The notes under the pieces: generated by a model | The model's input: the letters and a program-made list of their open reading frames with translations, nothing else | Told to the model about the DNA's origin: nothing | Databases searched by the model: none | Translations under genes and position numbers: made by a program | Virus record (IMG/VR): IMGVR_UViG_3300033144_006498 | Coordinates: 1 to 45,366 of that record | DNA from: a virus | DNA: 45,366 nucleotides | Direction: 5' to 3' (one strand) | Part shown: piece after piece, positions 1 to 45,366 of the stretch | Layout: the number at the start of each line of letters is the position of its first letter | Numbering within the stretch: the stretch's first letter is position 1

Positions 1-485
1 AAAATAATGCCCCATCAGGTGGTGGTGGTTTAGATTACATGAGTATGGCTGGGGCTGGTTTAGATGGCTTACAAAATATGACCGATTCTGCTGGACCTCA
101 AGCTCCTCAGATGTCACCCGAAGGTATGCCAATGCAAGCTCCCGAAATGGGAACTTCAGGAAAAATAGGTGGAGGATTAGATGCTGCAGGTAATGTAGCT
201 ATGGCCTCGGGAAATCCTTACGCTATGGCCGCTGGAGGCGCAGCTAAACTTGCAGGTATGGGACTTTCTTTATATGATAAAAATAATCAAAGAAAAGAAG
301 CCAAAAAGAATTTCAGAAAAATGATGGATGAATATGAACGTCGACAAGCTGTAGAACGAGAAGACCGAGCTATGGAGAAGCGTAGACTTGAGAGAAAAGA
401 AGGTTACTTTGGAGCTGACTATGCTAGAAATTTAGGTACTGAGTTGGCTGGGCAATATCAAGGCTATAGACAAGGAGGCCAATAA
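1..485 (+). CDS. C-terminal part of a virion-associated protein split by the window ends
   Basis: The reading frame is open from base 1 (first full codon at 3) to the TAA ending at 485. The internal ATG at 39 is probably not the real start, because residues before it (NNAPSGGGGLDY) continue the same low-complexity Gly/Pro/Met-rich composition. Joined to the open frame 43794-45366 it makes a 685-aa protein. This end has a Gly/Ala/Met-rich stretch resembling a hydrophobic segment (about residues 50-75 after the ATG), then a charged Arg/Glu-rich helix. It is followed after 2 bases by the next gene, whose ribosome site GGAGG lies in its last codons. The position before two more internal-type proteins suggests an ejected or internal virion protein. 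Function is inferred from context only. Confidence 0.7.
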   Translation, partial: NNAPSGGGGLDYMSMAGAGLDGLQNMTDSAGPQAPQMSPEGMPMQAPEMGTSGKIGGGLDAAGNVAMASGNPYAMAAGGAAKLAGMGLSLYDKNNQRKEAKKNFRKMMDEYERRQAVEREDRAMEKRRLERKEGYFGADYARNLGTELAGQYQGYRQGGQ

Positions 486-487
486 CA

Positions 488-1528
488 ATGGCACAACAAA
501 TGGCTTTCCCTGAGGGAATGGAAATAAGGCGAGGCCCTAGCATGGGTGAAATGCCTGTAATGCCTGTACAACAAGGTATGGCTGGGGATTTAGCACAAGT
601 TGCTGGACAAGTTGGGGGAGAAATTTCCAACTATGTAGAGCAAGAACAAACCAGGGAAGCACAAATCGCTAAAATGGTTGAGAAACGTAAATTAGCTATG
701 GAAATCCAAGCAGCTAAAGATGAAATGCATCGAACAGATGCGGAGTTTAAAAAAGCTCAAGCGGAGGAGGCGACCCGACAATTTGAAGCCAGAGAAAAAG
801 GTCGTGATAGAGACGCTAAACGTAAAGAATTAGCCGATGCTGCTGATGTTAAACATAAAGATGAAGGTCGAGCTTTACAAAAAGATAGAGATAAATCTCT
901 TGCCGAACATCGCAAAAATTTATTAGCTCAGAAAAAAGCTGGGGGTAGCTCAAGGGGCCCAAGACTGAGTACTAAAGGCTATGGTGGAAATACCAGGCGT
1001 GTACTTGAAAACATAGAAAATGGGATTATAGATGAATATGAGGCCTCAGAACAGAATACTGCCAGAATAAGTAAGTTAAAAGAAAAGCTGGACACTATCC
1101 GAACTGAGGAATCTGAATTTGGGGAGGGTACGGAAGGTAAGGTAACTGAAAAAGGTGGAACCTGGAGTAATTGGTTTGAAGATACAGAATCCGATACAGA
1201 CAGAGGGTTACTTGACCAAGAGAATAGAAGTAACTCCAATAAAAAAATGATGCAACGAATTGAAAAGGAACTTGAAGATAGAGAGCAATTGGATAGCATG
1301 ATTGGGGATGTTGACAATATTGACTTAGATGGGGGGTCTAACCAACCAGCATATAATCCCGGAACCTCCACTCAAGCAACCTCCTCAGGACAACCAGCCC
1401 CTCAAGGATTCCAAGGCCAAGTTTTTGGTACCCGGGGTCAGTTGAAAGCTGCAGTTGAAAGTGGGCAAATACCTCGTGGAACAGCTGTCTGGGTTGAAGA
1501 GGATGGCAAACAACTAACGTATAGATAG
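488..1528 (+). CDS. Coiled-coil hypothetical virion protein
   Basis: This 346-aa protein has a well-spaced ribosome site (AAGGAGGCC, 7-8 nt before the ATG). Residues about 45-150 are an unbroken highly charged Lys/Glu/Arg/Ala-rich region typical of a long coiled coil. A Gly/Ser/Asp-rich linker follows. The last 40 residues (GTRGQLKAAVESGQIP) form a small compact end domain. No family is recognised. It lies between two other large proteins of the late operon and just before the lysozyme-bearing protein, so an internal or ejected virion role is the best inference. It could also be a chaperone for those proteins. Confidence 0.75.
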   Translation: MAQQMAFPEGMEIRRGPSMGEMPVMPVQQGMAGDLAQVAGQVGGEISNYVEQEQTREAQIAKMVEKRKLAMEIQAAKDEMHRTDAEFKKAQAEEATRQFEAREKGRDRDAKRKELADAADVKHKDEGRALQKDRDKSLAEHRKNLLAQKKAGGSSRGPRLSTKGYGGNTRRVLENIENGIIDEYEASEQNTARISKLKEKLDTIRTEESEFGEGTEGKVTEKGGTWSNWFEDTESDTDRGLLDQENRSNSNKKMMQRIEKELEDREQLDSMIGDVDNIDLDGGSNQPAYNPGTSTQATSSGQPAPQGFQGQVFGTRGQLKAAVESGQIPRGTAVWVEEDGKQLTYR

Positions 1529-1533
1529 GAATT

Positions 1534-4500
1534 ATGGCTAGAAGAAAATCCTCAATAAACCCACAAGAAGTTTTCAACTATTTGACAGCCAAGAAAGGTG
1601 TGTCCGAATTTCATGCGAAAGGGATGATTGCCAACATTAAGAATGAGTCAGCCTTTAGGCCAGGTGCCATAGGTGACCAAGGAACATCAGGTGGATTCTT
1701 TCAACATCATAATGAAAGATTTTCAGCCCTTAAGAGATTTGCTCCAGATTGGAAAACTAACTGGAAAGGTCAAGTTGATTATGCCCTTACAGAACCTGAT
1801 ACACAAAGATATTTAAAAAAGAAATTTAGGACTCCCAGGCAAGCCAGTATGTGGTTTACCGAAAAATGGGAACGACCAGCCGATGCTAAGAATAAAGCTA
1901 GGCAAAGAGCCAAAGATGTAAATCTTGCTGGCTATGATTTTGGGGATTATGATTCGTTAGGCTTCGACGTGGTTGATGCTGGGTCTCAGCCCTTGTCAAC
2001 TACACCCCCTCCACAACCTATGGCAGATATAGCACCTACAACCTCCCCGGCAGGTGACTCCTTTTACGAGGATTTAGGATTTGTGGAGGAATCAGCTTCA
2101 CCCTCAACTGATGATTCTTTTTATGCAGACTTAGGGTTTGCTGAAGAACCTACAGCGGCACCTATAAACCCAATAGTGGCTCAAGTAGAGCAACTCGTAC
2201 CAGAAATGCCAATAGAACCTGTAGCACCTGAAGGTATAGACCTAGGTGACACAGCAAATATGTATGCTCAAGCGACTGCCCCAGCAGCCATACAACCAGA
2301 TGAATTTGTTGAGCCCAATGTTCAGCAAGTCTCCAAGTATGAACAGTTAGGGAGTGAATTTGATGAATATCGTGAAACAATGCCTGAAAGTGTTATGCCT
2401 CCAGGTAGGTATGGCAATATGTTGGCTCAGCAAGAATTGGCAGAAAATCCCGTGGAGTTTACTCCTGAGCCAGTCCCCACGCCTGAAGACTTTGCAGTTA
2501 ATCCTAGCAAAGCTTATTACACAGGGGCTCCAATCATTGCGGAAAACCGACAACGTGAACGGCAAGCAAAGGGTGAAAGGACGATTCTGGGGAAGACGGT
2601 AGGTGATGCCCTTTCCACCACAGATACTTTTTGGCAAAAAGGTTTATCAGCTTTAGGTGTAAATCTAGGTAAAGATACTCCAACTTTTGCAGCCAAATTA
2701 GGTAAATCCGTAGAGGATGCTAGGCAACAAACATTAGCCACAGCTAGAAATGAAAATCCAGATGCCATAGAACAAATCAAAACAGTTTATGAAGCATTTA
2801 AAAATAACCCTAATGAAACTATTAAGGAGTTAGGGTCTGAGATAGTAGATCATCTACCCTCAATGTTGGTTACCCGAAAAATTAGTATGGGTGCCTTAAA
2901 GAGATTAGGCAAATTAACTAAAATGGGAGCTAAACCAACTCCAGCTAGAAAATTATTAACCAAAGAAAAATTTGGGTCTAGGCTCAAAAAAGAAGCTTTA
3001 GCTGACATGCCTAGTGATGTTTTAGCTGGTGCAGCTCTCAAAGAATCTGAGGGTGGTAGATATGGGCTAAGTGATGCTCTTACAGATGCTGCCACAGGTG
3101 CAGTTATGGCTTTACCTATTGCAGGCGCAGGCCACTTATCTGGATTAAAAGTCAAAAAAATTAAGAATCTAGAGCATTTAAAAGGTTTCAAGAAATTATC
3201 CAAAGAACAATTTGATAAAATTGAGAATCTAGTTGTAACTAAAGACATGGAGAAGAATCCTAAAGTATTGGAGATGATTCCCCAATTTTTAGATATGGCT
3301 GACTCTCCAAATATTCAGAAAAAAATTATAGGTTTTGATGATTCTAATCCCACAAAATATTGGGATAAGCAAGAACTCAAAAAAGCTGGCTATGGAGATA
3401 GAGAACCTGGGTGGTTCACATCTGCAGGTAAAACCGATAAGGGTGGAATCACTTTATTTAAAAAAGCTGATGCCTCTACCGTTATGGAAGAGATTACTCA
3501 TCACCTCCAAGATGTAGCTAAAAAGGATTTCCCAGAAATTCAGAAACAAATTAAAACCTGGGAAAATTCTGTAAGAAAATTAGCGAGAGATGAGGGACGA
3601 AAAATTCCTGATGGTGATGAATTATTTGCCAAAGTCTTTTCCGCAAAAATGGGACATGGAGATAAATTCCCTGAGAATATTACAACCATACCAATACCTG
3701 AGAAATTGGTCACATCTTTTGGAGACCTCCTAAAAAAGGAAGCTCCAGAAGTTACTGAAATTAAGGCACCGAAAAGAAAGAAAGAATCCAAGTGGTTACT
3801 GGATGAGGATGAAGTAGAAGTACCAGTTACTCCTTTGAAAAAAGAAGTAAAGAGTGTATCTTCTAAACCTGAAGTGCCCCCAGAAGTGAAGGCCAAAGTC
3901 GTTGTCCCTGAAAAGAGAAAACCAGACTTAGTAACTTCTGAGAGCCAACCTAAACCTGTTATCAAAAAGAAACCTGCACCTAAATCAATTCTGGAAGAAA
4001 TTGGAGAAACCTACAAATATGAAAATTTGGATAAGGCGTTCCCTGATGGGCCTACCAAAAAGCAAATTATCAAATACTTGTTTGAAAAAGAAGGTATTAG
4101 AGTCCCTCGGGAAGAGGCCAGCATCATTAGAAGGCAGTTAGAAGCTGGAAGAAAAACTGAAGCTAATATAACTAAAAAAGCTACTCAGGATAAATTTGAA
4201 GAGAAAGGCATCAAAGGGGAAGAGGCTGAAGTTTTAGAAAAATTCAGATTAGATGAGGATGATATTCCTGACGATGCTGTTAGGTATCAACTAAAACCTG
4301 ATGATGATGCCCCTATAGATTTACCTCCTGAGTACATCAGGCATGGAAAGAAAAAAAGAACTATTAAAGATGTCAAGGAAAAAATTGGCTCCAATGTTGG
4401 GAAACTCAGACAATTAGCTGAAGATACAGCAGTTCCTCTATCCACTAAAATAGGGAAACGGTCTAAAAAAGTAGCTCTCAGAGTTGCCAAATATGATTGG

Positions 4501-6246
4501 GATACTAAGGAAGTTTCTAAAGGATATCTTGAGCCGATGATATCTACACTTGAAAAAATGGAAAAAATGCCAAAAATCGATAGCCGTCGATTGGATTTAG
4601 CCCTCCAAAATGGGAATGTTAAAATTCGAGATGCCTACTTAAAACGATATGGCTTGGGAGATGACTTCAAAAAAACTATAGCCGCCAAAGATAGAATCAA
4701 AGCCGATGCTGAAGAGATGGGTATTGAGATTGGGAATGTTGATAACCATTGGCCTAGGCAGGTAGATGATGTTGATGGATTGTTGAAACATTTAAATAAC
4801 AATAACCCTCAATCCTTCCTACTAAGGGCCCTCAAACAAAAAAAGAAAGATTTAGGTAGAGAATTAAGTTTAGAAGAGCGGGAGATTGTAGCTAATCAAT
4901 ATCTTCAAGGAATTAAACCTAAGGGCTTATCCAAACCTGGGAATATAAAAGAAAGAAAAATTGAAACTTTGACCCCTGAAATGGCTAAATATTATAAATC
5001 TTCTGTGGAATCCATGACAAATTATGTGGATACCATGACACGTTATATGGCTCAAAGAAAGTTTTTCGGTAAAAATTCGATTAAAGATGCCGATGGCGTT
5101 AAAGTTGATGTTGAATCCAGCATAGGGGCCCTAATAGCCGACGAAGCTACCTCGGGTAGACTCAAAGCTGGGGATGAGGTAGAGCTAACTAAGGCTCTCC
5201 AAGCGTACTTTAATCCCAGTAATATGAATAAAACTTTCGCTAAGTTTAAAACTTTGGGCTATCTATCAACATTGGGCTCAGTTTTCAACACTGTTACTCA
5301 GTTTACAGATTTGCCGTACTCTATTAGAAAAAATGGCATTAAGAGTTTTTTACAAACAGCCTTCGCTAAAAAGAAATTCAAACTTGAAGATATTAATGTA
5401 GAACACATTGCTGAGGAGTTGTCAGGCTCAGATAAGCTCTCAAAAATTACCAATAAGGTATTTAAGATAAATATGTTTAAAATGGTGGATAGGTGGAGTA
5501 AGGAAACTTTCACGGGTTCCGCTATGAAGACAGCTCAGAGGCAAGCTAAAGCAAATGACCCAAAACTTAATAACAAATTAGAATTTATGTTTGAGGGTAG
5601 AGCTGGCCAAGTTAAACAAGATATTTTAGATGGTACACTTAACAAGGATACTAAATTCTTCGCTTTTCAGGAATTAGCTGGAGTTCAACCTATTTCCCTA
5701 CTGGAAGTACCTCAACAGTATTTGAAGTCTGGTAATTTGAGAATAATGTACATGCTTAAAACTTTTGCTATCAAGCAGTTTGATGTCCTAAGACAGGACT
5801 TGATTGTGAATGTGATGGATGAATACCAGGCTGGGAATAAACTCCAGGCTGCTAAAAATTTTACTAAACTCTCAGGGTTTGTAGGCTCTTTAGTTGCTGC
5901 AGGTATGACCAAAGATGTTGTAACCGATTGGATGTCTGGCAAGGAAATTGATATGGATGATGCTGTTTTAGATAATGTTCTAAAATTATTATTCGTAAGT
6001 AAGTATGCTGCTAGAACTTTCAGGGAAGATGGGATTGCGGCAGGTGTCGCTGGCTTAACCTTTCCACCATTCAAAACCATGGAAGCTGGAATTAAAGACT
6101 TATATAAAGTCTCTGAAGGTAAATTCACACCTAAGGATGCTCAAGTTATTGAGTCTATCCCCGTAGTTGGTGAAATATTCAGTAGACATATAGGCCGAAA
6201 AGCTGAGAAAAGAAAAGCTAAAAGAAGGAAGAAATTAGGGCTATAG
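1534..6246 (+). CDS. Large internal virion protein with N-terminal phage lysozyme domain
   Basis: This 1570-aa protein is the largest in the genome. Residues about 10-130 resemble the tail-associated phage lysozyme family (Phage_lysozyme2): GMIANIKNESAFRPGAIGDQG, with E38 as the likely catalytic Glu, then SGGFFQHHNER. A near-perfect internal repeat (SFYEDLGFVEE / SFYADLGFAEE, residues 176-204) sits in a Pro-rich linker. Residue 651 onward carries EEITHHLQD, reminiscent of but not matching an HExxH metallopeptidase site. Residues about 980-1250 look like the large polyvalent-protein-associated regions of phage ejection proteins (NHWPRQVDD near 1071). The C terminus ends in a basic tail. The likely role is an injected virion protein that locally opens peptidoglycan during DNA entry. 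It is the last gene before the terminator. Confidence 0.82.
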   Translation: MARRKSSINPQEVFNYLTAKKGVSEFHAKGMIANIKNESAFRPGAIGDQGTSGGFFQHHNERFSALKRFAPDWKTNWKGQVDYALTEPDTQRYLKKKFRTPRQASMWFTEKWERPADAKNKARQRAKDVNLAGYDFGDYDSLGFDVVDAGSQPLSTTPPPQPMADIAPTTSPAGDSFYEDLGFVEESASPSTDDSFYADLGFAEEPTAAPINPIVAQVEQLVPEMPIEPVAPEGIDLGDTANMYAQATAPAAIQPDEFVEPNVQQVSKYEQLGSEFDEYRETMPESVMPPGRYGNMLAQQELAENPVEFTPEPVPTPEDFAVNPSKAYYTGAPIIAENRQRERQAKGERTILGKTVGDALSTTDTFWQKGLSALGVNLGKDTPTFAAKLGKSVEDARQQTLATARNENPDAIEQIKTVYEAFKNNPNETIKELGSEIVDHLPSMLVTRKISMGALKRLGKLTKMGAKPTPARKLLTKEKFGSRLKKEALADMPSDVLAGAALKESEGGRYGLSDALTDAATGAVMALPIAGAGHLSGLKVKKIKNLEHLKGFKKLSKEQFDKIENLVVTKDMEKNPKVLEMIPQFLDMADSPNIQKKIIGFDDSNPTKYWDKQELKKAGYGDREPGWFTSAGKTDKGGITLFKKADASTVMEEITHHLQDVAKKDFPEIQKQIKTWENSVRKLARDEGRKIPDGDELFAKVFSAKMGHGDKFPENITTIPIPEKLVTSFGDLLKKEAPEVTEIKAPKRKKESKWLLDEDEVEVPVTPLKKEVKSVSSKPEVPPEVKAKVVVPEKRKPDLVTSESQPKPVIKKKPAPKSILEEIGETYKYENLDKAFPDGPTKKQIIKYLFEKEGIRVPREEASIIRRQLEAGRKTEANITKKATQDKFEEKGIKGEEAEVLEKFRLDEDDIPDDAVRYQLKPDDDAPIDLPPEYIRHGKKKRTIKDVKEKIGSNVGKLRQLAEDTAVPLSTKIGKRSKKVALRVAKYDWDTKEVSKGYLEPMISTLEKMEKMPKIDSRRLDLALQNGNVKIRDAYLKRYGLGDDFKKTIAAKDRIKADAEEMGIEIGNVDNHWPRQVDDVDGLLKHLNNNNPQSFLLRALKQKKKDLGRELSLEEREIVANQYLQGIKPKGLSKPGNIKERKIETLTPEMAKYYKSSVESMTNYVDTMTRYMAQRKFFGKNSIKDADGVKVDVESSIGALIADEATSGRLKAGDEVELTKALQAYFNPSNMNKTFAKFKTLGYLSTLGSVFNTVTQFTDLPYSIRKNGIKSFLQTAFAKKKFKLEDINVEHIAEELSGSDKLSKITNKVFKINMFKMVDRWSKETFTGSAMKTAQRQAKANDPKLNNKLEFMFEGRAGQVKQDILDGTLNKDTKFFAFQELAGVQPISLLEVPQQYLKSGNLRIMYMLKTFAIKQFDVLRQDLIVNVMDEYQAGNKLQAAKNFTKLSGFVGSLVAAGMTKDVVTDWMSGKEIDMDDAVLDNVLKLLFVSKYAARTFREDGIAAGVAGLTFPPFKTMEAGIKDLYKVSEGKFTPKDAQVIESIPVVGEIFSRHIGRKAEKRKAKRRKKLGL

Positions 6247-6308
6247 CACTGGGAATTTCATGGGGTAGGATAGTCGCTTCTCTGAACCCATGCCCAGTGT
6301 TTATTTAC
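6247..6308 (+). terminator. Two-part hairpin terminator after the late operon
   Basis: CACTGGG (6247-6253) pairs with CCCAGTG (6293-6299), and CATGGG (6259-6264) pairs with CCCATG (6287-6292). The two stems are coaxial, with a 5-nt bulge on the left side, and TTTATTTA follows. It lies exactly between the converging late (+) and early (-) blocks. The T-run only suits the + strand, and it overlaps the stop codon of the opposing gene at 6301. Confidence 0.7.
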
Positions 6309-6699
6309 TATAGTGACTTTTTCCACAAGCTATAACTGACCAATACTCTAGATTAGATTTATAGTTGGAAACTCCACAAGCCCTAAGACAATCTCTATAA
6401 ATTTTATCAGCTGTCCGTCTAGAAATACCTAGAGCACTGCCATAGACGTAGAGCCAATCATGGAATAAACTACATTTTAGGTGTAGTACATTCTTACCGG
6501 AACCAACTCTAAGAGCTGCTAATTTGGGGATAGATGCCCCATTCCACTCAAACCTACGGTCTATGGTTATAAACCCTTTAGGCAACAGTGAATGGTGGAA
6601 CTGTATGGTGTCCTGTATGCTGAAAGGTTTGTTTTGTTGACTGATTTTTATATTAAAATCAGTGAACATTAAATTATAACAATCTACCTGGACTACCAT
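6301..6699 (-). CDS. DUF1353-family protein
   Basis: About 132 aa. The pattern matches DUF1353: a Gly-Phe-Ile-Thr-x-Asp-like strand (KGFITIDRRFEWNGASIP), then SLFHDWLYVYG and SRRTADKIYRDCLRACGV, with a conserved His-Asp pair and a C-terminal aromatic/Gly end. DUF1353 is common in tailed phages; its function is unknown to me and peptidase-like roles are only conjecture. The start chosen is the ATG at 6699, which overlaps the upstream stop as TAATG and follows GGTGAG. An ATG four codons upstream (6711) is possible. It is the last gene of the leftward operon and runs into the terminator region. Confidence 0.72.
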   Translation of the reverse strand: MVVQVDCYNLMFTDFNIKISQQNKPFSIQDTIQFHHSLLPKGFITIDRRFEWNGASIPKLAALRVGSGKNVLHLKCSLFHDWLYVYGSALGISRRTADKIYRDCLRACGVSNYKSNLEYWSVIACGKSHYSK

Positions 6700-6887
6700 T
6701 ATCTCACCCATAATTTATCTACAAGTTTTTTAACTTTTTTATCCTTCACATACTTCATTGCGTGGACTACAACGCACATAGATATGAAATCTGATTTACT
6801 TCGCTTGAAATTCTTAGCCCTCATCACTTCGGGTATCAAAGCAATGAGGTCCTCATCCAGGCTAAAGGTTGCTGCTTTTTTAGCCAT
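6699..6887 (-). CDS. Small ribbon-helix-helix-like protein
   Basis: 62 aa. A short beta-like N terminus (ATFSLDEDLIALIP) is followed by two helices with KRSKSDFIS in between, which is the usual layout of Arc/CopG-type ribbon-helix-helix DNA-binding proteins. The rest is Lys-rich. The ribosome site GGAGA precedes the ATG by a few bases, and the stop overlaps the next start as TAATG, so the two are translationally coupled. DNA binding is inferred from the pattern, not shown. Confidence 0.6.
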   Translation of the reverse strand: MAKKAATFSLDEDLIALIPEVMRAKNFKRSKSDFISMCVVVHAMKYVKDKKVKKLVDKLWVR

Positions 6888-6896
6888 AGATATCTC

Positions 6897-7034
6897 CTAT
6901 TTGCCTACCATTGTGATTTTGCCTTTTTTCTTGAATCCAGCAGGAGCTTTCTTTTTTCCTGTGATTCTGACATTTTGGGCTTGTTTGTCTTTCATTGCTG
7001 TTTTACTGTATGTGCTTTTTTTCTTACTAGCCAT
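6897..7034 (-). CDS. Very basic 45-aa microprotein
   Basis: The ATG at 7034 has an excellent ribosome site (AAAGGAGGCC) and the frame closes at TAG 6897-6899. The product starts MASKKKSTYSKTAMKDK and is about one-third Lys/Arg with a Gly/Pro centre and no acidic patch. It would bind nucleic acid non-specifically or pack in a virion, but no family is recognised. It is the first gene of a coupled run of three (45 aa, RHH-like, DUF1353). Confidence 0.6.
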   Translation of the reverse strand: MASKKKSTYSKTAMKDKQAQNVRITGKKKAPAGFKKKGKITMVGK

Positions 7035-7080
7035 GATTGGCCTCCTTTTATTGATGAATACTTAATATACTATTATTTAC

Positions 7081-7173
7081 CTAGTCTTGTTGCCACCATT
7101 TCATACCCCCTTGAAGGTAGATTCTGAATTTACTGAGCCAGGTGTCAATTTTTCTATCTATCCAATTTTTCAT
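7081..7173 (-). CDS. Putative 30-aa microprotein
   Basis: The ATG at 7173 lies 9 nt after AAGGA, and the frame ends at TAG 7081-7083. The product is amphipathic and aromatic-rich (MKNWIDRKIDTWLSKFRIY), ending WWQQD, so it could form one amphipathic helix at a membrane. It starts 4 nt downstream of the stop of the 26-codon ORF before it. Its reality rests on the ribosome site and tight spacing only. Confidence 0.35.
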   Translation of the reverse strand: MKNWIDRKIDTWLSKFRIYLQGGMKWWQQD

Positions 7174-7177
7174 AATC

Positions 7178-7258
7178 TTAAATCCTTGAGCCACTGATGG
7201 AAGTGCAGACTCGCTCACTACCCTTAGGAACGATTAGCAAGGCGTTAATAGCCCCCAT
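7178..7258 (-). CDS. Putative 26-aa microprotein
   Basis: The ATG at 7258 is preceded by AAGGTAA at workable distance. The frame ends at TAA 7178-7180, just before the next tiny ORF's ATG. The product (MGAINALLIVPKGSERVCT...) has a short hydrophobic start. It may be a leader peptide rather than a stable protein. Confidence 0.25.
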   Translation of the reverse strand: MGAINALLIVPKGSERVCTSISGSRI

Positions 7259-7302
7259 AATGCTTACCTTAGAATTCCGTTAAATTTTAGGCCACGGGGG
7301 AG

Positions 7303-7419
7303 TTAAACCCCTTCAAGATGGTGACCGCACCTTATAGATGACTCGTTAAGGGGTTCCATTGGTTCTGACACCGCACCCGTAATTATAGTCTTGTCAGAGT
7401 GACTACATTTTCTCATCAT
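7303..7419 (-). CDS. Putative 38-aa Cys/His microprotein
   Basis: Two consecutive ATGs (7419 and 7416) follow AAGGA at good spacing, directly downstream of the tRNA-like element. The product contains CSHSDK and CGHH separated by about 26 residues, so a small metal-binding fold is conceivable but unproven. It is the first of three tiny ORFs in the 350 nt between the tRNA-like element and the basic microprotein gene. Confidence 0.35.
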   Translation of the reverse strand: MMRKCSHSDKTIITGAVSEPMEPLNESSIRCGHHLEGV

Positions 7420-7434
7420 CTAATTCCTTTTATA

Positions 7435-7505
7435 TAACTAGTGTGGGACTCGAACCCACATTATGACTTAGTTAAAAGCCTCCGTAGCCATTCCGACACC
7501 TAGTT
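7435..7505 (-). tRNA. Degenerate tRNA-like gene, isotype uncertain
   Basis: The 71-nt element has an acceptor AACTAG paired with CTAGTT (7th pair mismatched), a D loop GAATGGCTA on a weak 3-bp stem, and a perfect T arm GTGGG-TTCGAGT-CCCAC. The anticodon arm pairs best as GGCTT/AAGTC, which leaves a 6-nt loop TTAACT instead of 7, so the anticodon cannot be read safely (UAA Leu or UUU Lys are possible). The D-loop type resembles Leu/Ser tRNAs, but the variable region is only 5 nt. No CCA is encoded. It may be functional but aberrant, decayed, or a processing site between the helicase gene and the tiny ORFs. Confidence 0.6.
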
Positions 7506-7508
7506 ACT

Positions 7509-8873
7509 TTAAACATTTACAACTTTCTTCATTTCACTGACCAAATAACTATCAGCTATTTTTTCTTTCCTATTGAGAGCCTTAACTATGGCCTCATCAA
7601 TTGAATCCTCACAACAAACGTCAACTATGGCCACAGGTGTAGTCTTAGTTAAATTAGTTGTCCTCATAATCCACTGGCTACGGGTATCATTACTGAATGA
7701 ATTACTTATGCAGTAAGATAAATTTGCCCTAGACAAATCCCTACCCATTTTTATTAAATCAACCTGAGCGAATAAGACATCAAAATCCCCATTTTGAAAA
7801 GCTTCAATAGAGGAGTCAACTTCTTGCTTACTTTGATTGCCTGTAACAATATCACAATCCACATCATTTTGTATAAAGAGCTCTAGGCCAGCATAGAGAG
7901 GTTTCTTGAAAAACCCGAACACTACAATGGGTTCTGGTCTTTCCTTGTAACATGACAGGATTTCCTTGAGTTTTGCCTCACTAATCATTTCGCCTGAGTC
8001 AGGGTCAACCCCTGCAGCAATTTGATTGAGATAGCCCACAAAAACCTTATCCCCTGTTGCCGAACCTAAAGCCTTTTTCTTATCAATTGCCCAGGCTATT
8101 GCTTTCCTTTGTTTTTTATTCATTGGTACATTTCTCTGGGAATATAAAATCTCAGAGCCCAGCCCCAAACCTTCCATAGTTCTAACAAAACAAGTCTGCT
8201 TAATCCATTCTTTAATCTCCACCAAATGTAGAGGATTCCTAGGAACCCATTTATTAATAGGTGTCCCAGAAACATTAGGGTCTCTCCAGAACTGATTTAT
8301 ATATTCATCTAACCTCTCACAGCCAAAGTAAGAGCCAGTAACTGCCATGGCTTGAGAGGCATATTGAATTGCGCTCTCAGGAGCTGGGTTGCCAGATAAC
8401 GCACAAATCTGTGGAGGAGTCACTGATTCCTTGCGTAGTCTCCTGAGAGCTCTAAGTATATAACGGGTTACGGATGAGGTGCCATTTGCTATACAGCTAG
8501 ACTCATCAAAAATAATGGTGTTCCATTTCTTTCTATCTAAAACTTTATAATCATAAAGCATATCCCAATTACAGATAACTATAGGGGAATCTGAATCCAA
8601 TTTTGCTAATCTTTGTTTCTTAGTGCCATTTATGATAATATATCCCATAAGGTCAGCTTGAGCCACTACTTCTTTTGCCCAAACTGTCATGCATGTGGAT
8701 TTAGTTACGATTAAGGTATAGTGGTTAAGCCCAAACTGTCGATTTATTTGGGAATTTAAGAGAAAAGTAACAGAAGGTTTGGTCTTACCTCCCCTCTGTT
8801 CAATATAAAGGAAACCACCACAATTAGCTTTTAAATACTCTACAGCTTCAATTTGGTGGGGGTATGGTTTCAT
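7509..8873 (-). CDS. SNF2/DEAD-like superfamily 2 helicase
   Basis: 454 aa from the ATG at 8873. That start overlaps the upstream stop as ATGA and has GAGGA 9 nt before it; the frame also extends upstream, but those codons belong to another ORF. Motifs: PYPHQIEAV (Q-like), Walker A variant EQRGGKTK (K30 T31) in place of the usual MGxGKT, IIFDESS (motif II, 121-126), ALSGNPAP (motif III), and IMRTTN near residue 413 as an altered motif VI. It has the size and order of phage SNF2-type ATPases placed with replication genes. The likely role is remodelling or unwinding DNA during replication or recombination. Confidence 0.8.
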   Translation of the reverse strand: MKPYPHQIEAVEYLKANCGGFLYIEQRGGKTKPSVTFLLNSQINRQFGLNHYTLIVTKSTCMTVWAKEVVAQADLMGYIIINGTKKQRLAKLDSDSPIVICNWDMLYDYKVLDRKKWNTIIFDESSCIANGTSSVTRYILRALRRLRKESVTPPQICALSGNPAPESAIQYASQAMAVTGSYFGCERLDEYINQFWRDPNVSGTPINKWVPRNPLHLVEIKEWIKQTCFVRTMEGLGLGSEILYSQRNVPMNKKQRKAIAWAIDKKKALGSATGDKVFVGYLNQIAAGVDPDSGEMISEAKLKEILSCYKERPEPIVVFGFFKKPLYAGLELFIQNDVDCDIVTGNQSKQEVDSSIEAFQNGDFDVLFAQVDLIKMGRDLSRANLSYCISNSFSNDTRSQWIMRTTNLTKTTPVAIVDVCCEDSIDEAIVKALNRKEKIADSYLVSEMKKVVNV

Positions 8874-8974
8874 AGTACAATCCTCAAAATATTTAAAATA
8901 ATTATAAAGGCCACACCTAATAAGGATACAGCTGGCCAGAGAGTTAAGAACCAACTAGTTTTACTATGTCGCAT
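8870..8974 (-). CDS. 34-aa single-TM microprotein
   Basis: The ATG at 8974 lies inside the end of the exonuclease gene, after AGGG. The TGA stop (8870-8872) overlaps the helicase ATG as ATGA. The product is MRHSKTS followed by about 25 hydrophobic residues (WFLTLWPAVSLLGVAFIIIL), a classic one-pass membrane peptide with positive-inside N terminus. The overlaps at both ends argue that it is translated and couples the two neighbours. The role is unknown: a membrane anchor for replication or a host-envelope effector are both possible. Confidence 0.6.
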   Translation of the reverse strand: MRHSKTSWFLTLWPAVSLLGVAFIIILNILRIVL

Positions 8975-10160
8975 AAAGACCCTGAGTCATATCCAAATCT
9001 CTCATTTCTTTAGCGTTGGACCTGATTGATAAACAATCCTCATCAGTCAAACCATAGGATTCAATACTCACAGCCCTACTTTTATTAGCATTTGATTTTG
9101 TGAACTGGATTCTAATATCCTTTTGAATCTTCTTAGGACAATTATACAAACCAATTAACTCATAATTTCGAGCTAAAGCATGGGGGACAGCAAATTCGCC
9201 TAGATGTTTATAGATATTTGTCATCCCCTGAACCATAATAATTTTCTCAGCAGCTTTGGGGCCCAAAGTTTTCTTATCCCCAATAAGGGAAATCCCTGGG
9301 ATATTATCTGAAGAGTCACCAGTCATAATTTTAAGAGCCAAATCAGCTGCAGATTTTTCTGGAGCACATTCTACAAATTCATTTTTCATAGGATTGAAAA
9401 ATTTCAAATATAATCCTTTTCTAAGGAGTTGGTGCCAATCTGAATCCGTAGTAACTAAGATAAGGTCTGAGCCAGGATTGTCTTCATGGTAAACATAAGC
9501 TAAGTCATCAGCTTCAGCCTCTTTAGACATCACAACTCTGGCTGAAAATGTTTTTGCCAAAGATAGAGCTATTGAGTTCATAAGGTCTTTGAATTCCTTA
9601 CGAGTAGTTTCATAGGGCCATTTAGAATCCTTACGATTACCTTTATAAGCTGGGAATAAATCAATTATACCTTGAGGTGTTTTATCATAAGCTAACGGCT
9701 GAATATTTTCCTCAGTCTCAATGCTTAGTAATAATTCCTCAATCTCAGCTTTTTTAAGTTTAGTGGCTTTGTAAGCATCAAATTCTTTATAGTGTTTGAC
9801 CAAATAATATTTAAGGTCATGCATAATATAATGTACAGTCTCGGTTGGCTTGTAAACAACCTTTTTACCATTCTCAATAGTTTCAACAAAATCTAACTGT
9901 CTGACTTCAACCCAAACCTTACCATGTTCCTTATAATACTTAGGGTATATGGCTTTTCTCCAATACACTGGGCCATCCATAAGGAAATCCATTTGAGATG
10001 GTTTGAATCTTTCATGGAGGGCATAAATTCTGGAAGTCAAGTTCCGAGAAAATTCATCTATTTCTATATCTGTCCTACCCTCATATGATGGGGATGCCAT
10101 ACTATGCCAAGATAAATGACACATTACACTAAAGTCTATTCCTAATTTTGGTCCACTCAT
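8964..10160 (-). CDS. 5'-3' exonuclease (FEN/PIN-like, T5 D15-type)
   Basis: 398 aa. It shows the metal-binding order of FEN-type nucleases: GIDFS (D9), MDGP (D62), KEAEADD (214-219), VTTDSDWHQLL (237-246) and GDSSDNIPGI (281-290), which leads into the helix-hairpin-helix (LGPKAAEKII). It is expected to remove RNA primers and flaps during phage DNA synthesis, complementing the family A polymerase, whose own N terminus carries only the 3'-5' exonuclease. A ribosome site (AAGGAG) precedes the ATG. The start overlaps the upstream stop by 4 nt. Confidence 0.9.
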   Translation of the reverse strand: MSGPKLGIDFSVMCHLSWHSMASPSYEGRTDIEIDEFSRNLTSRIYALHERFKPSQMDFLMDGPVYWRKAIYPKYYKEHGKVWVEVRQLDFVETIENGKKVVYKPTETVHYIMHDLKYYLVKHYKEFDAYKATKLKKAEIEELLLSIETEENIQPLAYDKTPQGIIDLFPAYKGNRKDSKWPYETTRKEFKDLMNSIALSLAKTFSARVVMSKEAEADDLAYVYHEDNPGSDLILVTTDSDWHQLLRKGLYLKFFNPMKNEFVECAPEKSAADLALKIMTGDSSDNIPGISLIGDKKTLGPKAAEKIIMVQGMTNIYKHLGEFAVPHALARNYELIGLYNCPKKIQKDIRIQFTKSNANKSRAVSIESYGLTDEDCLSIRSNAKEMRDLDMTQGLYAT

Positions 10161-10396
10161 GATTGATGCTCCTTATCACTCATATTGATGACTATTTGAA
10201 AATTAGCTTCATTACTATAATTGGATGTATCCAATGAAAAGTTACTGATAGTTTTCTTAGCCTCTACCATAGCTTTTGTAATAGCTTTAACTTTTAGCTC
10301 TTCCATGAATCGGGTTAATTCTTCCTCTATATACGTTTCTGCAACACTTTTTGCTCTTTTTAGTATTGCTGCTGTTTGTAATGCGTTTAAACTCAT
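10157..10396 (-). CDS. Hypothetical helical protein
   Basis: 79 aa with ribosome site TTAGGAG. The first 50 residues are predicted helix (AAILKRAKSVAETYIEEELT), followed by a short polar end. There are no recognisable motifs. It overlaps the exonuclease start by 4 nt (ATGA), so it is translated together with it and may be a small partner protein. Confidence 0.65.
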   Translation of the reverse strand: MSLNALQTAAILKRAKSVAETYIEEELTRFMEELKVKAITKAMVEAKKTISNFSLDTSNYSNEANFQIVINMSDKEHQS

Positions 10397-10406
10397 AATA
10401 TCGCTC

Positions 10407-10658
10407 CTAATTTAAAATTCTTACGGTTTTACCTTTCCAAATCCCTCTACAGACAACACCCGTAACACTAGAGCCATTTAAACCTAGTGCGACAAATCCA
10501 ATGTTGAAATAATCTTTGTCACTGCAGGCAAACCATTGGTAGCCTGTATACTCCATGTGTTTATAGCCTTGTCCTGATAGAACCTTAGTCGCATCCTTTT
10601 GGTTCATAGTGCAAGATGCTAACACCATTAATAATATTCCGATTAAGTAAATTTTCAT
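10407..10658 (-). CDS. Small phage lipoprotein
   Basis: 83 aa. The signal peptide MKIYLIGILLMVLASC ends in a lipobox (LASC, acylated Cys16). The mature part (DATKVLSGQGYKHMEYTGY..FACSDKD) resembles a family of small phage lipoproteins I have seen in phages of proteobacteria (..LxxQGYxxIxxTGYxxFxCSxxD..GVVCxG..KGxTIR). Two further Cys may form a disulfide. Its function is not established; periplasmic or outer-membrane exclusion roles are conjecture. GGAGG precedes the start, and the start overlaps the upstream stop by 4 nt. Confidence 0.8.
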   Translation of the reverse strand: MKIYLIGILLMVLASCTMNQKDATKVLSGQGYKHMEYTGYQWFACSDKDYFNIGFVALGLNGSSVTGVVCRGIWKGKTVRILN

Positions 10659-10939
10659 GAGTCATCGCCTCCGTCTGGTCTAAAGTTTTTAAAAAAATCC
10701 CTCGGTGAGGGGTTTGAGTCTGATTCTACTACATCTATTGTCCAATTTTTGGTATCAATAGTATTATTTACGTGCCGAATATCGGGCATGCCTTCCTCTA
10801 ATTCTGCCCACATCTGAATCTTAAGGATTTCTCTTTTCCTTGAAATCTTAGATATTTCATAGGAGCAGTCATCAACACTACTGTATTTTGCTTTAATACT
10901 ATTTAAAATCTTTTCTGGTATATCTATTTTCTTTATCAT
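10655..10939 (-). CDS. Hypothetical protein
   Basis: About 94 aa from the ATG at 10939 (MIKKIDIPEKILNSIKAKYSS), which follows GAGGA by 4-5 nt. A GTG at 11023 would add 28 codons, but it lies inside the stem of a terminator-like hairpin and has no good ribosome site, so the shorter form is preferred. The product is charged, with no known motif, and ends in an Asp-rich tail (PDGGDDS). It overlaps the lipoprotein start by 4 nt. Confidence 0.65.
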   Translation of the reverse strand: MIKKIDIPEKILNSIKAKYSSVDDCSYEISKISRKREILKIQMWAELEEGMPDIRHVNNTIDTKNWTIDVVESDSNPSPRDFFKNFRPDGGDDS

Positions 10940-10962
10940 AACATCCTCTATGTTAAAAAAGT

Positions 10963-11024
10963 CAAAAAAGTGACCCTCGTATGCTGGATAATCACTACAA
11001 AACACAACAAAGGTAAGGGTCACT
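10963..11024 (-). terminator. Terminator or attenuator after the ssDNA-binding gene
   Basis: Read on the - strand, AGTGACCCT (11024-11016) pairs perfectly over 9 bp with AGGGTCACT (10977-10969), with a 38-nt loop, and TTTTTT follows. It lies just after the stop at 11036 and before the next ribosome site at about 10945. Because the operon continues, it may only reduce read-through. Confidence 0.65.
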
Positions 11025-11035
11025 CCACGGAAAGA

Positions 11036-11572
11036 TTAATCAGGGGCTTGTGGCCCTTCATCTTCTTCTGCTTCAGGTTCTGCTTTCGCTTTCACTGCAA
11101 CTTTACCCTTTTTATCAAAATCAAAAAGTGTTAAAGTTGAAGGATACTGCTCATACTGACCATTTGGTTTGCCATCTGCACCTTTAAGTGCAAGCTTTTC
11201 ATAATACATTCGACCTTTAGGTTTGAAATCTAAATTATCAAAAAAGTCTTCAATATCATCATTGTTATCCATTTCGGATAAGTTAGCCCCATTAGCTTTC
11301 AAGAAGGCATACATACCTTTTTCGGCATAAGGATTGGTCATAACGTAATATTTTTTAGCTATTTTACCTTTTACGTCACCAAATGCTTTCTTATCTTCTT
11401 TAGAAATCGGTAAAACTTTAAAGTGTAAAACAAACATATCGTCTTTCTTTGCATCAGACAATTTTCTTTCAAAATCAGCCAAAGTAACAGGATAACCATC
11501 ACCTTCTGTAACTGAGGGAATTCTAGTGTCCGTATCTTTTTTCGCTTGTTCGTATTTATCTGCTAAACTCAT
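11036..11572 (-). CDS. Putative single-stranded DNA-binding protein
   Basis: 178 aa. The body has alternating strands suggestive of an OB-like fold (VLHFKVLPISKED.., KKYYVMTNPYAEKG). The end is strongly acidic (EPEAEEDEGPQAPD), the hallmark by which phage SSBs such as T7 gp2.5 contact polymerase and helicase. It also resembles the general layout of DUF669-type phage proteins. It sits next to polymerase and exonuclease genes and is the only gene here with its own strong promoter and long leader, fitting an abundantly made protein. Assignment is from tail, size and context, not a firm family match. Confidence 0.5.
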   Translation of the reverse strand: MSLADKYEQAKKDTDTRIPSVTEGDGYPVTLADFERKLSDAKKDDMFVLHFKVLPISKEDKKAFGDVKGKIAKKYYVMTNPYAEKGMYAFLKANGANLSEMDNNDDIEDFFDNLDFKPKGRMYYEKLALKGADGKPNGQYEQYPSTLTLFDFDKKGKVAVKAKAEPEAEEDEGPQAPD

Positions 11573-11769
11573 AATGAGCTCCTTTTTTAGTTATCTCTGG
11601 CTCAATTGCCAAGAGAGGTGCCTGACAGGGTGACCCACACTCGACCGTCCATCTTTATTGATCAGCCTACTAACAGGTCTCTTCCCAGGACTTTCGTCTT
11701 CAAGAGTCTTTTCTCAGGGTCCGGCAGTAATAGTGAACCATTCCCCTTTGCCCTCTTTAGGACTTTTTA
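11573..11769 (-). ncRNA. Structured untranslated leader of the SSB-like gene
   Basis: About 190 nt separate the predicted transcription start (near 11763) from the ATG at 11572, which is very long for this compact genome. No ORF over 13 codons with a ribosome site is seen on the - strand. AAGAGA (11611-11616) pairs with TCTCTT (11678-11683), and inside it CCTG (11621-11624) pairs with CAGG (11674-11677), making a bulged hairpin of about 73 nt. Shorter stems lie outside it. It could be a stability or translational-control leader. Confidence 0.4.
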
Positions 11770-11797
11770 AAGATACACCACAACATGAATTTGTCAA
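11770..11797 (-). promoter_or_regulatory. Sigma70-type promoter for the SSB-like gene
   Basis: On the - strand, TTGACA (11797-11792), a 16-nt spacer and TATCTT (11775-11770). The -35 is a perfect consensus. It lies just past the polymerase gene end and drives the SSB/exonuclease/helicase segment. Confidence 0.6.
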
Positions 11798-11816
11798 GGG
11801 CATATTTAAAGTTTAT

Positions 11817-13832
11817 TTAAGATTTAAATACAGTCTCCATTAAATGTTTAATCCTATCTTCCCTAGTAGGGAAATGTCCCAGGTATTTGTGAAGCAAATT
11901 ATAATAATCTTCACCTTTTTCTGAAATCCAAACCTTCTCATGAGTAATAACGTCCATATCAATTCTAATTGGGAAATTCTTAGTCTTCATAGTGTGGTCA
12001 TAGGCGTTGGACATGCAACTATCTATCTTCATTTTATCTGTATGGACTTCATCTTCTTTACTCAGGGTAACTACCTCATCATGCTTGGTGTATATGACTT
12101 TAAGGCCTCTCTGTCTCATATATTTCACAGCCAAATGGAGCATAGTTGAACCCCTACCCTGTACGGGAAAGTTCAAAGCTGATAATGTAGACCTAGCATC
12201 TTTGAACAAAGCCCAGCCACAAGGTAACTGCAATACACCAGTTTTTAGATACCTAGATTCAATAGCATCCAACATTTTCCAGTACTTAGGGTAAGCTTTT
12301 TGGTGAAGTCGGATTAACTTATTACCACCTTCCTCACTGGTGAACTTTCCAGTATCACCCGTAACTTTTTTACCTAAGGATTTACCTTTCATCCCAAATT
12401 GAACAGCCAATGTAGTAGCTTTAAATGCTCCTCTCTCTACTGGATGAGATTTTTTAGTTCCCTCTTTGGGAATTCCCCCAGCTTCTTTACCAAACCAAAG
12501 GTAAGGGTCACCAGATTCATAGGCCTCAACCATATTCTCATCATGAGCTAAACAGGCCCCAATCGCAAATTCCTGGGAACTATAATCGGCTGGGATGAAC
12601 ACATAACCCTTAGGTGGTCTCATTAAACAATGAAGCCAGGCACTCATGAGTGGGATGTATTTCTTAGTTGATGGCTGACTTCTACCTGTCTGAGCACCGT
12701 AGAGACCCATGAAACTCCTCATTCTATTATCAGAACCAACATTTTCAAATAAATCAGCCTCACCTTTACTCTTATCGGGTTCTCTAAACCATTTGATTTG
12801 ATTGAGAATCTTTTTAGTCTGTCTAAGCTCCTTAAGTATTTTGATATATTCAAAATTTTTAAGGTATTCATCCTTAGTGGAAAGCTGACCACTATCAGTT
12901 TTAGCCCAATCCTTCCTAACATCCACAGTGTCGGGGTGAGTCTCAATGTACTCCTTGAATTTTTCATTAGAGAAAGTCCACTTACCTCTAAGGCTGGTTT
13001 TAGTTAACTTTTTCCAAACAAAAAATGCATAGAGTTCATTGAGCTTTTTGATTAGCTTTTCCTTAATTAGGGGAACATTCCTTCTAAGATTTTTCATTCT
13101 CTCAATATCTATGGGGATACCCTCAGTTTCATGAGTAGCTGCTATGGCTGAATCCTCACCTCTTCTAAGCTGCCATTTATAGAATTTATCTAGCTCTGGC
13201 TTCTTTAATTCATTCCATAAATTAACCGCCATAGTTTTTCTGAGAGCTGGTAAATGGACAATATCAGAATCACAGTAAGCTAAGATATCTGTCTGCTCAG
13301 CCTTAGTGTACTCACCTTTACATTGAAGGATTAAATCCCTCATGGAATGTTTAACCCCAGCATTTATATTGATTCCCAGTTGGTGACCAGCACAGCCTAC
13401 AAGCCCACCCTTAATAATGTAATTGTCTTGTTTCCGAGTACTTCCAAACTGTTTAGGTTTAGAGAAATATTCTATATCCCCAAGAAAGTAAGTCCCAAAA
13501 AGGTATTTATTATTCCTATTCTGAAGTTGTTTAAATTCTAAGTATAAATCAATCCATTTGAAATCCATAGGGTCAAGGCCCAGGGCCTCAAAACACCTAG
13601 CCTCAGCTGCAACCTGGAAGGCTACCATTATAAACCCATCATCCCGGAATTTGGTTAAGGTATCTTTTAATAATTCAAAGTGGTTGGGGTCTTTATGTAA
13701 CCATATATTTGACACACCATGGGGGTCTGTACTTTGGGACCAACTAGCACAAATCAACGTAGGGTGTTTCTCCTGACTTGAGTTGTACTCAAAATCAATG
13801 TAAAGGTATTTTTTCGCTTCAGTTTTACTCAT
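11817..13832 (-). CDS. Family A DNA polymerase with 3'-5' exonuclease
   Basis: 671 aa, the replicative polymerase. The N-terminal proofreading domain shows YIDFEYN (D13, E15) and AYCDSD (186-190). Polymerase motifs: TGRSQPS (382-388), motif A DYSSQE (416-421), motif B RGAFKATTLAVQFG (467-480), motif C KHDEVV (583-588). There is no 5'-3' exonuclease domain; a separate gene at 8964 supplies it. At the position matching E. coli Pol I Phe762 (R-x3-K-x3-X) the residue is Leu475 rather than Phe or Tyr, a variant known in some phages. The start overlaps the upstream lipoprotein stop by 4 nt. Confidence 0.95.
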   Translation of the reverse strand: MSKTEAKKYLYIDFEYNSSQEKHPTLICASWSQSTDPHGVSNIWLHKDPNHFELLKDTLTKFRDDGFIMVAFQVAAEARCFEALGLDPMDFKWIDLYLEFKQLQNRNNKYLFGTYFLGDIEYFSKPKQFGSTRKQDNYIIKGGLVGCAGHQLGININAGVKHSMRDLILQCKGEYTKAEQTDILAYCDSDIVHLPALRKTMAVNLWNELKKPELDKFYKWQLRRGEDSAIAATHETEGIPIDIERMKNLRRNVPLIKEKLIKKLNELYAFFVWKKLTKTSLRGKWTFSNEKFKEYIETHPDTVDVRKDWAKTDSGQLSTKDEYLKNFEYIKILKELRQTKKILNQIKWFREPDKSKGEADLFENVGSDNRMRSFMGLYGAQTGRSQPSTKKYIPLMSAWLHCLMRPPKGYVFIPADYSSQEFAIGACLAHDENMVEAYESGDPYLWFGKEAGGIPKEGTKKSHPVERGAFKATTLAVQFGMKGKSLGKKVTGDTGKFTSEEGGNKLIRLHQKAYPKYWKMLDAIESRYLKTGVLQLPCGWALFKDARSTLSALNFPVQGRGSTMLHLAVKYMRQRGLKVIYTKHDEVVTLSKEDEVHTDKMKIDSCMSNAYDHTMKTKNFPIRIDMDVITHEKVWISEKGEDYYNLLHKYLGHFPTREDRIKHLMETVFKS

Positions 13833-14077
13833 TCACACCCCACATATTCATATTGAACTTCACAAGTACCTGTGTATCTAGGAGGGTCATAAGATTTGGC
13901 AGTCTCCCCAAAGTACATACAATTACTATAAGTTGAAAACCCTTCCTCTCTCTGACCCTTATTCCCAGGGAATGGGATGTAGGTGTAGGTTTGAACCTCC
14001 TCAGGCACACACTCAGGGCTGATACAGTCAGAGCAGCCTACTATGAATAGTGTTATCAAAATTAATAAGTATCTCAT
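13829..14077 (-). CDS. Small Cys-rich lipoprotein
   Basis: 82 aa. MRYLLILITLFIVGC is a lipoprotein signal with lipobox IVGC. The mature part has five further Cys (CISPEC, NCMYF, TCEV, GCE), suggesting disulfides in the periplasm or on the outer membrane. Strong ribosome site CGGAGG. It overlaps both the polymerase start and the stop of the TM protein before it, so it is made with the polymerase. It could be the outer partner of a spanin pair with that TM protein, but no lysis gene is nearby; envelope exclusion is equally possible. Confidence 0.75.
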   Translation of the reverse strand: MRYLLILITLFIVGCSDCISPECVPEEVQTYTYIPFPGNKGQREEGFSTYSNCMYFGETAKSYDPPRYTGTCEVQYEYVGCE

Positions 14078-14262
14078 TTTTCCTCCGGTAAAGCTGCTGG
14101 GTAATAATTCTGTTCAAGTAATTTAACTTTGGCATCTATCTCAATTAAACGACCTGTTAATACCCCTTTTTCATATGCTAATTTGTAGCTAGACACCATA
14201 AAACAACTGGTAATAGCTATTGTGACCGCAATCCACATTAATACTTCTTTTAAACTTCCCAT
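14074..14262 (-). CDS. Small single-TM protein with short coil
   Basis: 62 aa. One membrane segment (about residues 8-27, VLMWIAVTIAITSCFMVSSY) is followed by about 30 charged residues with heptad character (GRLIEIDAKVKLLEQ). Orientation is probably N-in with the coil outside. It overlaps the following lipoprotein by 4 nt and the preceding gene by 1 nt (TAATG). The pair looks superficially like an inner/outer spanin pair, but both are short and lie in the replication operon. Confidence 0.7.
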   Translation of the reverse strand: MGSLKEVLMWIAVTIAITSCFMVSSYKLAYEKGVLTGRLIEIDAKVKLLEQNYYPAALPEEK

Positions 14263-14603
14263 TAGATAACCCCCGCATCTCTAAGTTTTATAATATCATC
14301 TATACTGTGACCATTCTCAACCAGTTGTATAATATCATCAACAGGGACTTTCCCTGAAGGTATGGCAAAGGATTTACCTGGAGGTCCAGCTTTTACTGAA
14401 AAACTGTCACCAGCTGGGATTTCAATTTCATGGCATCTACCAGCTACCCCATCCTTAGATTTTTCCTCTACAACTGTGATTTCTATTTCTTCCATGGCTG
14501 GCTCTTCTTCAGGTTTTCGTGGTTCACAATAAAAAGTACCCTGTAGGGGTTTTCGTCTGAAAAATTTATCTTCTTTTTGAAAAATATTAGTTACTTGTAT
14601 CAT
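14262..14603 (-). CDS. Hypothetical acidic protein
   Basis: 113 aa with ribosome site CGGAG. The first 40 residues are mixed; the middle is very acidic (EEPAMEEIEITVVEE); the end carries two tandem short helices with similar sequence (VDDIIQLVENGHSI and IDDIIKLRDAGVI), a small repeat typical of protein-protein contact modules. No family recognised. It is coupled by TAATG to the TM protein. Confidence 0.7.
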   Translation of the reverse strand: MIQVTNIFQKEDKFFRRKPLQGTFYCEPRKPEEEPAMEEIEITVVEEKSKDGVAGRCHEIEIPAGDSFSVKAGPPGKSFAIPSGKVPVDDIIQLVENGHSIDDIIKLRDAGVI

Positions 14604-14626
14604 TTGCTTCTCCGTTTTTAAGTTGA

Positions 14627-14836
14627 TTATTTCTTTTGGTCGATTATTTCTTTTATTACACTCAAATCTACTTCTTTACATTTTTTTGTTGTAACTTCAA
14701 ACATGGTGCAGAAATCTTCTTCTTCATTACAATTCTCATCTGCCTTAACTTGTTTCGTATCTTCTTCACAGCCCATGGGTGATTTATTCCCACAGCCCAT
14801 AAAACTTATTAGGGATAGTATTATTAAGTATTTCAT
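14627..14836 (-). CDS. Small Cys-rich lipoprotein
   Basis: 69 aa. The signal MKYLIILSLISFMGC has a lipobox-like FMGC. The mature region is acidic with four Cys (MGCEED, NCNEE, FCTM, KCKE). It strongly resembles in design, but not in sequence, the lipoprotein at 13829. Ribosome site AGGTGGGG. Overlaps the preceding gene's stop by 4 nt. Confidence 0.72.
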   Translation of the reverse strand: MKYLIILSLISFMGCGNKSPMGCEEDTKQVKADENCNEEEDFCTMFEVTTKKCKEVDLSVIKEIIDQKK

Positions 14837-15021
14837 TTCCCCACCTTTAAATATTTAGCCATAACCTGGCTATGTTCTTCACGCCCACCCAATGTTTTAT
14901 AGGTTCTAGGTTCCCCTACAGCCTTCCAGCCATTGGTGGCTTCCCTATTTACTGAATGCCATAGGTCTATAGAAGTTGCATGTTTAACTAATTTTGAATT
15001 TGTTAAGAATTTCTTTTTCAT
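14833..15021 (-). CDS. Hypothetical basic protein
   Basis: 62 aa, Lys-rich start (MKKKFLTNSKLVKHATS), then a Gly-rich middle (YKTLGGREEHS). No motif recognised. It overlaps both neighbours (TAATG at 15021, ATGA at 14833), so it is an integral link of the coupled chain. Confidence 0.6.
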   Translation of the reverse strand: MKKKFLTNSKLVKHATSIDLWHSVNREATNGWKAVGEPRTYKTLGGREEHSQVMAKYLKVGK

Positions 15022-15425
15022 TATTTAATTACCTCCCACTCTTCTTGTGGAAAAAGACTGTCATGCCTCTTTATATGCATATCCCCATCGCAGTAACACA
15101 TTAAACAATTCTGTTGTGTAGTTCCTGAAGATATTCTAATTCCTTTCCTCACACCCTCGTCAAGAATCCAAACAGGTGTACCATCAGGAGGTATTTCTCT
15201 CTTAGGCTCTTCAGGTTTAGGTAGAAAGTTATAACCATTTTTAATTAGGCTCGCAATTTCCAAAACATTACCATTTATATGCTTATCATCTACTTTATTC
15301 ATATGCCATTGGCCTATTATCATAATTCTTTCCAGAATTTGAAGTATTTCAGCCTTACCACCTTGTTCGTCCTCAACGAATCCACCAATTACAGCTTCAT
15401 TACCTTTTAAATCTTTGTGCTTCAT
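15021..15425 (-). CDS. Hypothetical protein
   Basis: 134 aa with ribosome site AAGGAG. The N-terminal half is helical; the C-terminal half has strands around DGTPVWILDEGVRKG, a small beta-barrel-like layout, with two Cys (NCLMCYCDGD) that could bind metal. No family recognised. The start lies within the end of the preceding gene. Confidence 0.68.
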   Translation of the reverse strand: MKHKDLKGNEAVIGGFVEDEQGGKAEILQILERIMIIGQWHMNKVDDKHINGNVLEIASLIKNGYNFLPKPEEPKREIPPDGTPVWILDEGVRKGIRISSGTTQQNCLMCYCDGDMHIKRHDSLFPQEEWEVIK

Positions 15426-15708
15426 TATTTTTCTCCTTTTTGTTGTCGGCCAAAGCCACGTTTAAACTTGTTTGTATATTTGGGACTAATTTTACAAAAT
15501 TGCTAGTATTACCTGCAAGAAAGTATATGTGGTCATGTGCCTGGAAAATGGTTTCCGTAGTCCTATTCAGAACCCAATCACCTTTTTTGATTTCTTTTTC
15601 TTTGGCTGCTAACCAGATTCTTCTAACTCTTTGGTACATCTCATAGGATGAATGTTCGTTGCCAAAATCTGAGCTATTAAATTCTACTTTGATTAGTGTT
15701 TCACTCAT
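15400..15708 (-). CDS. Hypothetical protein
   Basis: 102 aa. A charged helix (RVRRIWLAAKEKEIKKGDW) is followed by strands (VLNRTTETIFQAHDHIYF). Its basic tail overlaps the next gene by 26 nt, and its start overlaps the previous stop by 1 nt (TAATG). No family recognised. Confidence 0.65.
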   Translation of the reverse strand: MSETLIKVEFNSSDFGNEHSSYEMYQRVRRIWLAAKEKEIKKGDWVLNRTTETIFQAHDHIYFLAGNTSNFVKLVPNIQTSLNVALADNKKEKNNEAQRFKR

Positions 15709-15896
15709 TATTTTTCTTCCTTTTTGTTAAATTTATCCTCAACTAATCTATCAACTCTTTTATTCACAAGGCTTATGAACTCACCCTGTGTTTCAAATAT
15801 TCCCATAACTGTATTATGGCTTTTACGGTCCATAGCCAGCTGAGCTATCACTAGGGCTACCCATAGAATTTGTAATATTAATAATAGTGTTAACAT
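15708..15896 (-). CDS. Small N-terminally anchored membrane protein
   Basis: 62 aa. A hydrophobic segment at residues 1-21 (LTLLLILQILWVALVIAQLA) is followed by a charged cytoplasmic or periplasmic helix ending KKEEK. GGAGG precedes the start; TAATG couples it to the ExoX-like gene. It could tether replication proteins to the membrane, but no evidence beyond context exists. Confidence 0.7.
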   Translation of the reverse strand: MLTLLLILQILWVALVIAQLAMDRKSHNTVMGIFETQGEFISLVNKRVDRLVEDKFNKKEEK

Positions 15897-16270
15897 TATA
15901 ATGCCTCCTTTACTTCTCGGGATACATTGAATCCCAAATTGTTAATTAAATAGTTAAGATATTGTACATCTTGTCTTATAACATCTCTTATACTGACTCC
16001 AGCATATTTACCTCTTTTAAATACATGGTCAAATCCAAGGCCATCTCCAAGACCCTTTATTATTTGGGTGACTCTATTACCGATATTACTTAGGGCTCTT
16101 TTTTGAGCCTCTGTAGGGGGGACCCCTTTCTCAGACATACTTTCCATAGTAGCCTGGATATTTTTGGTCATATCATAGGCGTTAGCTGCCCACTTCTTGA
16201 TGGAGTAGGTGTACTTATCCCCACCTCTAATTATTGTGTTCAAATTATCTAATATTGCTGTAGTGCTCAT
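15896..16270 (-). CDS. Protein with ExoX-like C-terminal domain
   Basis: About 124 aa from the ATG at 16270, chosen because CAGGAG lies 7 nt before it; the frame is open further upstream inside the ATPase gene. The C terminus (KRGKYAGVSIRDVIRQD followed by VQYLNYLI) matches the small GK-x-x-G-x-x-i-x-D-V-x-x-x-D-x-x-YL module found at the end of exodeoxyribonuclease X and in many phage proteins. The catalytic exonuclease part is absent, so this is probably a DNA- or protein-binding module working with the replication proteins around it. Confidence 0.65.
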   Translation of the reverse strand: MSTTAILDNLNTIIRGGDKYTYSIKKWAANAYDMTKNIQATMESMSEKGVPPTEAQKRALSNIGNRVTQIIKGLGDGLGFDHVFKRGKYAGVSIRDVIRQDVQYLNYLINNLGFNVSREVKEAL

Positions 16271-16295
16271 AATTTTCTCCTGTTTGTTAGTGATT

Positions 16296-17981
16296 TTAAT
16301 CGAACGGGTTATCCGATTCGTTTGTATTTGCATATTTATCCATTACTTTCTTATTCGCCCTGGGATTAACCACGGGAATTAAGTCAGCATTATTGTGGTG
16401 AATTATCCAGTAACCTTTTGTCTTCAAATCAGATTTGAGTTTGTCCCTAACTGGTAGGAATGACTGAGTGGATTTATCTTCTTTATAAAATTCAATTAAC
16501 CTATCTCTAAGTTCCTTGAGGCTTAAGAAAATTATACCAAGCTCCTTCTCAACTACAGTTTGGCTCACCTTTTTAGGTAATTCATTATATTTGGCGAGAA
16601 GTGTTTTAGTATCCGCATCAGCCACTTTATATAATTCTAGTGGATTGGCTGCCTCTTCTAAAGCTGATTCAAGTAAATAAACATCAATCGCATCAGTTTT
16701 CACATAACCTTTCTGAATTCTCTGAAGCTTCCTAAAGTTAGGCGTATCCTTGACAACATAACCTTGACGGTCGTTCATATCCTCATCAATACCCTGCCAA
16801 AGTTTAAGTGAATCCATTCCATTAATTAAGCTTAACCGTTTTGGGTCCCTTAAGTGATTCACAGTTATCTCATAAAATCTTCTCATACCCGTTGGGTCAT
16901 AAATATGAGAGGTGAGAGTGCCATTGGATGTGGAGATAGCCGTGAATTGTCGTTTCATTCTCTGGTGTTTTTGAGTATGAAAAATCCTCGCAAATAAATT
17001 CTTAGTTGTGAGCATATTTTTAAGGGCACTCATAAGCTTACCGCGTTCAGCTGCAGGTATAGTCCCAAAATTTAGCTCATCAAATAAAACAATATAATTT
17101 TTGGAAAATATCGCAAAATCTGCAGAGCTAGTTATTTTATCCAAAGCAGATTCATAGGAATAATCCGCGATAGGGGAGTATAATTTTCTCCAGAAGAAAG
17201 ATTTACCAGCACCTTCACCTGAATCTGAGGAGATATTAATGAGGATATAATCTGGAACTGTATCCACCCAAATTTCACCCTCATATAGTGGCATGATATG
17301 CTGTTTTACTTGCCACATCATCTGTTTTAGCATAAGGATGTGGAATTCAATATCCCATTTTGGACTATTTACGGGCCTGAAAGCCTCCAAAACTGCTCTT
17401 AAAGTCTCAGTTGTGTAGTCCTCATGCTCTGAATTGTACACTAGGGCCTCTTTTAAAGCATCCCGGTTCGTGTGGTCCCGTAAGGTTAGAGAGCCAGCTA
17501 AAACCTTTTCTACGTCCCCAATGGCGTAGGTACGCCTGATTTTCTTCATCTTCCCAGTCATATCATCCAGGTACTGGGATTCACGGTTATAATCTACAAC
17601 GTGTTTAAGCAGCATACTCTGACAATCAATAGCTGAAATTGACTGTCTATCCATAGTAATCTCTTCACCCGTGGCACTATGCTTAATTTTATGCTTCTCA
17701 AAACATTGCATAACTAAATCGTACTCAGTTTCAACATCAGGTAAGCTTTGGTCCACAACCACTTTCTTAGGGGTCATATCCTTACAATTTCTTTTCAGGT
17801 AGGTTTTGAAAGGCCTAAATTCAAGTTTCATTGTCCCACCTGGTAGGTCTTTACCATAATCCTTATAGGCTTTGATTATATCCTTAGGCCTCCCCGAATT
17901 ATTACACAACGCATCATTCTTCCAACCTAATTGATTAGCTTCTATGAAATCAGTTAGGTACTCCTCAGTTCTTTCATCCAT
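16296..17981 (-). CDS. VirE-type P-loop ATPase, probable replicative helicase
   Basis: 561 aa from the ATG at 17981 (AGGAG 9 nt upstream; a TTG three codons earlier touches the ribosome site). Walker A GEGAGKS (255-261), Walker B IVLFDELN (297-304), then an STSNGTL sensor and DPTGMRRF (about 362-369), the arginine-finger end typical of virulence-associated E / SF3-like phage helicases. The N-terminal 230 residues show no primase motif I can recognise, unlike many primase-helicases. It probably unwinds DNA for the family A polymerase. Overlaps the frame of the ExoX-like gene only upstream of that gene's start. Confidence 0.82.
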   Translation of the reverse strand: MDERTEEYLTDFIEANQLGWKNDALCNNSGRPKDIIKAYKDYGKDLPGGTMKLEFRPFKTYLKRNCKDMTPKKVVVDQSLPDVETEYDLVMQCFEKHKIKHSATGEEITMDRQSISAIDCQSMLLKHVVDYNRESQYLDDMTGKMKKIRRTYAIGDVEKVLAGSLTLRDHTNRDALKEALVYNSEHEDYTTETLRAVLEAFRPVNSPKWDIEFHILMLKQMMWQVKQHIMPLYEGEIWVDTVPDYILINISSDSGEGAGKSFFWRKLYSPIADYSYESALDKITSSADFAIFSKNYIVLFDELNFGTIPAAERGKLMSALKNMLTTKNLFARIFHTQKHQRMKRQFTAISTSNGTLTSHIYDPTGMRRFYEITVNHLRDPKRLSLINGMDSLKLWQGIDEDMNDRQGYVVKDTPNFRKLQRIQKGYVKTDAIDVYLLESALEEAANPLELYKVADADTKTLLAKYNELPKKVSQTVVEKELGIIFLSLKELRDRLIEFYKEDKSTQSFLPVRDKLKSDLKTKGYWIIHHNNADLIPVVNPRANKKVMDKYANTNESDNPFD

Positions 17982-17982
17982 A

Positions 17983-18156
17983 TCATTCAACTCCTAGTAA
18001 GGTTTTAGTTTGAGCCGTCCATTTACGAACTAGGGTTTGGATGATTCCACTTTTATTATAACTATGGTCCTCACAAAGCTTATCGAAATCAGATTTCACT
18101 TCTGAGTCGAAGGTGTAAGTTCCTTGAACTTTTGGGGGTAGGGGTTGTTCTGGCAT
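17983..18156 (-). CDS. 57-aa ribbon-helix-helix-like protein
   Basis: The ATG at 18156 follows AAGGA; the TGA (17983-17985) lies one base before the ATPase ATG. The product reads GTYTFDSEVKSDFDKLCED, then NKSGIIQTLVRKWT: one strand and two helices, as in Arc/CopG-type regulators. It may autoregulate the operon or assist DNA binding by the ATPase. Similar in plan to the genes at 6699 and 19282. Confidence 0.6.
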   Translation of the reverse strand: MPEQPLPPKVQGTYTFDSEVKSDFDKLCEDHSYNKSGIIQTLVRKWTAQTKTLLGVE

Positions 18157-18157
18157 T

Positions 18158-18439
18158 TTATTGTTCCTTTTTATTTTTGGTTATTAATTTCTCGTAAGTT
18201 TCATTCGCTCTAAGTAAATACTGTGAGGCTACTTTGTACATTTCCATAGCTTCACTTAGTCGCCTGTTTTTTCTCTCAGACTCTTTGAGCTTCTCTTCGA
18301 GTTCTTTGATTTCTTTATTTACAAAATCGATAAATTCTTGAGCGTCTTCTCTAGTGTCTCCAATTTCTAGCCCATCAAAACCGTTTCCTTTTATGGTGAC
18401 TCTTTCATCTATATATTGTTTTACTACAAAATCTTCCAT
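18158..18439 (-). CDS. Coiled-coil hypothetical protein
   Basis: 93 aa from the ATG at 18439, which shares its A with the previous TGA (TGATG); the GTG before it lies inside the previous gene. Residues about 30-75 form a strong coiled coil (EIKELEEKLKESERKNRRL). No family recognised. Confidence 0.65.
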   Translation of the reverse strand: MEDFVVKQYIDERVTIKGNGFDGLEIGDTREDAQEFIDFVNKEIKELEEKLKESERKNRRLSEAMEMYKVASQYLLRANETYEKLITKNKKEQ

Positions 18440-18621
18440 CACTCACCCTCCCAAACTATGGAAACTTTGAACTTACCTTCATAAGTTAATGAGCCTTCCT
18501 GTCTAGGGATAGCCTTTGTAATAGGGTTGAGCTTATCACAAAAAGCGTTGGCTATTTCTCTTTCTATATCGAATAACTCTTCACCGTCGAATTCTTCATC
18601 AAATATTTTTATTATCCTCAT
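18439..18621 (-). CDS. Hypothetical acidic protein
   Basis: 60 aa. An acidic first half (DEEFDGEELFDIEREIANAF) is followed by two or three strands at the end (LTYEGKFKVSIVWEGE). Coupled by overlaps on both sides. Function unknown. Confidence 0.6.
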   Translation of the reverse strand: MRIIKIFDEEFDGEELFDIEREIANAFCDKLNPITKAIPRQEGSLTYEGKFKVSIVWEGE

Positions 18622-18944
18622 CCTACCACCTCCAAAAGTTTCTCACACGATACTGAGGGGTCGGCCGTATAGGCGAGCCAGATAGCAAAATTGTATTTGA
18701 ATTTAGTTAGCTTAAAATAAACTGCATACATTGAGTTGTTATATTCCTCTGTCTGACCTTCTGTAAGCCCCTCAATCACCATAGCTATTTGATTCATGTC
18801 TTTGTGTGGTTGCCACTCCTCTTGTATTTCTGATAAATATGTGTCGCATAAATGGTAAACTCCGCTGTGGTCGTATAAAACCTTGTCTGCTGTATTAGCT
18901 AATTTCTCTAGTTGTTCTTTAGTTGGTTCAAATTTTTTAGTCAC
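18618..18944 (-). CDS. Hypothetical protein, first gene after an internal promoter
   Basis: 108 aa with a GTG start (18944) preceded by GAGGAGG at 8 nt; the strength of that site supports the GTG. Mostly helical, with a hydrophobic region near the end (FNYNFAIWLAY-like, as FKYNFAIWLAYTAD). No family recognised. It leads the transcript made from the promoter at 18999-19027. Confidence 0.65.
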   Translation of the reverse strand: MTKKFEPTKEQLEKLANTADKVLYDHSGVYHLCDTYLSEIQEEWQPHKDMNQIAMVIEGLTEGQTEEYNNSMYAVYFKLTKFKYNFAIWLAYTADPSVSCEKLLEVVG

Positions 18945-18998
18945 TCAGTCGCCTCCTCTTTAGTTCTTTTAGTTTCTTTAGTTTCTCAGTACAATAAT

Positions 18999-19027
18999 AA
19001 ATTAAACTATTAAGATACCGTAGTCAA
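18999..19027 (-). promoter_or_regulatory. Internal early promoter
   Basis: On the - strand, TTGACT (19027-19022), a 17-nt spacer and TAATTT (19004-18999). It lies about 55 nt before the GTG at 18944 and downstream of the terminator at 19201-19237, so it restarts transcription for the replication genes. Confidence 0.55.
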
Positions 19028-19200
19028 GCATTATTACCGTATTTTGGAAAATAAATTTGGAGGGCTTAGGGCTAAGCCTATCTATTCTTTTTCTCTTTCT
19101 ACAGAAGTTTGACACACGTCTCACATCGCGTGTAGAGTGTTGGTTTTGAGAGTAAGTAGGGCTGGGGGCTAGCTCCATATTTGGGTGTTTAGAATTTTAT
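19028..19200. other. Non-coding spacer with short hairpins
   Basis: No ORF with a ribosome site is seen. It holds a hairpin GGCTTA/TAAGCC with a 4-nt loop (about 19067-19082), an inverted repeat ACACG/CGTGT (about 19112-19132) and a GC-rich patch GGGGGCTAGCTCC. It separates a terminator from a promoter and may hold regulator sites; nothing more can be supported. Confidence 0.4.
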
Positions 19201-19237
19201 AAAAAAAAGAAATTCGACCATATATGACCGAATTTCT
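19201..19237 (-). terminator. Strong intrinsic terminator
   Basis: On the - strand, AGAAATTCG (19237-19229) pairs perfectly with CGAATTTCT (19216-19208) over a 12-nt loop, followed at once by a run of 8 T (19208-19201). It ends the first early transcript, after the gene at 19282. Confidence 0.85.
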
Positions 19238-19253
19238 GTGTGCTCTTTTTCCA

Positions 19254-19286
19254 ATTTCTCCTAGTGTTTTGCAGATTTCTCCTAGT
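19254..19286. repeat. 12-bp direct repeat with 21-bp spacing
   Basis: ATTTCTCCTAGT occurs at 19254-19265 and 19275-19286; on the - strand this is ACTAGGAGAAAT. One copy includes the stop codon of the gene at 19282. Each copy contains a ribosome-site-like AGGAG but no ORF follows, so a duplicated operator or a small tandem duplication is likelier. Confidence 0.6.
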
Positions 19287-19497
19287 AATTATGTCGCTTT
19301 AGGTATACTTTTAGGAGTTCCTCTATTAAATTACTTTTATTTTCTCCTGAATCCGCTAAATATTTACCTAGTTTTTCGATTATTTTAGGGCTAATTGTGG
19401 CAGTTATTCCGACCTTTTTTAGAGCTTTTGGTATAGTATGACGGCCTTGCCCAATATTATTTCTACGTTGAACCTTTCCTTGTTTTGTGAGTTCCAT
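19282..19497 (-). CDS. Small ribbon-helix-helix-like protein
   Basis: 71 aa from the ATG at 19497 (TAATG overlap, GGGAG 9 nt upstream); an ATG three codons earlier is possible. Basic N terminus (KVQRRNNIGQGRHTIP), then ITATISPKIIEKLGKYLADSGENKSNLIEELL: a strand, helix, N-x-S-x-LIEE helix pattern characteristic of CopG/RHH DNA-binding proteins. Last gene of the first early transcript; a candidate early repressor or nucleoid-like factor. Confidence 0.65.
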   Translation of the reverse strand: MELTKQGKVQRRNNIGQGRHTIPKALKKVGITATISPKIIEKLGKYLADSGENKSNLIEELLKVYLKRHNY

Positions 19498-19745
19498 TAT
19501 CTCCATCTCCCTTCTTGACAGTCTAAGACATCCTTAGCCCCTTTATCTCTCTCAATTTGCTTTTCCTTTTCTATATCTTCCTCAGTTTGTAAAGCAAAAT
19601 CTAGAGGGCCTATAGTTATTTTAGGGAATTTCGCAATAAATAAATCTTGATAAGCTGCCCTATTCTCCCAACTATATTTCCCTAAATTAAAGTCGTCGGG
19701 AATCTCTATCTCTATTGTATAAGTACCTATTAATTTTTTAGTCAT
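19497..19745 (-). CDS. Hypothetical protein
   Basis: 82 aa with ribosome site GGAGGAAA. Starts MTKKLIGTYTIEIEIPDDF, with beta strands, then a charged helix (EEDIEKEKQIERDKGAKDV). No family recognised. It starts 2 bases after the stop of the unusual ORF at 19748. Confidence 0.65.
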   Translation of the reverse strand: MTKKLIGTYTIEIEIPDDFNLGKYSWENRAAYQDLFIAKFPKITIGPLDFALQTEEDIEKEKQIERDKGAKDVLDCQEGRWR

Positions 19746-19747
19746 AA

Positions 19748-19930
19748 TTAAATTTCCTCCATTAATTGTAATCTTTCCACCATTGTTTCCGAAATATCTA
19801 AGGTTGGGAAGTGATAATTAAACCAACTTAAGATATTTATTTGTCTTGTCCCTTCAGGAAAATGCCTAAATGAGAGTGTGATTTCACCTTTAGGGGTTTG
19901 TGGTATGGATAAGAAGACATATAAAAGTAT
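19748..19930 (-). CDS. ORF without ATG/GTG/TTG start (possible AUA start or +1 frameshift)
   Basis: The frame is open from just after a TAG at 19958-19960 to the TAA at 19748-19750 and encodes a protein-like sequence (VFLSIPQTPKGEITLSFRHF and then LDISETMVERLQLMEEI). No usual start occurs before Met50. An ATA at 19930 lies 4 nt after AGGTGG, a perfect ribosome site, giving 60 aa. Alternatives: a +1 shift at the end of the upstream gene (GGG GAA TAA AAA), or a recent mutation that removed the start. The gene fits exactly between its neighbours, so it is probably real. Confidence 0.45.
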   Translation of the reverse strand: MLLYVFLSIPQTPKGEITLSFRHFPEGTRQINILSWFNYHFPTLDISETMVERLQLMEEI

Positions 19931-19949
19931 CTTACCACCTAAACTATTT

Positions 19950-20126
19950 TTATTCCCCTAGTACTTCAAAACTATCTATAGTAAGTGCTTTATCTATAAA
20001 ATAACTTTTTTCAATATACTTAGGGATTATATTATCTATGTGGTGTTGAGCCTCAGCCCTTGAATAGAATAATCCATGAACAGCTAAATGATTTTCTTTT
20101 TCTACTACTTTTATTTTTTCTGGCAT
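19950..20126 (-). CDS. Conserved phage-type hypothetical protein
   Basis: 58 aa; the ATG at 20126 follows GGGAG by 8 nt. The sequence LFYSRAEAQHHIDNIIPKY..IDKALTIDSFEVL resembles a small protein pattern seen repeatedly in phages and mobile elements (FxSRxxAExHLxxxIPxYxxxGYxxDKTLTxDxFEV). Function unknown. The end abuts the start-less ORF. Confidence 0.65.
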   Translation of the reverse strand: MPEKIKVVEKENHLAVHGLFYSRAEAQHHIDNIIPKYIEKSYFIDKALTIDSFEVLGE

Positions 20127-20224
20127 GTGTGTCGCTCCCTTTGTTGGTTTGTTGTGGTTAGGTAATTGTGAAGGTTAAAACCGTCTAGCTCCTGTATGAA
20201 GGGGATAAACGGGCTAATTTTCAT
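20111..20224 (-). CDS. Putative 37-aa protein
   Basis: The ATG at 20224 follows AAGGT; the frame ends at TAA 20111-20113, overlapping the next gene start by 16 nt. The product (MKISPFIPFIQELDGFNLHN..) has no motif. Such an overlap would couple it to the 58-aa gene. It may be a leader peptide. Confidence 0.35.
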   Translation of the reverse strand: MKISPFIPFIQELDGFNLHNYLTTTNQQRERHTCQKK

Positions 20225-20305
20225 GATTACCTTGTTTTGTTGGTGAACCTTTAGAATCCACAGTGATTATTTAATACCCCTAATTAAAGAGGTACCTATC
20301 ATAAT

Positions 20306-20614
20306 TCAACGAGTTTTAAGATGTTTAATTAAATCACTCATATTCATATTTGCTTTATCATGGACAATATCCCCATCCTTTAATTCTTCCGACCTTTCCT
20401 CTGCTAAGTAATCGTAAAGGACATCTAATGAACCTAGGAATATTTCATACATTCCATGATTTCCAAACATTGAGGATAATAATTGAATTTGATTATCTCT
20501 AGAGGCTGCCTTTATTCCATCCAAATTATAGGTATAATCCCGATATCCATCACCGCAAAAGTGTAGAGTCTCTGTGGAGGATAGTTTATTAGTGGTAAGT
20601 GTTGATTTAGTCAT
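20306..20614 (-). CDS. Hypothetical protein
   Basis: 102 aa with ribosome site AAGGAG. Starts MTKSTLTTNKLSS; the middle is helical (LLSSMFGNHGMYEIFLGSLDVLYDYLAEE). No family recognised. Shares the opening MTKS and spacing style with the gene at 20840. Confidence 0.65.
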   Translation of the reverse strand: MTKSTLTTNKLSSTETLHFCGDGYRDYTYNLDGIKAASRDNQIQLLSSMFGNHGMYEIFLGSLDVLYDYLAEERSEELKDGDIVHDKANMNMSDLIKHLKTR

Positions 20615-20616
20615 GA

Positions 20617-20838
20617 TTATTTAGCTCCTTCTTTATAGTTAAATTCCCTTAAAAGCTTACTTATTAGTTTATTAATAATGTGGTCGGCATATTGCCAACC
20701 CTCACGCGCCATAATTACCCCATTATGTTTTTTTACTAATCTAATCAATTCATCCTTATTTTTATTGTCTTGGTGTGTATTGTGGTATTCTAAGATTACA
20801 TCTTTTTCAATATCTTTGATTTGTTTTAATACGTTCAT
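20617..20838 (-). CDS. Hypothetical helical protein
   Basis: 73 aa from the ATG at 20838 (MNVLKQIKDIEKDVIL), just after the upstream TAA with GGAG 10 nt before; in-frame ATGs upstream lie inside the previous gene. Entirely helical and charged. Function unknown. Confidence 0.6.
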   Translation of the reverse strand: MNVLKQIKDIEKDVILEYHNTHQDNKNKDELIRLVKKHNGVIMAREGWQYADHIINKLISKLLREFNYKEGAK

Positions 20839-20839
20839 T

Positions 20840-21232
20840 TTAGATATACTCCGCATAATCAAAGGAATTAATCATTTCTATTGTTTTCTTAGTGAAGACT
20901 TTTTGTTCTTTTATTTCCTTAATATATTTGTGATAGATTGCGTAACCTGTGAATACTTCTTTTTTCATGTGTAAATAGTTTTTAACATCGGGTTTTTTAC
21001 TCTTACCCTCCAGTATCCATTTACAAGTAAAGTATTGTGTAGCTTCTGAGACTGTTAAACCAAATGATTTAGTAATAGATGAAGGTCTACATTTACGATG
21101 AGTCCTTTCATCTTGACTTATTTGTGATACAAACCCATCTAGGTAGTGATTACCGTCCATTATACGGAATAAATCCCAATAAATATTTCTTATAGCTGCA
21201 ACGTGTTGTTTTTTAGTGATTGATTTAGTCAT
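20840..21232 (-). CDS. Hypothetical protein
   Basis: 130 aa. A basic helical protein (MTKSITKKQHVAAIRNIYWDLF) with SITKSFGLTVSEATQYF in the middle, which could be a helix-turn-helix. Second gene after the main early promoter, so an early host-takeover or regulatory role is plausible but unproven. Confidence 0.65.
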   Translation of the reverse strand: MTKSITKKQHVAAIRNIYWDLFRIMDGNHYLDGFVSQISQDERTHRKCRPSSITKSFGLTVSEATQYFTCKWILEGKSKKPDVKNYLHMKKEVFTGYAIYHKYIKEIKEQKVFTKKTIEMINSFDYAEYI

Positions 21233-21234
21233 TA

Positions 21235-21387
21235 TTATAATCCTCCCATTGTATTATTCATAATCATATAAGGTACAGCTAAAGCTATTCCCATCAAGAC
21301 ACCTAAATAAATAGTGTAATCGAATCCTATTAGCAGGCTAGAGAATAGTGAAGTGTTGTTTGTTTTAGTTAAGCTTGTGTTTCTCAT
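21235..21387 (-). CDS. First early gene: 50-aa membrane protein
   Basis: From the ATG at 21387 (ribosome site AGGAAAA) the product has a polar start MRNTSLTKTNNTS, then about 30 hydrophobic residues (FDYTIYLGVLMGIALAVPYMIM) forming one TM helix. An upstream in-frame ATG at 21423 lies at the predicted transcription start and would be leaderless, so the shorter form is preferred. Being the first product made, it is a good candidate for an envelope-acting early protein such as superinfection exclusion. Confidence 0.65.
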   Translation of the reverse strand: MRNTSLTKTNNTSLFSSLLIGFDYTIYLGVLMGIALAVPYMIMNNTMGGL

Positions 21388-21424
21388 GATTGTTTTCCTT
21401 TGTTTATTGTTAGTGATTATCATA

Positions 21425-21458
21425 ATTAGAATATACGCTATTAAATTCTAATTGTCAA
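21425..21458 (-). promoter_or_regulatory. Main early leftward promoter with built-in operator
   Basis: On the - strand, TTGACA (21458-21453), a 17-nt spacer and TATATT (21435-21430), close to a perfect sigma70 promoter. An 8-bp perfect inverted repeat ATTAGAAT / ATTCTAAT (21425-21432 and 21445-21452) covers the -10 and the -35-proximal spacer, so a dimeric repressor could bind there and block RNA polymerase. Confidence 0.75.
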
Positions 21459-21716
21459 GTTAATTTAAATATTATTTTAATTAATTCTTATTTACTTATA
21501 GAATAGGGAGTAAGGCGGTGATATTATGGGGGTCTATTTTACGGTAAATTACTACGATATTTAGGTGGACGATATATGAGCGTAAATGTTGATATATTAG
21601 AACCTGAATGGGGGTGAATTATATAGATTATGTGTAGTTATTAATGACGAAATAGGACCGTTTGGGGGATTTACCCCCTGATTAGTGGTCTCAATTGAAA
21701 GGAAACCAAAAAAATC
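21459..21716. other. Divergent non-coding region
   Basis: AT-rich, with no credible ORF (only 12-13 codon frames). It contains four GATAT(T/A) elements (21520, 21556, 21571, 21591) without regular spacing and a G5/C5 hairpin (21664-21668 with 21674-21678) just upstream of the rightward gene. It could hold the rightward promoter, or an origin, but I see no clear -35/-10 pair and no regular iterons. Confidence 0.35.
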
Positions 21717-22046
21717 ATGAGAAAATTCAGGAATATTCCCCAAAAATGCCAATTAAATCACAGTCACCCGTCAAAAGGTGAGAAGATACGCTGTGATGTC
21801 CTACATTTAGCTATGAAATCTAAGGACTGTCTATATGATGCCATTGAATACGAGGTATCTTACCCAATGATGGTCAATGGCATTAAGATATGCACTCATA
21901 AACCAGACTTCACGCTCCATATGAAGGATGGGAGCATAGTGATTGATGAATTTAAGGGCGTTAGGACTGCAACTTTCAACCTGAAGCTTAAACTATTTAA
22001 GGCATTGTACCCTAAAATTGAATATAGACTGACCTTTAAAAATTAA
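21717..22046 (+). CDS. DUF1064-family PD-(D/E)XK nuclease-like protein
   Basis: 109 aa. The pattern YEVSYPMMVNGIKICTHKPDFTLHMKDG..VIDEFKGVRT is that of DUF1064: an upstream Glu, then PDF and, about 16 residues on, DEFKG, i.e. the PD-x(n)-ExK active site of restriction-like nucleases. The end (FNLKLKLFKALYPKIEYRL) also fits. DUF1064 proteins are thought to resolve or cut branched DNA before packaging. Ribosome site AAGGAAA. It leads the small rightward operon that ends with the small terminase. Confidence 0.8.
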   Translation: MRKFRNIPQKCQLNHSHPSKGEKIRCDVLHLAMKSKDCLYDAIEYEVSYPMMVNGIKICTHKPDFTLHMKDGSIVIDEFKGVRTATFNLKLKLFKALYPKIEYRLTFKN

Positions 22047-22216
22047 GGGGTACCCCCATGCCCAGGAACCCACCCCCTCTTTATTATATATACCCTGCTC
22101 TCGAAATTTTTTAATTTTTTCCAAAAAAGTCAATCCCCAATTCCCAAAAGTTATTCTTCAGGGCGTAAAAAGTCAGTTATTAATTCCTACCCAAAATTTT
22201 TTATTTTTAAGTCATT
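22047..22216. other. AT-rich non-coding spacer
   Basis: No gene is seen. It begins with a GGGGTACCCC palindrome and a C-rich stretch, then long A/T runs (AAATTTTTTAATTTTTT and AAAATTTTTTATTTTTAA). It precedes the interleaved inverted repeats at 22217 and could be an origin-like melting region. Confidence 0.35.
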
Positions 22217-22297
22217 CCTCATTTCAATAAGAATTCAAGTAAATCTACCACCCCATAGCCTCACTCGCATCAAGAATGAGGTTGACTTCTTATTGAA
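22217..22297. repeat. Interleaved inverted repeats (A-B-A'-B')
   Basis: A = CCTCATT (22217-22223) pairs with A' = AATGAGG (22275-22281). B = TTCAATAAGAA (22223-22233) pairs perfectly over 11 bp with B' = TTCTTATTGAA (22287-22297). The order A-B-A'-B' gives either a pseudoknot in RNA or mutually exclusive hairpins. B' overlaps the promoter at 22282-22310. Confidence 0.7.
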
Positions 22298-22310
22298 TAT
22301 CCCTTAAATT
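22282..22310 (+). promoter_or_regulatory. Rightward promoter
   Basis: TTGACT (22282-22287), 17-nt spacer, TAAATT (22305-22310). It is nearly the same as the internal early promoter at 18999 (TTGACT-N17-TAATTT). The spacer carries the B' arm of a long inverted repeat, so it is probably regulated. Confidence 0.6.
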
Positions 22311-22410
22311 AAAAGTATGAAAATAATTGAAGACTTTAAATCTGAAGAAATCCCTAGGGATAAATAAATTTTTAGAGTATATTTCCTGTACGATGACAGG
22401 ACAGTATACA

Positions 22411-22620
22411 ATGAAACCAATGAACAGAAGTAAATTTTACTTAGCTAAACTGCTAGAATTTAAGATACTAGAGTATATCTGGTGTATAGACAAACCTGTT
22501 GAGATAGTTTACTATGAAGAAAAGTTTGTTTTACGGTATATGAAAACAGGAACTTTTGAGAAGTTGGATGATGGTCTAATATTGGACGAGTATTTTTTAT
22601 TAGTGATGAAGGTATTATAA
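22411..22620 (+). CDS. Hypothetical protein
   Basis: 69 aa if started at the ATG 22411, which follows AGGA by 9 nt; the frame also has an ATG at 22393 and a TTG at 22327 without ribosome sites. Mixed helix/strand protein rich in Tyr, Phe and Lys (KFYLAKLLEFKILEYIWCID). No family recognised. Confidence 0.5.
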   Translation: MKPMNRSKFYLAKLLEFKILEYIWCIDKPVEIVYYEEKFVLRYMKTGTFEKLDDGLILDEYFLLVMKVL

Positions 22621-22773
22621 GTGGATTTAGATTTAGCAACATGGTTAATTATTGGTGTCTGGGTAGTTATAGCTTTAATTGTCTGTATATTTATGTATTT
22701 CTGTGACCCCAGTATATCATATAACCCCACAACTATGTTTGATGATTGGGATGACGATGATGGATGGCCTTAA
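22621..22773 (+). CDS. 50-aa single-TM protein with acidic tail
   Basis: A GTG start directly follows the previous TAA, with AAGGT 8 nt before it. One TM segment (WLIIGVWVVIALIVCIFMYF) is followed by an acidic cytoplasmic-type tail (MFDDWDDDDGWP). The DWDDDDGWP end is unusual and could bind a basic partner. No family recognised; a holin-like role is possible but the gene lies before the terminase, not with lysis genes. Confidence 0.6.
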   Translation: MDLDLATWLIIGVWVVIALIVCIFMYFCDPSISYNPTTMFDDWDDDDGWP

Positions 22774-22858
22774 CTAAAAATAAAGATATGGTAACGTGGG
22801 AGGACATGGTTATCTGAAACACTCCCTTAGTTAAACCTCTAAATTGGAGAAGATTATT

Positions 22859-23083
22859 ATGAATAGAATGAGTGATGAGGACCAGGAAAAGGTTTATAAA
22901 ATGCTGGAAGAGAAGCAGCCAATGCTTCAACAGTATTTCGATGATTTAAATATGCATGACAGAAACATGAGGTCGTTGTGTGAGATGGATGAATTTTTAG
23001 ATAAAGAAGGAAGCGATGAAGAAAAACAAAACCCCCTCACCCGTAGCGATAACTCCCAGGAAATTCCTGAAGAAACAAGCTAA
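22859..23083 (+). CDS. Hypothetical acidic protein
   Basis: 74 aa from the ATG at 22859 (GGAG 9 nt upstream; a TTG five codons earlier is less likely). Helical, Met- and Glu-rich (DEDQEKVYKMLEEKQPMLQQ) with a disordered acidic end. It overlaps the next gene by 68 nt. Function unknown. Confidence 0.6.
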   Translation: MNRMSDEDQEKVYKMLEEKQPMLQQYFDDLNMHDRNMRSLCEMDEFLDKEGSDEEKQNPLTRSDNSQEIPEETS

Positions 23084-23210
23084 GGATATGTTTAAAAAAC
23101 TACCCCTCAGAGACCAAATGAGGTTATCAGTGCAAGATATCTACAAAGTCCTTAAATCTAATTGGAGAAAAGGAGCTAAAGTTGACACAAAGCAAAGAAC
23201 TGGGGCTTGA
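23016..23210 (+). CDS. Hypothetical basic protein
   Basis: 64 aa, very basic (TPRKFLKKQAKDMFKKLPLRD). The ATG follows AAGGA at short spacing. Overlaps both neighbours (22859 gene and small terminase) in other frames, which is unusual for this genome but fits tight coupling. It may be a DNA-binding partner of the terminase. Confidence 0.5.
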   Translation: MKKNKTPSPVAITPRKFLKKQAKDMFKKLPLRDQMRLSVQDIYKVLKSNWRKGAKVDTKQRTGA

Positions 23211-23658
23211 GGAATCAAGGAAACTCCGAGATGATTGTAGAAAAGAATATGAGCTAGGGAAAATATCTCTCAAAAAATTAGCTAAGAAACACAATATTCC
23301 TGAGACCCGTATGGTTTATTGGGCCAGGCATGAGGAATGGGCCTGTACTGCAAAGCTTATTCGCAAAGCTGTAATTATAAATCAGGAACGAATAATTGAG
23401 GAATTCGCGAACCAGAAGATGCCATTAGGCTCAGTTTTTAAAGCTTTAGTGGATGGACTGAAAACCTCTCAGGAAGATACAACTTCTGAAGGACTCAAAG
23501 TTACTTTAGCTTACGTGAAAGAAATCACAGAACTTATGCAAATCAGAGCTCCAAAAGGTTCAGCTGCTAGTACAAAAATAGCTATTGAAGGTGGACCTAA
23601 CGGGACAATGAAAATTGGGCTATATGTCCCACAACTTAAAGAAGTAGGAGAAACTTAA
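23182..23658 (+). CDS. Terminase small subunit
   Basis: 158 aa with a TTG start at 23182, supported by AAAGGAG 6 nt upstream. The N-terminal region ELGKISLKKLAKKHNIPETRMVYWARHEEW is a helix-turn-helix of the type found in small terminases (selecting the packaging site on DNA). The centre is helical and suits oligomer formation; the end is Gly-rich (EGGPNGTMKIGLYVP). The large subunit lies 5.2 kb downstream, separated by an inverted fibre cassette. Confidence 0.75.
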   Translation: MTQSKELGLEESRKLRDDCRKEYELGKISLKKLAKKHNIPETRMVYWARHEEWACTAKLIRKAVIINQERIIEEFANQKMPLGSVFKALVDGLKTSQEDTTSEGLKVTLAYVKEITELMQIRAPKGSAASTKIAIEGGPNGTMKIGLYVPQLKEVGET

Positions 23659-23664
23659 TTTCAG

Positions 23665-23737
23665 TGGGGGATAGCTCAATTGGTAGAGCTTCGCCTTTTG
23701 GTGGCGACGGTTGTAGGTTCAAGTCCTACTCCCTCTG
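23665..23737 (+). tRNA. tRNA-Gln (anticodon UUG)
   Basis: A 73-nt cloverleaf: acceptor TGGGGGA/TCCCTCT (first pair T-T), D arm AGCTC-AATTGGTA-GAGC, anticodon stem TCGCC/GGCGA with loop TTTTGGT (anticodon TTG), variable GGTTG, T arm GTAGG-TTCAAGT-CCTAC, discriminator G. U1, G73 and the weak first pair are features of bacterial tRNA-Gln. CCA is not encoded. Confidence 0.92.
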
Positions 23738-23748
23738 GAAATAATTTA

Positions 23749-23933
23749 TAGGTGGTGGTGGAATGGAGACACAGGCATTTTAAGTAATATGGAGATTCCG
23801 TTAAGGGGAAATGCACCGATGGGAGTATTGCCCATAAGCCATATTACATTTGCAGGGTGACTATACAAGAAAAATATCAGTATCGACGTTCGAGCAAGCG
23901 TGCTGACGCTATTGTCAAATCCCTGCCCACCTA
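23749..23933 (+). ncRNA. 185-nt interrupted tRNA-Leu(UAA)-like RNA
   Basis: Both ends look like a tRNA. TAGGTGG (23749-23755) pairs with CCACCTA (23927-23933). A Leu-type D arm GTG-GAATGGAGA-CAC follows, then GGCAT and TTTAA, i.e. anticodon UAA. Near the 3' end, GCAGGGT (23852-23858) and TCAAATCCCTGC (23915-23926) would join into a standard T arm GGGTTCAAATCCC if 56 nt (23859-23914) were removed. The middle also holds GCATTT/AAATGC, a variable-arm-like ATGGG/CCCAT, and GTAATATGG/CCATATTAC, which cross each other. It may be an intron-bearing tRNA, a tRNA mimic, or a decayed gene. The combined acceptor/T branch is 13 bp, one more than usual. Confidence 0.55.
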
Positions 23934-23937
23934 AAAT

Positions 23938-24213
23938 TTAAGTATAAAATAAGGTACAGTTCACAGAAGCTGTTTCCGAAATTATATTCATAATCCCAGC
24001 GAAATCTCCAGCTTTACCTTTAAGTTCACCAAATTCACCAGCTTTAACTACCATCCCATTAGGTGTAGAAATAATTGCAGGGTCTCCACCAAAAGTAAGG
24101 CAAATGGAATTGGCCACATCATGATTCTGGAGGGCAACAGTTTCTGTACCTGGTAAACCTTGTAAAGCTAATTGGCTACTTGTAGTCGCTTGAAGTGCTT
24201 TAGATATTAACAT
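23938..24213 (-). CDS. Small beta-rich virion-type protein
   Basis: 91 aa. Begins MLISKALQATTSSQLALQG; the rest is beta-rich with Gly turns (LQNHDVANSICLTFGGDPA, VVKAGEFGELKG), like short phage tail or decoration proteins. No firm family. Last gene of the inverted fibre cassette; its stop lies 4 nt from the end of the tRNA-Leu-like RNA on the other strand. Confidence 0.65.
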   Translation of the reverse strand: MLISKALQATTSSQLALQGLPGTETVALQNHDVANSICLTFGGDPAIISTPNGMVVKAGEFGELKGKAGDFAGIMNIISETASVNCTLFYT

Positions 24214-24214
24214 T

Positions 24215-24877
24215 TTATATTCCTCTCGGTTTAATTTTTGGGTTTTGGTTCATAGGGATATCATCTGGGATTCCCGGTGTAGGTATAATTACTCTTTCAG
24301 GGGGAACATATTTATCTATGCGATAAATATCTATTGACCCTCTTAACATTTTAACATCTCCCACAAAATCAACTGTAAACTCATGTGGACCTAGAACTCT
24401 ATCAACTGAGATTTCATTCCCATCTTTATCAAGTACAATTTCTTGAATGATAACGTCAACTACTGTAAGTTCTTTAAAAAAATTAAAAGCATTCTCACCA
24501 TTCTTTTTAGCTCTAGATTGGTGAATTTTGCTCCCATTATGGTATAACCTACCCATGGGGGTATTTGCATCTTCATCAACTTCAAAAAATCCTTCGATAA
24601 CGTATTTACCAGCAGGGCATGGGTCTAGAGTTAGTTTAAATTCTGTTCGAGCACCTAAAATATCTTCGGAATTAAACTCGGCACTTGAAATACTAGTACC
24701 TAAATTAACCTTGTCAGTAGCATCCCCAAACTTCTTTTTAGCTAAAACAATTCTCTCAGGTCTATGTTTGACCTTAAGTTTTTCACGAGACTTCCCCATT
24801 TCAGGAGGTAAACGTTTTTTTGGAATCTCCATAGGGATAGGAGTTTCCATAGGGGATTTTTTTACTTTAAGTTTCAT
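24215..24877 (-). CDS. Hypothetical fibre-cassette protein
   Basis: 220 aa. A basic Pro/Lys-rich start (KVKKSPMETPIPMEIPKKR) is followed by a beta-sandwich-like body (FKLTLDPCPAGKYVIEG, RVLGPHEFTVDFVGDV) and a Pro-rich end. No family recognised. It is coupled by TAATG to the 261-aa gene and may be an adaptor or fibre chaperone. Confidence 0.65.
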   Translation of the reverse strand: MKLKVKKSPMETPIPMEIPKKRLPPEMGKSREKLKVKHRPERIVLAKKKFGDATDKVNLGTSISSAEFNSEDILGARTEFKLTLDPCPAGKYVIEGFFEVDEDANTPMGRLYHNGSKIHQSRAKKNGENAFNFFKELTVVDVIIQEIVLDKDGNEISVDRVLGPHEFTVDFVGDVKMLRGSIDIYRIDKYVPPERVIIPTPGIPDDIPMNQNPKIKPRGI

Positions 24878-25662
24878 TAATGACCAATCCTTACGGTTCT
24901 TATAAGTGCATTAATTGCAGTCATTGTTCCACCATTTTCTGCCATAAGGTGTAATTCCACAGCACCTGTGGTAACAACTCCAACATCCAACACAAAAGTG
25001 AGACTAGTTGGTTTACCGGACCCTAAGGCATTTACACTTACAGGAATACCAACTAAAGCCCCATTAACATATAATTGGGCTGTGACTGTATTGTTGTTAG
25101 TATAGATAAAAGAAAAAGTTACTGCATTGGAGTAACCATCCGCAATCGGTCCTTGGTATTGTAAAATATCAATTCTGTCATTCGCTAAACTACCCACTAA
25201 TTTCTGTGGAGTACTAAAAACAACTGTATCCCAACTAGTAAATTTAGTGAGAGACGTTGTTACAGTGAAAGATGCTGCCGTTGCTTGCATGGTACAAATG
25301 GCGAAGATATTTATATTTTTAATTTTCCAGGTAGTTGTTCCATCAGAATAAACGTGGATATATTCATTAACTAAGGCTAATATATACCCTCCAGATGTTC
25401 CTTCAATATCATCCGAACCAGCTGGCATGGCAGTAACGATATTTCCACCATTAACTACTCGTTTAATAAAAAACTCAACCCCAGCATTACTAGCCGCATC
25501 AGGTAAAGTAAAATCTATATCCGCTGCAGTTGGGTCACCTTGAACTAATTGGTCATCACCAGGAACTAAGGTTTGACTAACCATATGTGTAACAGGTATA
25601 AGACTTTCAAGCACTGCTGCTGCTGTAAATTTTGAGGCTGCCCCCACTTTAAGTACTGCCAT
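24877..25662 (-). CDS. Putative tail fibre / receptor-binding protein
   Basis: 261 aa. Residues about 45-120 show a pattern frequent in viral fibre proteins: FTLPDAASNAGVEFFIKR, then a Gly/Asp-rich strand and HVYSDGTTTWKI. The second half is all-beta (FTVTTSLTKFTSW.., TNNNTVTAQLYVNGALVGIP), like a trimeric fibre head. Likely a surface-exposed host-recognition protein or head fibre. Transcribed with the two LamG proteins. Confidence 0.7.
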   Translation of the reverse strand: MAVLKVGAASKFTAAAVLESLIPVTHMVSQTLVPGDDQLVQGDPTAADIDFTLPDAASNAGVEFFIKRVVNGGNIVTAMPAGSDDIEGTSGGYILALVNEYIHVYSDGTTTWKIKNINIFAICTMQATAASFTVTTSLTKFTSWDTVVFSTPQKLVGSLANDRIDILQYQGPIADGYSNAVTFSFIYTNNNTVTAQLYVNGALVGIPVSVNALGSGKPTSLTFVLDVGVVTTGAVELHLMAENGGTMTAINALIRTVRIGH

Positions 25663-25671
25663 AATAATTCC

Positions 25672-27210
25672 TTAAGTTGTAATTATATCTCCATCACCAT
25701 TTTTTACGACTACTCCATCACCATTTAATACCTGTACTGGAGCATTCCTAGCACAAGTCGGTATTCCTGGTACATAAGGTCTAGTTACCCAGCCATCAAA
25801 ATATCTAGTATTTAATATATCGAGCCTTTGTACAGTATTATAAATAACTGGTTCAGCAATCGCACCTTCTAAAAAGAAAACAAAACCTAAAAGATTCCCA
25901 ATATCCAATCTAAGCCCACCATTAACATTAGTGGGGAAAGTCAAAGTTGTTAAACTAAAAGCTTGGTCATTTAATCTCATACTAAATACATTAGTAGTCG
26001 AATTATAAGTTACTTGTATCGAAAACCAGGTATCTCTAGGTACAGTCCCACCAATTTGTTGGAATACACTATCTTGATTTGCACCAGCATTTGAGTAGAG
26101 AGTGGCTGATATTCCATCACCAGCACCATAAGTTATGGTTACAAATAACTCACCCACACCAAAACCTGAAAGGAGACTTAAAATATTAGCGTCCTCAGAT
26201 AATCCATGAGCCGCATCTATATAAGCCCAAACAGTAATTGTAAAATCATTTTCTCTTAAAGCATCAAGGTCTGTGGAGGTCGTTGATATAGCTCCACCAA
26301 TTATTCCATCAAATTCAATAGCCCCATTAACACCACCAACTTTTGGGCCAACAATGTAATCAGCACCGCCACCAGATGTTAAATCTATAGAGTTGGTACT
26401 GGCATCATCTAAAAAACTTGAACCATCATTAAAAAAGTGAGCACAAACTACATCACTACGAAGTCCACCACCTTTAAAATGGTAGTCTATTATATTTTGA
26501 GGTAAAACTCTGTCGAGGTAATAAATTACATTATCCACATCCCCTTTAAAAGGGAGGACCCCAGTATCAAGCGTAGAACCTATTAATAATCGTTGACCAG
26601 TAGGCGCACCAGTTATTACATGAGTTCCAGTATTAGTTTCTTGGTTGTCATTAACTTGTATACTAAATACATCTGTATCAGCATCATAAGTTATTGCAAT
26701 AAATATCCAAGTATTTTTAGGCGTTCCACCATTAATGGTCATCCCTGTAAAGAAACCACCAGCTCCATTGGCAAAAAACAGGACAAGCCCATCGCCAGTA
26801 TTTTCCCAGAACACATTAAATACGCCATCATTATTCATATCACCAGAAGTGACACCGAATAGATAACCTGGGGCAGTAATGGTTGGGTCTATATTAGCCC
26901 ACCCACAAGCTGTGAAACTTTCAGCCCTAAAATCATCAATTATCCCACCCCCTAGCCGGGAATTTAGTTTTGCGAAAGTTCCTTGAAAAGTTGCTGCATT
27001 GTCGAGGATTCCATCAGACGTAAAGAAAGCTCCACCAGATGCATCCATACTCAAATCATTTGGACCACAATCTTGCCTATCTCCTGATACTTCATTTAAA
27101 GAGTAAAAAGCAAATAGGTCTTGGTCGATAGCGTTTCCACCACCACCTTTACCGTTAAATAGGCCTAGTTTAAAATTTCTTAAAAAATTCGCTGCCGATT
27201 GTATTCCCAT
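25672..27210 (-). CDS. Double LamG-domain fibre/tailspike protein, paralogue 2
   Basis: 512 aa. The N terminus MGIQSAANFLRNFKLGLF is shared with the next gene and probably attaches the protein to the particle. Two concanavalin-like LamG domains follow (about 30-240 and 255-470), each with the FYSLNE..GDR, AATFQG, FTACGW and NTWIFIAITYD type strands. The end has a small repeat (LNGDGVVVKNGDGDII). Such domains bind carbohydrate, so receptor recognition is inferred. Paralogue of the upstream gene at 27275. Confidence 0.75.
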   Translation of the reverse strand: MGIQSAANFLRNFKLGLFNGKGGGGNAIDQDLFAFYSLNEVSGDRQDCGPNDLSMDASGGAFFTSDGILDNAATFQGTFAKLNSRLGGGIIDDFRAESFTACGWANIDPTITAPGYLFGVTSGDMNNDGVFNVFWENTGDGLVLFFANGAGGFFTGMTINGGTPKNTWIFIAITYDADTDVFSIQVNDNQETNTGTHVITGAPTGQRLLIGSTLDTGVLPFKGDVDNVIYYLDRVLPQNIIDYHFKGGGLRSDVVCAHFFNDGSSFLDDASTNSIDLTSGGGADYIVGPKVGGVNGAIEFDGIIGGAISTTSTDLDALRENDFTITVWAYIDAAHGLSEDANILSLLSGFGVGELFVTITYGAGDGISATLYSNAGANQDSVFQQIGGTVPRDTWFSIQVTYNSTTNVFSMRLNDQAFSLTTLTFPTNVNGGLRLDIGNLLGFVFFLEGAIAEPVIYNTVQRLDILNTRYFDGWVTRPYVPGIPTCARNAPVQVLNGDGVVVKNGDGDIITT

Positions 27211-27274
27211 AGTCTCTAATATAATTCTTTTTACTAAAAAAGATTAATATATCTCCAATTAAAGAAATTTTTTA

Positions 27275-28708
27275 TTATATGGCGCACGATGGCCTTCCGG
27301 GTTCGAGAGGTCTCTGTGGTTGCCCTCTCATATAAAGTGTATTTAAATGTTCGTCCGATTCGACCCCATTAAAAATGGTTGCCTCATCTACACCACCGTC
27401 AAGGAATGTATCTATACCTAAAGTACTACCAAAACTTATCCTAAGTCCCGAGTTTACATTGGTCGGACCACCTAAAACAGTTGACCCCCAGGCCTGGTCA
27501 TTTAGTCGCATCCTTAGAGTTGATGTTGGTTCGTCGTATGTTATTTGTACAGAAATCCATGCAGCCCTAGGGACTCCACCACCAATTTGTTGGAATAAGA
27601 ATGAGTTACCAATTCCTCCATTATAGGATATACTAGCCACTATTCCATTAGATGGTTCGAAATAAAGTACTGAGATTAATATTTCCCCGGTGTTGACACC
27701 ACTAGAAATTCCCATAAACAAACCGTTGGCACTTGCTGAGGCGTTTATGTAACCCCACATTGTGAGGGTAAAAGAGTTTTCTCTAAGCGCATCGATATCA
27801 GCATGAGTTTCAGAACTAGCCCAACCCTCACCACCTGTAAAGAAAAGGGAATCACCTTTGAGACCAATTTCTGTAGTGTATATACCTTGGGGGATTACAG
27901 GATGTTTATCTTGATTTTCATCATGACCTATGTTAGGTTCTTCAAAAAAGTAGGCCGCCATAACACTAGACTGAAGGCCACCCCCTTTATATAAAAAATC
28001 TAATTCTGGGTCAGTTAGCATTCTATCAAATAAAGACGTTTCCTCAGCTTTACCCCATTGAAGTAAACCTTCATTAGTTAAAGCCCCTAGGCAGAATTTA
28101 GGGGGAGTTGCTACAGCTAATTGGTCAGGGAAAGTTCTGTCAGCGGTAAACCCTAAGTCATTTATCCGTAGAGACATAGTTTTAGTGGCAGAGTTGTATT
28201 TAACTGCCATAAACATCCAAGCATTTAAAGGCACACCACCGTTAATATTCCAACCAAAAAAATTATATAAAGTCCCTTGAGGAGCAGCAACAACTATTGA
28301 TTGGCTACCAGCATCAAAGAAAAGATAGGATAAATTTTCATTACCCACTGCAATATTCCCATCACCTAGAGCTAGGAAAGTTTGACTAAAATAATTAGCC
28401 GAAAGAGTGAACCAACCACTATAGGTGAAATCTTTACCTACTAAGTCGGTTAGGGCTGTGTTGGTATCTGAAGTTAATCGTCCCACAGCTGTAAAAGCAG
28501 CTGCACCATTAATTCTACCTGCAACACTAAATCCTACAGTATTGACAACATTTAAATCAATATCATTATCTGTACAATCAAACCTAACCCCTGAAGCTTC
28601 ATCCAAAGTGTGGTAAGATACCAAACCTTTGTCTATAGACTTACCAGCCCATTCAAAAAGACCTAGTTTGAAATTTCTTAATGAATTAACTGCTGATTGT
28701 ATTCCCAT
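27275..28708 (-). CDS. Double LamG-domain fibre/tailspike protein, paralogue 1
   Basis: 477 aa. Opens MGIQSAVNSLRNFKLGLF, almost the same 18 residues as the gene after it, then two LamG-like domains (LVSYHTLDEASG, AAAFTAVG, FTYSGWFTL; second with FTLTMWGYI and AWISVQITYDEPT). The bodies differ much more than the N termini, as expected for receptor-binding proteins that diverged after duplication. A 64-nt spacer separates the two genes. First gene of the inverted cassette; a promoter must lie in 28709-28827, but no clear one is seen. Confidence 0.75.
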   Translation of the reverse strand: MGIQSAVNSLRNFKLGLFEWAGKSIDKGLVSYHTLDEASGVRFDCTDNDIDLNVVNTVGFSVAGRINGAAAFTAVGRLTSDTNTALTDLVGKDFTYSGWFTLSANYFSQTFLALGDGNIAVGNENLSYLFFDAGSQSIVVAAPQGTLYNFFGWNINGGVPLNAWMFMAVKYNSATKTMSLRINDLGFTADRTFPDQLAVATPPKFCLGALTNEGLLQWGKAEETSLFDRMLTDPELDFLYKGGGLQSSVMAAYFFEEPNIGHDENQDKHPVIPQGIYTTEIGLKGDSLFFTGGEGWASSETHADIDALRENSFTLTMWGYINASASANGLFMGISSGVNTGEILISVLYFEPSNGIVASISYNGGIGNSFLFQQIGGGVPRAAWISVQITYDEPTSTLRMRLNDQAWGSTVLGGPTNVNSGLRISFGSTLGIDTFLDGGVDEATIFNGVESDEHLNTLYMRGQPQRPLEPGRPSCAI

Positions 28709-28827
28709 ACAACTAAAATAGTAGCAACACCTTTATAATACAAGTGATATTTTATAGATAACTCTAGACTAACCCCTATAAAAAAAGTAACTTCCATTAA
28801 AAGAATTTAAGACAGATGTAGGGACAC

Positions 28828-30384
28828 TTGACAGAAACCGCAGAATTAAAAGAAGGCGAAACCGAAATTTGGAAACCCCAAGAGGGTATGCAAGAGGTTT
28901 TTTGTGAGAGTAGTGAAACTGAAATATTCTATGGTGGTCAGGCTGGTGGAGGCAAATCTATTGCCCTTATTATTATAGGTGCTCGATATATTAGTGAGCC
29001 TAACTATAAAGCTATCATATTTAGAAGAACATTCCCAGAAACTGAAGAACTAATTACAGAAGCCCGTAAAATATACACTCCATTAGGTGGGGTTTACAAG
29101 GGTGCCCTTCATGCTTTTGTTTGGTCTAATGGGGCCAAAGTCATGTTTTCCCATATGCAGCACATAAAAGATATCTACTCCCATATGGGTAGGCAGTATG
29201 ATTTTATTGGCTTTGATGAATTAACGCATTTCCCAAAATTGGCCTATACTTACCTTTTTTCGAGATTAAGGGGCACGAATCCGAAAATTAAGAAGTTTAT
29301 GCGGTCCACAGGTAATCCTGATGGACCGGGCCTCCTTTGGGTAAAGAATCGGTTCTATGACCCGATGACACCACTCCAGGCAGCATTTTTTAAGACTTTT
29401 GCTAGTAGAGATGTAAAAGTAACCCAAGATACCCCAGGAGCTATCTCCCGTAAGTTTGTGCCTTGTGTTAGGTCTGAAAATAAAGCTTTAATGGATAATG
29501 ACCCTGAGTACGAAAATAGACTAGACCAATTACCAGAAGATAAGAAGCGAGCTTTGAAAGAAGGTCTCTGGACTCTGATGGATAAACCAGACCAACTAAT
29601 CCAATCTGAATGGTGGGAAGCTGCAACAAATGGAGCTAACCCATACCATGATGATGGAAATTACACAATTGGGGCTGATTTCGGCACTCACCAAGGTGTA
29701 GATAAATCGGTTGAATTTGTTGGGAAGGGCAACAGACCCTACAGTTGTCGTAGTTGGCCAAAAACAAAAACAACTCAATTTGCTCAAATACTCGCAGATT
29801 CAGCCAACTCAGTGACCCATAACCGAGTAATGATTGGAATCGATTCCATTGGCCCAGGAACTGGAGTTGCAGATGAGCTTGAAGAGCATCACAAATTAGC
29901 TGCTATAGTAGATAGGTGTTCCCATAAAGACCCAATCTTTGATGAAAAATATATTGGGGATATCCAATTTGATAATTTACGAAGTCAAATGTGGTGGAAA
30001 ATGAAAAAGGATATGGAGGATGGACTTATAGATTTATCCCTATTCCAAGGCGCAGCATATTTTGAGGATTACCATGAGCTTGAAGAAGAGATTCTAGCTC
30101 ACACTTTTAGGGTCTACAACGGTAAATTAATAGTTGTTTCCAAAGAAGAACTAAGAAAACCTGAGCATATTGGCAGGTCACCGGATTATGCTGATGCCTT
30201 AGTTATTTGGAATTGGACCCGTAGACACCATATGACTAGAGAAGTCAATGCTGATGCAGACTATGAAGTAGATGATGACATGAAAGCTATGTTTGATGAT
30301 TCCGAAGATGATGAAGCCGATACAGCTGAATATGATGAAGATGACCCACAATTCGATGAACTTGATGGGTTTGATGAGTACTAA
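28828..30384 (+). CDS. Terminase large subunit
   Basis: 518 aa; TTG start at 28828 preceded by AGGGA. ATPase: Walker A GGQAGGGKS (36-44), Walker B FIGFDELTHF (126-135), coupling-type STGNPDG (160-166). Nuclease (RNase H fold): GADFGTHQG (D284), MIGIDSIGPG (D339), RSPDYADALV (D453/D456). It cuts and pumps DNA into the procapsid at the portal. The C-terminal 45 residues are extremely acidic (DDSEDDEADTAEYDEDD), unusual for the family and perhaps a contact to the portal or a partner. Confidence 0.95.
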   Translation: MTETAELKEGETEIWKPQEGMQEVFCESSETEIFYGGQAGGGKSIALIIIGARYISEPNYKAIIFRRTFPETEELITEARKIYTPLGGVYKGALHAFVWSNGAKVMFSHMQHIKDIYSHMGRQYDFIGFDELTHFPKLAYTYLFSRLRGTNPKIKKFMRSTGNPDGPGLLWVKNRFYDPMTPLQAAFFKTFASRDVKVTQDTPGAISRKFVPCVRSENKALMDNDPEYENRLDQLPEDKKRALKEGLWTLMDKPDQLIQSEWWEAATNGANPYHDDGNYTIGADFGTHQGVDKSVEFVGKGNRPYSCRSWPKTKTTQFAQILADSANSVTHNRVMIGIDSIGPGTGVADELEEHHKLAAIVDRCSHKDPIFDEKYIGDIQFDNLRSQMWWKMKKDMEDGLIDLSLFQGAAYFEDYHELEEEILAHTFRVYNGKLIVVSKEELRKPEHIGRSPDYADALVIWNWTRRHHMTREVNADADYEVDDDMKAMFDDSEDDEADTAEYDEDDPQFDELDGFDEY

Positions 30385-30408
30385 CCAAAACAAAAAAGGA
30401 AGTGACCA

Positions 30409-30828
30409 ATGAGAGATGTATATGCAGTAAATCAAAAAACAGGGGCTGAGAAAGACAGTACCGTAGATGTAGAAATCCCTGACAGTGGTGTAAAAATCCC
30501 TGATGCCCCAGATTATGACAAAATTGGGCTAAAGATGATGGACAAAAGAGTCTTATTCCAAGATTTCCCCCATGCCCAAAAAATTGGTAGAGTTTATGTG
30601 CCTAGAGTTGGAGATGTCGGGGTTGCCCAAGCCAGAGTTGTGGCTATTGGCGACAAGGTTACACAGTGTGAAGTTGGGGATATTATCTACAAAATAGCTG
30701 AATTAGGTCAAACTATTCTCACACCCATTGGAGAGTTTAGATTTTTACCTGAAGATATGGTTATTGCCATAGTTAAAGATGGTAATGCAGCTTCATTGAT
30801 TCCACCTATCAAGGACGATGCAGCCTAA
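30409..30828 (+). CDS. GroES-like co-chaperonin
   Basis: 139 aa. After a 40-residue extension, residues about 44-130 follow the chaperonin-10 pattern: MDKRVLFQDF, RVYVPRVG at the mobile-loop region, ARVVAIGDKV, CEVGDIIYKI, TPIGEFRFLPEDMVIAIV. The core matches the usual cpn10 length, but the loop is short. It probably replaces host GroES on GroEL, as T4 gp31 does, to fold the capsid protein; the position between terminase and portal fits. Ribosome site AAGGAAG. Confidence 0.8.
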   Translation: MRDVYAVNQKTGAEKDSTVDVEIPDSGVKIPDAPDYDKIGLKMMDKRVLFQDFPHAQKIGRVYVPRVGDVGVAQARVVAIGDKVTQCEVGDIIYKIAELGQTILTPIGEFRFLPEDMVIAIVKDGNAASLIPPIKDDAA

Positions 30829-31196
30829 TGAGTAGTGATAATCCTTTTTTCAAGAAGCGACCCTCAATCCAAGGCGGTAAAGATGCACCTATTATTGCCC
30901 GATTGCCTCAACACTTTTTTTCTAGTTTTGAGGGGTTGAAAAAGGAATTGTTTAAACATGAAGCATGTATAGCTTTAATACCCAATACCAAGTCAGATAA
31001 GGATTTCCCCTTTGCGTACCATGCAGCTTTTGCATATAAAGATGGGACAAATAGGGTTTATACTATGGTATTAACTCAACATGATGGTCAATTAAAAGAT
31101 GACCCCACGGAGGCTATTGAGAAGATTGTGAAAGCAACTCAACAACCACCTAAGAAAAATAAAAAGAAAAATAAAAAAAAGAAAAGGAGAAAGTAA
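30828..31196 (+). CDS. Hypothetical protein with poly-Lys tail
   Basis: 122 aa. A compact mixed alpha/beta body (FFSSFEGLKKELFKHEACIA, FAYHAAFAYKDG) ends in a tail of nearly only Lys and Asn (KKNKKKNKKKKRRK), which would bind DNA or RNA. Coupled by TAATG on both sides with the co-chaperonin and the HTH gene. Role unknown; packaging or genome binding is a guess. Confidence 0.65.
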   Translation: MSSDNPFFKKRPSIQGGKDAPIIARLPQHFFSSFEGLKKELFKHEACIALIPNTKSDKDFPFAYHAAFAYKDGTNRVYTMVLTQHDGQLKDDPTEAIEKIVKATQQPPKKNKKKNKKKKRRK

Positions 31197-31399
31197 TGTC
31201 TGAGAAACCCCGAAACACACTATTTGGTATGAAGCTTAAACTCTTGAGAGTAAAAAGGGGCCTCAGTCAAGAAGATTGTTGTCGAAAAACCCACTGCACT
31301 TTAAGGACTTGGAAAAGATGGGAAAGTGGTGAAACTAAGCCAGCTCACATTTATCGGAAGTATATTATGGAATTATTTCCAAAAATGTCGATAATTTAG
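31196..31399 (+). CDS. XRE-type helix-turn-helix protein
   Basis: 67 aa. GMKLKLLRVKRGLSQEDCCRKTHCTLRTWKRWESGET is a Cro/CI-type HTH: first helix, LSQEDCC, then the recognition helix with WKRWESGE. It has no dimerisation or protease domain. Inside a head-gene operon it may act as a late regulator, for instance at the early promoter/operator at 21425. Overlaps the previous stop by 1 nt. Confidence 0.75.
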   Translation: MSEKPRNTLFGMKLKLLRVKRGLSQEDCCRKTHCTLRTWKRWESGETKPAHIYRKYIMELFPKMSII

Positions 31400-31466
31400 C
31401 ACCCTGGGGTGTCACCTGGCCAATATAACTGTTGGTGGTAGGGGGATACAGTATTATATTATTAGG

Positions 31467-33470
31467 ATGGTAGAAGATACTGAAACTAATGATAACTATG
31501 ATGATGCTTTAAATCATCTTGACCGTTCAAAAAACGCTAACGATTTAATTACTCATCATCGATGGGTAAAAGAATGGCATGACCCCTACAATACAAACAG
31601 AGAAGTTAACTTCAATTTTGTTAGGGGGAATCATTATGACCCCAATGAAGAGAAAAAGTTTCGGGATAAGCGAAAAACTGCCGTAGTTTTTAATCAAATA
31701 AAAACCTCAGAGAGAACAATCTTAGGTTTATGGCTACAGAATGCCTATGCCATCAAATTCTCAGCCTCATCTCCTATAGACGATGATATTGCAGAAATTT
31801 TAGAACAATTGAATATCTGGGAAGCTTATCAGCAAGATGATGAGATGAATGATATTGAACTTATTCGTCAAGCTTGGGCTGGTGGAACATCTTATCAAGA
31901 ATGTTTCATGGAAGTTAAAAAGGGCCGTAAGCCCATAATGAAAACTCACCAGCAAAATCCATTCGCTATTTACTTTGACCCTGAATCTAGGGACCTTATC
32001 CGTAGAAGAGATGCCCATTTTGTGGACAGAGTTTCTTGGATGACTTTTCCTGAAATACAAAGAGCTTGGGATAAAGAAGCTAAGAAAGTTGGTAGAGTTC
32101 TAAGTTCCAGCCAAAATGGTCAAGGAAGCTATGAACCCGTAAACGTATATGCTGATAGGGGTCATGAGACCCATAATGAAAGAAATGGCGAATTCAAAGT
32201 AATTGAAAGATTCTATAAAGTTTGGGAAATGGCCCACTTTTCTGAAGAGGAAGGTGAGCGAGTTGAAATTGAGAAGAAAGACCTCAAAAAATTTAGAATG
32301 GAAAATCCCAATGTTAAATTAATCCGTGAAGAACAGGAGTTCCTTTATGTGGCTATTGCCTGTGAAGAGTACTCTCTCGATTCCTACTTATATAATGGAA
32401 GATATCATAACCAGCCTAGGGACCCACTTACTCAAGAGATTATGTGGCCTATTTTGGAAATGATTGCTGAAAGTTTGAACGGTGAACCTACAGGATTCGT
32501 CGAACACGAAAGAGGTGCAAATAAGATTGTAAACTCTATGATGGCTAATATTTTGTCATCAGCTACACATTCAGCAGCAGCAGCTATGTTAATTGACCCT
32601 ACAGCTTTTAAGTCTGACAGGGAAGCAAAATTAGCAGCCAAACATCACTCTGATTCTGATAGAGCCTTCCAAGTTAAGAAAGGTAGGACTCAGGATGCTA
32701 TGGCCCCAGTTGCTAGAGCTGGCGTTGGTCAAGACCATATGTATGCTTTAGACTTTTCCTTAAACTTTTTGCGTGAGGTCACCAGTACACCACCAGCCCT
32801 ACAAGGCCAGGAAGAGAAATCAGGTGTATCTGGTGTTTTAAATTCCCAGAGAATTGAACAAGGCTTTATCCAATTACAGCCTTTAATGAAAAATTACATC
32901 TTGTTCTTAAAACAAAGAGCAAAACTTAGATACTATTATTGGCGTGAATATTATACCAATGAAATGGTTTTCCGAGTAGTAGACAAAACCAAACCACAAA
33001 CAAACCCATTTGCTACCATTAATGAAATGGTTGCTGAGCAAGATGCTGTGGGTAGATTTACTGGCGGTTATAAGAAATTAAATGATATTACTACAGCTAT
33101 CTATGATATATACACTGAAGAATCAGTCAAATCTGCAACGTACAGAAACAGACAGTTATCCTTTATCGAAGGATTATCACAGTCTCAATTTGCACAGCAA
33201 GATGCTGGCCTTGCAGCCGTATTATTAGGAGAAGCCCTTAGATTATCAGATGCCCCAATGGAGACTAAAGAAGCTTTAAAGAAAAGCTCTAATCTCATCC
33301 AAGAAGCCGAAAAAGCTAAACAAGCAGCTGAACAAGCCTTGTCAGCTACCCAACAGCAAGGTGCTGAATTGGATAATGAAGCTAAAATGCAGGGTATAGC
33401 TCAGGTAGAGGCCGAGCAAACAGGAATTTCACCGACAGCTACAGCAGCTCAACCAGTTGCGATGGCTTAA
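31467..33470 (+). CDS. Portal protein (P22-like)
   Basis: 667 aa, typical size for P22-like portals. N-terminal region HRWVKEWHDPYNTNREVNFNF, KTAVVFNQIKTSERTILG, then IRQAWAGGTSYQECFMEV and NPFAIYFDPESRD, the conserved portal core that places the genome gateway. The C-terminal 130 residues are Ala/Gln-rich helices, like the barrel of P22 portals. It forms the dodecameric ring that binds the terminase and the connector. Confidence 0.88.
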   Translation: MVEDTETNDNYDDALNHLDRSKNANDLITHHRWVKEWHDPYNTNREVNFNFVRGNHYDPNEEKKFRDKRKTAVVFNQIKTSERTILGLWLQNAYAIKFSASSPIDDDIAEILEQLNIWEAYQQDDEMNDIELIRQAWAGGTSYQECFMEVKKGRKPIMKTHQQNPFAIYFDPESRDLIRRRDAHFVDRVSWMTFPEIQRAWDKEAKKVGRVLSSSQNGQGSYEPVNVYADRGHETHNERNGEFKVIERFYKVWEMAHFSEEEGERVEIEKKDLKKFRMENPNVKLIREEQEFLYVAIACEEYSLDSYLYNGRYHNQPRDPLTQEIMWPILEMIAESLNGEPTGFVEHERGANKIVNSMMANILSSATHSAAAAMLIDPTAFKSDREAKLAAKHHSDSDRAFQVKKGRTQDAMAPVARAGVGQDHMYALDFSLNFLREVTSTPPALQGQEEKSGVSGVLNSQRIEQGFIQLQPLMKNYILFLKQRAKLRYYYWREYYTNEMVFRVVDKTKPQTNPFATINEMVAEQDAVGRFTGGYKKLNDITTAIYDIYTEESVKSATYRNRQLSFIEGLSQSQFAQQDAGLAAVLLGEALRLSDAPMETKEALKKSSNLIQEAEKAKQAAEQALSATQQQGAELDNEAKMQGIAQVEAEQTGISPTATAAQPVAMA

Positions 33471-33541
33471 ATGAATATAACGGGAATGCTTAGGCATAAA
33501 CCCTTTTTAGTAAACCGCTTAAACCGTAAGGAAAAGCAACA

Positions 33542-34888
33542 ATGAGTATAGAAGCGATAGAAACAGAAGTACCAGCCACAGTAGAGGTGGATACACAAGG
33601 TGTACCCGAAACCCCTATAGAGACTGATGTACCCGAAGTCACCCCTGAGTCTGCACCGGAAGTAGCTGGTCCGTCTGATATTGAACAATATCAGGACCTT
33701 CTAGCAAAAGCCAGTAAAGACACAGAGTATGAGATGTCCAATGAAGAACTTGAAATGTTTGATAGCGTTCAAGAGAAGATTCAGAATGGGGAAATTCCAG
33801 AACCTGGATTAAAAGAGGACAAACCTGCCGAAGACCCAAAACCAGAAATTAAACCAGAAATTGCAGATACTGAAACTCCTAGTGAGACAGCTGATGTGCT
33901 TGATGCTTTATCTATGGAAAAGGGGGACTCTTTACAAGATGCCATGACTAAGGTAGGGGCAAAAGATTTAAGTGAATTACCTGGAAAAATCGATGGCCTG
34001 TTAAATGGCATGAGAGATTCCGGGGGAAAGTTGGGAAACCAAAACACCAAGTTGCAGGCTGAAGTTGATGCAAATACCAATTTTATGCAAGCCTTAGGTG
34101 CCAAGGACCCAGGGGCAATAGCTCATTTTAAAAAAGTAACAGGTATAGATATCTCTGCACCCGTTCCAGTTACAAAGGAACAAGCTGCACCTGCAGCGGC
34201 TACAGCTGATTTTGACCCTGATAGTTTTTTAGATGATAAATTGGCTCCCGTTGTTAAAGGTTTAATGGACAAAATAGAAGCTCTAGAAGCTAATAATAAG
34301 TCCTTAGTCGCCAACGATGAGAGTCGAGCACAAACAGCAGCACAAACAGCAGCAGAGACTGCAGAAGCTCAAGCCAGGGAAGCCTGGACTGAAGATGTAG
34401 TTGAACTTGTAACTGATTATGCTGACGATTTCGGTTTGAACCCAAGTGAAGCGAGAGCTTTAGCGAAGTTTTACTGGAGTAAAGAAGGTGCTAAAACTGC
34501 TGTCCATCCTAGATTCCAAAAAGTCCATAAACTCATAGCATATGCTGGTGACAACGACATGCCTAACCTTGAAACTGCTCATTTGATGCTGCAAAAAAAG
34601 ACTGGGGTACATGCCCAAAAACTTATAGATGCAGAGAAAAGAGGCCAACAGGCCAATCAACATACCGAATCCCCTAACTTGGCAATCTCTGCTAAACAGG
34701 GCCGAACTAAATCAACCAATCCAACACCGCAAGTAACAGAAGACATGATTGAAGCCATGAAAGGTGGAGATTTAAATGCGATACCTGATAGTGTATTAAA
34801 TGAGTGGACTGATGAAGATTATAACTTCGACAAATCCAAGATACCTGAAAGGTTCCATAAAGCTGTGTTTGGTGGTGAAACATACTAA
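33542..34888 (+). CDS. Scaffold-like protein
   Basis: 448 aa between portal and major capsid genes, the usual scaffold place. Very acidic and Pro/Thr-rich N terminus (about 1-125), coiled-coil-forming middle (LMDKIEALEANNKS, AQTAAQTAAETAEAQARE) and a small C-terminal helical region. This composition suits an assembly scaffold. No sequence family is recognised. Ribosome site AAGGAAA. Confidence 0.7.
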   Translation: MSIEAIETEVPATVEVDTQGVPETPIETDVPEVTPESAPEVAGPSDIEQYQDLLAKASKDTEYEMSNEELEMFDSVQEKIQNGEIPEPGLKEDKPAEDPKPEIKPEIADTETPSETADVLDALSMEKGDSLQDAMTKVGAKDLSELPGKIDGLLNGMRDSGGKLGNQNTKLQAEVDANTNFMQALGAKDPGAIAHFKKVTGIDISAPVPVTKEQAAPAAATADFDPDSFLDDKLAPVVKGLMDKIEALEANNKSLVANDESRAQTAAQTAAETAEAQAREAWTEDVVELVTDYADDFGLNPSEARALAKFYWSKEGAKTAVHPRFQKVHKLIAYAGDNDMPNLETAHLMLQKKTGVHAQKLIDAEKRGQQANQHTESPNLAISAKQGRTKSTNPTPQVTEDMIEAMKGGDLNAIPDSVLNEWTDEDYNFDKSKIPERFHKAVFGGETY

Positions 34889-34901
34889 AAAGGAGTAGAC
34901 T

Positions 34902-36158
34902 ATGTCTGCAGTACCAGTAATTAACGCCCTCCAGGTACAAGCCTGGAAGAAAAAAATGATAAAAGAAGTAATATCCAGTGTACTCTGGTCTTCTTTATCA
35001 AATAGAGTAAATGAAACGTCAGCCTTACCAAATGGTGGAAAAAAGGCCGTTCCCGATTCTGTAGTACAGTGGGTTACGGACAAATTTACCAAAGGTATTC
35101 AAAAAACAACCGTTCCTTTCCTAGCTAAGTTAAATCTTATGGGTCAAGGTGGTTGGCAAACAGTTGAAGGGCAAGAAGAAACCCCTCAAATGAGATTCAA
35201 AACCATCAATTACAATATTCAAAGAAAAGCCCTAGCGGTTACCGATGAATCTGTAGAAGGTGATTTGACTGACTACTACGCAATTGCATCTCAAAAAGTA
35301 CAGTTATTAACTGATTATTTCTCTGAATTAACAGATTATAACTTCCAAAGAGCAATGTTACGTGGTGCTGATGAGTTCTTAACAGAACAAGAATACTGGA
35401 ACGGTAATACACTTACTGCACCTCCAGTGGCCACATCTTTCCACCCTCATTTCTTTGTTAATGGGCAATCTTCCCAAGTAACGTGGAATGCAAATGAAGC
35501 TACTTATGGTGGTAACATTAATACAGCCGTAAACACAATGAATGCTGCTAACACTTTTAACTTAGCTGCAGCTGACTCAATTGTATTCCAAAAAGATTAT
35601 TCTGGTGGAATTAAATTGCAAAAATTGGGCTGGAAATCTGGTGACAACTCTGTGCAAGCAGTAGCTATGTTATCTGAAAGACAGGGCCAACAATTATCAA
35701 CTGGCACAGGAGTTGGTTCTTGGAAAGAGTTGATGTCTGAAGCTGGCAAACGTGGTGTTGATAACAGAGCTATTTCTGGAGTCCTAGGTACATACAAACG
35801 TATCTTATGGTTAACAGATGAAAGAGCTCCTATATGGAACTCCGCGGCTGCTGCACCTGACGACTACATTCAATTCCACAAAATTGCTGATGAAAGAGCA
35901 CCTGCTGCTCACACTGGCTCTGGCGTTGGAACTGTTGAAATGTGTAGAGTTTCTGGTCAAGGCGCAATCGGTGCAGCTCAAATTAAAGATTTGAACTTCA
36001 CTTACAAAAAATTTGATTATGGTTTTTCTGAAGGCGTAGCTGCTCACCAAGCAACTGGCTGTGAAAGAATGGACTTAACCAATACTGCAATTTCTGCAAA
36101 ACCACTTAACCAAAGTTCATTCGTATATTGTACTAGCACACCAGCTAACGCAATATAA
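34902..36158 (+). CDS. Major capsid protein (N4 gp56-like family)
   Basis: 418 aa. Residues about 60-170 fit the N4 gp56-type capsid family: TVPFLAKLNLMGQGGWQTV, MRFKTINYNIQRKALAVTD, QKVQLLTDYFSELTDYNF. Its codon use is more even and C-ending than its neighbours, as expected of the most strongly expressed gene. Ribosome site AAGGAG. It forms the icosahedral shell around the scaffold. A hairpin terminator follows the next gene. Confidence 0.9.
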   Translation: MSAVPVINALQVQAWKKKMIKEVISSVLWSSLSNRVNETSALPNGGKKAVPDSVVQWVTDKFTKGIQKTTVPFLAKLNLMGQGGWQTVEGQEETPQMRFKTINYNIQRKALAVTDESVEGDLTDYYAIASQKVQLLTDYFSELTDYNFQRAMLRGADEFLTEQEYWNGNTLTAPPVATSFHPHFFVNGQSSQVTWNANEATYGGNINTAVNTMNAANTFNLAAADSIVFQKDYSGGIKLQKLGWKSGDNSVQAVAMLSERQGQQLSTGTGVGSWKELMSEAGKRGVDNRAISGVLGTYKRILWLTDERAPIWNSAAAAPDDYIQFHKIADERAPAAHTGSGVGTVEMCRVSGQGAIGAAQIKDLNFTYKKFDYGFSEGVAAHQATGCERMDLTNTAISAKPLNQSSFVYCTSTPANAI

Positions 36159-36191
36159 GATTAATCAACTTAAATTAAAGGAGACATTATT

Positions 36192-36506
36192 ATGTCCGAA
36201 GTACAAGTAGCCATAGCCAATACTGGCACTAGAAATGTGGTTAAACAGATTAACACCGCAGTAACTCCATCAGGAACAACCGCTGGTTTAACCACCATTG
36301 TAGCAGTTGTCTTTGAAAGAGCTTTTATAAGTGCTCCATTGATTCTAGGGATTAATACTCCTGATGAAGCAGCGGAAACTTGTAAAGCTTACGTTAAAGC
36401 CGTCACGACCGTTGGAATGGATGTTGTTTTATACAACACTGTGACAACTGTAGCAGCTGCCTATGATGTAGACGTTACAATTCAAGGTCAACAAGCATTC
36501 GCATAA
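36192..36506 (+). CDS. Putative capsid decoration / head protein
   Basis: 104 aa. Ala/Thr/Val-rich, beta-type (AVTPSGTTAGLTTIVAVVF, TTVGMDVVLYNTVTTV). It directly follows the capsid gene with a strong AAAGGAG site and precedes a terminator, so it is probably made in large amounts with it. Decoration or fibre-base protein is inferred from position; no family recognised. Confidence 0.65.
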   Translation: MSEVQVAIANTGTRNVVKQINTAVTPSGTTAGLTTIVAVVFERAFISAPLILGINTPDEAAETCKAYVKAVTTVGMDVVLYNTVTTVAAAYDVDVTIQGQQAFA

Positions 36507-36516
36507 AGTAGACACT

Positions 36517-36550
36517 TGAGCCCTCAATCCTGGGGGCTCATTAAATTTTA
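36517..36550 (+). terminator. Hairpin terminator after the capsid genes
   Basis: TGAGCCC (36517-36523) pairs with GGGCTCA (36534-36540) over a 10-nt loop, followed by TTAAATTTTA. The T-run is broken, so termination may be partial, which would lower expression of the tail genes relative to the capsid. Confidence 0.65.
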
Positions 36551-36567
36551 AGCTAGGAAGCGATATT

Positions 36568-37224
36568 ATGGAATTTTTTGTTTTACAATCTAAAAGAAAA
36601 ATGGGACAGAGTGACCATCCTCATGGGATTATGGGACTCAAAAACAGTTTAGGTATGCCTTTAGACCCGAGTGGAGTCACAACTGCAACACCAGCCAGTA
36701 TTGAGCATGGTGTTTTAGAATGGATTATACCCAACAACCAATTTAATCAGAACCAAATCAGCCAGTACTATTCTAAGGATTATACCATCCTAGCAGCTGG
36801 GACTGAAAGAAAACATGGCAATGTAGTGAAAATGGCAAATATGCCGGAACCTTTAGATGCCAAAGAAACTATTATAAAGCCTTTAGTTGCTGACCCAATT
36901 CTAACACCAGTTGAACCAGTTGCTCAAGAACCAGTTGCTAATACTTTAGGTGCTGCTGAAGCTAGAGCCGAAGCCATTATGAAAGCTAGAAAATTACTAG
37001 CGGATGTGGATGCTGTAGAGGATGCTCCGAGTGTTATGTCACCTGATGTATCTGCACCAGCAACTCCAACTGTTGTTAAAACTCAAGTTAGAGCAACAAA
37101 TAAAATCACATTGCTCAAAGCTGAGCTAACTAAAAAACTAAGCAGTATGGGCGTTAAAGTTCCCAAAAATGCATCATTGCCCAAACTTGAAGCAATAATG
37201 CAAGAAAAATTAGAAAACGTATAA
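36568..37224 (+). CDS. Virion protein with SAP-like C-terminal end
   Basis: 218 aa. The N-terminal half is globular (SDHPHGIMGLKNSLGMPLD); the middle is Pro/Val/Ala-rich and disordered; the last 40 residues (LLKAELTKKLSSMGVKVP, ASLPKLEAIMQEKL) form two helices with the layout of a SAP-type DNA-binding motif. Located between capsid and connector genes. A genome-contacting head protein is possible. Confidence 0.6.
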   Translation: MEFFVLQSKRKMGQSDHPHGIMGLKNSLGMPLDPSGVTTATPASIEHGVLEWIIPNNQFNQNQISQYYSKDYTILAAGTERKHGNVVKMANMPEPLDAKETIIKPLVADPILTPVEPVAQEPVANTLGAAEARAEAIMKARKLLADVDAVEDAPSVMSPDVSAPATPTVVKTQVRATNKITLLKAELTKKLSSMGVKVPKNASLPKLEAIMQEKLENV

Positions 37225-37236
37225 TTAGGAGATATT

Positions 37237-38313
37237 TTGGCAAATCCAGTAACCACTACACTAAGCAGTATTATAACTCTAGCCCTCCAACAAATGGGCA
37301 GTCGGTTTCAAGTATCTGTGGAACAATTGGTTGCCTTTGCCAATACTATCCAATACATAGCCTATAATAAAGATGTAGATGCTTTTGTTGAGTATGAACA
37401 AGAGGTAATTTTAGGGTATGACATTTACCTAAATTTTAATAATGCTACATACACTGAACCGATAAATTCAGATATTACTCTAGAAGTGGTTGGGAATACT
37501 GTAGGGGAAATTGGCACATTACTAAACTACGGTACTTTAAATCGGTCAAATAAGTGGATAGTTGCCCCAGTTAATGGAATTACTACAATACCTACCATAC
37601 CTGCTGGGGAAATAATATCCCTTAGCGGTGCTGGTGTTGATGCTTCTTTTGCGACAGGGGTAGTTTCCCCAAATCAAAGTTTTGAAGTAAGTAATGGGCC
37701 ATATAGAATGCCGGATGCAATATTTGGAAATCCAGCTTGTAGAAAACTGATAGGTATAACTAAAGTCACAGATGCTCAGAAATTTGGGACATCTCCAGGT
37801 GGTGATTCCACAGGATACAATGACTATGGGATGTATTTAAATAGTACACCCGGTAGACACCAAAATTATCCTTATCAATTTAACATTGAAAAACAAGAGG
37901 TAACTTTAGTCGCCTCAACACCTCCAGAAATAACCATAGTTAGTGATGGGAGCAAATTACCTGGAGGAGAAGGTATAACCACCTCAAAACTACGTTGGAT
38001 TTATTATAAGAATCCACCACCAATTACGGATGTCAATGATGATGCCTCTCTAATTTTACCGGAAAGGTATCGTTACGAAGTAATCTTCAAAGGCATCTCG
38101 CTATTAGCAGATATCGCCACTTATGGGGAAGCTGGAACTATCAGGCAATTAATTGAGCCTGTTTGTGAAAGATTCTGGGATGATATGAGAGACCAATATG
38201 AAGCGTATGGTAGAAATAATAGTTACATTTCTGAGGGCGATACTTGGGTTGAGCCGGGTGGTATATCCTACACCGACAGAGCCAGCCCTTACTTCCCTGG
38301 GACTGGTTGGTGA
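37237..38313 (+). CDS. Putative connector / tail-tube adaptor protein
   Basis: 358 aa with a TTG start (AGGAG 6 nt upstream). The position after capsid genes and before the long tail protein, and the helical first 45 residues followed by a beta-rich body (SGAGVDASFATGVV) and a helical end (YRYEVIFKGISLLADIATYG), fit head-to-tail connector proteins of podoviruses. No named family can be assigned. Confidence 0.6.
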   Translation: MANPVTTTLSSIITLALQQMGSRFQVSVEQLVAFANTIQYIAYNKDVDAFVEYEQEVILGYDIYLNFNNATYTEPINSDITLEVVGNTVGEIGTLLNYGTLNRSNKWIVAPVNGITTIPTIPAGEIISLSGAGVDASFATGVVSPNQSFEVSNGPYRMPDAIFGNPACRKLIGITKVTDAQKFGTSPGGDSTGYNDYGMYLNSTPGRHQNYPYQFNIEKQEVTLVASTPPEITIVSDGSKLPGGEGITTSKLRWIYYKNPPPITDVNDDASLILPERYRYEVIFKGISLLADIATYGEAGTIRQLIEPVCERFWDDMRDQYEAYGRNNSYISEGDTWVEPGGISYTDRASPYFPGTGW

Positions 38314-38314
38314 G

Positions 38315-41300
38315 ATGAAAAGAGCTTTTACTGCCCCACCTAAGATTTCCGAAGAAAATATCCCGGTTAGTCAGTGGTCAGGTTTAAACACCTTTGGCCC
38401 TCATGCTGATTTAAAACCAGGTGAATTTAGAGCCCTAGCCAATTTTGATAATTTTGGGGGTTATATTAAAACTCGTAGAGGCTCTGAGATACTTATTCAA
38501 GACCTTTGTCCCAATGAAAATATTATAGCTCATGCTGTGTTTGATGCTGGAGAGGTTGAGTATGTAGTAATCCAGCAATCCGCAACACTACTCTCTCTAC
38601 CCACGGGATTATACAACTATGCAACTGCCAGTAATCCAGCAGCAAACTTAACCAATTTCATATTATATGTTGATTTATCAAATATGACTTCTAATTGGTG
38701 GGCAGAAGTGGATACAACAATAGGGGCAAAAGGTAGAGCCGCAAAAGATTCTCCATTAACCCAGTTAGCTACGGATTGGATTCAATTCGACCCTATAAAT
38801 AAAACAGGATTTGTGAGAATCGCATGGGTGGGTACTTTAGGGACAGCCTCTACACAACTTGCTCGGGTATACCCCCCCAAAGCCGCAAATGCCACACTAG
38901 CAAAAACAGACCCCTTTGGCTCTAATGCTTGTTATGACCCAGCAAAAGTGGAGTTCTATGCACCCAATGGTGGTAATGATGATAGGTCCAGTAACGCTTT
39001 AACCTTCACAGAAATAGGGGGCGTTGTTAGTGGTGACTCAATAGGCCAAAATGGAGCTGCTACTGAATTTAATGGCAGCACACAGTATTTGGAGGCAAAT
39101 ATACCCTCAACAAGTAAACCAATTACAATGATGGGCTGGGTTTATCCTACTGTTATTGCGACGAATGGTGTTTTATCGGGAGTCTTAAATTCAGATTCAA
39201 CTATGCAAATTGAATTAAGCCGAGGTGGTAGTGGACGGATTTCCATGTCAACATCCGACCCTGTCCCTAGGTCAGTTCAAACCAATGATAGCACACCTCT
39301 TTCAGCCTGGTCCCATACCGCTGGAACCGTTGGCGGCACTGTTATTTCCCCTTATGCAAATGGTTTACCGAGGGCGGTTCCAAGCGGTACTATGGCCGGG
39401 GATCCTACTATAGACAATATTAAAATAGGTGCCGACGCTACTGGAACAAGCCGATTTTTCTCTGGATTATTACAAGAGTTATTTCACTTCAGCGATGTTA
39501 AAACCGATGAGTGGATAGCACACGAATATTCACAAACAACCGATAATGCGGCATTTTGGGGCACCTGGGCAGATGCGACAGCTGACTCTACTTTTAGATT
39601 TTGTGAATTATCTGAAACAGGTACTTGGCAAAATGTATTAAATAAAAGTGACCTATCAGATTATGTTGTAACCGATGAAACCGAAAAAGTAGATATGTTT
39701 GTCAGTAATGGCAAAATCTATGTATTCAGCCTATCGGGGAATAGTATTTTTGAGTGGGACTCAGCTACTAGTAAATTCCTTCGACGAAAAATGGGACTAC
39801 CATCCCCTACAATCAGGAGTGTAGTAGGTACTGAATCTGGGGGCACATTAGCTGGGCGAAGAGTTTATGGTGTAGAACTAATTTATAAAAATGAGAATGT
39901 CTCCCCTGCTGTGGACCTAATCGCTTCTGGACCTAATCGGCAAGTGGAGCAGGGGTCTTTATCTTTTGCTGCTGGGCGATTAGCTTACACCGACGTTGTA
40001 GATTTAGCCACTTTTGTGGTTTCTATAAATAATGTCTGTAATGATGGTACAAATATGGAATCCACTATCAATGATAACTGGACCCACCTTAGACTGTACC
40101 GAAGTAAAGATTTGACAGCTATTACTAATTCAATAGTTACAGCAGATGGAACAATAGCCGAGACAGAAATTACGGGTCGAGTAGATGAGCTTTTTCAAGT
40201 AGCTGAAGTTACTAGAGCGACTTATCTAGCTGATGTGGTTGCTGGGGAATACGCTTTCCCCCTAGATAACATACTAGATGATGATTTTTTGTTCCCTAAC
40301 TCCCCAGTACTCAAAGATAAACTAGAAATAGTACCCTTCGCTAACGCTAAAATAGGGGTTTATCATAGGGATAGGATTTGGGGCTCAGGAGTTGTAGAAG
40401 TTCCCTCGAATGGAGTTACTAGTTTTGAGTTGGATTCTATATCCTCCAAAATATTTTATACCCCAGACACCGAAGCAAATTCTCAGTATTCTGAGTCTAT
40501 GGGGGTTTTGAATGCTGTAGATTGTGAAGCTGGGGATGGTCAAGATATGGTTGGCCTCTACGTTTTCAGGGAAGACTTAGTTGGTATCAAGCAAGGAAAA
40601 ACAGGTAGAATCCCTTATGGAGACCCCAATAGAGGTTGGATTACAGAGGATGTGAAAATTGGTATCACAGATAGAGCTTTCGCTCAATTTGTACCTAACA
40701 TTGGCCTGTGTGCTATTGTAAATGACCAAAATGATTTTAGAATTTTTGGGTTTGATTTACAGTGGAAAAGTAATCTATTTGGATTACAACTATCTCGACC
40801 TATCAGAGAGATTATAAAAACCTTCACCCCTGAGGATATAGATTTCATCTATTTCAACGGTAAACTAATTATTTCAGGTGGTAAGGGTGTATTGCTAGTT
40901 TTAGCTGTAGAGCAAAGACAAGGGTGGTCACTTTATATGTATCCTCTAAATGGCCTCTCGGAGGCATTACTCACTTTTGGTGAGAGTACTAGAGCTTGTA
41001 TTTTAAATCCCGGTCAACCTGGGATAGAGATAGAAATTGAGGATGTTGATACAGATTACTCCCCAGTGACTAGTTTTACTGACAGTATTGCTTTTGATAT
41101 CATTACTCACAAATGGCAAGATTTGAAAGGTCGGTCCTTAATAGAACAAAGATATTTATCAGTAGTAGCTGACCTAAACACCAATATCTCATGTCAACCG
41201 TTTGTAAACGGTAAAATTTGGGATATTCCTTTCACCCTATTACCCGACCCTCAGGATTATGATGATGAGGCCCTTAGGGAAACTGAATACCAAGGATTTT

Positions 41301-41608
41301 CCCCCTATAAACCTATAGGGAATTATATACACTATCAAATAACTGGATTTGCTCCAGCTATTATTTATTCTCTGAGCGTGAACGCTTTAATTCAAAGGGG
41401 CTCAATACCTAGGTCTTTTGACCCTTTCCAAGTTTTACCTAGACAATTACCTACCTGGGTTAGTATAACCACAGCTGCTGCTGATGCCGGAACGGTGGAT
41501 AGTAGAGCAGCAACAACTTTCACAGCCAAAGATGCCGGAACAGTAGCAAGTCGGGCTTTATCAACATTCACCGCTAATGATGCTGGTGATGCAAATAGGA
41601 GTGCCTAA
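38315..41608 (+). CDS. Tail tube/stabilisation-type protein with inserted LamG domain
   Basis: 1097 aa from the ATG at 38315 (TGAGATG after the previous stop, GGTGAG ribosome site). The opening (SQWSGLNTFGPHADLKPGEF and FGGYIKTRRGSE) is typical of podovirus tail tubular/stabilisation proteins. Residues about 210-430 form a LamG-like insertion (ATEFNGSTQYLEANIP, ITMMGWVYPTV, FSGLLQELFHF). The C terminus carries three short tandem repeats (DAGTVDSRAATTFTAK, DAGTVASRALSTFTAN, DAGDANRSA). It probably builds the tail tip and may bind sugars. Confidence 0.7.
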   Translation: MKRAFTAPPKISEENIPVSQWSGLNTFGPHADLKPGEFRALANFDNFGGYIKTRRGSEILIQDLCPNENIIAHAVFDAGEVEYVVIQQSATLLSLPTGLYNYATASNPAANLTNFILYVDLSNMTSNWWAEVDTTIGAKGRAAKDSPLTQLATDWIQFDPINKTGFVRIAWVGTLGTASTQLARVYPPKAANATLAKTDPFGSNACYDPAKVEFYAPNGGNDDRSSNALTFTEIGGVVSGDSIGQNGAATEFNGSTQYLEANIPSTSKPITMMGWVYPTVIATNGVLSGVLNSDSTMQIELSRGGSGRISMSTSDPVPRSVQTNDSTPLSAWSHTAGTVGGTVISPYANGLPRAVPSGTMAGDPTIDNIKIGADATGTSRFFSGLLQELFHFSDVKTDEWIAHEYSQTTDNAAFWGTWADATADSTFRFCELSETGTWQNVLNKSDLSDYVVTDETEKVDMFVSNGKIYVFSLSGNSIFEWDSATSKFLRRKMGLPSPTIRSVVGTESGGTLAGRRVYGVELIYKNENVSPAVDLIASGPNRQVEQGSLSFAAGRLAYTDVVDLATFVVSINNVCNDGTNMESTINDNWTHLRLYRSKDLTAITNSIVTADGTIAETEITGRVDELFQVAEVTRATYLADVVAGEYAFPLDNILDDDFLFPNSPVLKDKLEIVPFANAKIGVYHRDRIWGSGVVEVPSNGVTSFELDSISSKIFYTPDTEANSQYSESMGVLNAVDCEAGDGQDMVGLYVFREDLVGIKQGKTGRIPYGDPNRGWITEDVKIGITDRAFAQFVPNIGLCAIVNDQNDFRIFGFDLQWKSNLFGLQLSRPIREIIKTFTPEDIDFIYFNGKLIISGGKGVLLVLAVEQRQGWSLYMYPLNGLSEALLTFGESTRACILNPGQPGIEIEIEDVDTDYSPVTSFTDSIAFDIITHKWQDLKGRSLIEQRYLSVVADLNTNISCQPFVNGKIWDIPFTLLPDPQDYDDEALRETEYQGFSPYKPIGNYIHYQITGFAPAIIYSLSVNALIQRGSIPRSFDPFQVLPRQLPTWVSITTAAADAGTVDSRAATTFTAKDAGTVASRALSTFTANDAGDANRSA

Positions 41609-42549
41609 TGGCCTTAAATGAATATCAGCAACACCTAGAAGATATAGATGATGCTACCATACAAACAACCATGGCTGGTAAAGAGATAGCCTGGAATAAA
41701 ACCAAAAGAAGGGGTATTTATAAACATGCCGATTTAATTACTTTTGACTATATCCCCTCTGAAGCTGTATTGGCCTCTACGGTTGTTTCTAATTCTGGAG
41801 CTAAGCTTGTAGGTGTAGATGCTTCTAGTATGGTCCTAACAGGTACAAGCGTTCAAGCTGTACTTGAAAATATAGATACTGAGCTTACAGCTAGGTTGAA
41901 AAAAAATGGGTCTACGCCTTTTACAGGCGACCAATCTCTGGGCTCAAATAGTTTAACCAATGTGGCTGGTTTAGATGGACCTTCTGGGGCTGCTATAACT
42001 GTACAAACTACCGGACCCTTTGCTAAGTTAACTTTAAAGGGAACTCAAAACACACAATTAGAGGCTACAACTGGTACTTTAACTTTGCAGGCCTTGGATG
42101 GTACTGTGAGGGTGATTAATAGTACAGGGACTCAAATAGAGGCAGCTGGCCGAAAAGTCACCATAGGAAAGGTTAAAACAATTGTAGATGAGCCCCATAA
42201 CGTAGAATTTTCGTGTCCTATAACTTTGGAAGATTGGCAGCAAATAACCCCAGCTGGTTCAACTCAAGGGTCTAGCCCTGTGGATGCAGCGGTTATCAGC
42301 GCATCTGGAATGTTTGTCACTAATCAGGCTATAACTCTACCAAAACCTATTGACTTTTCTGAGAGCCAAGCAGGTGCAATGATTATGATAAAAAACTGGG
42401 ATTCGTCTAAAACTTTGAAAGTATTCCCAGCTTTAGGTCACGACATAGACCACTACGGAACGAATAACAGTATTAGTTTATTACCAGATGAATGTGTAAC
42501 CCTTATGACAAGAAATAGCACTTTTTGGATGATTATAAGTAAATTTTAA
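41608..42549 (+). CDS. Tail fibre-like protein
   Basis: 313 aa, coupled by TAATG. The N terminus (LNEYQQHLEDIDDATIQ) is helical; the middle has repeated short strands (KLTLKGTQNTQLEATTGTL), as in trimeric beta-helix fibres; the end is a compact beta domain (MIMIKNWDSSKTLKVFPA). Likely a fibre or needle. No family assigned. Confidence 0.65.
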   Translation: MALNEYQQHLEDIDDATIQTTMAGKEIAWNKTKRRGIYKHADLITFDYIPSEAVLASTVVSNSGAKLVGVDASSMVLTGTSVQAVLENIDTELTARLKKNGSTPFTGDQSLGSNSLTNVAGLDGPSGAAITVQTTGPFAKLTLKGTQNTQLEATTGTLTLQALDGTVRVINSTGTQIEAAGRKVTIGKVKTIVDEPHNVEFSCPITLEDWQQITPAGSTQGSSPVDAAVISASGMFVTNQAITLPKPIDFSESQAGAMIMIKNWDSSKTLKVFPALGHDIDHYGTNNSISLLPDECVTLMTRNSTFWMIISKF

Positions 42550-42576
42550 ATTAACCCTCTAAAGGGAAGAAAACCT

Positions 42577-42621
42577 ATGAAACCAGCCTATTTTTGTATA
42601 TTTTACTCGTACAAAATATAG
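42577..42621 (+). CDS. 14-codon leader peptide
   Basis: MKPAYFCIFYSYKI, ATG at 42577 after AAAGGGA, TAG at 42619-42621. The peptide is aromatic-rich. The stop codon overlaps the AGGTGA ribosome site of the next gene, and the coding part spans the hairpin at 42587-42622, so its translation should open that hairpin. A leader role is inferred. Confidence 0.45.
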   Translation: MKPAYFCIFYSYKI

Positions 42622-42622
42622 G
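42587..42622 (+). promoter_or_regulatory. Hairpin covering the ribosome site of the holin-like gene
   Basis: CCTATTTTTGTA (42587-42598) pairs with TACAAAATATAGG (42610-42622) over an 11-nt loop, with one or two bulged bases on the right arm. The right arm ends inside AGGTGA, the ribosome site of the ATG at 42628. Formed, it would limit translation of that gene. Confidence 0.55.
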
Positions 42623-42627
42623 TGAAT

Positions 42628-42951
42628 ATGACAACGAATAAAGATTGGATGGAACTAAAAGATGAGATAAATGAGGTGAAATCTATGCTCAAGGAGCATC
42701 TATCCGTCGCAAACGTGGTGGATGGGAATGTTCGAGAGAAAGTGAAGGTTCTTTACACTAAATTAGACAAACTCATAACTAAGGTAGATAAAAATATTTC
42801 AACCATATCAGACCTTGTAACTAAGATAGCTGTTCTGGAAAATTCAAATAAATCAGATAAGGAAGTATGGAAAACAATAGCGACATGGGTCATGGCCCTC
42901 ACAACAGTATTTACCCTAGCGTGGTTGATGATACAAAAGTTGTGGCCCTAA
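42628..42951 (+). CDS. Holin-like / XhlA-like membrane protein
   Basis: 107 aa from the ATG at 42628 (a GTG two codons earlier is inside the hairpin). Residues 1-80 are coiled coil (MELKDEINEVKSMLKEH, TKLDKLITKVDKNIST); a single TM segment closes the protein (WVMALTTVFTLAWLMIQ). This N-coil, C-TM plan is that of XhlA-type haemolysin/holin accessory proteins. It is the best holin candidate in the genome, though no endolysin is next to it. Confidence 0.55.
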   Translation: MTTNKDWMELKDEINEVKSMLKEHLSVANVVDGNVREKVKVLYTKLDKLITKVDKNISTISDLVTKIAVLENSNKSDKEVWKTIATWVMALTTVFTLAWLMIQKLWP

Positions 42952-43307
42952 TTGATGTGGATAGCTTTTATTTAAGCCTATTCGAGGATTTTTTCGACGA
43001 TGAGCCAGCCATCATCAATTACTTTGGCGTTGGGGCCGCATTCTTAGAAATCAGCCCCGACCTAATGGCCACGTTTGATTATATCGTAATAAACCACAAC
43101 CTATTTGACATGAAAGGGATTGACTTATTAAGCCGTTGCAGACAATTCTTCAAAGGAAAAGTCTGCATAATTTCCAGTTTTGGGAGTGCTGTAACTCCTG
43201 AAGAAATGATAAAATTTGATATTTCAGGGGATTTTGAAAAACAAGACCGTGAAAGTTTACTTGACTGGTATAATGACCGAGTCCCTGAATTAGGGAGAGA
43301 AGTGTAA
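42867..43307 (+). CDS. Degenerate response-regulator receiver-like protein
   Basis: 146 aa, starting inside the previous gene (85-nt overlap; GTGs at 42921 or 42942 are alternatives). Residues about 24-135 follow the CheY-like order: VVALIDVDS (D30), FDYIVINHNLFDMKGIDLL aligning with CheY FVISDWNMPNMDGLELL, CIISSFG (S103/S104 at the Thr87 site), GDFEKQD (K125 at Lys109). The phosphoacceptor Asp57 is replaced by Asn76, so it should not be phosphorylated normally. It may mimic or trap a host signalling protein, or be a purely structural use of the fold. Confidence 0.6.
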   Translation: MENNSDMGHGPHNSIYPSVVDDTKVVALIDVDSFYLSLFEDFFDDEPAIINYFGVGAAFLEISPDLMATFDYIVINHNLFDMKGIDLLSRCRQFFKGKVCIISSFGSAVTPEEMIKFDISGDFEKQDRESLLDWYNDRVPELGREV

Positions 43308-43834
43308 TGCCCATTAATTTTGGAGAGGTTTTATTATCCAGAGAGTTGACCATACCTTTCACCACAGCCGCTATAGATGGGACTAGGTTAGGGTTTTCTG
43401 ATGACCTTGCGACAAGCGACATACGGATATATAAAGAAAATGGTACTACGGAAGGAGCTATCCAAAATGGACGGACTGTTAGTTCCAATTTTGATAGCTT
43501 AGTAGGTGTTCACACATATACTGTGGATTTAGCTGATTCCTCACAACTCGGGTTTTTTGAAGTTGGCAGTTCTTATTGGGTAGTTCTTTATCCAGCTGTT
43601 GAAACTGTGGAGGGTAGATTGCTTTCCAAAGTACTTGCAACTTTTAACATAGTCTCAGCTTTACATCCAGTTCCCATTAGGGGAATTGCTAAGGAAAAAC
43701 CCTCCAGACAAGTTTTAGAGGAAAAATTAGATGCGATAACTGTAGAATTATCTACTATTAAGAATACATTAAGGCAAAAGAGAGAGGATGAAGATGGCAG
43801 AAACAGTATTCAAGAAACCGACAATTCAAGGTAG
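43307..43834 (+). CDS. Hypothetical virion protein
   Basis: 175 aa, coupled by TAATG. A beta-rich N-terminal domain (IRIYKENGTTEGAIQNG, HTYTVDLADSSQLGFFEVG) like small phage baseplate or fibre-attachment domains is followed by a coiled coil (VLEEKLDAITVELSTIKNTL). It overlaps the next gene by 41 nt. No family recognised. Confidence 0.65.
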   Translation: MPINFGEVLLSRELTIPFTTAAIDGTRLGFSDDLATSDIRIYKENGTTEGAIQNGRTVSSNFDSLVGVHTYTVDLADSSQLGFFEVGSSYWVVLYPAVETVEGRLLSKVLATFNIVSALHPVPIRGIAKEKPSRQVLEEKLDAITVELSTIKNTLRQKREDEDGRNSIQETDNSR

Positions 43835-45366
43835 ACCTAAGAGTAAAACTCTAACTAAGAGTGGTACTTTTGCTACCAAAACTGCTCCGGCTACCAATAC
43901 GGGGATAACTACTAAAACTGCTCCTTCAGCTCAATCTGGTTTGCCTAAAATTAATACAGCAACTAATGTGATGCAAAAACCAGGGGTTACAACTCTCTCG
44001 AAGGGTGGCCTTTTACCTCAAGTTAATACAGCTAATCCAGATATAGCTCAAAAACCTATGGCCTCCACTCTCACAAAATCAGCAACTTTACCTCAAGTTA
44101 ATACAGCCCCAACAGGGCCAACTCCAGGACAGCCTATGGTTGGAGCTGGTGGGTTTGCTTATGATACCGATTTAAGGGGGCCAGTTCCTACAGACCAAGT
44201 TGTCCATGAAAAACAGGACTTCCAAAATGTTCAGAGAGATGACCATGTCTTCACTCCTGAAGAGAAACTAGAGATGGGAGGGCCAGTAGCTCACCCACCT
44301 ATAGCTGACCCTACACAAGACCCAGTGATTGAGCAAATGAAATTACGAACTCAAAGAGAAAACATGCAAAACACTCAAAAAAATAGACGTGATGCTCATG
44401 AAAGAGCTATTAGAGCTGGGTTCCAAGAGGGTTCTCCTCAGTATGAAGAAATGATGAGAAATGCTGAAACTCAAGCTAAAAATCAAAATATAGCGGCTGA
44501 TAATAAATTCAGAGAATTTGCTACAGGTCGTGAAGACCAAATCAGGTCTAGAGATTTTAGTGAAGATATGGCCACTAAAGACTTTGAATTGAGAAGACAG
44601 AGCCAGGAATTTGGTCAAGAAATGGACACCAAAGATATGGACTTCAGAGACTTTAACAACTCAATTAAATTTGTTGAGAGTGATATAGGTCGAAGCTTAT
44701 TAGCTGGTATTCAAGCTGAGGGTGGGGATTGGTCTACAGCCATGAACCAATTATACACTACAGATGCTGATGGCAAACGTGTATTGCATCCAATGCACAA
44801 AGATAAAACTAGCTCTGAGTTAATCAAAGCTAGTTTAGATGAAACCGTTAAAAATATCACAGTCAACCCAGAAGGTGCAGATGAGCCTTGGGGTGTAGCT
44901 GAGAGAGAAGCTTGGGTTAGTAATAAAGTTAATCAGATTGCAGGTCAAGGTTTACAAGGGTTAGATATAACCTCCACAGAAAATGAAAAGACAGCAGAGG
45001 ATAAATCACAATTCGAGAAAGCCTTAGAAGTTGGGGACTTTAATGATATGTCAACTCAACGGCTACAAAGAGCTATTGCTGATGATGAAAATGCCTTGGA
45101 GAAAATGGACCTACCTAGTTATGATAAATCCTCTATAAGTCAATTAAACGATGGCAATATGTGGTCAACTGACGACATGGCTAATGAGGGATTAGTTGCC
45201 GACAGGAAAGAGGGTACTGTTATAATGTATGGGGGTAGACCTCTAAGAATAACAAGCCGGGCTATCAATAAGAAAGACCCTAGTGGCTGGGCGGAAATTG
45301 GCACAATAGGCGGAGCTCAGCCCACAAAACAACTAGTACTTGGTGGTGTCTATCTAGATGAACCAG
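43794..45366 (+). CDS. Internal virion protein, N-terminal part (continues at base 1)
   Basis: ATG at 43794 (GAGGATGAAG upstream) and open to the window end; the last base is the first of a codon completed by bases 1-2, giving 685 aa with the 1-485 part. The first 110 residues hold degenerate repeats (LPKINTATNVMQKPGVTTLSKG, LPQVNTANPDIAQKPMASTL, LPQVNTAP). Then comes a long charged helix (EQMKLRTQRENMQNTQKNRR) with many Arg/Glu/Gln, and a beta-type region near the end (TVIMYGGRPLRITS). Probably an ejected or internal protein. Confidence 0.75.
   Translation, partial: MAETVFKKPTIQGRPKSKTLTKSGTFATKTAPATNTGITTKTAPSAQSGLPKINTATNVMQKPGVTTLSKGGLLPQVNTANPDIAQKPMASTLTKSATLPQVNTAPTGPTPGQPMVGAGGFAYDTDLRGPVPTDQVVHEKQDFQNVQRDDHVFTPEEKLEMGGPVAHPPIADPTQDPVIEQMKLRTQRENMQNTQKNRRDAHERAIRAGFQEGSPQYEEMMRNAETQAKNQNIAADNKFREFATGREDQIRSRDFSEDMATKDFELRRQSQEFGQEMDTKDMDFRDFNNSIKFVESDIGRSLLAGIQAEGGDWSTAMNQLYTTDADGKRVLHPMHKDKTSSELIKASLDETVKNITVNPEGADEPWGVAEREAWVSNKVNQIAGQGLQGLDITSTENEKTAEDKSQFEKALEVGDFNDMSTQRLQRAIADDENALEKMDLPSYDKSSISQLNDGNMWSTDDMANEGLVADRKEGTVIMYGGRPLRITSRAINKKDPSGWAEIGTIGGAQPTKQLVLGGVYLDEP

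Follow-up and report, generated by a model that had tools for sequence, protein, structure and literature searches.

Does the short open reading frame at positions 30409-30828, in the head-gene region of the viral DNA analysed here (the window, 45,366 nucleotides at its full length), encode a phage co-chaperonin of the GroES/cpn10 type, and what would such a protein do in a phage of this kind? The first-pass annotation of the locus had read it as a phage GroES-like co-chaperonin in the head module, and this core reading is now supported by family matches, by a structure model and by the position of the gene. We consider it likely that the ORF encodes a divergent GroES/cpn10-type co-chaperonin, with a predicted activity in partnership with GroEL.

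The ORF is a real gene. It starts 24 bases after the stop codon of the gene for the terminase large subunit (TerL), its own stop codon overlaps the next ATG (TAATG), and the GC content of its three codon positions (0.58/0.34/0.31) resembles that of the TerL (0.52/0.37/0.32) and portal (0.51/0.36/0.30) genes; on the grounds of this composition, of its leader and of the gene overlap, it looks translated and part of the same late operon (Table 1). The Shine-Dalgarno-like AGGAAG and its spacer support the upstream start codon and, thus, the N-terminal extension of the protein. The earlier placement “between terminase and portal” holds in that the gene is found between those of TerL and a P22-type portal protein (76.5 kDa), but it does not adjoin the latter, as a 122-aa and a 67-aa helix-turn-helix (HTH) ORF intervene. 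The 122-aa ORF found no match in Pfam, PHROGs or NCBIfam. The presence of a repressor-like HTH protein within a head operon, directly 5' of the portal gene, is recorded as a separate observation.

Table 1. Position of the co-chaperonin candidate, of its parts and of the neighbouring genes in the window.
Feature	Position	Strand	Basis or remarks
Terminase large subunit (TerL)	28828..30384	+	phrog_979 E=2.1e-52; PF03237 E=2e-12
Shine-Dalgarno-like AGGAAG plus 6-base spacer before the ATG	30397..30408	+	Sequence, by inspection
GroES/cpn10-like co-chaperonin gene	30409..30828	+	139 aa, 15.1 kDa, ATG start; PHROG 3188 match, AlphaFold2, fold search
N-terminal extension, residues 1-39	30409..30525	+	Mostly low confidence: block pLDDT 40-55 (residues 1-30), 75 (residues 31-40)
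Predicted cpn10 beta-barrel core, residues 40-123	30526..30777	+	PHROG match, alignment A8, AlphaFold2, fold search
Mobile-loop equivalent, about residues 55-69	30571..30615	+	Alignment; pLDDT block means 67 (residues 51-60), 49 (residues 61-70)
Shortened roof-loop region, residues 82-89	30652..30675	+	Alignment A8
122-aa basic ORF	30828..31196	+	Start overlaps the stop of the co-chaperonin gene
Small helix-turn-helix protein, 67 aa	31196..31399	+	PF13560 E=3.7e-8
P22-type portal protein	31467..33470	+	PF16510 E=1e-49; phrog_156 E=6e-54
Probable scaffold, 448 aa, acidic (pI 4.4)	33542..34888	+	Assigned by position and composition alone, no convincing family match
Major capsid protein, 418 aa, 45.6 kDa	34902..36158	+	phrog_334 major head protein E=1.9e-14

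Other features of the record were noted beside this operon. On the opposite strand, two adjoining proteins at 25672-27210 and 27275-28708 (-) have near-identical starts (MGIQSA..., ...LRNFKLGLF) and laminin-G-like domains, and are probably the products of duplicated tail-fibre or adhesin genes. A 1570-aa protein at 1534-6246 (+), with an N-terminal phage tail lysozyme domain (PF18013 E=1.5e-15), is probably an internal virion or ejection protein. The small protein encoded at 42867-43307 (+) resembles a response-regulator receiver domain (PF00072 E=1.8e-5, below the cut-off), to our knowledge an unusual protein in a small phage. A tRNA-Gln (TTG) is situated at 23665-23737 (+), and ARAGORN reported an unassigned tRNA-like stretch at 7434-7506 (-) for which there was no Rfam report. 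When the ends of the record are joined (45365 to 39), one frame stays open from the last ORF into ORF 39-485; a search for exact terminal repeats of 20-399 bases found none, and the genome may be complete in this record, in circular or permuted form.

Three profile libraries were compared with the protein. PHROG 3188, “co-chaperonin GroES”, was the best of 38,880 PHROGs (E=4.5e-4, 21 bits) and is matched by residues 42-123 along positions 4-95 of the 96 in the profile, a weak match in a library that carries no curated cut-off. The runner-up, phrog_931 (E=0.19, 12.6 bits, with no single stretch passing on its own), corresponds to the T4 gp31 family; gp31 itself scores 3.7e-50 there and only E=0.013 with phrog_3188, weaker than our ORF; judged by the phrog_931 profile, the ORF is placed outside the gp31 family. 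In Pfam, the sole match listed was Cpn10 (PF00166; E=0.051), whose 14 bits are below the curated cut-off of 21.1 bits, so that the ORF is not filed by score as a member of a family that T4 gp31 enters with 30.8 bits. NCBIfam likewise listed a sole match, GroES, below its cut-off (E=0.084). By hhalign, the ORF was aligned with ten phage GroES along residues 45-126 (probability 85%, P=6e-6).

Sub-threshold scores of this sort in Pfam and NCBIfam would also fit another small all-beta phage protein, matched to GroES by chance or composition and with a structure model steered by its alignment. The same can be said of the six-frame search of the record with Pfam Cpn10, which returned nothing at E<=1, and of part of the shuffling results: 2 of 2,000 composition-matched shuffles scored above the ORF with the purpose-built GroES HMM “headmod” (E 0.75) and 1 of 2,000 with “big” (E 0.034), none of the 2,000 doing so with “all” (E 0.0098). 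This explanation is opposed by the agreement of the top match in the three libraries, the two best PHROGs being both co-chaperonin families, by the rank of the ORF, first of 4,684 ORFs with each of the three HMMs, and by a register and strand pattern that are coherent along its core. The cpn10 pattern reported in the first-pass annotation is hence more than chance, though weak by sequence, according to the PHROG, Pfam and NCBIfam matches and to the HMM and shuffle tests.

Full-length automatic alignments shift the first half of the protein into another register. The register used here was obtained after the extensions of the relatives had been trimmed; it also fits the match ranges of Pfam and PHROG and was picked by judgement before AlphaFold2 (AF2) was run with the alignment. 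The alignment, A8, contains 42 sequences, namely the ORF, 27 phage GroES (69 of 174 GroES loci were entered by hand and clustered into 27 representatives below 75% identity) and 14 bacterial GroES, used from 80 loci (the best 80 of 575 confirmed relatives).

A single-sequence AF2 model of the ORF was rejected for its mean pLDDT of 30, a result that also suits an all-beta protein unrelated to cpn10. With A8, the model reached a mean pLDDT of 72.9 and a pTM of 0.61; residues 41-50 (block mean 94) and 71-120 (block means 89-95) were confident, and the extension, the mobile-loop region and the C-terminal 19 residues scored lower. Foldseek against the PDB placed cpn10-family chains in ranks 1-34 (chains of 7ekq among these top ranks were counted as such, being named chaperonins), with T4 gp31 (1g31) in rank 18. 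By VIA-align, the Z score was 9.7 to Thermus Cpn10 (1wnr), 9.4 to Xanthomonas GroES (3nx6; rmsd 1.0 over 65 residues) and 8.3 to T4 gp31 (1g31, 2cgt), the first unrelated entry being a quinone oxidoreductase with Z 6.1. In a viral structure library, 76 models matched at E<=0.001, and among the best 50 of these 35 are named GroES, co-chaperonin or chaperonin, the other 15 having no name. Because the alignment given to AF2 was made of GroES proteins, this fold test is not independent, and the alignment may have steered the model; conditional on it, the model shows the sequence to be compatible with a cpn10 fold at high confidence. Structure prediction, the check suggested in the first-pass annotation, returned a cpn10 barrel under a GroES alignment, with cpn10s, T4 gp31 included, as its nearest structures, and the refuting outcome named there, a prediction lacking the cpn10 fold, did not occur. 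A cpn10 fold is very probably present in the ORF, and we regard the alternative, an unrelated all-beta protein matched to GroES by chance, as most improbable.

Three parts of the putative co-chaperonin were compared with the usual GroES. The N-terminal extension claimed in the first-pass annotation was recovered at about 38-40 residues, as cpn10 matches begin at residue 41 (Pfam), 42 (PHROG) and 38 (NCBIfam). As for the mobile loop, whose limits we take to be those of E. coli GroES, R47 to G60 encloses 12 residues in A8 versus 13 in all 41 other GroES, and the loop is thus near normal length; what had been described as a short mobile loop is one residue shorter than its aligned counterparts, and the short element is instead the roof loop. 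There, 8 residues separate G81 from G90, versus 17 in 14/14 bacterial and 14-25 in the 27 phage GroES of A8, which indicates that the roof hairpin is absent. T4 gp31 also lacks the roof loops and is functional, and its mobile loop has 22 residues versus 16 in GroES (PMC6318259). With its short roof and near-normal loop, the ORF is like gp31 in the former and unlike it in the latter.

Within the loop, the motif G60-R61-V62-Y63-V64-P65 replaces the GG-I-V-L of GroES, the GroEL-contacting motif in E. coli; the hydrophobic tripeptide is kept as VYV, and arginine occupies position 61, where the 41 other rows of A8 (41/41) have glycine. The annotated cpn10 of Manatee Spring phage ctpbd312 reads G-R-I-V-L, with the same one-residue gap. 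Mutants of groES at the double glycines of the mobile loop are defective. The cpn10 barrel could have been kept while the partnership with GroEL was lost, the fold having found a new use, such as that of a head accessory protein or an assembly protein; this would explain the lost double glycine, the lost roof and the added extension. R61, the 8-residue roof, the great divergence of the sequence and the location in the head module are all in agreement with such a reuse; nonetheless, the hydrophobic tripeptide is retained (VYV for IVL), the loop form K-[TI]-G-R-hydrophobic is also that of the annotated ctpbd312 protein, and the roofless gp31 works, so that we hold it to be improbable.

Compared with bacterial GroES (PF00166), with which the barrel, the mobile-loop position and the C-terminal strand pattern can be aligned, the protein has no roof loop, has the second loop glycine replaced and has gained the N-terminal extension. 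With T4 gp31 it has in common, by alignment, a similarly short roof stretch and CEVGD, but gp31 has a longer mobile loop and no long N-terminal extension (its match starts at residue 9), and its gene is not part of a head operon. A closer likeness in arrangement is offered by gp36 of the Pelagibacter phage HTVC023P (146 aa) and by the GroES of Phage DSL-LC04 (150 aa), which are also encoded in the head module, have an alignable core and bear an N-terminal extension of ~40-45 residues (cpn10 match from residue 41 and 46, respectively). As in HTVC023P-type head modules, a cpn10 gene with an N-terminal extension is found near packaging and head genes, although the gene order differs, the HTVC023P-type gene being situated between the portal and capsid genes and ours between those of TerL and the portal. 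The extension sequences are not clearly alike, the identity is about 21-23%, and the HTVC023P-type GroES, unlike the ORF, have the GG motif and a roof stretch of greater length.

Other phages share single traits with the locus. In the Manatee Spring phages ct2os315 (43.8 kb) and ctpbd312 (57.5 kb), the cpn10 gene lies between those of a head-to-tail connecting protein and the major capsid protein, so that it follows a portal-type gene, whereas the ORF precedes the portal gene; the cpn10 of ct2os315 has a shortened roof stretch, as the ORF does, but also a clear Pfam Cpn10 match (E=2e-13) and no N-terminal extension. Xanthomonas phage PBR31 (40 kb) has the order GroES, small ORF, TerL and portal, with GroES upstream of TerL, and its GroES has no N-terminal extension and a clear Cpn10 match (E=8e-18).

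These examples bear on how rare such a gene is. The co-chaperonin GroES is given among 13 core genes of the HTVC023P-type podophages (n=82, mean genome ~58.8 kb; PMC9599517). In HTVC023P, DSL-LC04, ct2os315 and ctpbd312, a GroES gene lies between the gene for a portal or head-to-tail connecting protein and that for a capsid protein; in MinM2, CRP-901 and Caulobacter RW, it either follows TerL at a short distance or precedes the gene for a head protein. Scans of IMG/VR with three phage GroES queries gave 570, 14 and 593 confirmed stretches, sets which may overlap; in the set of 14, three lie on contigs of 45.5, 46.7 and 50.8 kb, and each of the three shows the order TerL, portal, GroES, scaffold and capsid, as judged from ORF sizes and sequence. 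The 174 loci mentioned above are the best 80 of the 570, 14/14, and the best 80 of the 593, that is, relatives of the three query phages. Of these loci, 140 extend for more than 1.5 kb upstream of GroES, and 126 of the 140 have a portal relative on that side; 42 extend for more than 3.6 kb downstream, and all 42 have a capsid relative there. The idea that phage co-chaperonins are uncommon in 45-kb podovirus-like genomes is thus unsupported, GroES near head genes being known in podovirus-like phages of ~40-60 kb. A phage co-chaperonin in a head operon is a well-known, common kind of gene and not in itself surprising; the divergence of this one, its missing roof and its place between TerL and portal are what is unusual.

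With the protein as a tblastn query, neither the 50,697 phage records nor the 72,556 plasmid records searched gave a relative at E<=1. A peptide-pattern scan of viral contigs matched no stretch, one of genome contigs gave 13 stretches, none of them related, and a scan with a three-sequence alignment gave 600 candidate stretches, none a tblastn relative of the ORF. Single-protein scans with TerL and with the portal found none, nor did tblastn in phages with the portal, the capsid protein and the VapE-like protein. At the loci of 80 TerL relatives and at further loci, phmmer found no relative among 4,321 ORFs (best E 4.9), and 0/12 records chosen from TerL relatives had a phrog_3188 match at E<=0.1, which suggests that the GroES-like gene has no visible association with TerL of this type and is not universal nearby. 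The DNA polymerase of the record, at 11817-13832 (-), is 32.6% identical over 79% to that of a Silvanigrella aquatica phage (CP017838, E=2e-72) and is the only long protein clearly common to both; this shared polymerase is a hint, no more, of a similar host. In the CP017838 phage, the purpose-built HMMs found no GroES-like ORF (best E 2). Within the part of the literature covered on phage, viral and pelagiphage GroES, including N-terminally extended forms, we found no published description of the ORF.

Turning to function, a phage-encoded GroEL partner was rejected, since a PF00118 search of the record gave no match (controls 14/14), and the partner would then be the GroEL of the host. By likeness to GroES and T4 gp31, seven copies of the protein would form a ring, the loop with V62-Y63-V64 would dock on the apical domains of host GroEL, and the lid would close the cage, inside which phage head proteins would fold; lacking roof loops as gp31 does, the dome would be more widely open at its top. 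The 76.5-kDa portal protein exceeds the usual limit of the GroEL cage. T4 gp31 replaces GroES for the folding of the capsid protein gp23 (PMC3012670), and by analogy the likely task would be the folding of head proteins, the 45.6-kDa capsid protein first. On this analogy there is a fair presumption that head-protein folding is the main task of the co-chaperonin, and the major capsid protein would be its likeliest client.

A co-chaperonin working with GroEL need not, however, be devoted to head assembly: as a variant inside the reading that we prefer, it could serve a general purpose, aiding the GroEL system under cold or stress, and merely sit in the late operon. In a study of the Southern Ocean virome, frequent viral analogues of GroEL and GroES are linked to cold adaptation (PMC8407431). 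On the other hand, among the podovirus-like GroES phages examined, the gene is repeatedly found close to those for packaging and head proteins, and gp31, the best-known case, serves a capsid protein; a general-purpose role is accordingly quite improbable in our estimation.

Returning to the divergent GroEL co-chaperonin as the preferred reading, a bolder version of it may be put forward, which we consider unlikely though worth stating. A small podovirus-like phage could have arrived, independently of gp31, at a roofless co-chaperonin in which the roof hairpins were lost and seven arms were added at the N-termini; the arms might reach into the enlarged opening or lie across it and be selective for the capsid or portal protein of the phage itself, so that a genome of ~45 kb would possess a dedicated GroEL cage. 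Should the preferred reading be right, phage co-chaperonins would extend to a sequence missed by standard cut-offs, and small phages may then carry them more often than is now estimated. There would also be a second roofless lid beside gp31, with a mobile loop of normal length and an N-terminal arm, and the comparison of the two would help to separate the effects of roof, loop and cage size in the folding of capsid proteins.
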